A stretch of 64,000 nucleotides of DNA from the NCBI GenBank assembly GCA_964036195.1, contig OZ038455.1:124001-188000 (forward strand), written 5' to 3'. Shown here in pieces: positions 1 to 64,000 of the stretch. The notes below the pieces were generated by a model. The model made no database searches, was not told the DNA's origin, and saw only the letters and a program-made list of their open reading frames with translations. The stretch is from Sphaerolaimus hirsutus. Its lineage: Eukaryota > Nematoda > Chromadorea > Monhysterida > Sphaerolaimidae. Numbering within the stretch: position 1 is the first letter of the stretch; the number at the start of each line of letters is the position of its first letter. Made by a program: the position numbers and the translations under genes.

Positions 1-3000
1 CGTTACGCAGATCTGCATTGTGCTTTCACAGGTGATGCAAACTGCGGGAATTGACCTGAAAGCACGTTTTGATTTCTTAGGTATAAAGTAGCGACAGGAA
101 ACCCCCATCAAAGTTTGTGGATTCTGATAGAGGACATTGTGGGCTTTGCAACGGTGTAAAATATAGCCGTTACGCGGATCTGCATTGTGCTTTTGCAGGC
201 AATGCAAACTGCGGGAATTGACCTGAAAGCACGTTTTGATTTCTTAGGTATAAAGTAGCAACAGGGAACCCCCATCAAAGTTTGTGGATTCTGATAGAGA
301 ACATTGTGGGCTTTGCAACAGTGTAAAATATAGCCATTGCGCAAATCTGCATTGTGCTTTCACAGGCAATGCAAACTGCGGGAACTGACCTGAAAGCACG
401 TTTTGAGTTCTTAGGTATAAAGTAGCAATGGGGAACCCCCTATAAACTTTGTGGCTTCTGATAGAGGACATTGTGGGCTTCACAACAGTTTAAAATATAG
501 CCGTTACGCGGATCTGCATTGTGCTTTCACAGGCGCTGCAAACTGCAGGAACTGACCTGAAAGCACGTTTTGATTTCTTAGGTATAAAGTAGCAACAGGG
601 AACCCCCTATAAACTTTGTGGATTCTGATAGAGGACATTGTGGGCTTTGCAACGGTGTAAAATATAGCCGTTACGCGGATCTGCATTGTGCTTTTGCAGG
701 CAAAGCAAACTGCCGTAATCGACCTGAAAGCATGTTTTGATTTCTTAGGTATAAAGTAGCAACAGGGAACCCCCTATAAACTTTGTGGATTCTGATAGAG
801 GACATTGTGGGCTTTGCAACGGTGTAAAATATAGCCGTTACGCAGATCTGCATTGTGCTTTCACAGGTGATGCAAACTGCGGGAATTGACCTGAAAGCAC
901 GTTTTGATTTCTTAGGTATAAAGTAGCGACAGGAAACCCCCATCAAAGTTTGTGGATTCTGATAGGGGACATTGTGGGCTTCGCAAAGGGGTAAAATATA
1001 GCCGTTACGCAGATCTGCATTGTGCTTTCTCAGGCGATGCAAACTGCCGTAATTGACCTGAAACCACGTTTTGATTTCTTAGGTATAAAGTAGCGACAGG
1101 GAACCCCCATCAAAGTTTGTGGATTCTGATAGAGGACATTGTGGGCTTCGCAACAGTGTAAAATATAGCCGTTACGCGGATCTGCATTGTGCTTTCACAG
1201 GCGATGCAAACTGCGGGAACTGACCTGAAAGCACGTTTTGAGTTCTTAGGTATATTGCAACGGTGTAAAATATAGCCGTTACGCGGATCTGCATTGTGCT
1301 TTCACAGGCGATGCAAACTGCGGAAACTGACCTGAAAGCACGTTTTGAGTTCTTAGGTATAAAGTAGTGACGGGGAACCCCCATCAAAGTTTGTGGATTC
1401 TGATAGAGAACATTGTGGGCTTCGCAACGGTGTAAAATATAGCCGTTACACGGATCTGCATTGTGCTTTCACAGGCGATGCAAACTGCGGGAACTGACCT
1501 GAAAGCACGTTTTGATTTCTTAGGTATAAAGTAGCGATGGGGAACCCCCTATAAACTTTGTGGACTCTGATAGAGGACATTGTGGGCTTCGCAATGGTGT
1601 AAAATATAGCCGTTACACGGATCTGCATTGTGCTTTCACAGGTGATGCAAACTGCGGGAATTGACCTGAAAGCACGTTTTGATTTCTTAGGTATAAAGTA
1701 GCGACAGGAAACCCCCGTCAAAGTTTGTGGATTCTGATAGGGGACATTGTGGGCTTCGCAACGGTGTAAAATATAGCCGTTACGCAGATCTGCATTGTGC
1801 TTTCACAGGTGATGCAAACTGCGGGAATTGACCTGAAAGCACGTTTTGATTTCTTAGGTATAAAGTAGCGACAGGAAACCCCCATCAAAGTTTGTGGATT
1901 CTGATAGAGGACATTGTGGGCTTTGCAACGGTGTAAAATATAGCCGTTACGCGGATCTGCATTGTGCTTTCGCAGGTGATGCAAACTGTGGGAATTGACC
2001 TGAAAGCACGTTTTGATTTCTTAGGTATAAAGTAGCAACAGGGAACCCCCATCAAAGTTTGTGGATTCTGATAGAGAACATTGTGGGCTTTGCAACAGTG
2101 TAAAATATAGCCATTGCGCAAATCTGCATTGTGCTTTCACAGGCAATGCAAACTGCGGGAACTGACCTGAAAGCACGTTTTGAGTTCTTAGGTATAAAGT
2201 AGCAATGGGGAACCCCCTATAAACTTTGTGGCTTCTGATAGAGGACATTGTGGGCTTCACAACAGTTTAAAATATAGCCGTTACGCGGATCTGCATTGTG
2301 CTTTCACAGGCGCTGCAAACTGCAGGAACTGACCTGAAAGCACGTTTTGATTTCTTAGGTATAAAGTAGCAACAGGGAACCCCCTATAAACTTTGTGGAT
2401 TCTGATAGAGGACATTGTGGGCTTTGCAACGGTGTAAAATATAGCCGTTACGCGGATCTGCATTGTGCTTTTGCAGGCAAAGCAAACTGCCGTAATCGAC
2501 CTGAAAGCATGTTTTGATTTCTTAGGTATAAAGTAGCAACAGGGAACCCCCTATAAACTTTGTGGATTCTGATAGAGGACATTGTGGGCTTTGCAACGGT
2601 GTAAAATATAGCCGTTACGCGGATCTGCATTGTGCTTTTGCAGGCAAAGCAAACTGCCGTAATCGACCTGAAAGCATGTTTTGATTTCTTAGGTATAAAG
2701 TAGCAACAGGGAACCCCCTATAAACTTTGTGGATTCTGATAGAGGACATTGTGGGCTTTGCAACGGTGTAAAATATAGCCGTTACGCAGATCTGCATTGT
2801 GCTTTCACAGGTGATGCAAACTGCGGGAATTGACCTGAAAGCACGTTTTGATTTCTTAGGTATAAAGTAGCGACAGGAAACCCCCATCAAAGTTTGTGGA
2901 TTCTGATAGGGGACATTGTGGGCTTCGCAAAGGGGTAAAATATAGCCGTTACGCAGATCTGCATTGTGCTTTCTCAGGCGATGCAAACTGCCGTAATTGA

Positions 3001-6000
3001 CCTGAAACCACGTTTTGATTTCTTAGGTATAAAGTAGCGACAGGGAACCCCCATCAAAGTTTGTGGATTCTGATAGAGGACATTGTGGGCTTCGCAACAG
3101 TGTAAAATATAGCCGTTACGCGGATCTGCATTGTGCTTTCACAGGCGATGCAAACTGCGGGAACTGACCTGAAAGCACGTTTTGAGTTCTTAGGTATATT
3201 GCAACGGTGTAAAATATAGCCGTTACGCGGATCTGCATTGTGCTTTCACAGGCGATGCAAACTGCGGAAACTGACCTGAAAGCACGTTTTGAGTTCTTAG
3301 GTATAAAGTAGTGACGGGGAACCCCCATCAAAGTTTGTGGATTCTGATAGAGAACATTGTGGGCTTCGCAACGGTGTAAAATATAGCCGTTACACGGATC
3401 TGCATTGTGCTTTCACAGGCGATGCAAACTGCGGGAACTGACCTGAAAGCACGTTTTGATTTCTTAGGTATAAAGTAGCGATGGGGAACCCCCTATAAAC
3501 TTTGTGGACTCTGATAGAGGACATTGTGGGCTTCGCAATGGTGTAAAATATAGCCGTTACACGGATCTGCATTGTGCTTTCACAGGTGATGCAAACTGCG
3601 GGAATTGACCTGAAAGCACGTTTTGATTTCTTAGGTATAAAGTAGCGACAGGAAACCCCCGTCAAAGTTTGTGGATTCTGATAGGGGACATTGTGGGCTT
3701 CGCAACGGTGTAAAATATAGCCGTTACGCAGATCTGCATTGTGCTTTCACAGGTGATGCAAACTGCGGGAATTGACCTGAAAGCACGTTTTGATTTCTTA
3801 GGTATAAAGTAGCGACAGGAAACCCCCATCAAAGTTTGTGGATTCTGATAGAGGACATTGTGGGCTTTGCAACGGTGTAAAATATAGCCGTTACGCGGAT
3901 CTGCATTGTGCTTTCGCAGGTGATGCAAACTGTGGGAATTGACCTGAAAGCACGTTTTGATTTCTTAGGTATAAAGTAGCAACAGGGAACCCCCATCAAA
4001 GTTTGTGGATTCTGATAGAGAACATTGTGGGCTTTGCAACAGTGTAAAATATAGCCATTGCGCAAATCTGCATTGTGCTTTCACAGGCAATGCAAACTGC
4101 GGGAACTGACCTGAAAGCACGTTTTGAGTTCTTAGGTATAAAGTAGCAATGGGGAACCCCCTATAAACTTTGTGGCTTCTGATAGAGGACATTGTGGGCT
4201 TCACAACAGTTTAAAATATAGCCGTTACGCGGATCTGCATTGTGCTTTCACAGGCGCTGCAAACTGCAGGAACTGACCTGAAAGCACGTTTTGATTTCTT
4301 AGGTATAAAGTAGCAACAGGGAACCCCCTATAAACTTTGTGGATTCTGATAGAGGACATTGTGGGCTTTGCAACGGTGTAAAATATAGCCGTTACGCGGA
4401 TCTGCATTGTGCTTTTGCAGGCAAAGCAAACTGCCGTAATCGACCTGAAAGCATGTTTTGATTTCTTAGGTATAAAGTAGCAACAGGGAACCCCCTATAA
4501 ACTTTGTGGATTCTGATAGAGGACATTGTGGGCTTTGCAACGGTGTAAAATATAGCCGTTACGCAGATCTGCATTGTGCTTTCACAGGTGATGCAAACTG
4601 CGGGAATTGACCTGAAAGCACGTTTTGATTTCTTAGGTATAAAGTAGCGACAGGAAACCCCCATCAAAGTTTGTGGATTCTGATAGGGGACATTGTGGGC
4701 TTTGCAACGGTGTAAAATATAGCCGTTACGCAGATCTGCATTGTGCTTTCACAGGTGATGCAAACTGCGGGAATTGACCTGAAAGCACATTTTGATTTCT
4801 TAGGTATAAAGTAGCGACAGGGAACCCCCATCAAAGTTTGTGGATTCTGATAGGGGACATTGTGGGCTTCGCAAAGGGGTAAAATATAGCCGTTACGCAG
4901 ATCTGCATTGTGCTTTCTCAGGCGATGCAAACTGCCGTAATTGACCTGAAACCACGTTTTGATTTCTTAGGTATAAAGTAGCGACAGGGAACCCCCATCA
5001 AAGTTTGTGGATTCTGATAGAGGACATTGTGGGCTTCGCAACGGTGTAAAATATAGCCGTTACGCGGATCTGCATTGTGCTTTTGCAGGCGATGCAAACT
5101 GCGGGAATTGACCTGAAAGCACATTTTGATTTCTTAGGTATAAAGTAGCGACAGGGAACCCCCATCAAAGTTTGTGGATTCTGATAGAGAACATTGTGGG
5201 CTTTGCAACAGTGTAAAATATAGCCGTTGCGCAAATCTGCATTGTGCTTTCACAGGCGATGCAAACTGTGGGAACTGACCTGAAAGCACGTTTTGAGTTC
5301 TTAGGTATAAAGTAGCGACGGGGAACCCCCATCAAAGTTTGTGGATTCTGATAGAGAACATTGTGGGCTACGCAACGGTGTAAAATATAGCTGTTACACG
5401 GATCTGCATTGTGCTTTCACAGGCAATGCAAACTGCGGGAACTGACCTGAAAGCACGTTTTGATTTCTTAGGTATAAAGTAGCAATGGGGAACCCCCTAT
5501 AAACTTTGTGGCTTCTGATAGAGGACATTGTGGGCTTCACAACGGTTTAAAATATGGCCGTTACGCGGATCTGCATTGTGCTTTCACAGGCACTGCAAAC
5601 TGCGGGAACTGACCTGAAAGCACGTTTTGATTTCTTAGGTATATTGCAACAGTGTAAAATATAGCCGTTACGCGGATCTGCATTGTGCTTTCACAGGCAA
5701 TGCAAACTGCGGAAACTTACCTGAAAGCACGTTTTGAGTTCTTAGGTATAAAGTAGTGATGGGGAACCCCCATCAAAGTTTGTGGATTCTGATAGAGAAC
5801 ATTGTGGGCTTCGCAACGGTGTAAAATATAGCCGTTACACGGATCTGCATTGTGCTTTCGCAGGTGATGCAAACTGTGGGAATTGACCTGAAAGCACGTT
5901 TTGATTTCTTAGGTATAAAGTAGCAACAGGGAACCCCCATCAAAGTTTGTGGATTCTGATAGAGAACATTGTGGGCTTTGCAACGGTGTAAAATATAGCC

Positions 6001-9000
6001 GTTACGCGGATCTGCATTGTGCTTTTGCAGGCAAAGCAAACTGCCGTAATCGACCTGAAAGCATGTTTTGATTTCTTAGGTATAAAGTAGCAACAGGGAA
6101 CCCCCTATAAACTTTGTGGATTCTGATAGAGGACATTGTGGGCTTTGCAACGGTGTAAAATATAGCCGTTACGCAGATCTGCATTGTGCTTTCACAGGTG
6201 ATGCAAACTGCGGGAATTGACCTGAAAGCACGTTTTGATTTCTTAGGTATAAAGTAGCGACAGGAAACCCCCATCAAAGTTTGTGGATTCTGATAGGGGA
6301 CATTGTGGGCTTTGCAACGGTGTAAAATATAGCCGTTACGCAGATCTTCATTGTGCTTTCACAGGTGATGCAAACTGCGGGAATTGACCTGAAAGCACAT
6401 TTTGATTTCTTAGGTATAAAGTAGCGACAGGGAACCCCCATCAAAGTTTGTGGATTCTGATAGGGGACATTGTGGGCTTCGCAAAGGGGTAAAATATAGC
6501 CGTTACGCAGATCTGCATTGTGCTTTCTCAGGCGATGCAAACTGCCGTAATTGACCTGAAACCACGTTTTGATTTCTTAGGTATAAAGTAGCGACAGGGA
6601 ACCCCCATCAAAGTTTGTGGATTCTGATAGAGGACATTGTGGGCTTCGCAACGGTGTAAAATATAGCCGTTACGCGGATCTGCATTGTGCTTTTGCAGGC
6701 GATGCAAACTGCGGGAATTGACCTGAAAGCACATTTTGATTTCTTAGGTATAAAGTAGCGACAGGGAACCCCCATCAAAGTTTGTGGATTCTGATAGAGA
6801 ACATTGTGGGCTTTGCAACAGTGTAAAATATAGCCGTTGCGCAAATCTGCATTGTGCTTTCACAGGCGATGCAAACTGTGGGAACTGACCTGAAAGCACG
6901 TTTTGAGTTCTTAGGTATAAAGTAGCGACGGGGAACCCCCATCAAAGTTTGTGGATTCTGATAGAGAACATTGTGGGCTACGCAACGGTGTAAAATATAG
7001 CTGTTACACGGATCTGCATTGTGCTTTCACAGGCAATGCAAACTGCGGGAACTGACCTGAAAGCACGTTTTGATTTCTTAGGTATAAAGTAGCAATGGGG
7101 AACCCCCTATAAACTTTGTGGCTTCTGATAGAGGACATTGTGGGCTTCACAACGGTTTAAAATATGGCCGTTACGCGGATCTGCATTGTGCTTTCACAGG
7201 CACTGCAAACTGCGGGAACTGACCTGAAAGCACGTTTTGATTTCTTAGGTATATTGCAACAGTGTAAAATATAGCCGTTACGCGGATCTGCATTGTGCTT
7301 TCACAGGCAATGCAAACTGCGGAAACTTACCTGAAAGCACGTTTTGAGTTCTTAGGTATAAAGTAGTGATGGGGAACCCCCATCAAAGTTTGTGGATTCT
7401 GATAGAGAACATTGTGGGCTTCGCAACGGTGTAAAATATAGCCGTTACACGGATCTGCATTGTGCTTTCGCAGGTGATGCAAACTGTGGGAATTGACCTG
7501 AAAGCACGTTTTGATTTCTTAGGTATAAAGTAGCAACAGGGAACCCCCATCAAAGTTTGTGGATTCTGATAGAGAACATTGTGGGCTTTGCAACAGTGTA
7601 AAATATAGCCATTGCGCAAATCTGCATTGTGCTTTCACAGGCAATGCAAACTGCGGGAACTGACCTGAAAGCACGTTTTGAGTTCTTAGGTATAAAGTAG
7701 CAATGGGGAACCCCCTATAAACTTTGTGGCTTCTGATAGAGGACATTGTGGGCTTCACAACAGTTTAAAATATAGCCGTTACGCGGATCTGCATTGTGCT
7801 TTCACAGGCGCTGCAAACTGCAGGAACTGACCTGAAAGCACGTTTTGATTTCTTAGGTATAAAGTAGCAACAGGGAACCCCCTATAAACTTTGTGGATTC
7901 TGATAGAGGACATTGTGGGCTTTGCAACGGTGTAAAATATAGCCGTTACGCGGATCTGCATTGTGCTTTTGCAGGCAAAGCAAACTGCCGTAATCGACCT
8001 GAAAGCATGTTTTGATTTCTTAGGTATAAAGTAGCAACAGGGAACCCCCTATAAACTTTGTGGATTCTGATAGAGGACATTGTGGGCTTTGCAACGGTGT
8101 AAAATATAGCCGTTACGCAGATCTGCATTGTGCTTTCACAGGTGATGCAAACTGCGGGAATTGACCTGAAAGCACGTTTTGATTTCTTAGGTATAAAGTA
8201 GCGACAGGAAACCCCCATCAAAGTTTGTGGATTCTGATAGGGGACATTGTGGGCTTTGCAACGGTGTAAAATATAGCCGTTACGCAGATCTGCATTGTGC
8301 TTTCACAGGTGATGCAAACTGCGGGAATTGACCTGAAAGCACATTTTGATTTCTTAGGTATAAAGTAGCGACAGGGAACCCCCATCAAAGTTTGTGGATT
8401 CTGATAGGGGACATTGTGGGCTTCGCAAAGGGGTAAAATATAGCCGTTACGCAGATCTGCATTGTGCTTTCTCAGGCGATGCAAACTGCCGTAATTGACC
8501 TGAAACCACGTTTTGATTTCTTAGGTATAAAGTAGCGACAGGGAACCCCCATCAAAGTTTGTGGATTCTGATAGAGGACATTGTGGGCTTCGCAACGGTG
8601 TAAAATATAGCCGTTACGCGGATCTGCATTGTGCTTTTGCAGGCGATGCAAACTGCGGGAATTGACCTGAAAGCACATTTTGATTTCTTAGGTATAAAGT
8701 AGCGACAGGGAACCCCCATCAAAGTTTGTGGATTCTGATAGAGAACATTGTGGGCTTTGCAACAGTGTAAAATATAGCCGTTGCGCAAATCTGCATTGTG
8801 CTTTCACAGGCGATGCAAACTGTGGGAACTGACCTGAAAGCACGTTTTGAGTTCTTAGGTATAAAGTAGCGACGGGGAACCCCCATCAAAGTTTGTGGAT
8901 TCTGATAGAGAACATTGTGGGCTACGCAACGGTGTAAAATATAGCTGTTACACGGATCTGCATTGTGCTTTCACAGGCAATGCAAACTGCGGGAACTGAC

Positions 9001-12000
9001 CTGAAAGCACGTTTTGATTTCTTAGGTATAAAGTAGCAATGGGGAACCCCCTATAAACTTTGTGGCTTCTGATAGAGGACATTGTGGGCTTCACAACGGT
9101 TTAAAATATGGCCGTTACGCGGATCTGCATTGTGCTTTCACAGGCACTGCAAACTGCGGGAACTGACCTGAAAGCACGTTTTGATTTCTTAGGTATATTG
9201 CAACAGTGTAAAATATAGCCGTTACGCGGATCTGCATTGTGCTTTCACAGGCAATGCAAACTGCGGAAACTTACCTGAAAGCACGTTTTGAGTTCTTAGG
9301 TATAAAGTAGTGATGGGGAACCCCCATCAAAGTTTGTGGATTCTGATAGAGAACATTGTGGGCTTCGCAACGGTGTAAAATATAGCCGTTACACGGATCT
9401 GCATTGTGCTTTCGCAGGTGATGCAAACTGTGGGAATTGACCTGAAAGCACGTTTTGATTTCTTAGGTATAAAGTAGCAACAGGGAACCCCCATCAAAGT
9501 TTGTGGATTCTGATAGAGAACATTGTGGGCTTTGCAACAGTGTAAAATATAGCCATTGCGCAAATCTGCATTGTGCTTTCACAGGCAATGCAAACTGCGG
9601 GAACTGACCTGAAAGCACGTTTTGAGTTCTTAGGTATAAAGTAGCAATGGGGAACCCCCTATAAACTTTGTGGCTTCTGATAGAGGACATTGTGGGCTTC
9701 ACAACAGTTTAAAATATAGCCGTTACGCGGATCTGCATTGTGCTTTCACAGGCGCTGCAAACTGCAGGAACTGACCTGAAAGCACGTTTTGATTTCTTAG
9801 GTATAAAGTAGCAACAGGGAACCCCCTATAAACTTTGTGGATTCTGATAGAGGACATTGTGGGCTTTGCAACGGTGTAAAATATAGCCGTTACGCGGATC
9901 TGCATTGTGCTTTTGCAGGCAAAGCAAACTGCCGTAATCGACCTGAAAGCATGTTTTGATTTCATAGGTATAAAGTAGCAACAGGGAACCCCCTATAAAC
10001 TTTGTGGATTCTGATAGAGGACATTGTGGGCTTTGCAACGGTGTAAAATATAGCCGTTACGCAGATCTGCATTGTGCTTTCACAGGTGATGCAAACTGCG
10101 GGAATTGACCTGAAAGCACGTTTTGATTTCTTAGGTATAAAGTAGCGACAGGAAACCCCCATCAAAGTTTGTGGATTCTGATAGGGGACATTGTGGGCTT
10201 TGCAACGGTGTAAAATATAGCCGTTACGCAGATCTGCATTGTGCTTTCACAGGTGATGCAAACTGCGGGAATTGACCTGAAAGCACATTTTGATTTCTTA
10301 GGTATAAAGTAGCGACAGGGAACCCCCATCAAAGTTTGTGGATTCTGATAGGGGACATTGTGGGCTTCGCAAAGGGGTAAAATATAGCCGTTACGCAGAT
10401 CTGCATTGTGCTTTCTCAGGCGATGCAAACTGCCGTAATTGACCTGAAACCACGTTTTGATTTCTTAGGTATAAAGTAGCGACAGGGAACCCCCATCAAA
10501 GTTTGTGGATTCTGATAGAGGACATTGTGGGCTTCGCAACGGTGTAAAATATAGCCGTTACGCGGATCTGCATTGTGCTTTTGCAGGCGATGCAAACTGC
10601 GGGAATTGACCTGAAAGCACATTTTGATTTCTTAGGTATAAAGTAGCGACAGGGAACCCCCATCAAAGTTTGTGGATTCTGATAGAGAACATTGTGGGCT
10701 TTGCAACAGTGTAAAATATAGCCGTTGCGCAAATCTGCATTGTGCTTTCACAGGCGATGCAAACTGTGGGAACTGACCTGAAAGCACGTTTTGAGTTCTT
10801 AGGTATAAAGTAGCGACGGGGAACCCCCATCAAAGTTTGTGGATTCTGATAGAGAACATTGTGGGCTACGCAACGGTGTAAAATATAGCTGTTACACGGA
10901 TCTGCATTGTGCTTTCACAGGCAATGCAAACTGCGGGAACTGACCTGAAAGCACGTTTTGATTTCTTAGGTATAAAGTAGCAATGGGGAACCCCCTATAA
11001 ACTTTGTGGCTTCTGATAGAGGACATTGTGGGCTTCACAACGGTTTAAAATATGGCCGTTACGCGGATCTGCATTGTGCTTTCACAGGCACTGCAAACTG
11101 CGGGAACTGACCTGAAAGCACGTTTTGATTTCTTAGGTATATTGCAACAGTGTAAAATATAGCCGTTACGCGGATCTGCATTGTGCTTTCACAGGCAATG
11201 CAAACTGCGGAAACTTACCTGAAAGCACGTTTTGAGTTCTTAGGTATAAAGTAGTGATGGGGAACCCCCATCAAAGTTTGTGGATTCTGATAGAGAACAT
11301 TGTGGGCTTCGCAACGGTGTAAAATATAGCCGTTACACGGATCTGCATTGTGCTTTCACAGGCGATGCAAACTGCGGGAACTGACCTGAAAGCACGTTTT
11401 GATTTCTTAGGTATAAAGTAGCGATGGGGAACCCCCTATAAACTTTGTGGACTCTGATAGAGGACATTGTGGGCTTCGCAATGGTGTAAAATATAGCCGT
11501 TACACGGATCTGCATTGTGCTTTCACAGGCAATGCAAACTGTGGGAACTGACCTGAAAGCACGTTTTGATTTCTTAGGTATAAAGTAGCAATGGGGAACC
11601 CCCTATAAACTTTGTGGCTTCTGATAGAGGACATTGTGGGCTTCACAACGGTTTAAAATATAGTTGTTACGCGGATCTGCATTGTGCTTTCACAGGTGCT
11701 GCAAACTGCGGGAACTGACCTGAAAGCACGTTTTGATTTCTTAGGTATAAAGTAGCAACAGGGAACCCCCTATAAACTTTGTGGATTCTGATAGAGGACA
11801 TTGTGGGCTTTGCAACGGTGTAAAATATAGCCGTTACGCAGATCTGCATTGTGCTTTTGCAGGCAAAGCAAACTGCCGTAATCGACCTGAAAGCACGTTT
11901 TGATTTCTTAGGTATAAAGTAGCGACAGGGAACCCCCTATAAACTTTGTGGATTCTGATAGAGGACATTGTGGGCTTCGCAACGGTGTAAAATATAGCCG

Positions 12001-12577
12001 TTACGCAGATCTGCATTGTGCTTTCACAGGTGATGCAAACTGCGGGAATTGACCTGAAAGCACGTTTTGATTTCTTAGGTATAAAGTAGCGACAGGAAAC
12101 CCCCATCAAAGTTTGTGGATTCTGATAGGGGACATTGTGGGCTTCGCGACGGGGTAAAATATAGCCGTTACGCAGATCTGCATTGTGCTTTCTCAGGCGA
12201 TGCAAACTGCCGTAATTGACCGGAAACCACGTTTTGATTTCTTAGGTATAAAGTAGCGACAGGGAACCCCCATCAAAGTTTGTGGATTCTGATAGAGGAC
12301 ATTGTGGGCTTCGCAACAGTGTAAAATATAGCCGTTACGCAGATCTGCATTGTGCTTTCTCAGGCGATGCAAACTGCCATAATTGACCTGAAACCACATT
12401 TTGATTTCTTAGGTATAAAGTAGCGACAGGGAACCCCCATCAAAGTTTGTGGATTCTGATAGAGGACATTGTGGGCTTCGCAACGGTGTAAAATATAGCC
12501 GTTACGCGGATCTGCATTGTGCTTTCACAGGCGATGCAAACTGCCGTAATTGACCTGAAACCACGTTTTGATTTCTT
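1..12577. repeat. 167-bp satellite array with 1944-bp higher-order repeat
   Basis: The block is a head-to-tail array of a 167-bp monomer, roughly 75-80 copies. Every monomer carries blocks such as GATCTGCATTGTGCTTT, TTCTTAGGTATAAAGTAG and GTAAAATATAG. A shortened 107-bp monomer, in which TTAGGTATA jumps directly to TTGCAAC, occurs at about 1251, 3195, 5640, 7250, 9194 and 11138. The spacings are 1944, 2445, 1610, 1944 and 1944. 1944 equals eleven 167-bp monomers plus one of 107, and the other two spacings differ by exactly +3 and -2 monomers. Equivalent monomers in different higher-order units are almost identical, while neighbours within a unit differ more. This is the pattern of unequal exchange. 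The array starts before base 1 and breaks off inside a monomer at 12577. Short antisense reading frames occur because 167 is not a multiple of three; they are not genes. Confidence 0.97.
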
Positions 12578-12614
12578 TTGATGCAATTGAATGTGCATCA
12601 CCAATGGATGTGTA

Positions 12615-12685
12615 CCGTATTACCTCGAATTAACCCCCCCCCCCTGAATTAGCCGCCCTCTAATTAACTCCCCTTAGAATGGGCT
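12615..12685. mobile_element. TA-target MITE, left-end fragment
   Basis: Begins CCGTATTACCTCGAATTA after a TA, followed by C-rich blocks and AATTAGCC/AATTAACTCC units typical of the MITE family that recurs through the window. No matching right end is close by, so it is a fragment near the satellite edge. Confidence 0.6.
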
Positions 12686-13329
12686 GAATACATTATGAAT
12701 TTGACGGAGTCTCCTAATGGTTTTTGTTGCATGTTTTGTCAAAAAGAATAGTCGAATGAAAAGGTTGATGAAAGTTGATGAGTGGTAAAATTGAACAAAT
12801 TATTTTACTAAAAACTACAACAAACAAAACGTGAAGTGTAATTCAAGATACCCAATAAATCACAATGATTAATGAACCGAATAGAATTTATTTATAAAAA
12901 AAACTTTGAAAAATTTTATGAAGTTCGCCAATGTTGTAAAACCCAAAATGTAGACGCCAAAAATCTGCATTTAGTAAAGAACAGCACACATTAATTTTGA
13001 TGATAATATGCAACAACGGTCAAAACTGAATACCTGATTTCCCTCAAAATCTGTAACAAGTTTTGACGTCGGAATTCCAAATGGCCTTTGAATAGTCTTT
13101 TACTAAAATTTGGCTAATTTCTCAAATCAAACTAAAATGTCATTTCAATGGAAATTTTCAAAGAAAGCGTTATTCTGAAATGTTCTAAGTGATTGATGGA
13201 TTATTGAACTGCGATTTTCGTTTCGGAATTCCATAATTCCGTGCAGCAAATAACATACCTATTAATAATCAATTGTAGGATAATATCTTAACGTGAATAT
13301 ACTTCAGAAATGGAACGACCAACACTTAC
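12686..13329. other. AT-rich stretch without a recognisable gene
   Basis: Low-complexity, AT-rich DNA between the satellite-proximal MITE end and the next transposon fragment. I see no open frame with coding character, no RNA gene and no clear inverted repeat. Confidence 0.4.
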
Positions 13330-13800
13330 AGACGAAAGTTAAAAGTACTTATCATTTTTCAAACTAAACGAAAACGAAAGAAATCTTTTTTACACCCCCC
13401 CCCCCGAGTACAAAAAACGTAAAGTATTTTTTTTTTCACACTGCGTAAAGGTGAGTAGACGTATTTACAAACCAAACCAGTACTTTTTCTCACGGAAAAC
13501 GTAAACGCGAGTATTTTTTGTACCCAGGCAAACATAAAAGTGAGTAAGAAGAAAAGTGAGAGTCGTCGCTTTCCCTACCCGTCGCAACTTTGATAATTTC
13601 CGCCACCAGTTTCACACCCATTTCAATTACTTTGAGTTGTTTCTTTCTTTTTATGCACCCATTAACTTTGCGTTATACGTTTTCTGTACTCACATGCTTT
13701 CAGAGCGTACGCGTAAATGTGAGTGCAGGTATTTTTCCAAAGGAAACGTAAATGTATTTATCGAGTATATGTATTTGTCAAGTAAACATAAATACACCGC
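13330..13800. mobile_element. hAT-like element of the AACGTAAA family (fragment)
   Basis: Repeated AACGTAAAG, GTGAGTA and GTACTTTTT words and a CTGTACTCACATGCTTTC block match the better-preserved copies at 42086-42568 and 49600-50066. The termini are not clear here, so the limits are approximate. Confidence 0.4.
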
Positions 13801-14480
13801 ATGACATTGGTGTGTGATGTGTCGTGAAGTGTCGTGAAGTGTGTTCACGGCGACACTTCCCGTCGCTGTGAACAGGGTTGACCAAATCTCAGAAAAAAAA
13901 TAAAATTTAAATAAACTGGAAAATTTGCGCATAAAATAAAATGAAACATGAAAAAAATTAAAATAAAATACAATTTTTATACAGTTTCACTAATTACAAA
14001 GGATTTTTACAAAAAAACAATCCTGGCCACGAACTAACTTAAAAAATAAAAATAAAATGGAAAATTGAAGAATAAAATAAAAATACAATGGAAAATTGAA
14101 GAATAAAATTTAAAAAAACTAAGATTTTTATACAATTTTACTACAATTTTAGTAAAAAGAATTTTACTAAAACCAACCCTGGCTGTGTAGAGCTGGCTAA
14201 CGCTTCCCGGCACTTCACGAAATTTGTTGTGAAGACAAATCACATCACAGACGTGCATCACAACGCTGCACAAATGTTTTGTGAAGTGTCTTCACTTCGT
14301 CAGAGTCGGGAAGCGCGTTTCTCGAAATTTTGGACTTGAGGATAGATGAAGTGTGTGGAAGTGTCTTCACAGAGGCCGCTTCCACACATTTCACAAACCT
14401 ATGTTCAACAACTATGATACCGACAATGGTTTTTAATTCATTAAAACTATGTCTTGACATATAATTGTGGCCTCTACTTC
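13801..14480. mobile_element. GTGAAGTG-rich MITE, interrupted by a hAT element
   Basis: Dense GTGAAGTGT/CTTCAC words on both sides of the hAT insertion at 13873-14181, for example CGTGAAGTGTCGTGAAGTG on the left and CGGCACTTCACGAAATTTG on the right. The same word family makes up 61654-62745. It is non-coding. Confidence 0.55.
13873..14181. mobile_element. AT-rich non-autonomous hAT element, CAGGGTTG termini
   Basis: Starts CAGGGTTGACC and ends CCAACCCTG. The flanking 8-mers are GCTGTGAA (13865-13872) and GCTGTGTA (14182-14189), 7 of 8 identical, as expected for a hAT target-site duplication. The interior is repeated AATAAAATGGAAAATTGAAG. It has no coding capacity. Sister copies lie at 59901-60200 and 61330-61653. 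Confidence 0.8.
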
Positions 14481-14562
14481 TAAAAGCGGATAAGTCCAAG
14501 AAGGTTGATTTAGAGAAAACTTTCATTCAAGTTTCATTTTCAATTTTGTGCCAGCTATTCAT

Positions 14563-14701
14563 CAGTGTTGTTAAAAGTACTGAACTTTTTTGAAAGGAAA
14601 TGTAAACGTAAAGTATCAATTGTTTACTCAACGGTGAGTACAGAAAACGTAAAGTACTTTTTTTCCTTTTACTCTTACTTAAAGTAAATTACTTTTGTTC
14701 T
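14563..14701. mobile_element. Left part of the hAT-like element that hosts the retrotransposon
   Basis: Begins CAGTGTTGTTAAAAGTAC and contains AACGTAAAGTA and GGTGAGTACAG words of the CAGAGTTGTTAAAA family. The right part of a similar element, with CTGTACTCGCTTACTTTC and CAAGTGAGTACC words, resumes at 33021 just after the 3' LTR. The retrotransposon therefore probably landed inside it. Confidence 0.5.
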
Positions 14702-14754
14702 GAAAATCACTCTGAAGAAAATAAACCCCCTTGGGGTATTTCGAGGAAATATGG
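14702..14754. mobile_element. TA-target MITE, right-end fragment
   Basis: TTGGGGTATTTCGAGGAAAT followed by ATGG then TA is the right terminal sequence of the CCGTATTTCCTCG family. No left partner lies next to it. Confidence 0.55.
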
Positions 14755-15610
14755 TATCTGAAATACGTTTTTGTAGGTAGAAATATGGCTAACTAATCAT
14801 GCGTAAAAACGTAACGACAATTTTTGTGCAGACACTCCGACGACTCGAGAACGACCATGTGCGACCGAATGACGACCCGCGGTGCACAGGGAAGTCACAG
14901 TGAACGTGCGGTTCGCTGTGCACTGCAAATCCGCCAACGAAGCCGCAGCCCCAGGACGGTACGCCCGAATGGACACTACTGCGGCCATGAATTTATTAAT
15001 TGTTTCTTTTCCGTTAATTATTTAATTACTTCCCGTGTGACGCTAATTTTTAATTTTTATTTTAGTGATTCATTAATTAAGCTAATTAGGTTACCCGCAT
15101 TTTGAGTTAATTAAGTGATTACTCTCGTTTTTCTTTTTGCATTTTCCCAATATGTACTGTCGAACGTCATAATTATTAGGTTTTTATCAAGTTTACATTT
15201 TAGTTAAAAGGGTGCAGTGTCTGGGAATGATTTAGAAAGGTTTTTATGTTTCTAGTTAAGCTAACAGGTGTTAACTCTGTTAAATGCTTAGACGCCCCGA
15301 TAGATAACATTCAGAAAATTCCCCGACCAAGTGCATTCTTATTTAGGACTAGGTAATGGGTGGAAAAGTGGCAAACGGCAATTATTGTCGGCATGCGACT
15401 GCAAGACACATGCAGAGCACAGTTTACAGTGAAGAGCACAGCAGTGCCAATTAATTATTCCCATCACCCAGGGTGATTGGTGAACTCATAAGTGCTAGTG
15501 TCTTGTGGCGTGTGTTCAGGCCCGAAGTTTCCAACCCTTACCCGGCAATGCAATAACCTTGAACAACCCCCGCAAATGAGCGTTCTTTCTGTGGCCTTGG
15601 TCGGGCGCGC

Positions 15611-15618
15611 TATAAAAA
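15611..15618 (+). promoter_or_regulatory. TATA box of 5' LTR
   Basis: TATAAAAA after a GC-rich stretch (GGGCGCGC). It is 450 bp upstream of the LTR polyadenylation signal, so transcription should start about 25-30 bp downstream, near 15640. Inferred from position and consensus only. Confidence 0.6.
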
Positions 15619-16059
15619 TATTTTCCACCTAAAGGGGCGCAGGTTGATAACACGTGTCACACCACCTGCTCTCGACTGTACCGTAACCTCTGAATAGAAA
15701 CCCAGTTCTCGACACTCACCTACGAGATAAATTGTATTTTAATTACGTCATTGGTAATTACAGTTACTGTACGCTTGGTTTGACCCATATTTTACCCGCT
15801 TTATTTAATTAGATAATTTTCCCGCATTTAATTAATTTACTTGTGCCTTGTACGTTATGTTTACAGTTTTCCAGTGATCATTGATTACGCCTTATTAATT
15901 CGCTTATTATGGTTAATTGTTTTGTCTTTGATTTAGTATTCAGTTCGATTATGGTAGATTTTGGTGATTATAAAACGCGCTGATTTTACATTTTTTCACC
16001 CACTAGAGGCTATACGACTCACTTGAGCTATTGTGAAATTGACTCTGACTACATCGCTA

Positions 16060-16065
16060 AATAAA
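16060..16065 (+). terminator. LTR polyadenylation signal (5' copy)
   Basis: AATAAA followed by a GT-containing stretch. The same signal in the 3' LTR (32627-32632) would end the element's RNA. Confidence 0.55.
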
Positions 16066-16211
16066 GTTCCCGTGAAACCAACTTGGTCCCCCTGAAGCAT
16101 ACTAACTGCTTGAATTTTAATTTTAATTTTATTAATTTCGGCTTTTCATTAATTACGGCTTTTTAACAATTAATCGAAGTAAACCGCCGGCAGCAGTTAC
16201 GAAAGGGATTG

Positions 16212-16217
16212 GTAAGT
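16212..16217 (+). promoter_or_regulatory. Candidate 5' splice donor in U5
   Basis: ATTG|GTAAGT is close to the metazoan donor consensus. It lies after the presumed end of R, so only the 5' leader would carry it. It could feed spliced mRNAs for the envelope-like segment (candidate acceptor CTCAG at 19868-19872, just before ATG 19884), for the orphan ORF (candidate acceptor TTTTTTAG ending 25982) and for the helicase ORF. Not tested by transcript data. Confidence 0.4.
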
Positions 16218-16455
16218 TGCCGTGTCCATCCTCAGGAACTGTCAGGACCCCAAGGGGTACTGGCGCCGTTCCTGATTTGCGTGTAAACATCCCCGTACCA
16301 TAAAACCAATCATTTATTTAATTAAGCACGCAAGTGGAAGCGCAAAGGGACCGGAATTTGCAATTCTCTGCCGCGGCAAAATTCGACGAGTGGCGTATTT
16401 TTGTGGTAAAAACGGAAAATAGTAAAATTAGTAAAAACGTAAAATATCTGACAAC

Positions 16456-16473
16456 TGGTAGCGTAGCGAGTGG
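16456..16473 (+). other. Probable primer-binding site
   Basis: TGGTAGCGTAGCGAG starts two bases after the 5' LTR end, the usual place and TGG start for a site complementary to a tRNA 3' end. I cannot name the tRNA; the first seven bases would fit an initiator-Met-type acceptor but the rest does not match clearly. Confidence 0.5.
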
Positions 16474-16568
16474 TTTCCTAAGCAAGCCATAAAGTTTTCT
16501 GTCTGGGGCGCCTGATCAACGCCTCTACAAAAAACGGCTTCACGGATAACGAGTCACCCCAAAGGGAA

Positions 16569-19500
16569 TTGAGATCGAGGGGGCCAGCAAGCTTACAAGG
16601 GGACACCATAGAACAAGTTTGGCACGCTGCATTGGAGAAGCAAAAACAAGCACGAAGGCGCGCGCGACAACAGAAGGCTGGGCAAGAAGTGGACGCACAA
16701 CTTGCTGCAGCTGAGAGTCAAGCAGGAGACAGTGAGTCGAACGATTCGGTTAACCCTGAAACAGAAGCGCCGGAAGCGCTAGAGGAGAGTGAAAGTCAAC
16801 GCTGGTCTGGACAGACAGCTGAGGACACCCCGGTAATTAGGTTATCAACGGTTGAAGGTGCAGGGCCTGCGCCAGACAGTTTCAGTCAGTGGAAAACGCC
16901 AGCTGTACCGACAGCGGCACGGCAGCTAACGTCCAGCGCAGAAGCTGAAGAAGCGCCTGGGACAAGCAGACAAACTGCAGGAAAGGAAGCAGGTAAGACA
17001 GGTAAGTGGTCTAAGCTTCGGAGGACATTGGGTTGGAGCGCGGGCAGCTCATCCATATCGCCTGGAGTGCGATCGGGTTCTGAAGTCGGTTCAGACGGAT
17101 ACGTTGGTGACAGCGAGCCTCTAGGGCAGCCGTCGATTCAATGTGATTATCCTATGATTGCAGCTGAGCTTGGAGCTACTGCAGATCAATTTCCCGTGAT
17201 TGAAAATACCGTAGAGGAATTATTGGAGACAGCGGCGCAGAGTGGAGACACTTCCCCGGCGCTGCAGTTAAGCCCCCCGAAGAGCACTTCGACGCCGAGA
17301 GACGTGTCAGGCAACAGCAGTCGGAATTTATCGAGCGACCAGTCGAGATCGCAGAGCGCAACTGCAAAGGCTAGACGCCAGTTAATTAAGACCGAATTTT
17401 CAAGTAACCCCCCCGTGATAATTATTAGCAGTCCCGCTAGCAGAATGACAAACAATGGCGCAAACCAGACGGCGGCCCCGGCACTGGAAGACAGATACGC
17501 GAATGTCAATAATGCTAATTTAATTTACCAAGCTACCATAATGGACCTGGACCCGGTGCAAACAACGCCAACCTGTGCACAATGGACACCTAAAAAGGCA
17601 TGTGCAGCTGCAAAGAAATGGGCAAACATGATGAGTCAGGCGAGACCGGTTGGTGCTTTCTCACAGAATGGTGAACCAGGGGATTTGCGTATGGTGGCGC
17701 TAATTAAAACTGCTATGAATTTATGGGGAAGTGACCCAGTCAATGAGGTACCTAGGGTGGAACATTACTTGAGGGAATTCGAAGCGCACCACAGCGCACA
17801 TGGCGATGATATAGTTGATCTGGCGACTGCGTACCAACAGCATAATCAAGCCCTACAAAATCAGAACGCGACGCTGGGAGGAAATTCGCCGGCCAGTGGT
17901 CAGCAGCCAATAGTTCTGACCAACGGTCAAGCAGCGCCCTTGCAATCATCCACGACCCCAGCGGCGCCCCTGTCGACAGCTGGAGCAAGCCAGGTGAGAA
18001 CTGTTACGCAGCGACGCGCTCGATCCCGCTCGCCGGCATCGTCAAGAAGCTCGTCGGCTAGGTCCGAAGTGGCAGGGCCCACGGACCCGGGACAAAATTG
18101 GCAATTAGAACAAAGCAATGCGGCGGTTATTACAGCCCTAGCACAACAATGTGGATACTTTCGCGGCAAACCAAATGAGGGTTTCAGGGAATGGAGAAGG
18201 AGCTGGGACACGGTATGTGACGCGCTGCGCATAAAATTACAGGAGCGGAAGCCGCTGGTAAAATTATTTTTGAAAGGCAGTGCCCGGGCCATTTTCAACA
18301 CGCGATATAGAGAATTGCGCGACCTGAACTATAAGGACATGATGCAAGCGCTGGAGAAGTTCTATGAAAATCCGAATGACAAACATCATGCACAGAGAGA
18401 GATTTTTGAGACGCGACAGGGCGCAGATGAGTCGGTGCTGGAATGGGCGGTACGTTTGGAAAAATTGATAAAACGCGCCTATCCAGGCATGGGTCATGAA
18501 AAACGAGGTGACACATGCATGATAAAATTCCATGGAGGACTGAGGAATGAAATTCGGCGCAATGTACCTGTCACGGCTTCTATCACATGGAAGGAAATGG
18601 TTGACAACGCACGTGCTCAGGAGAGCTTTTTGGAGGCAGAACAAAGCCAGAATAAGGGAGAAAAGTCTAAACAGGATGTAGTTGCCAGCGCGACCGACAA
18701 GGTAATGGACAGGTTGATGGCGCTGAACATGCCCGCCATGGCTGGACTGCCGTCCCAGGCCGACAAGACGCTAGAGACAATGGAACAGAAAATGACTGAG
18801 AGTGTTGCTAAATTTGACTCGGTGCACCAAGAGATAGCGAAGAAATTAGCGCAACTGGGCGCGTTGGAAGGTAAACTTTTGGGATTGAATAGGGACCCCC
18901 CTAAATTGCCCCCACGCAAGTTTGACAAAGGATGTTGGGAATGTGGCTCTGAAGAGCACATCAGATATGAGTGTCCGAAACTCACCCCTGAACAGAGGGA
19001 ACAGTATCTCCAAAGGAGCCGCGGCGGCGGAGCATCCAGAGGAAATGGACGTGGGCGCGGCGGAGGACAGCGTGGTGGCTATCAGAGAAATGACCACGCT
19101 CAAGCGATGCAGCCAGGTATGATGCCCATGCAATATGCCTACCCGCAGTGGCAACCAGCTCAGCCAATGCCTGTGCAACCGGCGCAGACGGTACAGAGGG
19201 CTGGTGATATGAACATGCAACCGCAGATGATGGCTTATCAAACGCCGCCAGCTAATTGGATGGCTATGGGACCGGATGGGCGCATGCAACAATATAACAT
19301 GCAACCGGTACAGGTGAGCAATCCCCACATAGAATCGCTGAACCCCACCCGAGTGACCAGTACGACTGGAATGACCATGCATGTGCGCGAAGATGACCGT
19401 TGCATGATGATACGTCCCGTTAATAAGTTAATCCCTGTGATGCAAGGCCTAGAAATAGAGGCAGATGAACCTGACGAACTGGTTCCAGAGTCACCCGAAG

Positions 19501-22500
19501 AACAGCAGCGCACTACGGGAATGCATGTGCTCGCGCAAGAGCGGGAATTTTGGATCAAGCCATGGGCATACATGCGAACTGAGAAAGGTTACTTGTTTCG
19601 AACTACTTGGCTGGCCTTCTTACGCAGGATCGGAATGCATGATTTGAGGGAAACGGACTGTACGCTGTGGCCTAATTGCCCTGCAGACGACCACTCGGAC
19701 ACGCTGACGGAGGTGCCCTTGGACGTGCTCATGAACATCAGTCTGGACCCGTTCCTGTACGCCACGCCGGCCGCTCTGCCGCCGCGCACGGGATCCAGCA
19801 ACCAGATAGACAGGTATATGGGCTTTTTGTCTACTGAGGAAGGGGTGCGTCCCGCGCCGCGCGCGTACTCAGAACCCCCTTACATGCCCCAGGTCGCACA
19901 GTCGCTGTTTTTTGTGTTGACAATTGGATTAATTATAATGGGATTAGCCTTACTACCGGGCGCGGGCGCGACTACCATGCCCTTGTTTCCATTGCTATGC
20001 AGTGACTTGACGGATCACTACGATTTATACACGTACCCCCCCCTGCCCAATTGCACGGCTATTGTTGACACTACGGCGTCATTAGAACGGCCACGAAAAT
20101 TGACACTGACAATCTACAAGCGAAATATGGTAGAATATCGTGCGGCAGCACACAGGTGTGTGGCCTCTATCAGAACGGCAAAGACATATCAGAACTTCTG
20201 GGGCGACGTCACGCTGGAAAAGTTTGATTCTAACCCCCGATCTGTGGGCGCCGCCGAGTGCGAAGGCATGATTAAATATCACAAGTGCAACAATGGGCCC
20301 ATGACCCCTGTGAGTGATTTGGACAACGCATGGGACACTCAATACCCCACCAATGTTAGTTACTCAGGACATGGACTGTACTGCTGCAAATGGGTGAGTG
20401 AAACGACGCCACACTGTGGGCTGTTTCGAGGGGAAGTACGAATGAGATATGGAGCCAACACCATGCAAAGCACGCTGGGTGATGTTAGTAAGTGCAATTA
20501 TGAAATGGGTGCATGCACACTAGAAGACGGCAGCCAATTAACATGGAAACCGAACCCGAAGGCGGAATGCCCTTATGAAAAATGGCGTGAAATGCATGGA
20601 CGCATTAGACAGGATATCTGGCTAGCCGATGATCATACGCTATCATTGTCTTTCAGAGCCCATGAAGAGGTTGAGTCATGCGGCATTAAATTATGGAAAT
20701 CGGACCAGGATATTGTAGTGGCGCCATTTGAAAAGGCAGTGATTCGAAGCGTCAGACAAAAACGAGCGCAAGGTCGACCCACGCTGGGAATAGTGAGCGC
20801 AGGCCAATTAGCAGCCAGCATGCAGGCGGTATACGAAACAGCAGAACAAACCATGCGTGCACAGGCCGTAGCCACCTGCAAGAACGTGCAACACTTCCAA
20901 GAATTTGTGCGACTGGCCATGAGTGAACACGCCACTACGACAGCCCGCTGGTACATGAATGATAATGAAATAATTGCCAAACCCGCGCCGGACGGATTTT
21001 TGGTTCACAAATGTTTTGCGGTAAAAACATACGAGATAATGAAAGAGAAGAAGTCCCCAGAATGTTATGAAACAGTACCTGTGCAAGTTAGTGTACACGG
21101 GCAAAATGTGACGTTGCACATGAATAGGTTGACAAACATTTTGCATTTTCAAGCGATCCCGGGCTCATGCACCAATGCGCACAATCGTGTGGTAATGTTA
21201 AATGGACAGTGGTACAAATATCTACCGGAAGTCGGCGGCCTGGAACATTTACCTATGTATAACACACACAGTTTCCCGCAGAAATGGCAACAGGAAAAAG
21301 TCAGGGATGTGCATCATCAGATTTTTGCCGCCACGACTATGTACAACTTGTCAGAATTATTGCCGACGACCACCCTGAATGACGTATGGCATGCATATTC
21401 AATCGTGCGGCAAATTACGCAGGGGGCGGAGCCGAGGGTGGAATCACACATGCAAAGGCATCGAACCTTGGCAAAATCGGTCTTAGCGCTGGGATGGTGG
21501 GATTTTGACACCTGGCGCACCTGGCTACAAGTATGGATTTATCTGATATGTGCACTGGTCACCATGCAGTATTTACTAGCCGCGCTCATGGCTGCAGCGC
21601 CGGAAACGGCCGTGACTTTGGTGAACAGGGCAAAGGAAAAAATTAAAAGGCGACCGAAGACAGAAGGAAAGTCCAATATCATTGTCGAATTGGCTGAGGA
21701 CCGCCCTAGCGAACAGGTAAAGGTAAGAACGGTAATTAACCCGTGCGTGGGAATGCCAAGTGGCATGCCCGCACTCACGGGCGCGCGTCGTTTTCCCGCT
21801 ATACAATATAGTATCAACAGAAAATGCGATCTGGAAGAAGAATCGGTGTGCATGATCACTTTCTCGACGGAAGAAAGAGACAACATCCATCAAGTAGCCA
21901 ATCGACGTGAAGAGATTGTGCATGTGTACTACAGCCCATCCATTACCATAACCATTGACGGGAGAGAATATCGGAGATGCCTACTGGACACAGGCGCCAT
22001 GCGTTCATTATGCAATAGGGACGTGCTGATGCGACACAAGGAAAAGGCTACTAAGCATGATGAAGTTTCACCTATTGGAGCCCTCAGGTGCGCTGCAGAT
22101 TCGAAACTTTTGGTACTGGGACAGATGGAAGTACCGGTAACGATGGGAAACCATACCTTCGGAATTGTGTTTCAGGCGGTGAATGGATTAGCTGGTGAAA
22201 TTTTAATTGGCGCAGACGTTTTACGGCACATGGTAGTAGACATGCCGGCAAGGGAACTACGAATCCCTACGGCCAACGCGATAATCCCCTTCGATAACCC
22301 AGACCCGGAAGTGCAGCAGCGCAGAATCTACGCTATTGTGAACGAAAAAATAGAAGTTCAGGCTAGACATGAAGCGTTAGTGACCGCAAAGTTATCTGCC
22401 CCCATGGATGAAAAGTTATTTACGGTCATGGGATTGGATACGGTAGGTGAACGCTGTGGCGTTATGGCTGCTTCAGCGGCCTATGAAACTAGTGCCCCTG

Positions 22501-23165
22501 TGTTTCAGGTGAGATGTGCAAATGTACGAAATCAGCCTGTAGTGCTACAGGTAGGACAGCGTATTGCGGTGGTCGAACCAGTGGATTGCGTGCTGAAAGT
22601 GAAACCTGGAGACCCCCCCGTTGAATGGGTGAAGCAGTGTTATGACAGAGATGTGTGTCGACAAGTTCAAGCGACTGAACCTCCCCCCAAAGTAGCCGAA
22701 GACAAATTAGGACCCCCACTGCAAGTTGCATGCCCAGATGGACACGTGATGGAATTCACCGTGCCAGAAACTTTGACGGACGAGCGCAGAGAGGAACTGA
22801 AAAAGGTAATTTTGCAGTACAAGGAAGCTTTTGCCCGACATAAGTATGACATCGGCTACAGCGAATTAGTGGACTACCGGTTGCAATTAGTGGACAAAAA
22901 ACCAATTGCATGCAGAATGTACCGGTTGAGTCTGGATGATCAGCAATACTTAGAAAATCATTTGAGATGCCTCATCGAGCACGACATCGTGGAACCCAGT
23001 ACGAGCCCGTATTGTGCCCCCACGCTGGTGGTATCCAAACCGGATGGATCAAAGCGGATGGTAATTGATTACAGACGCCTGAACGCTGTTTTGCACGCTC
23101 CCCAATTCCCATTACCCCGCTTAGATGAAACAGTCGAATCTTTATGTAGCTGCAAGTATTTTTAG
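16569..23165 (+). CDS. Gag / envelope-like / protease / RT N-terminal polyprotein
   Basis: One uninterrupted 2198-codon frame. Residues 1-500 are low-complexity and polar. Residues 507-700 look like a Ty3-type Gag capsid region. A CCHC zinc knuckle (C-x2-C-x4-H-x4-C) is at 789-802, followed by an RG-rich tail (816-845) and a Met/Gln/Pro-rich stretch. Residues about 1106-1680 resemble a membrane glycoprotein. An aspartic protease follows with DTGA at 1807-1810 and ILIGADVL near 1880. Reverse transcriptase fingers start near 2095. The frame ends at TAG 23163-23165 inside reverse transcriptase. The frame is open from 16482 but has no ATG before 17154 (residue 196). The start shown is a TTG, so Gag may begin at a non-AUG codon, after splicing, or its AUG may be mutated in this copy. 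Placing an envelope-like part between nucleocapsid and protease is unlike known Ty3 elements, where env follows integrase. Confidence 0.85.
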   Translation: MRSRGPASLQGDTIEQVWHAALEKQKQARRRARQQKAGQEVDAQLAAAESQAGDSESNDSVNPETEAPEALEESESQRWSGQTAEDTPVIRLSTVEGAGPAPDSFSQWKTPAVPTAARQLTSSAEAEEAPGTSRQTAGKEAGKTGKWSKLRRTLGWSAGSSSISPGVRSGSEVGSDGYVGDSEPLGQPSIQCDYPMIAAELGATADQFPVIENTVEELLETAAQSGDTSPALQLSPPKSTSTPRDVSGNSSRNLSSDQSRSQSATAKARRQLIKTEFSSNPPVIIISSPASRMTNNGANQTAAPALEDRYANVNNANLIYQATIMDLDPVQTTPTCAQWTPKKACAAAKKWANMMSQARPVGAFSQNGEPGDLRMVALIKTAMNLWGSDPVNEVPRVEHYLREFEAHHSAHGDDIVDLATAYQQHNQALQNQNATLGGNSPASGQQPIVLTNGQAAPLQSSTTPAAPLSTAGASQVRTVTQRRARSRSPASSRSSSARSEVAGPTDPGQNWQLEQSNAAVITALAQQCGYFRGKPNEGFREWRRSWDTVCDALRIKLQERKPLVKLFLKGSARAIFNTRYRELRDLNYKDMMQALEKFYENPNDKHHAQREIFETRQGADESVLEWAVRLEKLIKRAYPGMGHEKRGDTCMIKFHGGLRNEIRRNVPVTASITWKEMVDNARAQESFLEAEQSQNKGEKSKQDVVASATDKVMDRLMALNMPAMAGLPSQADKTLETMEQKMTESVAKFDSVHQEIAKKLAQLGALEGKLLGLNRDPPKLPPRKFDKGCWECGSEEHIRYECPKLTPEQREQYLQRSRGGGASRGNGRGRGGGQRGGYQRNDHAQAMQPGMMPMQYAYPQWQPAQPMPVQPAQTVQRAGDMNMQPQMMAYQTPPANWMAMGPDGRMQQYNMQPVQVSNPHIESLNPTRVTSTTGMTMHVREDDRCMMIRPVNKLIPVMQGLEIEADEPDELVPESPEEQQRTTGMHVLAQEREFWIKPWAYMRTEKGYLFRTTWLAFLRRIGMHDLRETDCTLWPNCPADDHSDTLTEVPLDVLMNISLDPFLYATPAALPPRTGSSNQIDRYMGFLSTEEGVRPAPRAYSEPPYMPQVAQSLFFVLTIGLIIMGLALLPGAGATTMPLFPLLCSDLTDHYDLYTYPPLPNCTAIVDTTASLERPRKLTLTIYKRNMVEYRAAAHRCVASIRTAKTYQNFWGDVTLEKFDSNPRSVGAAECEGMIKYHKCNNGPMTPVSDLDNAWDTQYPTNVSYSGHGLYCCKWVSETTPHCGLFRGEVRMRYGANTMQSTLGDVSKCNYEMGACTLEDGSQLTWKPNPKAECPYEKWREMHGRIRQDIWLADDHTLSLSFRAHEEVESCGIKLWKSDQDIVVAPFEKAVIRSVRQKRAQGRPTLGIVSAGQLAASMQAVYETAEQTMRAQAVATCKNVQHFQEFVRLAMSEHATTTARWYMNDNEIIAKPAPDGFLVHKCFAVKTYEIMKEKKSPECYETVPVQVSVHGQNVTLHMNRLTNILHFQAIPGSCTNAHNRVVMLNGQWYKYLPEVGGLEHLPMYNTHSFPQKWQQEKVRDVHHQIFAATTMYNLSELLPTTTLNDVWHAYSIVRQITQGAEPRVESHMQRHRTLAKSVLALGWWDFDTWRTWLQVWIYLICALVTMQYLLAALMAAAPETAVTLVNRAKEKIKRRPKTEGKSNIIVELAEDRPSEQVKVRTVINPCVGMPSGMPALTGARRFPAIQYSINRKCDLEEESVCMITFSTEERDNIHQVANRREEIVHVYYSPSITITIDGREYRRCLLDTGAMRSLCNRDVLMRHKEKATKHDEVSPIGALRCAADSKLLVLGQMEVPVTMGNHTFGIVFQAVNGLAGEILIGADVLRHMVVDMPARELRIPTANAIIPFDNPDPEVQQRRIYAIVNEKIEVQARHEALVTAKLSAPMDEKLFTVMGLDTVGERCGVMAASAAYETSAPVFQVRCANVRNQPVVLQVGQRIAVVEPVDCVLKVKPGDPPVEWVKQCYDRDVCRQVQATEPPPKVAEDKLGPPLQVACPDGHVMEFTVPETLTDERREELKKVILQYKEAFARHKYDIGYSELVDYRLQLVDKKPIACRMYRLSLDDQQYLENHLRCLIEHDIVEPSTSPYCAPTLVVSKPDGSKRMVIDYRRLNAVLHAPQFPLPRLDETVESLCSCKYF
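19884..21650 (+). other. Envelope-like glycoprotein segment inside the polyprotein
   Basis: From an in-frame ATG at 19884, about twenty hydrophobic residues end in a small-residue stretch (ALLPGAGA), as in a signal peptide. Then come about 500 residues rich in Cys, with sequons NCT, NVS, NVT and NLS, a CC pair, and a furin-like RQKR at polyprotein residues 1396-1399. The part ends with a Trp-rich juxtamembrane stretch, a hydrophobic segment (about 1650-1678) and a basic tail (KEKIKRRPK). This is the layout of a type I viral fusion glycoprotein. A conserved-looking Asp-Gly...Trp...Cys spacing upstream of RQKR, and a Cys-bearing helical stretch after it, remind me of class III glycoproteins (chuvirus/rhabdovirus/herpesvirus gB type). 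That class assignment is only a suggestion. There is no stop before protease. Confidence 0.65.
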
Positions 23166-25869
23166 CAGTGCCGACATAAATCAAGCTTTCTATAACATTG
23201 CTTTGCATCCAGATGATCGACACATTACGTCATTTAGAAATGTTTTTGGACAATTCCAACTGAAACGTTTACCAATGGGATTAAAATGCTCACCCAGTTT
23301 AGCGCAACGCTGTTTTGAATTAGCTATGGCCGGATTAATACATCGAAATGTGTTATTATACATCGACGACTTGCTGATTTATAGTGCAACCTGGGAAACA
23401 CATTTATACGACATAGGGCAGGTATTGGAATGATTGATTAGAAATAATTTCAAAATTAGTCCAAAAAAGTGTTTTTTCGCACGCGTTACAGCTGTACGTT
23501 TTCTAGGATTTATGATTGGCCGTGACGGCGTGTGCGTTCCAGATGACAAACGCCACATAATACAGGACTGGCCGGTACCCACTACCGTAAAGGAAGTTAA
23601 GGGTTTTCTGGGAGCTATAGGTTTTTTTAGACGCATGATTCACAGGTGCGCAGAGCTAGCTGTACCCTTGTCAAATCTCACGCGTACGGGACCAAGAGAA
23701 AATTACAATAGCGACACCCCAGTGGATTTGACAGCAAAACCCAAGGCACTGGAAGCTTTTCATAAGCTCAAGGAAGCATTGTTAGGAAGCCCCTGTTTGC
23801 AATTTCCCGACCCTAAACGCATGTTTATAATTATCACGGACGCCTCTAAAATCGCCGTTGCAGGCGTACTGGCACAACGAGCAGAGGACGAGAAAATACT
23901 ACATGCATGTGCCTTTTACAGCCGGAAGTTAGGTGCCACCCAAAGCAAATGGCCAGCGATTTCCCTGGAAGCGTGTGCAATCTACGAAAGCATACGTAAT
24001 TGGCATTGTTATCTGGCGGGACGGCCCTTTGAAGTCTGGACTGACGCCAAGAGTATTTCGTGGGTAAAGAATCCCAATTTAGAGACTACCCCACACGCCA
24101 TGCTGCACAAGTTCGCTCTAGCAATTACGCCGTACCAAATCACGTTCAAGCATTTGCGGGGAAAAAGCAACGAATTAGCAGATGCATTATCCAGAAGACA
24201 AGACGCCCCAGTGGTATTCGACGAGAAAAAGGACCTGGATGAGGCTTTTGAGCAGTTCGCACAAGTTACGTGCCGTGAAATCGCTATCCCACACGATAAG
24301 CAGGTTACGGTAGCTGCGGCGAGCAGGGCAGCGTACCAGCCAATCAGCGTAAACGAGGAGGCGGAGTTTCTGCGACCAATCAGCGACCGGACGCGCGGGC
24401 GAAAAGAGGCGGAGTCACCCGGGCTGCGAGAGCGGCAGCGGAATGCGGAAGCGCCTGGAACCGGAACAATGGCTGGTTCAGGAGCCGGAAATGAAGTTGT
24501 TCCGGGTTTGACGAGTGTAAACAAGCGCAGTGCGATCATGGCGCTACCCCCCATGACTCCGGTTGACAAATTAAAGCGATTACAAGCAGAAGAACTATAC
24601 ATAGCCACAACTATAGAAGTGTGTCGCGTGGATAATTTTTACAGCGCAGCGCCGTATTTTATTGATCAATACGGTTTATTACGTCGCCAAGCGGGAACGT
24701 CCCAGGTACCAGGTGTACAACTATACGACCCAGTGTGTATTCCGTCAGAATTAGTTCCATTCGTGTTAGAATTAGCTCATAATCACCCCACGGCGGGCCA
24801 TTTAGGAATAATAAAAACATTTGAAAGATTGCAGGAATTCGCGTGGTTTCCAGGAATGCGGCCAGAAAGTGCGCGCTGGGTAGCTACTTGCCCTTCGTGC
24901 AACGCCAAGAAAGGTCTCAGAGCGGCAATGCGAACTCAAATGGTGTGCCGCCAGGTAGCCAAAAGGCCAGGTGATGTGATAGCAGTAGACGCAATAGGAC
25001 CTTTACTAACCACGAAACGCAGAAACCGACATGTGTTAGTATTTGTTGATCAGTGCACACGTTTTGGAATTGCCGTGCCCGTTCCCGACATAAAACAAGA
25101 CACCGTATCATTTGCATTTTTGTTGCACATTTTGCCCATATTTAGTGTGCCGGCCATTATACTCAGTGATAACGCCCCTAGCTTTACCGAGGGCACTTTT
25201 GCCAAGCTTTTACAATATTTGAACGCGACCCAACATACATCATTTGCGTATACCCCCAAGAGCAACGGAATGGTGGAACGTAGGAATGGTGTTCTGATGG
25301 AAATAGTATCTCACTATGTAAATCGTACACATGACGATTGGGACATACATTTAGGCGCCGCTGTACATGCGTACAATACGTCAAAACACCCTTCCTTGCA
25401 AACCACCCCCTATGCGTTGCTATTTGGCAAGCCTGCTGCGTCTATGTGGGAGCGTATGATCGAGCCTCCCCCCGACACTGAGGCATTGCCCTCATTGCCG
25501 CATAAGCGCGCTCTTATAAATGAATTAGGCGCGCGTCTGACCACAGCACGCGAAGCAGCACACACCGCTTTAGCAAAGGCGCAGCAAAAGGAGCAATTTT
25601 ACGCCAATCGCCGGGCGCGCCGATTGAATGTGCAACGCGGGCAAGCGGTACGCGTATACACACCGCGTATTACTCAGTTGACAGGCCCCAGTAAGAAATT
25701 CGCGCCTCGCTTTATCGGCCCGTATGAGTGCATTGATTATGCCCACCCATTAGTGACTTTATTCAACAATATTAATAAGAAAATTTATGTAGTCCATGCA
25801 GATCGTTGTAAGGCAACCAGTGAATATTTAATTCCCCCTTCTTACAGTGAATTATACGGCGACGACTAA
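23125..25869 (+). pseudogene. pol: RT / RNase H / integrase part of pol, broken in this copy
   Basis: This frame continues reverse transcriptase one base out of register from the polyprotein. The change falls in a five-T run at 23159-23163. RT palm with YIDD is at 23359-23370. An in-frame TGA at 23431-23433 then interrupts the RT, a change compatible with a CpG transition. The thumb, an RNase H domain (ITDAS, Asp at 23839) and integrase follow. Integrase has an HHCC zinc module (HPTAGH; CPSC near 24890), Asp at 24988 and 25168 and Glu at 25276 (D-x59-D-x35-E), and a GPY module near 25717. A 100-residue polar linker (24230-24540) separates RNase H from integrase. The rest is intact to the stop at 25867. 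I describe the breaks only; whether the first is a programmed +1 shift or a lesion is discussed under findings. Confidence 0.9.
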
Positions 25870-26080
25870 AATTGATTAATTAGCTGATTAATTAGCCGTT
25901 ACGATCATCGCCGTCGCGTCAAACAACACGAAACCAGGTACAACAGGTATGAAGTGTGTGTGAAAGTGTGTGTGTTTTTTAGGAAGCTCGTGCACCCCTT
26001 TTGCCCACGGGCAACTGGACCGCACGAGTTCTTGTTACTTTCCCCGTTCATAAAACTTTTATCACATTATTATAATTATA

Positions 26081-27046
26081 ATGGCTTCGGCCTCTCGCAA
26101 ACGCCCATTTGAAGGTGCAGACGCCCCGCCCATTAAATCCAAGGAGACAAATACACATGGTGCCTGCGGCGGCGGAACCATTCCCCCGCGACAACTTTAC
26201 CACGCGCAGCAGATGCAAAATGGACCGGAAATCTACCCCAGCAGAGGGAAATTCGAAGGTTGGGTAGATAGGGTGTATATTGACTCGGGCGCCGACGGGC
26301 ATGTTGAGTATCAGTGCCATGTGAGAATTTCTGAGCAGACGATGGCGATACTCAGCGAAAACGAGCAGTGGGTGAATGCGGATGAAGCCTATCCGTATTT
26401 TTATTATTCTAATAAGCGGGCCAAGGCGGCTAGGGACAAACGAACCTCCCAGCTGGTGGATTTGTGCGCGAAAATTCAGAAACAACACCCCTCGATGTTT
26501 CTGCCCCTGGTGCGCCACGGGATGCGTTTCTCGGCGACCGCAATCGCACAAAAAATAGAAAATCCCAGGTACTGGGAGTTTACCGGCGTCGTGATATGGG
26601 GTAATCAGACAAAGTGCCCCTTAAACGTTGCCGCCCCCGTGGTCGTGAGTATGCAGGGCACGCGGCGCGTCACTCAAGCAGCACGTACATTGACGCGCGG
26701 CGACACTTCCGGCTACCAGCCCTACACGAGCGACTGGAAAACGGCGCGGCTGCGAGCGGCCTTCACGCCGTCGAATTACAAAAATCTGGAACCGCTGGGC
26801 GCGGCGGAGCGAGGCGATGTCGGGCCGGAAAAGCTGGTCATTTTGCACAGAGAATATGTGAGTGACAGCAGAGTGGAAAATTTGAGTGCTGGGCAGTTGG
26901 GGCTGGCCCACGTCGAATATCACGACCTGAACGATTTGGACGTGTTCGGCGACGAATTCTACGGCCATGCGTACGGGCTGCAGGTCGCCACGGCCGAGGA
27001 CATCAGCACAACCACAGGGAAGAGTAAAACGCTGACAGCTCGCTGA
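26081..27046 (+). CDS. Orphan ORF of the retrotransposon (321 aa)
   Basis: I do not recognise this protein. It starts at an ATG in a strong context (A at -3, G at +4), 211 bp after pol, and ends at TGA 27044. The N-terminus has a nuclear-signal-like RKRPF. The rest is soluble, with a mixed-charge region (SNKRAKAARDKR near residue 108) and a Trp/Gly-containing core (YWEFTGVVIWGN near 165-180). I see no membrane segment, zinc knuckle or protease motif. The second half is clearly more GC-rich than the surrounding host DNA, like the helicase ORF. A pyrimidine-rich acceptor-like TTTTTTAG at 25975-25982 could give a spliced mRNA. Position after integrase is where other Ty3 elements carry env or accessory genes. 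A nucleic-acid-binding accessory role is possible but unsupported. Confidence 0.75.
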   Translation: MASASRKRPFEGADAPPIKSKETNTHGACGGGTIPPRQLYHAQQMQNGPEIYPSRGKFEGWVDRVYIDSGADGHVEYQCHVRISEQTMAILSENEQWVNADEAYPYFYYSNKRAKAARDKRTSQLVDLCAKIQKQHPSMFLPLVRHGMRFSATAIAQKIENPRYWEFTGVVIWGNQTKCPLNVAAPVVVSMQGTRRVTQAARTLTRGDTSGYQPYTSDWKTARLRAAFTPSNYKNLEPLGAAERGDVGPEKLVILHREYVSDSRVENLSAGQLGLAHVEYHDLNDLDVFGDEFYGHAYGLQVATAEDISTTTGKSKTLTAR

Positions 27047-27759
27047 CAGCAAGCCTGACAACCAATTGTTTATAGTTGTCAGCGAGCTGTCAGCGGTTGG
27101 CCGCCTGCTGTCAGCGAGCTGTCAGCGGTTGGCGGCGAGCTGCAGCAGTTTTGAAAAATGAACAGTCTCGCTGTCAGCGAGCTGTCAGCTTACTGAGTAT
27201 CTTCATGATGTGCAATTTTGTGAGTAATGTACAATTCATTTTTTGACCCAAAATCGATCTGAGTAAACAAACAGACAACTCAATGTGATGTTCAAACATG
27301 CAGCAAAACATCAAGTCACTATTCCTCATGTAAAAAAGTACATAAAGTCACCTCATGAGCATTGCAGTTAGAAGTCCACACCTCTTGCACTGAATGATGC
27401 TAACTATGTAATGTTTGAATTGTTTACTGTATCTGCCACGTTCTATCTTATCCCAAATCCTATATTGTATTCATTTTTCTGTTATATCCTATTTATCGAT
27501 GCATGTGCTGAAATTTTATTGCATTTTCATTTTCTTTTGGGTCAAATGAAACATCATGTTAAACATTTTTGTCAGCAGGCTGTCAGCGAGCTACAAAATA
27601 GTTCAGCTGAGTTGTCAGCGAGCTGTCAGCAAGCTGAAAATTTTTGTCAGCGAGCTGCCCAGTTTTCTACTGGTTGGCAAGCGAGCTGTCAGCGAGCTGT
27701 CAGCGTTTTACTTTTCCCTGTGAACGGGCATCCAGCCAGACACAGAAAATCGCGACAAC
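27047..27759 (+). repeat. Spacer with GTCAGCGAGCTGTCAGCG repeats
   Basis: Copies of the word GTCAGCGAGCTGTCAGC cluster at about 27034-27190 and 27570-27710, on both sides of an AT-rich middle. The words are palindromic in part (GCGAGCTG/CAGCTCGC). The same vocabulary appears far away at 43190-43530. The first copy overlaps the 3' end of the orphan ORF. A 134-codon frame at 27411-27815 runs through the repeats and overlaps the helicase start, and I do not regard it as a gene. Confidence 0.7.
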
Positions 27760-30700
27760 ATGGACGCGTTTCTCAGGTACAAATTGGGTATTTTAGCAGC
27801 GGCCCACTGCTATAACGAGTCATTCTTGCGGTTTCGGGCGAAACGCGCAACGGATGTGTGCGCGCATGTGTTCTGGGAACACACGCCGCAGGGCACTGCA
27901 TGTGACATTATGGTGCGCCGCCCGGACCCAGAAGAATTACAAGCGGACACGTTTGAAGGACCAGAAGAGCAGCGCGTGCGTCTGCTGGAGCAGGTAAATA
28001 CGCAGACACAGCTGTTGAACCAGGCGACGCCCATGTCGGTGTTGAGCTTGGTGCTGGCCAGACCGGACGAAGACAAACCAGCGGCGGGCAGCCCCAATCT
28101 ATCAGTCAGAATTACCAGCGTGGAATCAGAGCCAACCACTACAATGCTGCGTGCGAAATTGGACATGGCGGCGTCGCAATCAGCACTGCCTCGAACCCTG
28201 GAGAGTGGAAGATACATGGTGCGCGGCTCAAACGACTCGCCCAATTATGACCGAACCATGCGGTCGCTGCAGGCCGCCCTGAACAAAGCACCGGTCGGCT
28301 GGGTACCAAAAGTGATTCAGGGGTCAAAAGTACTCACCCTGGAGGCACAAATCCAATTAGCTGTGATATTGAATTTGCGTCTGCTGGATGACGAAACTGA
28401 CTGGGCGCTAATTAGCCGCGAGGCTAATGAGCTGTACGAATCACTGTTCAGGGGAAAAAACAAACAGATGATTCAGGCCAAATTAGGTGAGTTTCTGCCA
28501 CAACAAGGACAGGTAGAAGTTTTGGGAGCTGTTATCACAGCCGTGCGAATGCGCAAACCTCTTTTGATTATGTGTGACTCGCCTTTCGGGTCTGGGAAGA
28601 CGACCACACAAAATCAACTGGCGTATGTGTGTTCACGCAGCTATAATTATTATAACTCGAGACCCAGGGTGCGCGCGGGCTCCGATTTGCCATCGGACAA
28701 GCAGCCGAACGCCAAATACCATTCGACGCTCATCACGTGCACGGTCAACTCGGCGGCCGACGAAGGCGCGCGCAGGGCCCTGACCAACCTGAATAAATTA
28801 GGGCAGCAGGATATTTTTGGGGCTTTGGAAGTTTTGCTGCGGGAGCGCGCGAAATGGACCGCTATGGCTGATACGCCATTTTCCGAAATGCAAAAACTGG
28901 AGGGTTTTGAAGAATTTTTGAAACTAAGAGCGGCATTTCCGGTGCGCGTTTTGAGTCCCATGTGGGAAACTGACCCCACCTACAGTACCACCCTCGCGAC
29001 CAAATTGCCAACCCTGCACACCCTAGCACAGCGAACCGGCCACAACATCGTCCGCCTCAGCCCCGAATGGACGGCAGCGCTGGAAAAGTACGACGGCGCC
29101 AAGAAGGACTACGAGCTGGTGGACGAAATTATCAATAACTGCACGGACGACGCAGTTATACGCGCGCAGCTGACCGAACAGGTGCCATTCCTCACCGCCG
29201 AAGATGGAGACGAGCAGCCATTCGATGACTTCGAGGCAGGCGTGGCGGGCGCCCGGGCTGGTGAGGCTAGTTTAGCTGACCAGGGATTTTGGGGTAAGGT
29301 GCTGCGTAGGGCGCTGTCTAAATATGTCAGGGCTACGGTCAGGTTGCACCGGGTGTTCTTGGAAGTGGTGCAGCCCGGTCAAATCCATGTCACTTTAGAC
29401 TCCGCCCACGACGCCCGTATAAAAAGTGTGACTGCGTGTGCGGTGATTATTGACGAAGCGTCTTTGGCGTCTGACGCTGCAGTAATTAGCGTGGTTCAGG
29501 CGGCTCAGCTCCCAGTGAACGGCATGCTGCTTCTATTTGGAGACAGTAAACAATTGACGCGTATGATTCGCGTGCAAGACTGGGTGGAGCCTGTCCTGAA
29601 ACCCGACCCCACCCTCATTGATAGGCTCACTCAATATCAACTATGTCCCGTGGTTCACTTGGAAACGGTGTTCCGCGGGCATCGCCAGCTCATTCAGGCC
29701 AACTCAGTGGCGGCGTACAACGGACTGCTACGCGCCTACAACGACACCGCCGCGCACGGCGCCACCATGTTGCCCGCACCTGGCGACTTCGAGGATGGCG
29801 TCATGCTGTCATCAACGTTGGTGCACCAGGGCTGCGAATCAAAAGAGGGCATGTCCATCATCAACAAGAAGGAGCTGCGCATCATCCTGCACCTGTACGA
29901 CTACCTCGTGGCCACGGTGAAAGAAGATCCCACCCTGCCCTGGGCAGATCTTACCGATCCCGCTAGTTTGCTAATTGTGTGTTTTTATGCGGCGCAGGCG
30001 CGCGCCCTAATCAGTCGACTAGTAGCCCATACAGAACACGATGCGGCTTACTGGGCCACCCGCGTGATCACTGCCGACAAAGCACAGGCCCGTGAAGCGG
30101 AAGTGGTCATCATTTCCTGCGTGCGCGGCAGCCCGCCTACCGACTCCGCCCAGCTGGAGGCCGACCCCAAGAAGGCGTATGGTAGAGTTGGATTTGTAGC
30201 GGAATTGCCCCGGGGAAACGTAGCCACCTCCCGCGCCAAATGTGTGCGCATTGTGGTGGCCAACGCCGAGACCATGTTGTGGTCAACCTTTTTCCACCGG
30301 TTTCTGACGGTCGAGCACAAAGCCGACCGGATTTACTCTTACGAGTCAGGCCAAATTTGGGGAAACGTGTTGGGATTTTGGCCTCCGGAATGGCGCCCGC
30401 GGGCCGACTTGAAAGAACTAGTCGGACCGGACAGATACCCGGCCCTCGAAGAAGAACTGCAGGCGGAATGTTTGTCTGACATTGAAACCGCCACCGCGGG
30501 CTCTGACTCCTCCGCAGACGCGCGGGAGGAGGGTGTGCCGGTGTTGGAGGAAGTGGTGCCCGTTGTCGAACCAGTTTACCGCCCTAATGAAGAATATTCC
30601 CCCATTAGCAACGACATGGCGGCCATGGCACTGCAGAACGTAGCCGAGCCCCCCTCGCCGCCGCCCGAGCACCACGACGCGGTCGAGGCCATTCCACTGC

Positions 30701-30765
30701 CACCGGAGGAGGCTCCAGCGCAACAGGTAGAACACCACATGGAAAATGGTAATTGTGAAAATTGA
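27760..30765 (+). CDS. UPF1-like superfamily 1 helicase encoded by the retrotransposon (1001 aa)
   Basis: All core SF1 helicase motifs are present in order: Walker A FGSGKTT (residues 276-282), motif Ia TCTVNSAADEGARR (about 325-340), Walker B VIIDEAS (DEAS 565-568), motif III FGDSKQL (593-599), motif IV with an FRGH arginine, motif V TADKAQAREAEVVIISCVR (771-789), and motif VI NVATSRAK (820-827). The spacing and the VATSRAK and REAEVVIISCVR signatures match the UPF1/DNA2/NAM7 (SF1B) branch, which unwinds RNA or DNA 5' to 3' using ATP. Walker A to B spans about 288 residues, longer than in UPF1, so there is an insertion between them. No N-terminal Cys/His domain is seen. The C-terminal 80 residues are acidic and Pro-rich. 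The ATG context (ACATGG) is good. The frame is intact, unlike pol, and lies fully inside the LTRs. I know of no other LTR element with such a gene, but cannot search. Confidence 0.9.
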   Translation: MDAFLRYKLGILAAAHCYNESFLRFRAKRATDVCAHVFWEHTPQGTACDIMVRRPDPEELQADTFEGPEEQRVRLLEQVNTQTQLLNQATPMSVLSLVLARPDEDKPAAGSPNLSVRITSVESEPTTTMLRAKLDMAASQSALPRTLESGRYMVRGSNDSPNYDRTMRSLQAALNKAPVGWVPKVIQGSKVLTLEAQIQLAVILNLRLLDDETDWALISREANELYESLFRGKNKQMIQAKLGEFLPQQGQVEVLGAVITAVRMRKPLLIMCDSPFGSGKTTTQNQLAYVCSRSYNYYNSRPRVRAGSDLPSDKQPNAKYHSTLITCTVNSAADEGARRALTNLNKLGQQDIFGALEVLLRERAKWTAMADTPFSEMQKLEGFEEFLKLRAAFPVRVLSPMWETDPTYSTTLATKLPTLHTLAQRTGHNIVRLSPEWTAALEKYDGAKKDYELVDEIINNCTDDAVIRAQLTEQVPFLTAEDGDEQPFDDFEAGVAGARAGEASLADQGFWGKVLRRALSKYVRATVRLHRVFLEVVQPGQIHVTLDSAHDARIKSVTACAVIIDEASLASDAAVISVVQAAQLPVNGMLLLFGDSKQLTRMIRVQDWVEPVLKPDPTLIDRLTQYQLCPVVHLETVFRGHRQLIQANSVAAYNGLLRAYNDTAAHGATMLPAPGDFEDGVMLSSTLVHQGCESKEGMSIINKKELRIILHLYDYLVATVKEDPTLPWADLTDPASLLIVCFYAAQARALISRLVAHTEHDAAYWATRVITADKAQAREAEVVIISCVRGSPPTDSAQLEADPKKAYGRVGFVAELPRGNVATSRAKCVRIVVANAETMLWSTFFHRFLTVEHKADRIYSYESGQIWGNVLGFWPPEWRPRADLKELVGPDRYPALEEELQAECLSDIETATAGSDSSADAREEGVPVLEEVVPVVEPVYRPNEEYSPISNDMAAMALQNVAEPPSPPPEHHDAVEAIPLPPEEAPAQQVEHHMENGNCEN

Positions 30766-31338
30766 TACGAAACAATTTTTGTCAAAAAACCAGTTATCAA
30801 AGTTTCAATGTAATAATTCATGCACAACTTTTTGTCATCAGGAGAAACAGACAACTTTGTAACAAAAACCAGTAATTAAAAAAAACATACTTGTTAATAT
30901 TCCATGAAAACAATTAGAAAATCTTGTCGACGATCAATTTTCACACGCACGGACTGCGACGTGCCGGTCGAGCAGGTAACTTGAATGTTGATGCCAAACT
31001 GCCCGTCCAACAGTGGCACGATGCTGTGAAACAGCATAGATTAATAATCCGATTAATTAGTTTCCAAAAAAGAAAAAACTTTTTCCTCACATCGAGCCCT
31101 GAGCGGGAACCAAAATTTCGAACTTTCGAGCACAAAAAGCCGGCACGGCGGAAAGCTGATGCCATAATTCGAATGAAGACGAGCCATATTTGCACCCCCA
31201 GGGCATGTGACTGCCACAGCCGTCCACCGAAAAATGCAGAGAAGGCATGATTTTTGAATAATCAAAAAACGGCGCAAAACACTTTTTCTGAACATGCCGT
31301 TTTTAGCCCGGAGGTAAAAAATTAATGGCTGGTGGGAT
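30766..31338 (+). other. 3' untranslated tail of the retrotransposon
   Basis: No coding signal. A weak purine-rich GGAGGTAAAAAA (31310-31321) and GGTGGGA (31331-31337) precede the 3' LTR. Neither is a textbook polypurine tract, so the plus-strand primer site is uncertain. Confidence 0.5.
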
Positions 31339-33020
31339 TGTAGGTAGAAATATGGCTAACTAATCATGCGTAAAAACGTAACGACAATTTTTGTGCAGAC
31401 ACTCCGACGACTCGAGAACGACCATGTGCGACCGAATGACGACCCGCGGTGCACAGGGAAGTCACAGTGAACGTGCGGTTCGCTGTGCACTGCAAATCCG
31501 CCAACGAAGCCGCAGCCCCAGGACGGTACGCCCAAATGGACACTACTGCGGCCATGAATTTATTAATTGTTTCTTTTCCGTTAATTATTTAATTACTTCC
31601 CGTGTGACGCTAATTTTTAATTTTTATTTTAGTGATTCATTAATTAAGCTAATTAGGTTACCCGCATTTTGAGTTAATTAAGTGATTACTCTCGTTTTTC
31701 TTTTTGCATTTTCCCAATATGTACTGTCGAACGTCATAATTATTAGGTTTTTATCAAGTTTACATTTTAGTTAAAAGGGTGCAGTGTCTGGGAATGATTT
31801 AGAAAGGTTTTTATGTTTCTAGTTAAGCTAACAGGTGTTAACTCTGTTAAATGCTTAGACGCCCCGATAGATAACATTCAGAAAATTCCCCGACCAAGTG
31901 CATTCTTATTTAGGACTAGGTAATGGGTGGAAAAGTGGCAAACGGCAATTATTGTCGGCATGCGACTGCAAGACACATGCAGAGCACAGTTTACAGTGAA
32001 GAGCACAGCAGTGCCAATTAATTATTCCCATCACCCAGGGTGATTGGTGAACTCATAAGTGCTAGTGTCTTGTGGCGTGTGTTCAGGCCCGAAGTTTCCA
32101 ACCCTTACCCAGCAATGCAATAACCTTGAACAACCCCCGCAAATGAGCGTTCTTTCTGTGGCCTTGGTCGGGCGCGCTATAAAAATATTTTCCACCTAAA
32201 GGGGCGCAGGTTGATAACACGTGTCACACCACCTGCTCTCGACTGTACCGTAACCTCTGAATAGAAACCCAGTTCTCGACACTCACCTACGAGATAAATT
32301 GTATTTTAATTACGTCATTGGTAATTACAGTTACTGTACGCTTGGTTTGACCCATATTTTACCCGCTTTATTTAATTAGATAATTTTCCCGCATTTAATT
32401 AATTTACTTGTGCCTTGTACGTTATGTTTACAGTTTTCCAGTGATCATTGATTACGCCTTATTAATTCGCTTATTATGGTTAATTGTTTTGTCTTTGATT
32501 TAGTATTCAGTTCGATTATGGTAGATTTTGGTGATTATAAAACGCGCTGATTTTACATTTTTTCACCCACTAGAGGCTATACGACTCACTTGAGCTATTG
32601 TGAAATTGACTCTGACTACATCGCTAAATAAAGTTCCCGTGAAACCAACTTGGTCCCCCTGAAGCATACTAACTGCTTGAATTTTAATTTGAATTTTATT
32701 AATTTCGGCTTTTCATTAATTACGGCTTTTTAACAATTAATCGAAGTAAACCGCCGGCAGCAGTTACGAAAGGGATTGGTAAGTTGCCGTGTCCGTCCTC
32801 AGGAACTGTCAGGACCCCAAGGGGTACTGGCGCCGTTCCTGATTTGCGTGTAAACATCCCCGTACCATAAAACCAATTATTTATTTAATTAAGCACGCAA
32901 GTGGAAGCGCAAAGGGACCGGAATTTGCAATTCTCTGCCGCGGCAAAATTCGACGAGTGGCGTATTTTTGTGGTAAAAACGGAAAATAGTAAAATTAGTA
33001 AAAACGTAAAATATCTGACA
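31339..33020 (+). repeat. 3' LTR
   Basis: 1682 bp, same ends and length as the 5' LTR. Differences are at 31534, 32111, 32691, 32795 and 32878. TATA box at 32178 and AATAAA at 32627 correspond to the 5' copy. Confidence 0.96.
32627..32632 (+). terminator. Polyadenylation signal in 3' LTR
   Basis: AATAAA in the R region of the 3' LTR. RNA started in the 5' LTR would be cleaved shortly after it. Confidence 0.5.
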
Positions 33021-33156
33021 TTTTCTGTACTCGCTTACTTTCAAAAAGTACACAAGTGAGTACCGGTATTTTGTGGGGAGCAAGCGTAAACATATTTACG
33101 CAATACTCGAGTATACGTATTGATGGAGTAAACATTAATACACTTTAGCAACTATT
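33021..33156. mobile_element. Right part of the hAT-like host element
   Basis: CTGTACTCGCTTACTTTC, CAAGTGAGTACC and CGAGTATACGTATTG words match the right halves of the AACGTAAA family (compare 49930-50060). It continues the element cut at 14771 by the retrotransposon. Confidence 0.5.
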
Positions 33157-33418
33157 AAGACTGGCAGCAATATATACGCTGTCTCGTATATTTTTGTATA
33201 TTTTTTCGATTCGTTATTATTGATTCGAAATGTAAAACCCAAGGCCTTGGTACAGTATAGTTCATTCACTTAGAATTCCTGTTCGCAATTTGTCACAGCG
33301 CCATAGTGTCGCCCTACCGGATTATTTTTCCTTTAGTAAATAAATGTTACGTTGTTTGTGGAAAGTAAATAGATGTTTCCTTTAATAAATTATAATGTTA
33401 CGTTTATTCACCTGATTG

Positions 33419-33570
33419 CAGAGTTGTTAAAATACCGGTATTTTTGGAAAGTGTGAGTGTAAGTGTAAATACACTTTCCAAATTTTGAGTATGGATACCA
33501 AAAGTGTACGGTATTTTAAAAATACCTAGGAAAGTGTAAAAAAAGTGTAAGTGTAAAAAATTTTATTAGA
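33419..33570. mobile_element. GTGTAAGTGTAAA-type hAT-like element, left end
   Basis: Begins CAGAGTTGTTAAAATACC and is full of AAAGTGTAAGTGTAAA words. A likely right end (AAATACACTTTCGCAACTCTG) is at about 34605-34625 after other insertions. Confidence 0.45.
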
Positions 33571-33630
33571 AAGAGCTCTCACTGTTGAGCATTAGAAAAC
33601 ACCACTTTTTTCACCTTTAGATCAATATAC

Positions 33631-34073
33631 CGTATTTCCTCGAAATACCCCCCCCCTCGAAATACCCCCCCTCGAAATACCCCCCCTCAAAATGGACACT
33701 ATGAACTTATAAACCCCCCCCTCGAAATACCCCCCCCCAAATTTAGTGTATAGAGAACGTAAATGACAAAGGCTGCGGTTTGTCATCCGGGCAATACAGA
33801 ACACACGTTAAAAACGATGACTCTGTTATGTGAGAACAGTGTTTGTACGTCTACACACTTAAATGTCTTTAGAGTCTTATAAATGGCGATTTTTGTTGCC
33901 TTTTTCGACGTCTGCGTACGTTTCAGACGACATTTTAGTACTGGGATTTCAAAAAATTTCTGGCGAAATAATAAACCCCCCCCCCCTCGAAATACCCCCC
34001 CTCGTTTAACCCCCCCTCAAAATTCTCACTCTGAAAAAATAAACCCCCCCAGGGGTATTTCGAGGAAATACGG
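33631..34073. mobile_element. TA-target MITE, CCGTATTTCCTCG family
   Basis: 443 bp. Inverted termini CCGTATTTCCTCGAAATA...GGAAATACGG are flanked by TA on both sides. The interior reiterates CTCGAAATACCCCCC, so the end sequence is repeated inward, and has G/C homopolymers. It is non-coding. Confidence 0.85.
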
Positions 34074-34075
34074 TA

Positions 34076-35359
34076 TTTATCATTTTCATGCATTATTTCA
34101 CATTTTACAGCCTTTTATGAAACATTCAGACTGTAACAAATACTGTAGTGGTATGAAGTTCCCTAATAATGACACTCTTTCACTGTTGATATTTTACTGA
34201 TTAAGTAATGCAATACACACTGTTTAAATGCAAGAATGGACATGCAGCAAATGTCAATGCAAAAGTTGACTTTGTGTCCAGCTTGTGAATTTCCATTGAT
34301 ATTGTCCTTTTTACAAAAGTATTATGAAACTGTAGAATAAAATGAGTACTGATCAAAGGTTGTAGATCAAAGGCTAGTTTGTACATTTGCCATATTTTCT
34401 ACATTCAATGCATTTTTTGTGCATGACCCTATTTTATGCTTTCTCAAAAGCATAAAACAGGGCCATCTGAAAGAAAAAAATACACTTTCTGTACCCGGGT
34501 ATTTTGCCCAGGAAAGTGTAAAAAAAGTGTATGGGTATTTTATGAAAGTGTAAGTGTAAGTGTAAATATAAATACCCATTTACCCGGGTATTTCGGGTAA
34601 GTGTAAATACACTTTCGCAACTCTGCCTCGCAACTTTCGCAACTCTGCCTCAACTCGTCCGTAACTTTATGTTGTTATATCCATGACTCATGGAACCAAT
34701 CGCGATATGTTTTAAATGAAATGAAATACGCCATGTGCATTGATGATGTACATAATATTCCACACTTTTTGGAGGTATTTCGAGAGGGTATTTTTGCCTC
34801 AGCTCGCTCAGACCCGTGGATAATTCGAGGAGGGTTACGTCAAGGGGGTATTTCTAGGAAATACGGTAATTAAGTGTCAAACTTTCTACCCTTTCTCTAA
34901 ACATTTAATGGGAGCAGCGGCCGTTCCGCCACAAAATGCATTTGGACAGGAACAAAGCAGCACTATGAAGGTACAAGTGGACTTATCGACTTCTTGGCCA
35001 CACCAAAATGTTTGTTCCTGTCACAATAAATTTGCCATATGGGCAACCATGGACTTATCGACTTAGAGAAATTAGTGCCCACAATGAACTGAGCAACTCT
35101 TTTGCTGGAGTTTTTTACAATATAAGAGTGCACTTACCAATTTTTGTCGAGATTTTTTCTGTCACTTTTTTTCTATTCATTCCAAAAGTGTCAAAATGTG
35201 GCATATTGAACAAGGGAAGTGGCATCAAAAAACTGAAAGAAGGTGAAGAATGTACGGGACCAATCATTGTTATTGTTTGCATGATTAACTCGATTTCCGA
35301 AATTGTGGACCTATCGAATGGACGTAAATATAGAAGTGGTGCCTCACGCGGGGCAGGCC
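34076..35359. other. Intergenic AT-rich stretch
   Basis: No gene I can support. It holds the right-end piece of a GTGTAAGTGTAAA element (34487-34625) and a lone right MITE end near 34840-34870 (TTTCTAGGAAATACGG). The 133-codon plus frame at 35008-35409 has no recognisable domain and runs into a hairpin. Confidence 0.4.
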
Positions 35360-35566
35360 TGATACGCACACGTGCCCGATACGCACATATGCCCGTTTTT
35401 TTCACTTGACACTTTTACAAGTGATTTTCAGATATGAGTAAAGTGAAAAAAGTTGCGCAATGACATTAGTGAACTTTTTTCACTTCACTCATATCTGAAA
35501 ATCACTTGAAAAAGTGTCAAGTGAAACAAACGGGCATATGTGCGTATCGGGCACGTGTGCGTATCA
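35360..35566. repeat. Long hairpin inverted repeat
   Basis: Arms of about 95 bp: TGATACGCACACGTGCCCGA on the left and its complement ending GTATCA at 35566 on the right, with ACTTGACACTTTTACAAGTG inside. Near-perfect pairing suggests a recent palindromic MITE. Confidence 0.8.
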
Positions 35567-35689
35567 GTGCACCCCCGCCTCACGCGTCTCACAAATGTGA
35601 ATGCATGTGACAAATACGAAAAAGTTTTCACACGTCACAACATACTTTGTACACTTTTACAAATATTTATCTGTCGAGTTACCTAACTA

Positions 35690-36228
35690 CCGTATTTTCT
35701 CGAATAGTTCCCCCCCCCCCTTGAAAAATTCCCCCCTGTTAGCCGAGTGAGGAAAAAACAATTCCCCCCTCCAATAATTCCCCCCCGCCCCGACTGACAC
35801 TCAAAAAATACTACACATACTTAAAAACTATCGATGAAGCAAGCATAAGCAAAATAGCTGATGTGTCTGGGCATTGAATGCGTCATAAAATGCAAATGCA
35901 AATGCATCCCGTGTGCAAAAATACAATGGAATGTGCACTACCGATGGGAAAGGGCATAGGTATACGCATTGGGGGACACGTATATTTATGTTGTGTATAC
36001 GCTATTCCATTCGGGTATACACTGAATTTTAGGCCCATGATAAATTGGTGGTTGAATTTGAACCAGTATAGCATGTTGTTTCATTAAACACAAATGTTGT
36101 GTGAAATAAATTGAAAGAACTGTTCTTGAAAATTTTGACAAAAGAATAATTCCCCCTCAAATAGTTCCCCCCTCAAAAATGTCTGAGGAAAAAATAATTC
36201 CCCGGGGGAACTATTCGAGAAAATACGG
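35690..36228. mobile_element. TA-target MITE, CCGTATTTTCTCG-AATAGTTCC subfamily
   Basis: 539 bp with termini CCGTATTTTCTCGAATAG / CTATTCGAGAAAATACGG and TA on both sides. It shares the first ten bases of the CCGTATTTCCTCG family but differs just inside (AATAGTTCCCCC). Confidence 0.85.
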
Positions 36229-36727
36229 TATTCTATGGGAACTGAAGAAACATTGCGTGACATGCGCTCAAGTGAATGTGGCGCCAACAAGACACACATA
36301 TTCAAATACAGCAATAATCCATTTAATGAACTTGATGTAGATATTTATAAGAATGTGTTTTTATGAGGGACGTTTATATGTCATCCCCCTTGCATACTTG
36401 CTATAAATGGCACTATGTGCAGCAGGCGCTAACAGTAGCAAAGAAAAATTTGAAAATTAAAAAATTATTTCTAATTTTTGATTTTTTTGGAACTTTTCGA
36501 ATTTTAATTTGACCACTACAAAAAACACGTAAAACGCGACATTTTTGGGTAAAATTCTGGCTATTTTTGGTCCAAAATGAAGAAAAAAGTACTAGTAAAA
36601 ATTTATTAAAAAATTGACAACTTTTTTTCAAAAATTTAAAAACTATTTTCAGCAAAATTCAAAATTCAAAAATATGTTTCAACAGGGTTTGCCATCGTTA
36701 GCAGGCGCACAGCCAACACATGGACAA

Positions 36728-37226
36728 CATAGTTGTTAAAACATATTTATCTTTACTCGATAAATACAGATACTTGAGTACTGCATAAATTAGTTTTTGT
36801 TTCCTCCTGAGAAAATACTGGTACTCACTTACTCGCGTACTTTTTGAAATTATGTGAGGTGTACAGAGAGCATATTTCAAATGGGCTTTTTATAGGCTTT
36901 ATCAAGGCATAAAGGAAAAAGGAGAGAAAAGCTAAAAAAGAGACAAGATATCCAAAATAGCATCAAAATACGCGAAAACAAATTCACTAGTGAATTTGAT
37001 GGTGAAAAAGTTTGAAAATTAGTTATTAGAGCAAAAATAGGAGCAAAACTTTGCAAAAATACACACTTTTATGTTTTCCTGGGTCAACAGTAATTCACTC
37101 ACATTTACTCACGAGTAAAAGTAAAACATAAATACTTCACGTTTTCTGTACTAACCTGTGAGAAAAAAATAAATACTTTACGTTTCTGTTTACTTTCGAA
37201 AAAGTTGAGTACTTTTAACAAGTGTG
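36728..37226. mobile_element. Non-autonomous hAT element, CATAGTTGTTAAAA
   Basis: Starts CATAGTTGTTAAAAC and ends TTTTAACAAGTGTG. The flanking 8-mers are ATGGACAA (36720-36727) and ATGGACAC (37227-37234), 7 of 8 identical. Same family as 42086-42568. No coding capacity. Confidence 0.7.
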
Positions 37227-37808
37227 ATGGACACTCGTCCACTGGCACTGCGGGGTTGCCTTGCTTTCTGCCGCCTGCTGCAAGAGGCTCCACGATTGTT
37301 GCTGAGTGCATGCTCGCATGTCGCCTTTATAATTGACGCTTTCACATCAATCATTTTTTCCCTTGCCGTGTTTACATTCTATCTGCGCCATTCTATTTGG
37401 CACAGTTCCAAAGATCAACACACACATTTTTTATTAATGCCGCAATTTCACAGCCACGATGTAAATGTACCCACCTGTATTGTTTTCTTGGCTCAAGCAA
37501 ACAATTCGAAAAAATTTATTGGCACTTCAAACCCGTCACAAGTCATGTCGCATACGAGAGTAATCCAAACAATTTCACACCACTTAGAGGAACATAAAAA
37601 CTGGAAAAATTCTTCATATTGCAACATGTGAAAAGCATTAAATCTCAGCCAAAGTATGCATGTGAATGAACACAAAGCACATGAAATGCATTGTAATATA
37701 TTTTGGTAACTCAAAAAGCCATTGTGCTATTTTGCATTTGTAGGCTGTGCTGTAATTTGCTGTCAAGTGTCAGTGTCAAGTGCTGTCTTTTGTAGTGTCC
37801 GTTGTAAT
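37227..37808. other. No gene recognised
   Basis: The 135-codon plus frame at 37224-37631 shows a hydrophobic stretch but no domain, and begins inside a transposon flank. Nothing else coding is visible. Confidence 0.35.
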
Positions 37809-39044
37809 GGGGCCCCACACACTAACAGTAGGTCACACCGGGAAAATTTAGAAATTGAAAATTGAAATGTGTCAATTAAAAAAGCATAATGCGTGCATGT
37901 GCAGTTGACACATGAACATTTTTTACATAATTTCGATAAAACAAACGTGTCGATAGATTTCGGAAAGTCACCTTCATCAAACATTTGATCAATTTGGCAT
38001 ACTCAATGGGAAAATGTAACACTGTGCACGCATCATGCAGCTACTGATTCTAGTACACATATTAAATTTTATGCATGTCTACTGTTTCAGTTGACCCATT
38101 GAATAGATGAATGTGGCAACTGACCAAATTTTGTAACATTATGGTGACAAATGCATGTTCAGTTGACACAAATGTGACAATCATGCAAAATGTTACAGTT
38201 TTTGTGCCTTTTTCTGAGTACTCCTATTTTCTGCCACAAATTTAAAAATAGCTTTTTTTAAATGGAAAATGATGCTATTTGATGATTCAGTGGACTACAT
38301 ATGCAGTAAATGATGGCGCATAATTTTTTGGCTCACACACTGCTAAATAGAAACTGCTTGATAGTTGTGAAAAGATAACTTTTTATGGCGTGTGCACTGC
38401 TACAGTTCACACACAGTTTTTTGTTACAAATAGGATACACACAAATGAATTTACATTTTGTCAACGAAATCTTTTTCAAAAATTTAAAAAAAATTTAAAA
38501 ATCAAGTTATTGATAAAAACCTTGTAATTTCAGACATATACAATGATGGTGGCATTCATTTTGCAAATGTTATTTCATTTTTTTCAAATTTTGATATATA
38601 AAAGTGGGAGATGGTAAATTTGGCTTAAAACAGATGAGGGTGATTTGCCATGGCTGAAATGACAGAACTGTTAGTTGACATAATATTTTTGTCTGTAAAT
38701 TTTTAGTTGAAAACATATGTGTAATGTTACTGTGTAATGATTGTAATGAACACTGTACAATGATTGTGTTACATTTTTTTGTATGAAATAAAAATAATGC
38801 TATAACATACCTACATTTCATATGCTCTTTTGCATGGATCAAACAGGAATCTCAGGAAATTACATCCTGCATCGTTTTTACTTTTCATATTTGACACAAA
38901 TGCTTTTGCAAATGTTTGTACTAGCAAAAAATGCAAATGGCGGCCTAAGCTCCACCCACAAACCCAAAATGAACCAAATGTGTCAAATCAATGTTCAGTT
39001 GACACACAAAAAATTTGTCACTGTGTCAACTAGTGTGCGGGCCG
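37809..39044. mobile_element. Possible MITE with GGCCCCACACACTA termini
   Basis: Left end GGCCCCACACACTAAC and right end TAGTGTGCGGGCCGC are imperfect inverted repeats. The interior is AT-rich with many ATGTGTCAA/TTGACAC words. Limits are approximate. Confidence 0.35.
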
Positions 39045-39160
39045 CCAATGTTGTGTGAGATGCTCTGCTTAGAGACAAGTCGCAAAAACTCATCAATTGC
39101 GCACTTTTCTTGCACTCGTAACATTTCAGAGGGAAAATTCATGTGGGTGTGCTGAGGCCA

Positions 39161-39351
39161 GTTCCGAAAATCGAAAAGTGAGAAGTAAAATGGCAAAAGC
39201 GAAATGAATTGAGAAGTAAATTGGCAAAAGCGACGAGAAATTAATTTTTATTTTTTACTTTGCTTTTGTCAATTTACATGCCAATTTACTTCACTTTTGC
39301 CATTTTACTTGGCTTTTACCATTTTACTTCTCACTACTCAATTTTCGAAAC
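39161..39351. repeat. Hairpin inverted repeat
   Basis: GTTCCGAAAATCGAAAAGTG and AGAAGTAAAATGGCAAAAGC on the left pair with CTTTTACCATTTTACTTCTC and TTTTCGAAAC on the right. The interior repeats the AAGTAAAWTGGCAAAAGCG word. Confidence 0.65.
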
Positions 39352-39399
39352 TGTCACGTGTACTCGTCTCAAAACTTTTGTTCATGTAATACGCACTTA

Positions 39400-39770
39400 C
39401 CGTATTTCCTCGAAATACCCCCAGGGTTTTTTTTTCAGAGTGAGAATTTTAAGGGGGGGTTAAACGAGGGGGAGGTAATTCGAGGGGGGGTAATTATTTC
39501 GACAAAATTTTTTTGAACAGCCAGTACTAAAAACGTACGCAGACGTAGAAAAATGCAACAAAAACCACCATGTATAAGAGTCTACAGCCTTACATAAGTA
39601 AATATGTAGATGGGTATAAAACATGTTGTAACGTCACACAATCATTGTTTTTAACGTGTGTTATGCATTGCCCGGGTCATAAACAGCAGCTCTTGTCTTT
39701 GATGTTCTCTTTACACTAAATTGGGGGGGGGGGGTATTTCGAGGGGGGTTTATAAATTCATAGTGCACGG
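39400..39770. mobile_element. TA-target MITE, CCGTATTTCCTCG family
   Basis: Intact left end after TA at 39398. The right terminus is decayed to CACGG before TA 39771. The interior has GGGGGTATTTCGAGGGGGG units. Confidence 0.7.
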
Positions 39771-40087
39771 TATATAACATTACTGGTGTTGTAAAACAGG
39801 TGAACTTGTATGGTATTAAGCTTGAAATAAATAAATACAATAAAGTAAAAAGACACGATGGCTAGTTGTAAATGCTGATACAGCGGCATCATTTCGGTGA
39901 TGTTTATAACACACTTTTGGACATTTTTAAGTCAATTGGATGATTGCCAAACCAAATATACGAAGATTGCAAATTGGTGTAAGTCGAAAAACATACCGCT
40001 GAAGTGCACAATGACGGGAAAAATGTGTCTAGGCATTACCATACGCAATTGAACCTACGGAAAAGAAACACAAATACTGTATACCTA

Positions 40088-40409
40088 CCGTATTTCCTCA
40101 AAATACCCCCCGGGGGGTGATTGTTTCATAGTGCTCCCGAGAGGGGGGGGGGGTTAAACGAGGGGGGGTATTTCGAGGGGGGGGGTTATTATTTCACAAG
40201 AACTTTTTTGAAATCCTAGTACAATATCGTTGTTTTTGATGTGCGCTGGGGTAGAAAAATGCATCAATAACTGACATGTAAAGACTCCTGTAGACTAAGA
40301 ACACAAACTGCAGTATTTGTCATGTACGTTCTCTTTACACTCAATTTTGGGGGTGGGGTATTTCGAGGGGGGGGGGGTATTGCGAGGGGGGTATTTCGAG
40401 GAAATACGG
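40088..40409. mobile_element. TA-target MITE, CCGTATTTCCTC family
   Basis: 322 bp, both termini present, TA at 40086-40087 and 40410-40411. G-runs of up to nine bases alternate with TATTTCGAG. Confidence 0.85.
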
Positions 40410-41416
40410 TATTCTGAATTAGTTCTCCTGCGTCAGTAAAAGAGTCCAGAGTCCATAAAAGACCCTGGAAAGTGTAAAAGACTCTGTAAAATCGTGTGAA
40501 AGACCCTGGTCAGTATCAAATAAAAGACTCTGTGAAGTGTCATGTGTAGTGATGGAAAAAGCGCCAGGCTTTTGGCGCCAAGCGCCAAAAGCGCCATGGT
40601 GCTTTTCAGACCCAGGCGCCAAGCGCCAATGGCGCCAGAGCAAAATGGCGCCAAGCGCCAAAAGCGCCATGGCGCTTTTTTGAACCTCAGCGCCAAGCGC
40701 CAATGGCGCCAGAGGGTAATGGCGCCAAGCGCCAATAGCGCCAGCGCCAAAAATTCCTTTCTGCAATTTGATGGTAGAAACGAGTGCATAACTGTGGGTG
40801 ATGTACCGCTGAAGTTGTAGTATTCAATTGGAATTTTGCCAGTACAAACAACCACTACAATGTGTATTAATTGTTTAAATACCCAGAGACATAATTTTCA
40901 GTCAAACATCATGACTGTGAAGCTTTCAATGGGGAGTTCTTTGTTTCTCGCCCAGCTAAAGGGTGGAGTGATTTAAGGGACATATATAGCCAAAAACAGT
41001 TGAAAGTGGTCATAATTCACATGAACAATAATGATTTTGAAGTCTGAAAAATCACGACAGTGACCGAGCGATGTGAAAATCACGGGAACGTTTTCTGAAA
41101 AAGTAAGAAAATCAGCATTTGTGTAAACCGAGGCAAAATTTTTGAAAAATCGCTCCTGATAGATAATAGCTGGTCTATTTTTGGGACTGGGCTCAAGGGA
41201 TAGTAGCCTAAAATCTTGCCTCAGGATAGATAGATAGATGGATTATATTTGGGGGTAACACCGCGCTCCCTCCCAACCCCCGCCATACTGATCCCCTGAT
41301 TTAAGCTACTAGAAGCAATTGGAAGCAAAGCATAAAATGCCATTTTCTTAAAATAAACTTTTTGGAGTTATCAACTTTTATAAGTTCAAGCTTAAAATGA
41401 AAAAGGTGGGTACAAC

Positions 41417-42808
41417 TAGCATTGAAAAAAATGGCCGATTTTGAGAAAATATAATAAAATATTATCTCAGAAAATCTCTCAAGAAAAAAATATAATCAAA
41501 TCTCTTGAATCAGTTTTGCAAAATATAATTAAATCTCTGAGAAAATCTCTTGCTGTTCAAAAAATCTCATAAAATCTCTCAACATAAATTATGATTCAAT
41601 CGATAGGTATCTCAAGGTGTTTGAACCAGAGGTGTTTGTTTGATGGGATATTAAGCGCCTTAAGCGTTGTCTCAGCTTTTACTACCATATACTACTACCT
41701 ACTATCTAAAAAATCAACAAAAATATAATTTAGGTACATTGTTCTCACGTGTGAAAATCGACACAGTATTTATCACCAAATTTTGGCATCTGTATTTGCA
41801 AAGCATGCAGTCAACTTGTTATACAAAAATTTAGAACGGTGCTGTTCTATGAGAAGAAATATGGTATTAGAGTAATGAGTAGGTACCTAAATACATTTAC
41901 ATTTCCTCTGAAAGAGTACCAGTACTCTCTTTTATGTATTATTTTTGAAAGTTCTCGAGTACAGAGAATGTATTTCAGATAGATTTTTTATAGGCTCGTT
42001 CATGCTATAAAACAGAAAAAGGGAGAGAAGAACCTAAAAATATGTGCAAAAACAGCAAAAAATGTGTATATTAGCACATATATACCAGAGTTGTTAGAAT
42101 TACTGAACTTTTTGTAAAAGTATATGTAAATGTAAGTATTTATTTTGTACTCACCAAAAAGTATAGAAAATGTAAAATACTTTTTTTTTCTTGTACTTAT
42201 GCGTAAATGTGAGTAAATTACTTTTTTCTCTCCAGGAAAATGTAAAAACAAGTACTTTCCCCTGGAAAACGTAAAAGCTACTACTTTTTACATGTGAGAG
42301 TGCGTTTTACGCTGGAAGACATCGAATAGATGTCGTTTTTTAGAGATAATTTCGTATTTTTTAGAAAAAAATGATTTCTTCAAAATTATATTATTTTAGC
42401 AACATAAATTGTGATTTTAGCAAAAAAATACATTTTCTCTGTACGCGTGTACTTTTAAAATGTACGTGTAAAAGTGAGTACATTACTTTTTTCAAAAGTA
42501 TTTGTAAATGTATTTCACTCACGTACGCATATTTTTTGAGTAAATGTACGTACATTTTAACAACTGTGATATATACCCAGTTAAAAATAGCTGAAAATAA
42601 GCAAAAAAGCACATGAACTAGTTAATTTAAAGGTGGAAATGGACAAAAATAGAGAGATTTTCTCGAGAGATTTTGTCAATCAGAAAAAAATATAATCAAA
42701 TCTCTCTGGAAAATCACGGAAAAAATATAAATCTCACAAAATCTTATATTTTCTGAGATTTTCTGAGATTTTTTAAATATAAATCTCCGAGAGATTTTTA
42801 CAATGCTA
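41417..42808. mobile_element. Non-autonomous hAT element, TAGCATTG termini (middle of nested set)
   Basis: TAGCATTGAAAAA...TTTTTACAATGCTA with perfect 8-bp duplication GGTACAAC (41409-41416 and 42809-42816). The subterminal parts repeat AAAATCTCTCAAG and AAATATAATCAAATCTCT. A second copy begins at 63722. Confidence 0.92.
42086..42568. mobile_element. Non-autonomous hAT element, CAGAGTTGTTA termini (inner of nested set)
   Basis: CAGAGTTGTTAGAA...TTTTAACAACTGTG with perfect 8-bp duplication ATATATAC (42078-42085 and 42569-42576). The interior has AAATGTAAGTA, GTGAGTA and GAAAATGTAAA words. Defines the ends of the AACGTAAA family. Confidence 0.92.
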
Positions 42809-43189
42809 GGTACAACACACGTGCGTTTTTTGAGCAAACAAAACATTGTTCCACATTCAAATATGAGGATGTGTAAAGTAAAAGTAAACACATTTTAACG
42901 CCATGCATTTATTCGATGTAAAGTCTACCCTTATATTAATCAATATTGATAAAGTTTTCATCAAAATTGATCAACTGGAGTGTCAATTTCAGTGTAAAAA
43001 AACTATTTTTGATTATCATGGTTGGCGCTTTTTTGGCGCCTTTTTTCATGCTGGCGCCAGGCGCCAATAGCGCCACCAGAAAATGGCGCCAAGCGCCAAA
43101 AGCGCCATGGCGCTTTTTGCTTTGGCGCTAGCGCCAGGCGCCAGCGCCATGGCGCTTTTCCATCACTAGTCATGTGTATCCATTTCACA

Positions 43190-43530
43190 GTGAAATGCAA
43201 CTATCTGACAACTCGCTGCCAGATTGCTTGCCAAAGAACAAAAATTGTGCCAGCTCGCTGACAATACATTACAGCTTGCTGCCAACTTGCTGACAGTAAG
43301 CAATGGGCTGCTTTCAGCTCGCTGACAACCCATGTAAAACATGCTGTTCACGTGTGTGCAGCTTGCTGACAACTCGCTGCCAGCTGTGCAGCTGCTGGAG
43401 AAATGTAACCCAACTTTCTGCCACTTGCTGACAACTGTGTTCCAACTCTCTGCCACTCGCTGACAACTACTTTCCAACTCGCTGTCAACAGTAAACAAAG
43501 CGTTGTAAGCCAGTTGGAAGCGAGTTGTCC
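43190..43530. repeat. CTCGCTGACAACT degenerate repeat tract
   Basis: A run of variants of CTCGCTGACAACT, GCTTGCTGACA and CTCGCTGCCAG at irregular spacing. It uses the same CTGACAGCTCGCTGACAGC vocabulary as the spacer of the retrotransposon (27034-27710). Non-coding. Confidence 0.65.
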
Positions 43531-43918
43531 GAGAGTTGTGTTTCACTGTGTTGGTTTTATTTTTTTATCATATCCAAATCTTATGTTTTTTATCCAAATC
43601 TTGCTATTTGACATCAGATTTGGATGCAAAAACATCAGAGTTGGATATTACAAAATGAGGTTTGGTTACACATGAACAGGGTCTTTCACATGACATTTGA
43701 CACTTTACAGGGTCTTTTACTCGACAGTCTTTTACATGAAATTTTACGGGGTCTTTTACACTTTACAGGGTTGCACCTATGCAATTAGATTACTAGATTT
43801 TGTAGATCACTCAAAAAAGTCAACCAAAATCACTAGCGCTGCCTGCCTCGCCTGAGCTTAGCCTTCAGCCTCTGCCTCTGTCTGTGCGCTCTGAGAATCT
43901 GGCTGTGTGCCAACCTAC

Positions 43919-44102
43919 CTTTGTGCGTCTTGGTCTTGGCACTGGTCCAGAGGTGTGCAGTGCGTCTGGTGGCGGGGCACAGCGGCTCGATGCTGCCCGG
44001 GTCGACGGTCATGGCGTCGGGCACGAACGTCCACAGCGTGATGTTGTCGATGGCGCACGCGCCCTGGTTGGCAGACTCGCTCGCGTCGCACTGCACGATG
44101 AT
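43919..44102 (-). CDS. MAM gene exon: end of MAM 2 and following tail
   Basis: Acceptor GGGCGCAG, donor CAAAG|GTAGGT, 184 bp, phase 0 in and 1 out. IIVQCDASESANQGACAIDN then ITLW closes MAM 2. A Thr/Lys-containing tail (AHLWTSAKTKTHK) follows. The next exon is not found in the window. Confidence 0.78.
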
Positions 44103-47100
44103 CTGCGCCCATTGGTTGCACGTTTTGTGCATAGCCACGTGTTGGGGCGTCCGTAATCGTCAGTTCAGAAATTCAATGTATTTACCGTATTACCTCGAAT
44201 TTACCCCCTTGAATTACCCCCCCCCCTCGAAATACCCCCCCCCCTAAAATTCGGCTGAGGAATTAATAAACACCCCCTCGAAATACCCCCCCCCCCTTTT
44301 TAAATTGAGTGTAAAGAGAACGTACATGACAAATACAGCAGTTTGTCATCTGTACAGTGCAGAACACACGTTAAAACTGATGATTGACTGATATTAGGGA
44401 ACGGTATTACAGTTATATTACAGTTTATTACAGTTATAAATGCCTATAAACACATATACATCATTGTAATTGGTTGATTTTTCTACGTCTGAGTACGGGG
44501 AATTTCCGAAAATTTCTGGCGAAATAATAGACCCCCCTCGAATAACCCCCATCATTGAAAATTATCAAAAAATCAATACTTTGTTCAGTCTCTGTCATTT
44601 TTTTTATTGGAAATGCTGTTTGATCAACAGGTCTCGTCGCATAACATTCGATTTTACGGTCCAAACGAAGATCCTCAATAAAAACGAAGAATGTTCCACA
44701 CAAGTCTGTGCCCCCCATACAAAGTCGGTGCCACCCCCCCCCCCTCCCTCCCCTACAGAGGCAGTGCCAACCCCCCCCCCCCCTCCCCCCCCCCTGCTAA
44801 CGGAGCCGGTGCCCTCGGGGCAGATGGCCTCGGAGACGCTCCACTGGCGCGAGTCGGGGTATGTCTCCACTTGCGTCGTGTACACGCACTCCGCACCTGC
44901 GAATTTTCACACATGTTGCCATCTTTAGTTCCTTCAATATACTCCGACTCGGAGCGCATGCTTGGCATTTTTTCCAATGAAACACTCCATCGTGACCCAT
45001 GAAAAGCGCCATGGCGCTTCTAGCGTTTCGCGCCATTTTGCTCTGACGCCATTGGCGCTTGGCACTGGGGTTCGGAAAAGCGTTGGGGTTTGAGATTGGG
45101 GCTACTTTGAAAAAAAATTGTTTGCTCGAATAATCCCCCAGGCCCGATATAAGGGGGTCTATAAAAGGGTGGTCAATAAAAATATAAAAAGGCTGATCTG
45201 GATGATTAATTTTAAAGCTTAATAACTCACCCATTTCTGGGCCAATTTAGATCGTTCGACACTTAAAATGATTGGGACAACCTGAAGATTCCATTTTTGG
45301 GGTCAGATTAGTGATGTCTAAATTCCGTATTTCGATTTGACCCAGTATTTCAATATGAACAATAATTGTTTATGAACATGCTATCATTTACTTTAGACAA
45401 AAAGCATTCATCTGACACAAAAATTATTTAAATATCTCATTCCAGTCAAAAGTTATGGCACTTCCAACTTACCAATGCTTTCTAAATTATTTTTGCTGAT
45501 TTGACTTGGGTATTCAGCTTGAAAATTTTGTTAATGAACATGCTATAAATTACTTTAGACAGAGTGAATAAAAATGGCATAAAATTTTTTTCAGTATCTC
45601 TTTCCAATCAAAAGTTAGAGCACTTCAAACTTTCATCTTCTTTCCATACAAAATACTTGCACATTATGTATTCACAGTTGGGCCAACTTTTCTCCCCAAT
45701 AGAGCAAAGCCAAATTCTCAAACTTACACACCAAATTAGTATGCCTACCCCCACTTCTGAGTGGCTGGTAGTGGATGCAAAACTGCAGCTGAAATAAATA
45801 CATGCCACAATCACACATACACATAACCATTTGCTGTTCATGCTTAGAATGTTCCTTCTTATACAGCACACCAGCACCGGTGGGCATCCGCCATATTGAA
45901 AATCTTGTTTAAAAATGAACATAGGTATTGGATACAGGCTAAAAAATAGAAGATTTGGCAGCTACTGCCCAAAACAAGAACAGTCTCAACTATTCTGAAA
46001 CACAAGCAAACTGAGTGAATTTGTTACTGCACTAAGAATATATGCATACCGTATTACCTCGAATTACCCCCCCCCCCTGAATTAACCCCCCCTCGAATTA
46101 ACCCCCCCCCCCTCAAAATGGGCTGGGGAAATAATAACCCCCCCCCCTCGAAATACCCCCCCCCTTCGGAATGATGTACGTCATGTACATCATAGATACG
46201 TCATGTATGCAATGTACATGATGTATATTACTGTTGATTTGCATTGCAGCTACACATAGAGTAGTTTGTGTAGCTATCTACGTTTTTATGTCCAAATATA
46301 TCCTGTTTGGACACATTTATTACCCGTTTTGGGTATGCAAATGCCTACTATTTACTATGATCCTTACGAAAATTTCTGACAAAATAATAAAACCCCCCTC
46401 AAATTAACCCCCCCGCAAATTTTGCTGGCGAAATAATAAACCCCCATGGGGGTATTTCGAAGTAATACGGTATATGAACTCAAGGGCGGTCATCCCAGGC
46501 ACATGTAGCCAACCCCTCAGGGTATACCTACCTATGGTATTCAAATCTTTTGCACATTCATCATTTTAAAATTGTGGCAATGTTAGTCACACAACAAAAA
46601 AATTCTCAACTATTCTGCACGGTAGTGTATATGCGAGAGTTACCGTAGTATACCATAAATATATTTACTGCCGAGTATATTTACCATAGTATACCGAATT
46701 ACAGGTACACAACATAATACATGGAAACAATTGAGGGATTCACTATTTTGTGCAAAATTGACAAATTTGACTCAGACATTTTATCTAGGAGTGGTCCGCT
46801 CTACTTTGACCGATTTCCATCAATTGTTTACGTCATTACAACACAACCTGTGTTCCAGAGTTCAAGTACTCGACTTTGCATACACCATACTACAGCAAGT
46901 GAACCTCAGAATCCACATGTCTCCGCAGAAAAGACTCCCCTCAACAAACACCATCGCAAACTAACCATCAACTCCTTGGGGCACTGTGGTCAACTCTGGC
47001 CCGCAACACACCCTCAACTCGATGTCGTCGGTGGCCTCGTAGTGGGTGAACTTGAGCAGCATGGGCGCCGTGGTGACGAAGCCGAACGCGGCCATGGTGC

Positions 47101-50100
47101 TGGTGGCGCCCTGCAGCACGTACGTCGCTCCGTAGCCAGACTCCCCGCGCAAAGCCTCTGGGGGGGGGGGGGGTTGTGGCCGAATATACTGTGTACTGAC
47201 AGACGCGAGCTGAAATTGGCTGCTTATCTATCAGCTTTGCGTGTGTTTCACTTGACCACAATGTGTTTTTAAATCTTGTTCAAGTGTAGTTGATGGACAC
47301 CACATTCTGTTGTAGTCATGCTACATTATATTTTATTCAGTACTCTATTCTATTCATCATATTCTGTATTCTATTTTAAGTAGGTTTCTAGGTAATGTTC
47401 TGAACCCCTCGACTTCACGTTTCAACCAAATCTTTATAAGTGGCTACCGTGAATCCTTGAATAAGTCCCCCCTCAAAGAACCCCCCACCCCCTATGCAAC
47501 CGTGAGGAAAAAATAACTTCCCCTTGAATAACTCCCCCCCTGATCGATGCAAATAAGTCGTGTTGCATAAAAACATTCCGATGAAGCCAGACAGACCAAA
47601 AAAGCCATGGTCTGATTCATCAAATGTAAATGCAGTGCAGCGCATGCAATGTATACACAAAAGAATGTTACCTACAACAGTTACTTATGCACTGAATACT
47701 CTGACAAGAAAGCAACTCCACCCTCAAATAACCCCCCCCCCTCGAGTAACTTTCCCCTCAAAATATTCTATGATTTATGGTATTTGTTGTGCTGAATCAG
47801 TTCAGTTCATTTGCCCAGATTTTAGGCCTATTTATTTGGTCGCATCTGGCCGTGTTTAATCAAGAAAATTAAGTGATATGAAAACAAGTAGATGTGTCGC
47901 AATGTGATGGTGAATAAATATAAATAAATACTACATAGCACCCCAAACACTCGACTTTCTCACTTCTCATCTTGGCATGCTCTGTTGAGGATTGCAGCTG
48001 GATAACACGTTGGTTGAGCCTGCCTCTGAGCGCTGCTCAGCGTGTTACAGTTCAAAGCTGATTAAGCCAAAATCAAAATTTCGACCAAAATCCTAGTTTA
48101 CTGGCACCAACATTACTCTTGCTACATGGCGATTTTCACTTTTCCATTTCTGTTTTCCAATAAATGTTACTGTATTTCTCCAATCAAAGCACCCCTATTC
48201 AAATGTCACAGGGTGCTATTTATGCTGTGCAAAATGTTCCATGTAAAGCACCCAGGTGCTTTACTTGTCATCCATACAAAAGTTGGTGATCACCTCTTAG
48301 CGTAAATATGATTGCGGTGAGGAAAGTTCACAAGACCATCTGTTGCATAAGAATTTTTTGCATGGTGCGAGGCATTCTTTTGCACACATATGCCTATTAT
48401 TGCATGCTGCTTCTACATCAAATGCTTTTGATGTAATTCACCAGAGCAACTTGAAGTGGTGCTTGTGTTCAGAGATTTGTGGGGTGTCGGAATATTTCCA
48501 TTTCAACCTTACCATCATGATCAGGAAAATGGAGATTTTGTTTTTGATGATGAATCGGAAATGGAGTTGTGAAGTGACATTTTGAAAACTGAAATATTTT
48601 GTGAAGCGATGTTTGTAAAAGTGAAATATTTATATTTTTTACATTTGCTTATGATAATTGATATATAAATTATATAAAAGTTGATCAGTCAGTAGCATTA
48701 CCTTAAGTATCTATCAGTATAGAACAAAACATAGTATAGCACCCAGTGATTTGCATTGCGCCAGGGTGCTATAAACAGCACTTGAAAAGTAGTTCAGGAA
48801 AGTGCTCCAATTTTGTAAAGCACCAGGGGTGCTTTGATTAGAGAAATACAGTAAGCTTTCCATTTTCTATTAAAAACAACATTTTGATGCCCTAAGTATT
48901 GTAATAAAATTTCGTAGATTTGAAAAAAAATTGATTTTTTTGTTGCTATTTTATGTAGTGTGATGGGAAGAAACAACAAAAGAAGCCAGACTCTGTAATG
49001 ACACAAGCAGCCATGAAACGGACCAGGGCCGGGCACGCCAGTCACATAGTTCCTGTACTTGTCGCTGTGGCTGTCCCACTGCTCGTTGCTCTCGGGGGGG
49101 TCGCTGGAAGCCCCGCCCAGCACCGGCTGCCCCACCACGTAGTTGCACGTGTCCCCTGCGCCTGCGCAATACATCCACTTGCAGGTGCAGTCTTGGCTTT
49201 GATGTTGACCGCTCACTGTATCTATGTTGTGCACTTTTTGTGCTTTCGGGCCCACGCACACCAGGTGACATCGAAATTTGTGTCAACTGAATTCAAATAA
49301 ATTTTAGTTAATTTTGTGATATCAACTCCCCTGTGCGATAGAGACCATTATCTAAAGTCTATATCCTAACAATTTTTCAATATAATTAATGAAAGTGGTC
49401 ATTTTTCATTGTTTGTGTTTAGTGATGCTTAAAAAATTTTTTCTGTTATTCAGTTGAAATTAATTTGCGATGTCAATTAAAAATAAGTGCCGCCAGGCGT
49501 AACATTCATACAGTTTAAACCGAGCAGAAATTTGATTATTTTGTAGCTACATTTGTCATTCAGACATTTAACCTCGGGGCATTATAATCAGCGTAACAGC
49601 AGAGTTGTTAAAAGTATTGTACTTTTTACAAAGTAAACGAAAAGTATTTTTACCCACCCCTGAGTACAGAAAACGTAAAGTAAAAAAATTTTACTTTTAT
49701 GCTGCGTAAAAGGTGAGTAAACGTAAATACCAGTATTTTTACTCAGGGAAAACGTAAAAGTAGAAATTGTTTTCGATTTTGTACATAAATGGGTAAAAGT
49801 CACAGCAAGAGTTGTCGCGTTTTCCACCTTTCGCAACTTATTATTTGTGCTGCCATTTTTGCAGCCGTTTCAATTCTTGTAAGTGGTTTTTGCATTTTTA
49901 TGCACCCCAAGAATCTTTCACAATTACCTTTTTCTGTACTCGCGTACTTTCCAAAAGCACGCGAGTAACTGAGTACCGATATTTTCTCGGGAGGAAACGT
50001 AAACGTATTTACCCATCTCGAGCATCCGCAATTGTTGTGTAAACGTAAATACGTTTTAACAACTAGCTCAACAGTGCGCCCGTTGTGCAGGTGACTGACC

Positions 50101-53100
50101 AGCCTCGAAGCGGCACTCGATGAGCGGGCAGAGCGCCGTGTCCAGGCCGGGCGCCTCGGTGGTGGTCGTCGGCGCGGCTGTGGTCGGTGCCGGCGTCGGC
50201 GCTGGCGTAGGTGCTGCGACCCGTGTGCACTGCCACAGCTAATTTAACACTTTCACTTACGCTTCTCCCTACCTAGAATTACCCCCCTTGAATTACCACC
50301 CCCTTCTAGTACCAGGGGTCTTGTAAATTTGGACCCCCGCGGGGGTTCAGATAGATCGTAAATCGCTCCTCCGGAGAATTGATAGCTGAAAATAAAAATT
50401 TTTCAGAGTGGGAGTTTTGAGGGGGTATTTCGAGGGGGGTTTATTCAAGGGGGAGGGGTATTTCGAGGAAATATGGTATCTATGTTATTATGTCCAAATA
50501 TATCCTGTTTGGACACATTTATTACCTGTTTTGGGTACGCAAATGCCTACTAGGTATTTACTTCAGCCCTTACGAAACTTTCTGACGAAATAATTACCCC
50601 CATCGAATGCCCTTCCCCCTCGAATTAACCCCCCCTCACATTTTTGGCGAAATAATATACCCCAATGGGAGTTTTTCGAGGTAATAAGGTATGCTTGAAA
50701 CCGCGGTTCGGTTGGGGTCACCAACCCTAGTGTGCAGCTAGACCTTTGTAAGGTGTTAGAAACTTAGAACTTAGGAATACTTAATGTTAACGTAAATATA
50801 TGTGAACGTTAAGCATTTTTAGTCTACCCACTGATCGAGTACACAATATGTAATGTAAATATAGTAGAAGTGCTTTTCAGTTGAAAAAAAATGAAAAACT
50901 AATTTTTTATGTTAAAACAATACAAATATGATTTTTGTCAACACAATAGGTCGCTTTGCAACATGTGGACCAAGACTCAAAGTCTACATAGCGTGCACAT
51001 GTATTACAGGAATGAGTGCGTGGAGTGACGTACGAGGAGCGAGGGTGTAGTCGAGGCGGATGTTGTCGAGCACGATGAAGTCCCCGTACTCGCCCGTGAA
51101 CTGGTCGGCCACGATGACCACCTGCGCAGCACACTTGTGTAAATTAAAAATTACACTAGCATTAAAATTCGCATTCACTTTTTATCAAAAAGTACGCATG
51201 CTCGAGTACCGAGTAAATATGCATACCGTATTTCTTCTAATAGAACGGCGCCGTTCTATTTTCTTCGTCAATCTTTTTAAATGCCGTTCTATTGGAGGTG
51301 CCGTTCTACCGGAGGCTGCCGTTCTATTTTTTTCCATCGAATTTTTCACACGATTTTCATTAGAACATATACCGTATTACCTCGAAATACCCCCAGGGGG
51401 TTTATTATTTCGCCAGAAAAATTTGAGGGGGGGATAATTCGAGGGGGGTTTATTCGAGGGGGGTCTATTATTTCGCTAGAAATTTTCGGAAATTCCCTAT
51501 ACGCAGACGTTGAAAAATCGAACAGTCACATATATTTATATGTGTTCATAGGCATATATTACTGTATATATACACAAATACCCTTCCCTAACGTCACTTA
51601 ATCAGCAGTGTTAACGTGTGTTCTGCATAGTACAGATCACAAACTGCGGTATTTGTCATGTACGTTCACGTTACACTCAATTTTAGGGGGGGTATTTCGA
51701 GGGGGGGGGGTTTATTATTTCCTCAGCCGAAATTTAGGGGGGTATTTCGAGGGGGGGTGTAATTCAAGGGGGGGGTATAATTCGAGGTAATACGGTAGTA
51801 TTTTTTACTGAGAGATGAACAACATTTTAATATCAGAGCATCAATTTAAACAAAAGCAAATGTGAAAACAACACCTGAATCATAGTTCTGAAGACCCTGG
51901 ATGTTCTCAGCACCAATTTTTCAAATATATTTGTGTTTTGGGCTCTTACAACGTAGTTTCTACCTGCCGTTCTATTGGAGGCTGCCGTTCTATTCTTTTC
52001 GTGTGTGTAAAAAAGTGCCAAAACCTGCCGTTCTATTGGAGGTGCCGTTCTGTTGGAGGTATGCCGTTATATTAGAAGAAATACGGTACCCACTTAAAAA
52101 AGTACCTGTACTTCCCTGTATGCTTATTTACTTTTGAGAGTGCTTGAGATAATTTTTGCAAGTACAGACAGAGTACTTTTGCCATTCTAGAATATTTTGA
52201 ATATTGACACAGAAGAAAAATCAAGATAACACATCGATAGCATGATGCGTCACAAAATACTATTTCTATCGAATATACACCCGCATCAAAAATATTAGAA
52301 TAGATTTTTGACAATCGATATGAATAGGGCACATTGTTCTAACCCTGGTGGTCAGAAAAATTCGGTGCAGTTTTTTGGCTTGTAGAAGTTTTAGATTGTT
52401 GCTTTAGTCATGCATGGATGTGCGAACCTTTTAATTTCATTTTTTATCTAAATATTGGAAATACTCTGATGAAGTGATAGAATATTGAATAAAAGATAGT
52501 TTTTCTCATTTACATGAACAAGTGCTGTTTCCCCAGTAACAACCCAGTAACAATTTTGACTGATTCTGTGTTTCGTTCAACTGAATTTTTTTTTTTTTTC
52601 GTTTTCTCTGGTACCCTGGTATTTTGGTCAGGAAAACGTAACAAAACGTAATGGTATTTTTTGAAAACGTAAACGTAAACGTAAGTATAAATACCCGAAT
52701 AACCGGGTATTTCGGGTAAATGTAAATACGTTTTACCAACTCTAATCTAGACCCCTGCTTTCCTAAAGAATACTTATGAAGAGAATAAAAACAGCCTTTT
52801 GCTGTCACACTTTTACACTTTCGTGGGAAAAATACTGGCATTTATGCTTTCTGGGAAAAAGTATTTTACTCTCGTTAAAAAGTATTTTTATTTTATGCTT
52901 TGTGTACTCGGGGGTAGTGATGTAAAAAGCGCCAGACTTTTGGCGCCAAGCGCCAAAAGCGCCATGGCGCTTTTGGCATGCGAGCGCCAAGCGCCAATGG
53001 CGCCACAACAAAATAGCGCCAAGCGCCAAAAGCGCCATGGCGCTTTTCTAGAACACGGCGCTAAGCGCCAATGGCGCCAGAGGATGTTGGCGCCAAGCGC

Positions 53101-56100
53101 CAATAGCGCCAGCGCCAAAATTTTTTGCTGCCCAAAAATCAGCCATGCTAATGCAGGTTAGGTCCTGTCGGTTAGGTTTTGTAGTAGGTTAAGTAGGTTA
53201 TATAGGCTAAGGGTGCTGAGCACCCTGGCACCCACCCCAAAATCGTCCCCTGTCTGTTCGAAAGGGTTGAAAGAGGGTTTTCTGTCTGGAGGTGCTTGGG
53301 AGTGCACCATGTGATTCTTCCAGACATCTTTTGGACATCTATTTACTTTGGGCCTCTACAGTTTGAAGCATTCAGACATTTTACCATTGTATTTACCTTT
53401 TTATTCAACACAACAACAAAACTTTATTTTCAACACAATGCAATACTATGCATTTGATCGTCACTCGTCGGCTCGTGAGCAAGATTTGAATTGGGATGGG
53501 AACCATTAGGCCCATTATTTGGGGAATTTTTTTGAATATCCTTGCAAAATAAGCAAGTGGAGGGTTTGTTCTTCCTGGAATACATGCGCAGTAACACATT
53601 TACTTGCGAAAATTTTGCACACAAGGTCTTTTAACATAAAATAATGATCTATTTTTTGAACTCCTTGGCGCTTTTTTGGCGCTTTTTAAAATGCCAGCGC
53701 CAAGCGCCAATGGCGCCACGGCATCATAGCGCCAAGCGCCAAAAGCGCCATGGCGCTTTTCCGTAGCACAGCGCCAAGCGCCAATGGCGCCACAGCAAAA
53801 AGGCGCCAAGCGCCAAAAGCACCATGGCGCTTTTTGCTTTGGCGCTAGCGCCAGGCGCCAGCGCCATGGCGCTTTTACATCACTACTCGGGGGAGTACAA
53901 ACAAGATACTTTACGAATACACATACTTTGCAAAAAGGTTGGTACTTTTTACAAATCTTAGCAACTGGCCCAGCGGTACCAAGAAAAGTCTTAAAGCAGC
54001 GTTTACATAGCCACAACAAAAGTACGGGTGACAGATGTAAAGTCAAATTGGCTTTTAAAAATGCATATTTTTCAAAGGATGCATTTTTTAGAACTATTTT
54101 TAAAAAGGTAACTCAAAAGAGTCTTTTTCGCATGGCTACACTCAGAACATTTCGCATGCCTCCACTCAGAACACAGTGACCAAAGGCCCCAGTGACGAAA
54201 TGATAGCACAACTGCAACAGGAGGTTGCAACTCACATCGAACCACTCTCCGGGGGGCAGCGTGACCTGGGAGACGCCGGGCTGCTCCGTCTTGGGCACCT
54301 GCACGCAGTCGTACAGCTCGTTGGACGAGGGGTTGTTGAACCACGCGTCCCGCTTGCACACAGACAGCCGCACGTCGTTGGTGCGCCAGTGCCTGCGCCA
54401 GCCGCCATTGCTAAGCCTACTATGCAGATGCTCGCTTCATTTATCACATTACGCTTACATATTTACCTAGTGTGAAAAGCTTGCGCTCAGCTCCGTCTAA
54501 TGTACCGTATTTGTTCCAATAGAAGAGCGCCGTTCTATTTTTTTGCGTCAACTTTTTTACTCGCCGTTCTATTGGAAGTGCCGTTCCATTTTCTTAACAC
54601 GTTTTTAACACACCTTTTAAATGTTAACATATAATTTTTAGCTTTATTTTTCAATGAAACATCAACAATATTTTATATCACTTTAACATCTATTTGAATC
54701 CTTTGAACGTTCTTGTTGTATATTTTTCTGTTTTTGTGTTTTGGCAGTTAGCACTATTCTCATGCAATTTCTACCTGTCGTTCTGTTAGAGGTGCCGTTC
54801 TATTGGAAGTATGCCGTTCTATTAGAAGAAGTAGGGTATTGATTGTCGGTCGTGTTTCACTGGAGCTGCGCTAATCTAACAGTGGCCGTTAGCTGTCGGA
54901 ATGAGCTATCCAATATAGGGCTTATTAACGTAAATATTTACAGTATGACGTCATATTTTTGATTTTACTTGTGATCTCTTAACTCCAGTTCTAGGGCGCG
55001 ACAGAAGCTGAAAATTGGGGGAGGTATTGGTGGAACCCCCCTCTACTTCGCATGAATTTGGGGGGTCGCGGCGACCCCTCCTAAGTGCAAAATTTTTTTG
55101 GCTTTTCTGGTGTCCCTCACAGTACACTATACACTATTCAATAATGTGAGATAAATGTGAATTTTTTTAAAAATTATTTTATTCTCTAAAAACGCCACTC
55201 CCCAATAGATGGATGACAAAAAATTCACTTTTTGGAACTTTTTTATTAGACACTTAAAGAGCTGGTTTACAATACTTTAAAGGGAAGGGTTTGATGTTTA
55301 AAGTTATGTAAAGAACCATAGCTATAAAATGCCTGCATTGCAAAATTTACTTGGGTGGAATTTCAAAGTGTAAATTTTGTAAATTTTTGTTCCTCCAATG
55401 ATGTCATTATGATGTCATAAAATTTGCCCCAAGTAAATTTTGCAATGCAGGCATTTTAGAAATATGCACAGCGATGCAGCAACGTGCTGACATATAGAAA
55501 CAAGTTGGCGACAACGTCTAAACCAGGCCTTGTTTCGATGTTGTTTCTGCATTGTTTCGATGAGTCATTACGTTGTTTCCACGCTTGGGTAGGCGACTGG
55601 TCATGCGGCAAACGGCTTGTCACTACGTTGGCCCCAGGCTGGGTGGGTGTACTGCAGCACACGTGAAATTTGTGCCAAAAAATGGAATTTTACCGCATTA
55701 TAGCTGTTTTAAGTGAAATTTTCGATGTATGCTGGGGAGACCGCAAAGTATGTGTAGCTTCCTACCATAATGTTATGAATAAAATCTTGTGATAAATTTT
55801 GAAATTTTTTCTTCCATAGTAAATTCAAAATATTTTAATGCAAAAACTGTATAATTTTTGGTTTATTATTCAGATGGTTTATGGCATGTTTCCATACTAA
55901 GTGTGATGTCCGCCGAGTATAAATAAATAGTTTATTTATAAACACCGTTGCGTGCAAAATATGGCCCACAGCTATGCATTGTGTTGTCCCCACGTTGGCT
56001 CCAACGTGCGTCCCACTTCCGGGCACAAATTCCAACGTTACTTTCACGTTTTTGTCCCCACGCTGAGAATGTGGTCAACAGGTTGTTTCCGCGTATGGCG

Positions 56101-59100
56101 TCTACGTTGTCGCCAACTTGTTTCTATATGTCAGCACATTGTTGAATCGCTGTGCCGGTTCTTTACATAACTTTAAACATCAAACCCTTCCCTTTTAAGT
56201 ATTGTTAACCAGCTCTTCAATGGGCACACACACACTAGTTTACCAACACGAAATGCTCGACCATTTTGGTAAACTGTTTTGACAAAACAGTACGAAACAC
56301 AGTGCAGATTTGTACGGTGTTTCGTACTGTTTTGTCAAAACAGTTTACCAAAATTGTCGAGCATTTCGTGTTGGTAAACTAGTGTGTGTGTGCTGGCAAT
56401 ATATCCTGCTGTAAACCAACATTTAGCTGTAAACCAACAATATATCCTTAAGTTTCGGCCTTTGGCGCGCCCTAGAACCGGGGATAGGATGTAACAAGTA
56501 AAATGAAACATTGGGTGCCGGACGTGACCGGGGAGGTGTTTAAAAAGAGCCGTTCTAACATGAGTCTGACGACGACCGGGTCATTGGTGCCAATGATGGA
56601 GCAGGAGATCCAGTAGGCGGCCGCGTCGCTCGGAGATGCGCAGGGGGACGCGGCGATCAGGAACTGCCCGTCTGCGCGCAACACTGCTTCTGGGCACTGT
56701 ATACAACCCTCCAAGTGCCCTCACTAATGGCACATTTCATACGCCATGTACGCACGCACACATTTCCGCTGCGCACACGCCAATGTCCACTGAGCGCTGA
56801 TCTCCACTGCGCTCGCATGTCCAGCGGGTCTTCCCAGTACGTTTTTAATTTTTCCATGGCATTTTACATGACTTTTAACACTTGGCATGACTTTTGACAT
56901 TTTACAGGGCATTCTACAGGGTTTGGGGGTGGTCGTGGTCCCGGTGGCACATGCCATTAGAAGTGGCCCCTTAGCAAGTAGACTTGGTGAGGTGAGTGAT
57001 GGATCAACGCAAAAAGATATTAGAACATTTTTAATACCGTATTTCCTCGAAATACCCCCACCCCCTCGAAATACCCCCCTCAATATGGGCACTATGAATT
57101 TGTGGTACGGGAAATGCATAACAGACGTTCAAAACACTTATTGTGTTACGTTAATCGTTTATACCATCTACATCCTTATATAAGGCTGTTAAACTTATAA
57201 ATGGTGGTTATTGTTGCATTTTTCACGTTTTTCAATCAAAATATCCACTCTGAAAAAATAACCCCCCGGGGGGTAACTCGAGGAAATACGGTAGTTTGTG
57301 GTCTTTCTAATACAAAAAATTGCAACAAACTTCAATTACTTATTTTTCCATAGAGTTTGCCAACAGATACTGATACCGTTGTTCCAGGGTGGGATGGGAA
57401 AAAAACATATTTTTCAACGGGCTCACATTTTTAAAAAGGCGCTCTTTAAATAAAAAGCAGTTGTTTTTTTTAGATGTCTAGACTAGTCAAAGCGTTGGGG
57501 GGAGCTAACTTCCCCCCCCCCCTCCGACCCACCCATACTGAAGCACTGCAATGCCAATGTAGTTTCAGTGCTCAAGTACCGGAAGCACCAGGTGTTCCTA
57601 CTTGAGCATCCGGTTCACTTCATTACTAGCACTGGTCGATGATAGATAACATGGGGTTTGGGGGGGTTCCCAGCCAAGCCAAAATGCTTCAAATTTCCAG
57701 AAACAAACTTTTGCCAAAACTTTTTTCAAATAGTGCTCGGGGTGCTTGCACCATTAAAAAAATTTTTTTTTCAAACTTGTTGACAAAAATAACACCGACC
57801 ATTCGTAGCCCAGTCCTTAAACTTCTACAAAATTCCTCAATCTTCCACACTAAAAAAATGTGCCCCAAACTTGTGCAGGGGCACACCTGGAGGTTTGGAC
57901 TGATCGAAATTGAGCAGAAACCCGCGGGGGTTGATGATGGTCGCCTGGGCGAAGTCCAACACGTCGGTGCCGGGGGGCGCGTTGTTCCAGCAGCAGGGGT
58001 TGTTCACGTAACAATCCAGGTCNNNNNNNNNNNNNNNNNNNNNNNNNNNNNNNNNNNNNNNNNNNNNNNNNNNNNNNNNNNNNNNNNNNNNNNNNNNNNN
58101 NNNNNNNNNNNNNNNNNNNNNNNNNNNNNNNNNNNNNNNNNNNNNNNNNNNNNNNNNNNNNNNNNNNNNNNNNNNNNNNNNNNNNNNNNNNNNNNNNNNN
58201 NNNNNNNNNNNNNNNNNNNNNNATGCGGGGTAGTGGGGGGTTGCGCCTATATACCACCCAAGTTTTAGTTTCCCACCCCTCCCGCAACCAGAGATATGGC
58301 CTGCGAAGTGAAAAAAAAAATAGGCGGCCGGACTTGATCGGGAAGGTGTTTACATGATGTATTTGTTGCTGCCAGTTTGCATCGAAGCTACACTAATTAG
58401 TTTGTATAGCGATGTACGTTGTACCCTATTACCTCGTAATACCCCCATGGGGGTTTATTATTTCGCCAGCAAAGTTTGAGGGGGGGGGTTTATTTGAGGG
58501 GGTTTTATTATTTCGTCAGAAATTTTCGTAAGGATCGTAGTAAATACACTCGTGTGCGGAATAGTTGGGACTGTGCATGGTGCAGGATAAACATTGCCAA
58601 AATTTGAAAATGTTGAATGTGGAAAATGTTTCGATGCCGTTGGTGGGTACTATGGGGAGTTGGCTACATGTGCCCACAATGACCTCCCTTCAAATTTGTA
58701 TGTGCATATATTCTTAGCATAGGCGGCGCAAGGTCCCAATTTGCGCTTGTGACATTCACATTAGCCAAAGTTTCACCTTGTGACAACTTTTTATTGGAGC
58801 TCTTATGTGAAGTTGGCAGCCAGCCAAAAATTTAAAATCGCTGTAAATATAGGTAAAATTGGCTAAAAATAGGTATATAACTATGTATATTGTCATTATA
58901 AAGGTGATAATTGGCAAAATATAATTTATTTTGGCGATTTTTAGCTAATTTTGAGCTTTCACTCTCATTTGTACAATACACGCTTGTTAATGTCACAATG
59001 TGACACTGAAATTTCTGCTTGTGACACCAAAAATCCCGCTTGTGACATTCACAAGCGTACAAGCACGTACGCCGTCTATGATTCTTAGTGTAGTAACAAA

Positions 59101-61200
59101 ATTCACTCAGTTTGTTTGTGTTTCAGAATAGTCGGGACTTTCCTTGTTTTGGGCAGTAGCTGCCTAATATCATATTTTGTAGTCTGTATACAATACATAT
59201 GTTCATTTTTAAACAAAATTTTCAATATGGCAACTGCCTGCCTGTGTTGCTGAGCTCTGTGAGCAGCAAGGAACATTCTGAGCATGAGGAGCAAATGGTT
59301 ATGTGTATTTATTTTATTTTATTTTATTTATGTTATTTTTATTGGAAAAGAGATATTGAACTCATTTTTGTTTTATGTGAATTCTCGCTGTCTGATGTAT
59401 ACAGATTGCCCATTTTTGTATTTTTCTCAATCACCTTTTTATAGATCCTCCTTATCTTGGGCATGGGGGATTATTCGAGCAAACAAAAAATTTTAGTCAT
59501 AGCTCCAACCTCAAACCCCAACATACTCAAAGAGCATAAAATTTTGTCAAAGTTCGATGGAGTGGGAAGCGACACAAAGTTATGAACCTGCAGCCCCACA
59601 TTTCTCTATGGTGAAAAGTCCCAACTATTTTGCACGGTAGTGTAGTAGGCATTTGCGTACCCAAAACAGGTAATAAATGTATCCAAACAGGATATATTTG
59701 GACATAAAAACGTAGATAGCTACACAAACTAGTCTATGTGTAGCGGCAATGCAAATTAGCAACCCCAGCCAATTTGTCCGGGGTATTATTTATTTTAGCT
59801 GGGGTGTTATTTCCCCAGCCTATTTTGAGGGGGGGGGGGGGTTATTCGAGGGGGGTATTTGTGGGAGGGATCAATTCGAGGTAATACGGTATGTCCCAAT
59901 CAGGGTTGGTTTTATTAAAAGTCTTTTTACTAAAATTGCATTTTATTTTTATTAAAATTGTATTTTATTTTTATTTTATTCTTCAATTTTCCATTTTATT
60001 GTTATTTTATTCCTCTATTTTTCATTTTTATTTTATATTTTAGTTCATGACCAGGATTGGTTTTAGTAAAATTCTTTTTACTAAAATGTATTTTATTTTT
60101 TATCAAAATTGTATTCTATTTTTTATTATTCTACAATTTTCCATTTTACTTCTATTTTATTCTTCAATTTTCCATTTTTTCTGGGATTTTGCCAACACTG
60201 GTCCCAAAATATCCTATATTTTGACCGAAATTTCCCGAAATTTTGACCCTGGGGTATTTCAAGGAAATACGTCAATAAAAATTGAACTCACAGTGCGCAT
60301 CGTAGGGATTCACGTCTAATGTGTTTCCGAGGGTTTCTGCGAGAAGGTAGTTTTTATGTGTGAACGGCAAAACACTGAAAGACAGCCAAAGAGATTAGTT
60401 CTGAACGTCGAATTCCATTTTCGATTTCCTCTCTGTGACTAGATTATGAACAATCAAATATCGATAGTCAATAACAATGTAATGAGCGAAAACTTCATTA
60501 TCACCCCATTCAAAACCAAACTAAAACCAATACCCCCCAAGAACCAACTATCTAATACATCCCCAACGCAGGGGGGCGGTGTAGGTTCCAATGTTGTTGT
60601 AGGGATGGGGGGTCCATAGTGCGCAGGCTCGTTTCTGGGGGGTGGCGGGGGGTTGTGGTACCCCTTCGAGGGGATCGCAAAGGACGATTTGCCTCCCTGA
60701 GTGGAGGGGGGCATAGTATAGTTTAAATGTTGGTTTTAACATTGATTGTGGGTAGGCGTGAAATGTGAAATTATTTTCTGTGTTTAGGCCAGGTTACAGG
60801 ATAATGAGGGATAAAAAGGGCAAAATATAATAAAGGTCAGCAAAATCTTCTTTTTTATCGTTTTCAAAATTTAAAATCAAAGTTCATGTTAAAAACTCAA
60901 TTTTTCACAATAATATAGGTATGTTGAGTGAGATGTTATCAATGGTAACGCAATGCAAATGATTTAGTTGCATTCAATTTTCAATCGCATACAAATATAC
61001 ATAGATGCGTGGCATTGTGATTCAGTTGTATACTGGGTGGAGATGACACTTATGGCAAGGTGAGGAACAGGCCAAGAGAATTGGGTGACCTTGTTGAGTG
61101 TCTGGCCTGGCTGGGGCGCCTGGTTGACGCCGCCCTGCGCCTGCGGCTGGCCCGGTTGCGGCTGCGGCGCTGGCGGCGGCGGCGCCGGCCTGGCTGCCCC
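43919..61200 (-). CDS. MAM-domain protein gene, eleven exons reconstructed
   Basis: Exons 5' to 3': 61200-61090, 60696-60559, (gap)58022-57887, 56689-56560, 54392-54236, 51121-51034, 50213-50100, 49155-49024, 47157-47012, 44888-44802, 44102-43919. Every intron starts GT and ends AG, and phase is kept at all eight junctions that avoid the gap exon's missing start. The protein begins in this window with Pro/Gln-rich and Pro/Thr-rich linkers, then MAM domain 1 (exons 3-6), a Pro/Thr-rich linker (exon 7) and MAM domain 2 (exons 7-11). MAM domains are about 160-170-residue extracellular beta-sandwich adhesion modules. Visible hallmarks are CRFEAG near the start of domain 2, MLLKFTHYEA with IELR in its middle, and the ends FIVLDNIRL and ACAIDNITLW. 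The 5' end lies beyond 61200 and the 3' end below 43919. GC-rich exons stand out in AT-rich, transposon-filled introns. Probably secreted or cell-surface. I cannot name the orthologue. Confidence 0.85.
44185..44555. mobile_element. TA-target MITE, right end lost
   Basis: CCGTATTACCTCGAATTTAC after TA 44183-44184, then AATTACCCCC and CGAAATACCCCC units. No right terminus is found before 44560. Confidence 0.6.
44802..44888 (-). CDS. MAM gene exon: second half of MAM 2
   Basis: 87 bp, phase 0 to 0. Begins CVYTTQVETYPDSRQW and ends CPEGTGS, donor CTCC|GTTAGC. The acceptor chosen is GCGGAG at 44889; a second AG (CGCAG) nine bases earlier is possible but shifts nothing, since nine is a multiple of three. 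Confidence 0.65.
45001..45090. mobile_element. GCGCC-palindrome hAT fragment
   Basis: AAAAGCGCCATGGCGCTT and GACGCCATTGGCGCTTGG match the subterminal arrays at 40556-40752. No termini. Confidence 0.5.
46049..46470. mobile_element. TA-target MITE with CCGTATTACCTCG termini
   Basis: 422 bp, TA at 46047-46048 and 46471-46472. It contains a unique internal block (CCAAATATATCCTGTTTGG ... CCCGTTTTGGGTA) shared with 50490-50550 and, inverted, 59655-59710. Confidence 0.85.
46473..47011 (-). other. Intron sequence, no further feature
   Basis: AT-rich intron of the MAM gene. A CTATTCTGCACGGTAGTGTA word (about 46611-46630) recurs at 59627-59644, so another repeat end is present, but I cannot define it. 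Confidence 0.4.
47012..47157 (-). CDS. MAM gene exon: core of MAM 2
   Basis: The acceptor follows a long C-run (CCCCCCCCAG), donor TTGAGG|GTGTGT, 146 bp, phase 1 in and 0 out. Contains GESGYGATYVLQG, MAAFGFVTT and MLLKFTHYEATDDIELR, a good MAM core. Confidence 0.82.
47447..47780. mobile_element. Decayed TA-target MITE
   Basis: CCGTGAATCCTTGAATAAG left end after TA; right end TTTATGG before TA 47781. Interior AACCCCCC and AATAACTCCCCCC. Old copy. Confidence 0.5.
48170..48851. mobile_element. TA-target MITE, CTGTATTTCTCC-AATCAAAGCACC subfamily
   Basis: 682 bp. CTGTATTTCTCCAATCAAAG and CTTTGATTAGAGAAATACAG termini with TA on both sides. GCACCC/GGGTGC words repeat inside. Confidence 0.8.
49024..49155 (-). 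CDS. MAM gene exon: N-terminal part of MAM 2
   Basis: Acceptor GGCGCAG, donor CCCTG|GTCCGT, 132 bp, phase 1 to 1. Reads DTCNYVVGQPVLGG, then PESNEQWDSHSDKY and VTGVPGP. Confidence 0.8.
49600..50066. mobile_element. Non-autonomous hAT element, CAGAGTTGTTAAAA
   Basis: Termini CAGAGTTGTTAAAAG / CGTTTTAACAACTAG. Flanking 8-mers CGTAACAG and CTCAACAG (6 of 8 identical). It ends 34 bp from the MAM exon at 50100, just past that exon's splice donor. Confidence 0.72.
50100..50213 (-). CDS. MAM gene exon: Pro/Thr linker and start of MAM 2
   Basis: Acceptor GTCGCAG, donor GGCTG|GTCAGT, 114 bp, phase 1 to 1. PTPAPTPAPTTAAPTTTTEA, likely O-glycosylated, is followed by CPLIECRFEAG, which starts MAM 2. 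Confidence 0.82.
50262..50689. mobile_element. Rearranged TA-target MITEs
   Basis: Left end decayed (CTAGAATTACCCCCC), an internal right end at 50459-50478 (GAGGAAATATGG), the CCAAATATATCCTGTTTGG block, and a second right end (GAGGTAATAAGG) at 50689. Looks like one MITE inserted in another. Confidence 0.55.
51034..51121 (-). CDS. MAM gene exon: end of MAM 1
   Basis: Acceptor GCTGCGCAG, donor CCTC|GTACGT, 88 bp, phase 0 in and 1 out. Reads VVIVADQFTGEYGDFIVLDN then IRLDYTLAP. The G-x-I/F-x-L-D-N/D-I pattern is the usual closing signature of MAM domains. Confidence 0.85.
51226..52086. mobile_element. TA-target MITE, CCGTATTTCTTCT-AATAGAACGG subfamily
   Basis: 861 bp including a nested MITE at 51372-51795. 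Termini CCGTATTTCTTCTAATAG / CTTATATTAGAAGAAATACGG-like, TA at 51224 and 52087. GCCGTTCTATTGGAGG words repeat inside. Confidence 0.82.
51372..51795. mobile_element. TA-target MITE nested in the GAACGG MITE
   Basis: 424 bp, CCGTATTACCTCGAAATACC termini, TA at 51370-51371 and 51796-51797. The sister subfamily inserted into the other, giving a relative age. Confidence 0.85.
52087..52906. other. AT-rich intron with AACGTAAACGTAAA fragment
   Basis: A CGTAAACGTAAACGTAAG tract with CTCTGGTACCCTGGTATTTT at 52605-52745 is a fragment of the AACGTAAA hAT group. Otherwise no feature. Confidence 0.4.
52915..53885. mobile_element. Non-autonomous hAT element with GCGCC palindromes
   Basis: 971 bp. TIRs TAGTGATGTAAAAAGCGCC and GGCGCTTTTACATCACTA, perfect 8-bp duplication CTCGGGGG (52907-52914 and 53886-53893). 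Terminal 200 bp on each side are tiled with GCGCCAAGCGCCAAAAGCGC. Sister of 40547-43168. Confidence 0.93.
54236..54392 (-). CDS. MAM gene exon: second half of MAM 1
   Basis: Acceptor GGCGCAG, donor TTCGAT|GTGAGT (strong), 157 bp, phase 2 in and 0 out. Contains HWRTNDVRLSVC, NNPSSNELYDC and TLPPGEWFD. Confidence 0.8.
54505..54836. mobile_element. TA-target MITE, GCCGTTCTATT subfamily
   Basis: 332 bp. CCGTATTTGTTCCAATAGAA left; right end decayed (AGAAGAAGTAGGG). Related to 51226-52086 by the GCCGTTCTATTGGAAG words. Confidence 0.7.
54837..55256. other. Intron sequence without recognised features
   Basis: Contains GGGGGGTCGCGGCGACCCCTC, a short palindrome, and otherwise AT-rich DNA. Confidence 0.35.
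55257..56218. mobile_element. Large nested inverted-repeat element, AAGAGCTGGTT termini
   Basis: Left AAAGAGCTGGTTTACAATAC, right GTATTGTTAACCAGCTCTTC. Inside the left arm is a second hairpin (about 55323-55463, AATGCCTGCATTGCAAAATT and complement) also seen at 63231-63372. The inner arms GCTGACATATAGAAACAAG pair with CTTGTTTCTATATGTCAGC. Non-coding. Confidence 0.7.
56224..56393. mobile_element. 170-bp hairpin MITE, GCACACACACACTAG termini
   Basis: Almost perfect palindrome: GCACACACACACTAGTTTAC pairs with GTAAACTAGTGTGTGTGTGC, arms of about 80 bp round AGTGCAGATTTGT. TGG flanks both sides (3-bp duplication possible). Confidence 0.82.
56560..56689 (-). CDS. MAM gene exon: middle of MAM 1
   Basis: Acceptor GTGCCCAG, donor CTCAT|GTTAGA, 130 bp, phase 1 in and phase 2 out. 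Contains ADGQFLIAASPC and PVVVRLM, the strand pattern of the MAM core (G-x-F/Y-L ... hydrophobic strand). Confidence 0.75.
57037..57291. mobile_element. TA-target MITE, CCGTATTTCCTCG family
   Basis: 255 bp, both ends intact, TA at 57035-57036 and 57292-57293. The shortest complete copy in the window. Confidence 0.85.
57294..57886 (-). other. Intron, no feature
   Basis: AT-rich with a C-run (57510-57525). No gene or repeat end recognised. Confidence 0.35.
57887..58022 (-). CDS. MAM gene exon: start of MAM 1, cut by assembly gap
   Basis: 45 codons are visible. Reads DLDCYVNNPCCWNN, then DVLDFAQAT and FLLNFDQSKPP, and ends in phase 1 at CCAG|GTGTGC. The Cys/Trp/Asn start resembles the N-terminal part of a MAM domain. 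The upstream end of the exon lies in the run of N. Confidence 0.7.
58023..58222. other. Assembly gap (200 N)
   Basis: Exactly 200 N. It removes the upstream part of a MAM-gene exon. The round length suggests a placeholder rather than a measured size. Confidence 0.97.
58424..58550. mobile_element. TA-target MITE fragment
   Basis: CCCTATTACCTCGTAATACC with GGGGGTTTATTATTTCG units. Upstream TAGTTTGTATAGCGATGTACG is the internal block of the family, so this is a rearranged copy. Confidence 0.5.
58551..59639. other. Intron with repeat remnants
   Basis: 59085-59240 (CACTCAGTTTGTTTGTGTTTC, GGGCAGTAGCTGCC, TTTAAACAAAATTTTCAATA) is an inverted match to 45885-46035, so a further repeat family exists, ends undefined. 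No gene. Confidence 0.45.
59640..59889. mobile_element. TA-target MITE, right part
   Basis: Right end GAGGTAATACGG before TA 59890. Internal CCAAACAGGATATATTTGG block inverted relative to 46049-46470. Left end lost. Confidence 0.6.
59901..60200. mobile_element. AT-rich hAT element, CAGGGTTGG termini
   Basis: 300 bp, CAGGGTTGGTTTTA...TTTTGCCAACACTG, flanks GTCCCAAT and GTCCCAAA (7 of 8). Confidence 0.8.
60559..60696 (-). CDS. MAM gene exon: Pro/Thr-rich linker
   Basis: Pyrimidine-rich acceptor (CCCCCCTCCACTCAG), donor GGGGAT|GTATTA, 46 codons, phase 0 to 0. Contains HNPPPPPRNEP and PTTTLEPTPPPCVGD. Leads into the first MAM domain. Confidence 0.7.
61090..61200 (-). CDS. MAM gene exon: Pro/Gln-rich linker
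   Basis: Acceptor CTCGCAG, donor AAG|GTCACC, 37 codons, phase 0 to 0. It reads as a low-complexity chain of PAPPPPAPQPQPGQPQ type ending GQTLNK. In the other two frames it reads as Arg-rich, less plausible next to the following Pro-rich exon. An extended linker before an extracellular module. Confidence 0.65.
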
Positions 61201-61329
61201 CTGCGAGCGAGGAACATGGCTGCTTTGCAGGCGCTGCGCACAAACTCCACACTGTCACTGCTGCACCTGACCGCACTGATGCCAACGCACCCGGCACCCA
61301 GGGGGACAGCACCGGTTCTGTGCCACAGC

Positions 61330-61653
61330 CAGGGTTGGTTTTAGTAAAATTCTTTTTACTAAAATTGTAGTAAAATTGTATAAAAATTGTATTTTATTTT
61401 TATTTTATTCTTCAATTTCCCATTTTATTTTTATTTTATTCTTCAATTTTCCATTTTATTTTTATTTTATTTTTATTTTTTATTCTAGTTTGTGACCAGA
61501 ATTGGTTTTTGTAAAATTCTTTTTACTAAAATTGTAAAAAAATTGTATTTTATTTTTATTTTATTCTTCAATTTTATATTTTATTTTTATTTTATTTTTC
61601 AATTTTCCATTTTATTTTTATTTTTATTTTTTTCTGAGATTTTGCCAACCCTG
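61330..61653. mobile_element. AT-rich hAT element, CAGGGTTGG termini
   Basis: 324 bp, CAGGGTTGGTTTTAG...TTTTGCCAACCCTG with a perfect 8-bp duplication GCCACAGC (61322-61329 and 61654-61661). Inserted in the end of a CACAGCAAAAAATGGG element. The interior is a near-tandem of TTTTATTTTTATTTTATTC. Confidence 0.92.
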
Positions 61654-62745
61654 GCCACAGCAAAAAATGGGGGTTTGATGCGTCGTGAAGTGTCTTGAAG
61701 TGTATTCACGGCAACACTTCCCGACGCTTCACGAAGCTGGTCGGCGCTTCCCGGCACTTCACGAAGTTGAATGTGATGACACTTCACATCACAGACGATG
61801 CTGCACAATGTTTGTGAAGTGTCTTCACTGCGTCAGCATCGGGAAGCGCGCTTCACGAAATTTTGGCCATCGTGAAGCTAGGTGAAATGTGTTGAAGACA
61901 CTTCACCGAAAATCTCGTGAAGCGTGTTGAAGCGTGTGGAAGTGTCTTCACAGAGGCCGCTTCACGCGCATCCAGCACGCTTCACGACGCATCACACCCC
62001 CATTTTTTGCTGTAGTGTGCGCTGCCCTTTCCCAGGGTGCCTTGCCACCGGGGCACCCAAGCACAGCAAAAAATGGGTGTGTGGATGCGCGGTGAAGCGT
62101 CGGGAAGTATCTTCACACCAACACTTCCCAAACGCTTCACCAAGCATGCCAGCGCTTCCACACACATCACAAAGAAATGTGTGAAGCCACTTCACGCTTC
62201 TTAATATGGCGCTCCCATGCAAATTTATACACAGCAAAAAATGGGTTCGTGAAGTGTGTGGAAGTGCGCTCTGTGAAGACACTTCCACTCACTTCCACAC
62301 ACTTCACAAAGTTTTCGGTGAAGTGTCTTCCACTCACTTCACCTAGCTTCACAAAGACCGAAATTTGTGAAGTGCACTTCACAAACTTTTGCAGCATACT
62401 TTGCATGGTTCGTGAAGTGCCGTGAAGCATCTGGAATGCAGTGAAGTGTCTTCACGCCGACATTGTGCATCTGCGTGAAGACACTTCAGGACACTTCACC
62501 GCGCATCACACACCCATTTTTTGCTGTGATACGCGGGGGGGAGCGTGTGGAAGCGCCAGCGGTGTGAAGTGTCTTCCACATGCTTGGATGCGCGTGAAGC
62601 GCGCGGTGAAGCTAGGTGAAACGTGTGGAAGACACTTCACCCAGAATCTCGTGATGTTGGTGGAAGCGTGTGGAAGCGCACCGATTCACGCGCATCCAGC
62701 CTGCTTCCACACGCTTCACGGATCTTTTTTTTGCTGTGAAGGGCA
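61654..62745. mobile_element. Cluster of CACAGCAAAAAATGGG MITEs full of CTTCAC/GTGAAG
   Basis: Terminal words CACAGCAAAAAATGGG at 61656, 62062 and 62230, and complements CATTTTTTGCTGT at 62001, 62516 and (decayed) 62726. Units of about 350-500 bp, overlapping or nested, made almost entirely of GTGAAGTGTCTTCAC-type palindromes. No reading frame of interest. Confidence 0.75.
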
Positions 62746-62939
62746 CAGCACCGGTGCTATGTGCGCTGCCCTTTCCCAGGGTGCCTTGCCACCTTGCAAG
62801 TAATTGGCCGCGGTACACTTTGCAATGATAACCTGATTGCACCACTTGCTAGATCACTACTAGTTATTCACTAGTAAATAAACACCTGCCTGTACAAGTC
62901 AGTGTGAACAACATTTGAAAACAATTTGCAGCGTTTTCA

Positions 62940-63662
62940 CTGTCCCGCACAGGTCCGGCCCCCACTTGATTTCTTATGCTACGGATTGAAAAAGTGCGCC
63001 AGGCGCCAATGGTGCCACAGGAAAATAGTGCCAAGCGCTACTGGCCCCTACAATTGGTGCCAGTGCCATGTCACCATCCCAGCACTAATCCTGACTCCTC
63101 AATATTTATTCCCAATCACAAACCTAAATTTTAAAATGCACTTTTCACTTTTATTTTGTAACAAACTTGACACGCTGGTTAAGGGTGTTTTATAGAGGAT
63201 GGTTTAAGGTTTAAGTGGCGTAAAAAACTATACCTCATAAATGCCTCCATAAGAAAATTTACTGTGTGTGAATTTAAAATTTTGACAATTTATGTTCATG
63301 TGATGACGTAATTATGACATCATAAAATTTACCCCAAGTAAATTTTCTAATGGAGGCGTTTTAGAGCAAAAGCTTTTACGCAACTTGGAACCTTGATCCC
63401 TCCTCTATAAAACATTGAAAAACCAGCGTGTCAGGTGTGTAAAAAATCACAGCAAAAAGTGGATTTTAAAAGTTGCTAAAATTTATTTTTTCTGCCGCTT
63501 AGGGGATGAGGGGTTTGCGGTTAGGGTATGTAATGGCGCTGGTGCCATTTGAGGGTGCCAAAGGGCGCCGCATTGTGGCGACCTTTTCCTGTGACGCCTG
63601 GCGCCCCTTTTTTTAAGCCGTAGCGTAAAAAATCAAATGGGGGCCAAACCTGTGTGGGACAG
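62940..63662. mobile_element. MITE with CTGTCCCRCACAGG termini and GCGCC words
   Basis: Left CTGTCCCGCACAGGTCCGGC and right TTTGGCCCCCATTTGATTTT-type complement ending GGGACAG, about 55-bp imperfect TIRs. Subterminal GCGCCAGGCGCCAATGG words resemble the TAGTGATG hAT group. Contains the nested element at 63169-63432. Confidence 0.7.
63169..63432. mobile_element. Inverted-repeat element, GACACGCTGGTT termini
   Basis: GACACGCTGGTTAAGGGTG left, AAAAACCAGCGTGTC right. Inner hairpin AATGCCTCCATAAGAAAATT / AATTTTCTAATGGAGGCGTT is related to the one in 55323-55463. Confidence 0.75.
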
Positions 63663-63721
63663 GGAAAATGCCAATAAAAACAGTTACGGCCCCTTTCATT
63701 CATGAGGAGTAGAGGGGGGGT

Positions 63722-64000
63722 TAGCATTGAAAAAAACGACCGATTTTGAGAAAATATAATTAAAAATTATCTCAGAAAATCTCTCAAGCAAAAAATATAA
63801 TTAAATCTCTTGGGTCATTTTTGAAAATATAATTAAATCTCTGAGAAAATCTCTTGCAGTTCAAAAAAATCTCACAAAATCTCTCAACTTAAAGTATGAT
63901 TGAATCAATGTGCCTACACACACTAGTTTTCCCCGTGACTTCGTGGGAAAACTGAAATTTTTTCAAATGCAAATTAATGAACACGATTGAATGAGTTGGT
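63722..64000. mobile_element. hAT element TAGCATTG, left end, runs off window
   Basis: TAGCATTGAAAAAAACGACC and repeated AAAATCTCTCAAGC words match 41417-41600. A CACACACTAGTTTTCCCC end at 63919 suggests another insertion close to the window edge. Confidence 0.65.

What the first reader, a model, noticed from the sequence alone, without database searches (positions are those of the whole stretch)
27760..30765. UPF1-like SF1 helicase carried by an LTR retrotransposon
Seen: an intact 1001-codon ORF strictly between two 99.7% identical LTRs, with Walker A, Ia, DEAS Walker B, GDSKQL, and motifs V and VI of the UPF1/DNA2/NAM7 type. Known: Ty3/gypsy elements normally carry no helicase; UPF1-type helicases act in RNA surveillance, and related ones (MOV10, ZNFX1) act against transposons. 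Inferred: a captured host or viral gene that helps replicate or package an unusually long RNA, or interferes with host RNA decay or small-RNA defence. It stays open while pol in the same copy is broken, so it is not obviously decayed.
Basis: partly seen in the sequence, partly recalled or inferred. Interest (0 to 1): 0.93.

Follow-up and report, generated by a model that had tools for sequence, protein, structure and literature searches.

The report
Retrovirus-like nematode element carrying an RNA helicase
A large virus-like jumping element, present in roughly two hundred copies in a worm genome, carries its own RNA-unwinding enzyme that natural selection has kept working across old and young copies, which points to a real job in the element's life cycle rather than an accident.

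Summary
Window 14772-33020 is a young Ty3/gypsy-type LTR element (LTRs 99.7% identical, 4-bp target duplication) in a 348-Mb genome with a nematode-type telomere. It is standard equipment: 190 helicase, 187 env and 226 RT sites were counted in the genome. dN/dS is 0.076 over 22 copies and 0.07-0.11 between copies as distant as dS 0.66. Ten candidate helicase-less copies gave one large deletion and no clean-junction form. It is not a one-off.

The element is odder than reported. A Monjiviricetes/chuvirus-type fusion glycoprotein sits between gag and protease. The polyprotein breaks inside RT at a 'TTT TAG C' site shared by 4 of 4 copies, with strong constraint on both sides (probable programmed +1 frameshift). 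A second Ty3-like family also has env before protease but shows no helicase, so the helicase was gained here or lost there.

Best guess at function: a separately expressed Sen1/UPF1-type helicase that protects the long genomic RNA from decay or silencing. The mechanism is inferred, not shown.

The parts
14772..16453 (+). 5' LTR (TGTAGG...CTGACA), 1682 bp; flanked by TTTT at 14768-14771
   Evidence: 99.70% identical to 3' LTR; TTTT on both sides as 4-bp target duplication; another copy (C13) has TATA on both sides
16456..16473 (+). primer-binding-site-like TGG..., 2 nt after the LTR; tRNA not identified
   Evidence: sequence reading; the same bases follow the 5' LTR in 3 other copies
16482..23165 (+). 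open frame: gag (Retrotrans_gag, CCHC) - env - aspartic protease (weak match) - first part of RT (by eye), ending in TAG
   Evidence: Pfam; frame limits; pN/pS 0.04-0.16 in all parts; the RVT_1 match in the next frame starts only at profile position 67
19959..21740 (+). env: Monjiviricetes/chuvirus-type fusion glycoprotein with signal/TM at the start, RQKR furin-like site and C-terminal TM, placed between gag and protease
   Evidence: PF24664 31.3 bits, E 7.2e-8; tblastn to the env of a BEL/Pao family of the same genome 27% identity, E 4.4e-9; pN/pS 0.060; site and TMs read by eye
23157..23166 (+). TAT TTT TAG C: candidate programmed +1 frameshift site inside RT
   Evidence: identical in 4 of 4 copies; constraint on both sides; mechanism inferred
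23434..25869 (+). RNase H and integrase (H2C2, rve) with the end of RT, after an in-frame stop in RT of this copy
   Evidence: another copy's frame L011:4642-7389 carries RVT_1, RNase H and integrase
25976..25982 (+). TTTTTTAG-type candidate 3' splice or trans-splice site about 100 nt before the helicase ATG
   Evidence: TTTTTAG|G kept in 7 of 7 other copies read; use not shown
26081..27012 (+). helicase gene, codons 1-311 (N-terminal part, no known domain)
   Evidence: runs on without a break in L002 and most other copies; pN/pS 0.043 for codons 1-323 in 7 other copies
27013..27722 (+). 710-bp MITE-like insert (CACAGGG...CCCTGTG inverted ends, AAC duplicated) that splits the helicase gene in this copy
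31339..33020 (+). 3' LTR; TTTT follows at 33021-33024

Best explanation
Shown: the ORF is the 3' three quarters of a conserved accessory gene of an env-bearing Ty3/gypsy-type element family of a nematode-like host. It encodes a 1323-aa protein with an SF1 helicase core of the Sen1/UPF1 type behind about 570 aa of unrecognised sequence, and it has been kept by purifying selection through element evolution. Inferred: it is made from its own spliced or trans-spliced mRNA, apart from Gag-Env-Pol, and acts in the host cell on the element's very long genomic RNA. That RNA has a stop in RT followed by about 7.5 kb before the 3' LTR, the classic form of a nonsense-mediated-decay target. The helicase would travel along it 5' to 3' and clear host decay or silencing factors (UPF1/SMG-2, Argonaute complexes), so that enough full-length RNA survives for export, packaging and reverse transcription.
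For: Helicase: AAA_12 89 bits; best solved relatives 8ftm, '5'-3' RNA helicase-like protein' (Sen1 of Chaetomium, recalled; E 2.2e-6), then UPF1 (E 0.009). Selection: dN/dS 0.076, 22 copies, 231 pairs; core 861-1185 pN/pS 0.025, the lowest part; old copies against a young one 0.069-0.114. Integral to the family: 190 helicase, 187 env and 226 RT sites; 83 of 100 listed RT sites have a helicase downstream, and 8 of 10 examined among the other 17 as well. Separate gene: own ATG after the INT stop and a splice-acceptor-like TTTTTAG kept in 7 of 7 other copies. Long apparent 3' UTR: 7464 nt without the insert. Precedent for a separate accessory protein serving genomic RNA in a nematode LTR element: Cer1 CERV (PMC10309623, passages).
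Against: No direct evidence for the RNA target, for expression, or for NMD or silencing as the opponent. It has no CxxC and only three isolated His/Cys pairs, so no UPF1-like CH domain with which to engage the NMD machinery as UPF1 does. Other long retroelements do without a helicase (recalled), and family B here, with a frame of 6806 codons, shows none either. Motif V has QAR where the two solved relatives have QGR, so even the enzymatic activity is unproven. AAA_11 stays below its cut-off.
Confidence: 0.4

Rival explanations
1. Replicative or packaging helicase: it unwinds the long structured genomic RNA, or displaces strands during reverse transcription, as large RNA viruses use their helicases.
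For: Element of about 17.5 kb without the insert (14772-33020 less 710 bp); strong constraint on the ATPase core.
Against: It lies outside the Gag-Env-Pol frame, so it would need another way into the particle; family B in the same genome, with a longer frame, shows no helicase in the parts read.
Confidence: 0.25
2. Silencing suppressor: it unwinds or sequesters small-RNA intermediates and blocks host RNAi or piRNA pathways, in which nematodes use related SF1 helicases (ERI-6/7, ZNFX-1, EMB-4; recalled).
For: Virus-derived SF1 helicases in insect LINEs had weak silencing-suppressor activity in plants (PMC6338049, passages). The copies are many and some are young, so the family escapes silencing to some degree.
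Against: No direct evidence; a 1323-aa protein is large for a suppressor.
Confidence: 0.22
3. Passenger or one-off capture in this copy.
For: The window copy's helicase gene is in fact split by an insert.
Against: 190 genomic sites, dN/dS 0.076, presence in copies at dS up to 0.66.
Confidence: 0.02
4. The frame change inside RT is a fixed defect of a non-autonomous family whose RT works in trans, not a programmed frameshift.
For: It needs no recoding signal; only 4 copies were checked.
Against: Both sides of the shift are under strong purifying selection in the same copies (pN/pS 0.041 before, 0.019 after), and TTT TAG C allows exact re-pairing one base on.
Confidence: 0.15

Closest known systems
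SF1-helicase-carrying insect retrotransposons (TRAS and Jockey LINEs; Copia fusions in Aedes and Leptopilina; PMC5563155, passages)
   Same: Retroelement that has gained an SF1 RNA helicase with conserved motifs
   Different: Those helicases are of the virga/tobamovirus type fused into element proteins; here Viral_helicase1 scores 14.4 bits, below its cut-off of 21, the protein is Sen1/UPF1-like, a separate 1323-codon gene, in a Ty3/gypsy-type element with env
Cer1 with CERV (C. elegans; PMC10309623, passages)
   Same: Nematode LTR element with a separate accessory protein, made there from a spliced mRNA
Anakin BEL/Pao elements with chuvirus glycoprotein (mosquitoes; PMC7642597, passages)
   Same: LTR element that captured a chuvirus-type glycoprotein
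   Different: BEL/Pao; no helicase mentioned ('helicase' 0 occurrences in the text). An Anakin-like BEL/Pao family is present in this same genome
Bdelloid LTR elements with DEDDy or GDSL ORF3 (PMC5408684, passages)
   Same: Additional enzymatic ORF besides gag and pol
   Different: Different enzymes; the authors saw no significant departure from neutrality within the genome, against strong constraint here
Sen1/senataxin and UPF1
   Same: Helicase core and motifs
   Different: Only 28-29 bits to the best solved relative; no CH domain; about 285 aa between Walker A and B; N-terminal 522 aa without any Pfam match

Membership tests
Ty3/gypsy LTR retrotransposon | Two near-identical TG...CA LTRs with short target duplication | tested here: met
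   99.70%, TTTT; second copy TATA
Ty3/gypsy LTR retrotransposon | Gag, protease, RT-RNase H-integrase in that order with H2C2 integrase | tested here: met
   (the protease match is weak, 14.1 bits, below its cut-off)
Ty3/gypsy LTR retrotransposon | RT places within Ty3/gypsy in a tree | not tested
   no reference set of retroelement RTs was available
Retrovirus-like (env-bearing) element | Envelope glycoprotein gene | tested here: met
   PF24664 31.3 bits; 27% identity, E 4.4e-9, to the env of a BEL/Pao family of the same genome
Retrovirus-like (env-bearing) element | env downstream of pol on its own | tested here: not met
   env lies between gag and protease in the same frame in the window; env also lies before protease in family B
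UPF1/Sen1-type SF1 helicase | Walker A, Walker B, GDxxQ, motif VI arginine, AAA_12 profile | tested here: met
   GSGK, DEAS and motif VI arginines invariant in 19 sequences
UPF1/Sen1-type SF1 helicase | AAA_11 profile above its cut-off | tested here: not met
   21.3 bits against 27
UPF1/Sen1-type SF1 helicase | ATP-driven 5'-3' movement on RNA | not testable with these tools
   needs purified protein
UPF1 (NMD factor) itself | Cys/His-rich zinc-binding CH domain | tested here: not met
   20 Cys in 1323 aa, no CxxC, three isolated His/Cys pairs
Virus-derived SF1H of insect LINEs | Viral_helicase1 profile above its cut-off | tested here: not met
   14.4 bits against 21

The most novel reading that the evidence does not exclude
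A lineage of retrovirus-like elements of nematodes with gag-env-pro-pol order, in which one family recodes by a +1 frameshift inside RT and encodes a Sen1/UPF1-type helicase that defends its own genomic RNA against the host's UPF1-driven decay or small-RNA silencing: a retroelement counter-weapon built on the same enzyme class as the host's RNA surveillance.
Probability: 0.3. Interest if true: 0.88.

Novelty: new variant of a known kind. Interest (0 to 1): 0.72.

Why it matters
Helicases are a hallmark of large RNA viruses but not of retroelements (recalled). A selected helicase gene in an abundant LTR family with young copies gives a natural test of what such an enzyme buys a reverse-transcribing genome: RNA survival, silencing escape or replication. 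The env-before-protease order, seen in two Ty3-like families here, also shows that an envelope gene need not sit downstream of pol. If the RNA-protection reading is right, elements and hosts fight with the same enzyme class, and the question can be asked directly in a worm.

Tried and rejected
Rejected: one-off capture; a decayed gene family; a virus-type SF1 helicase as in TRAS (Viral_helicase1 below cut-off); UPF1 orthology (no zinc cluster). A hit of the helicase alignment in viral contigs (L048) is a phage protein that I read by eye as terminase-like, sharing one short peptide: chance. Weak calicivirus 3C-like protease matches at residues 294-382 (E about 0.5) are taken as chance. Led nowhere: structure prediction of P0001 from one sequence (mean pLDDT 34), so no fold search was made; protein database searches with the whole ORF (none), its core (one metagenomic AAA_12 protein at E 8e-4) and env (none); RT-INT in viral contigs (none); the primer tRNA (no tRNA gene in the window); the host species. 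The LTR copy count did not complete.

Not done: a tree of helicases; a tree of RTs; 7 of the 17 RT sites without a listed helicase were not examined; gag, env and pol were compared in only 3 copies besides the window; LTRs of family B were not looked for.

Full report
WHAT IS THERE. The window lies in a 348-Mb assembly that is eukaryotic by its content. The start of the window's own contig is a run of GCCTAA/TTAGGC repeats (787 in the first 6 kb), the nematode telomere type (recalled); the species is not identified. At 14772-33020 stands an LTR element: LTRs of 1682 bp, 5 mismatches in 1683 aligned bases, TTTT on both sides. A second copy has LTRs with 1 mismatch in 1687 and TATA on both sides; two others, partly covered, have 99.67% and 98.83%. 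These four insertions are young.

GENE ORDER. Open frame 16482-23165 holds a gag (Retrotrans_gag 25.7 bits, above its cut-off; PNMA and CCHC just below theirs), then a Monjiviricetes_fusion glycoprotein, then an aspartic protease (14.1 bits, below cut-off), and, read by eye, the start of RT. On its own the glycoprotein piece gives 31.3 bits, E 7.2e-8, against a cut-off of 27. RT from profile position 67 on, RNase H and integrase follow in another frame. Behind the integrase stop comes the helicase gene, then the 3' LTR.

THE HELICASE ORF. In most other copies the open frame is about 1332 codons and the protein 1323 aa. In the window the N-terminal 311 codons form ORF 26081-27046. Among solved structures the core is closest to 8ftm and its kin ('5'-3' RNA helicase-like protein'; Sen1 of Chaetomium, recalled), 28-29 bits, then UPF1. 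With a profile of 19 copies the order is the same but only the first reaches E < 0.01 or so (0.0018-0.01; UPF1 0.14). NCBIfam's best is the IGHMBP2 family, 53.6 bits, far below its cut-off of 348.9. The N-terminal 522 aa match nothing in Pfam. There is no CxxC and only three isolated His/Cys pairs, hence no CH domain.

IT IS STANDARD EQUIPMENT. The protein search scored 46 of 561 candidates: all 46 cover 1-1001, 45 without a stop. The AAA_12 search scored 150 of 454: two I read by eye as host UPF1 exons, the other 148 match the profile from 4 or 5 to 194. Of these, 28 were fetched and all 28 are this helicase by blastn; the other 120 are inferred from their near-identical scores. Of the 148, 147 have no stop inside the matched stretch, and 99 lie in open frames of 1300 codons or more, 13 of 1000-1299, 36 shorter. 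Counts of 32-mers with up to 3 mismatches give 190 helicase, 226 RT and 187 env sites, with 0 for each reversed control; they need not be one to one, since each 32-mer misses diverged copies.

NO CLEAN HELICASE-LESS FORM FOUND. Of the 100 RT sites listed, 83 have a listed helicase downstream within 22 kb, 72 of them at 5.5-6.5 kb (the helicase list there held 168 places). Of the other 17, 10 were fetched: 8 hold a diverged helicase (83-93% nucleotide identity over the matched stretches), one (L049) has lost everything from before the integrase end to beyond the helicase stop, one (L058) holds no element DNA. Seven were not examined.

SELECTION. Before that I dropped six loci with gaps (L021, L029, L031, L035, L036, L040), one with partial cover (L033), three that repeat a copy already taken (L028, L037, L041), L011/L012 (pieces of the L002 copy), and L013/L014 (host). 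Four of the 26 had in-frame stops and were left out (L016, L017, L018, L039). The remaining 22 (231 pairs) give mean dS 0.126, dN 0.0096, ratio 0.076; variable sites fall 92/56/317 on codon positions 1/2/3. By part (7 copies, 21 pairs) pN/pS is 0.043 for the N-terminal part, 0.043 for the middle, 0.076 from Walker A through the insert region, 0.025 in the core and 0.063 in the tail. The 8 diverged copies against one young copy give dS 0.29-0.66 and dN/dS 0.069-0.114 over 769-846 codons, with 0-4 stops each and several frame-changing gaps; among themselves ratios are 0.10-0.36, higher where the pair is close, as expected of aging dead copies. The gene has been kept through long element evolution. 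The rest of the element is under like constraint: gag N-extension 0.124, gag linker 0.163, CA-NC 0.059, env 0.060, pro and RT start 0.041, RT after the shift 0.019, RH-INT 0.073; env read in wrong frames gives 1.97 and 2.23 (four copies, three for the first two parts).

FRAME CHANGE IN RT. All 4 copies share CAAGTATTTTTAGCAG up to the variable base after it. In frame 0 it reads TAT TTT TAG; one base on, TTT AGC continues the RT. Constraint on both sides argues for translation across it. A +1 slip of the TTT tRNA before a stop is the simplest reading; it is inferred.

RELATIVES IN THE SAME GENOME. A search with the glycoprotein profile scored 68 of 1557 candidates, at 51.6-61.2 bits, in open frames of up to 6806 codons. 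By score they are other families than the window's; two were opened. Family A (C9:16.55 Mb) is BEL/Pao (Peptidase_A17 161 bits) with the glycoprotein at the end (63 bits), like Anakin of mosquitoes (PMC7642597, passages). Family B (C1:17.07-17.10 Mb) is Ty3-like by its domains: one frame with a CCHC knuckle, thousands of residues without a Pfam domain, glycoprotein (51 bits), protease, RT, RNase H, integrase. Its RNase H and integrase are 30% and 23% identical to the window element's (E 1e-22 and 1e-19). No helicase was found in the 23.7 kb read (best helicase match E 0.011). Env stands before the protease in both, but the window env matches family A's env (27%, E 4.4e-9) and not family B's at 1e-3, so a common origin of that order is not shown. 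Either the helicase was gained in the window's family or lost in B.

HOW IT MIGHT WORK. Shown: conserved enzyme core, own gene, selection. Inferred: expression from a spliced or trans-spliced mRNA (TTTTTAG before the ATG in 7 of 7 other copies) and action on the genomic RNA. A ribosome that does not shift ends at 23165, leaving 7464 nt (insert not counted) before the 3' LTR. Retroviral genomic RNA has a long 3' UTR and several frames (PMC2925335, search listing), and Rous sarcoma virus has an RNA stability element that appears to protect against NMD (as told in PMC10309623, passages). It has been suggested that nidoviruses might use their Upf1-like helicase to interfere with NMD (PMC5031192, passages). 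Rivals are a replicative role and silencing suppression, for which insect-LINE helicases give a weak precedent (PMC6338049, passages).

NOVELTY. Six searches of the open-licence library listed no paper whose title or abstract start describes a UPF1/Sen1-type helicase in an LTR element or a nematode gag-env-pol element; the library lacks most subscription journals, and only passages of six papers were seen. The nearest are virus-type helicases in insect LINEs and Copia fusions (PMC5563155, passages). I rate it a new variant of a known kind: accessory-gene capture by an LTR element, with an unusual gene and gene order.

Noticed in passing
G000:C1:17074000-17097700 minus (L062, L063, L066): Second Ty3-like family with a single open frame of 6806 codons (gag CCHC ... 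env - protease - RT - RNase H - integrase); the roughly 3300 residues before env scanned match no Pfam family above its cut-off. One of the longest element frames I know of (recalled).
   Followed up: partly
G000:C9:16553000-16560227 (L064) and 13 further hits with the same profile range 312-462: BEL/Pao family with a chuvirus-type glycoprotein at the end of a 2900-codon frame; 7 of those 14 hits lie in frames of 2877-2900 codons. Only L064 was opened.
   Followed up: partly
window 16482-17441: Gag frame is under purifying selection (pN/pS 0.124, 3 copies) where two of three copies have no ATG in the first 321 codons (the window has one at codon 225): a non-AUG start or a spliced start exon seems needed.
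   Followed up: partly
window 23157-23166: TAT TTT TAG C inside RT, identical in 4 of 4 copies: candidate +1 programmed frameshift in an unusual place.
   Followed up: partly
window 27013-27722; similar pieces at 43205-43295 and L006:5246-5563: 710-bp MITE-like element with subterminal CTGTCAGCGAG repeats, CACAGGG ends and 3-bp AAC duplication.
   Followed up: partly
window 1-12577: 167-bp satellite with higher-order repeats, 124-137 kb from a contig end that carries telomere repeats.
   Followed up: no
window 33643-34050 and 40602-43118: Short dispersed repeats: CCCCCCCTCGAAATA arrays and GGCGCCAAGCGCC-rich units.
   Followed up: no
window 18258-23162, compared with L011, L043, L044: Divergence between copies jumps from gene to gene (window vs L011: 55 synonymous differences in CA-NC, 7 in protease-RT), which suggests recombination between copies.
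   Followed up: no
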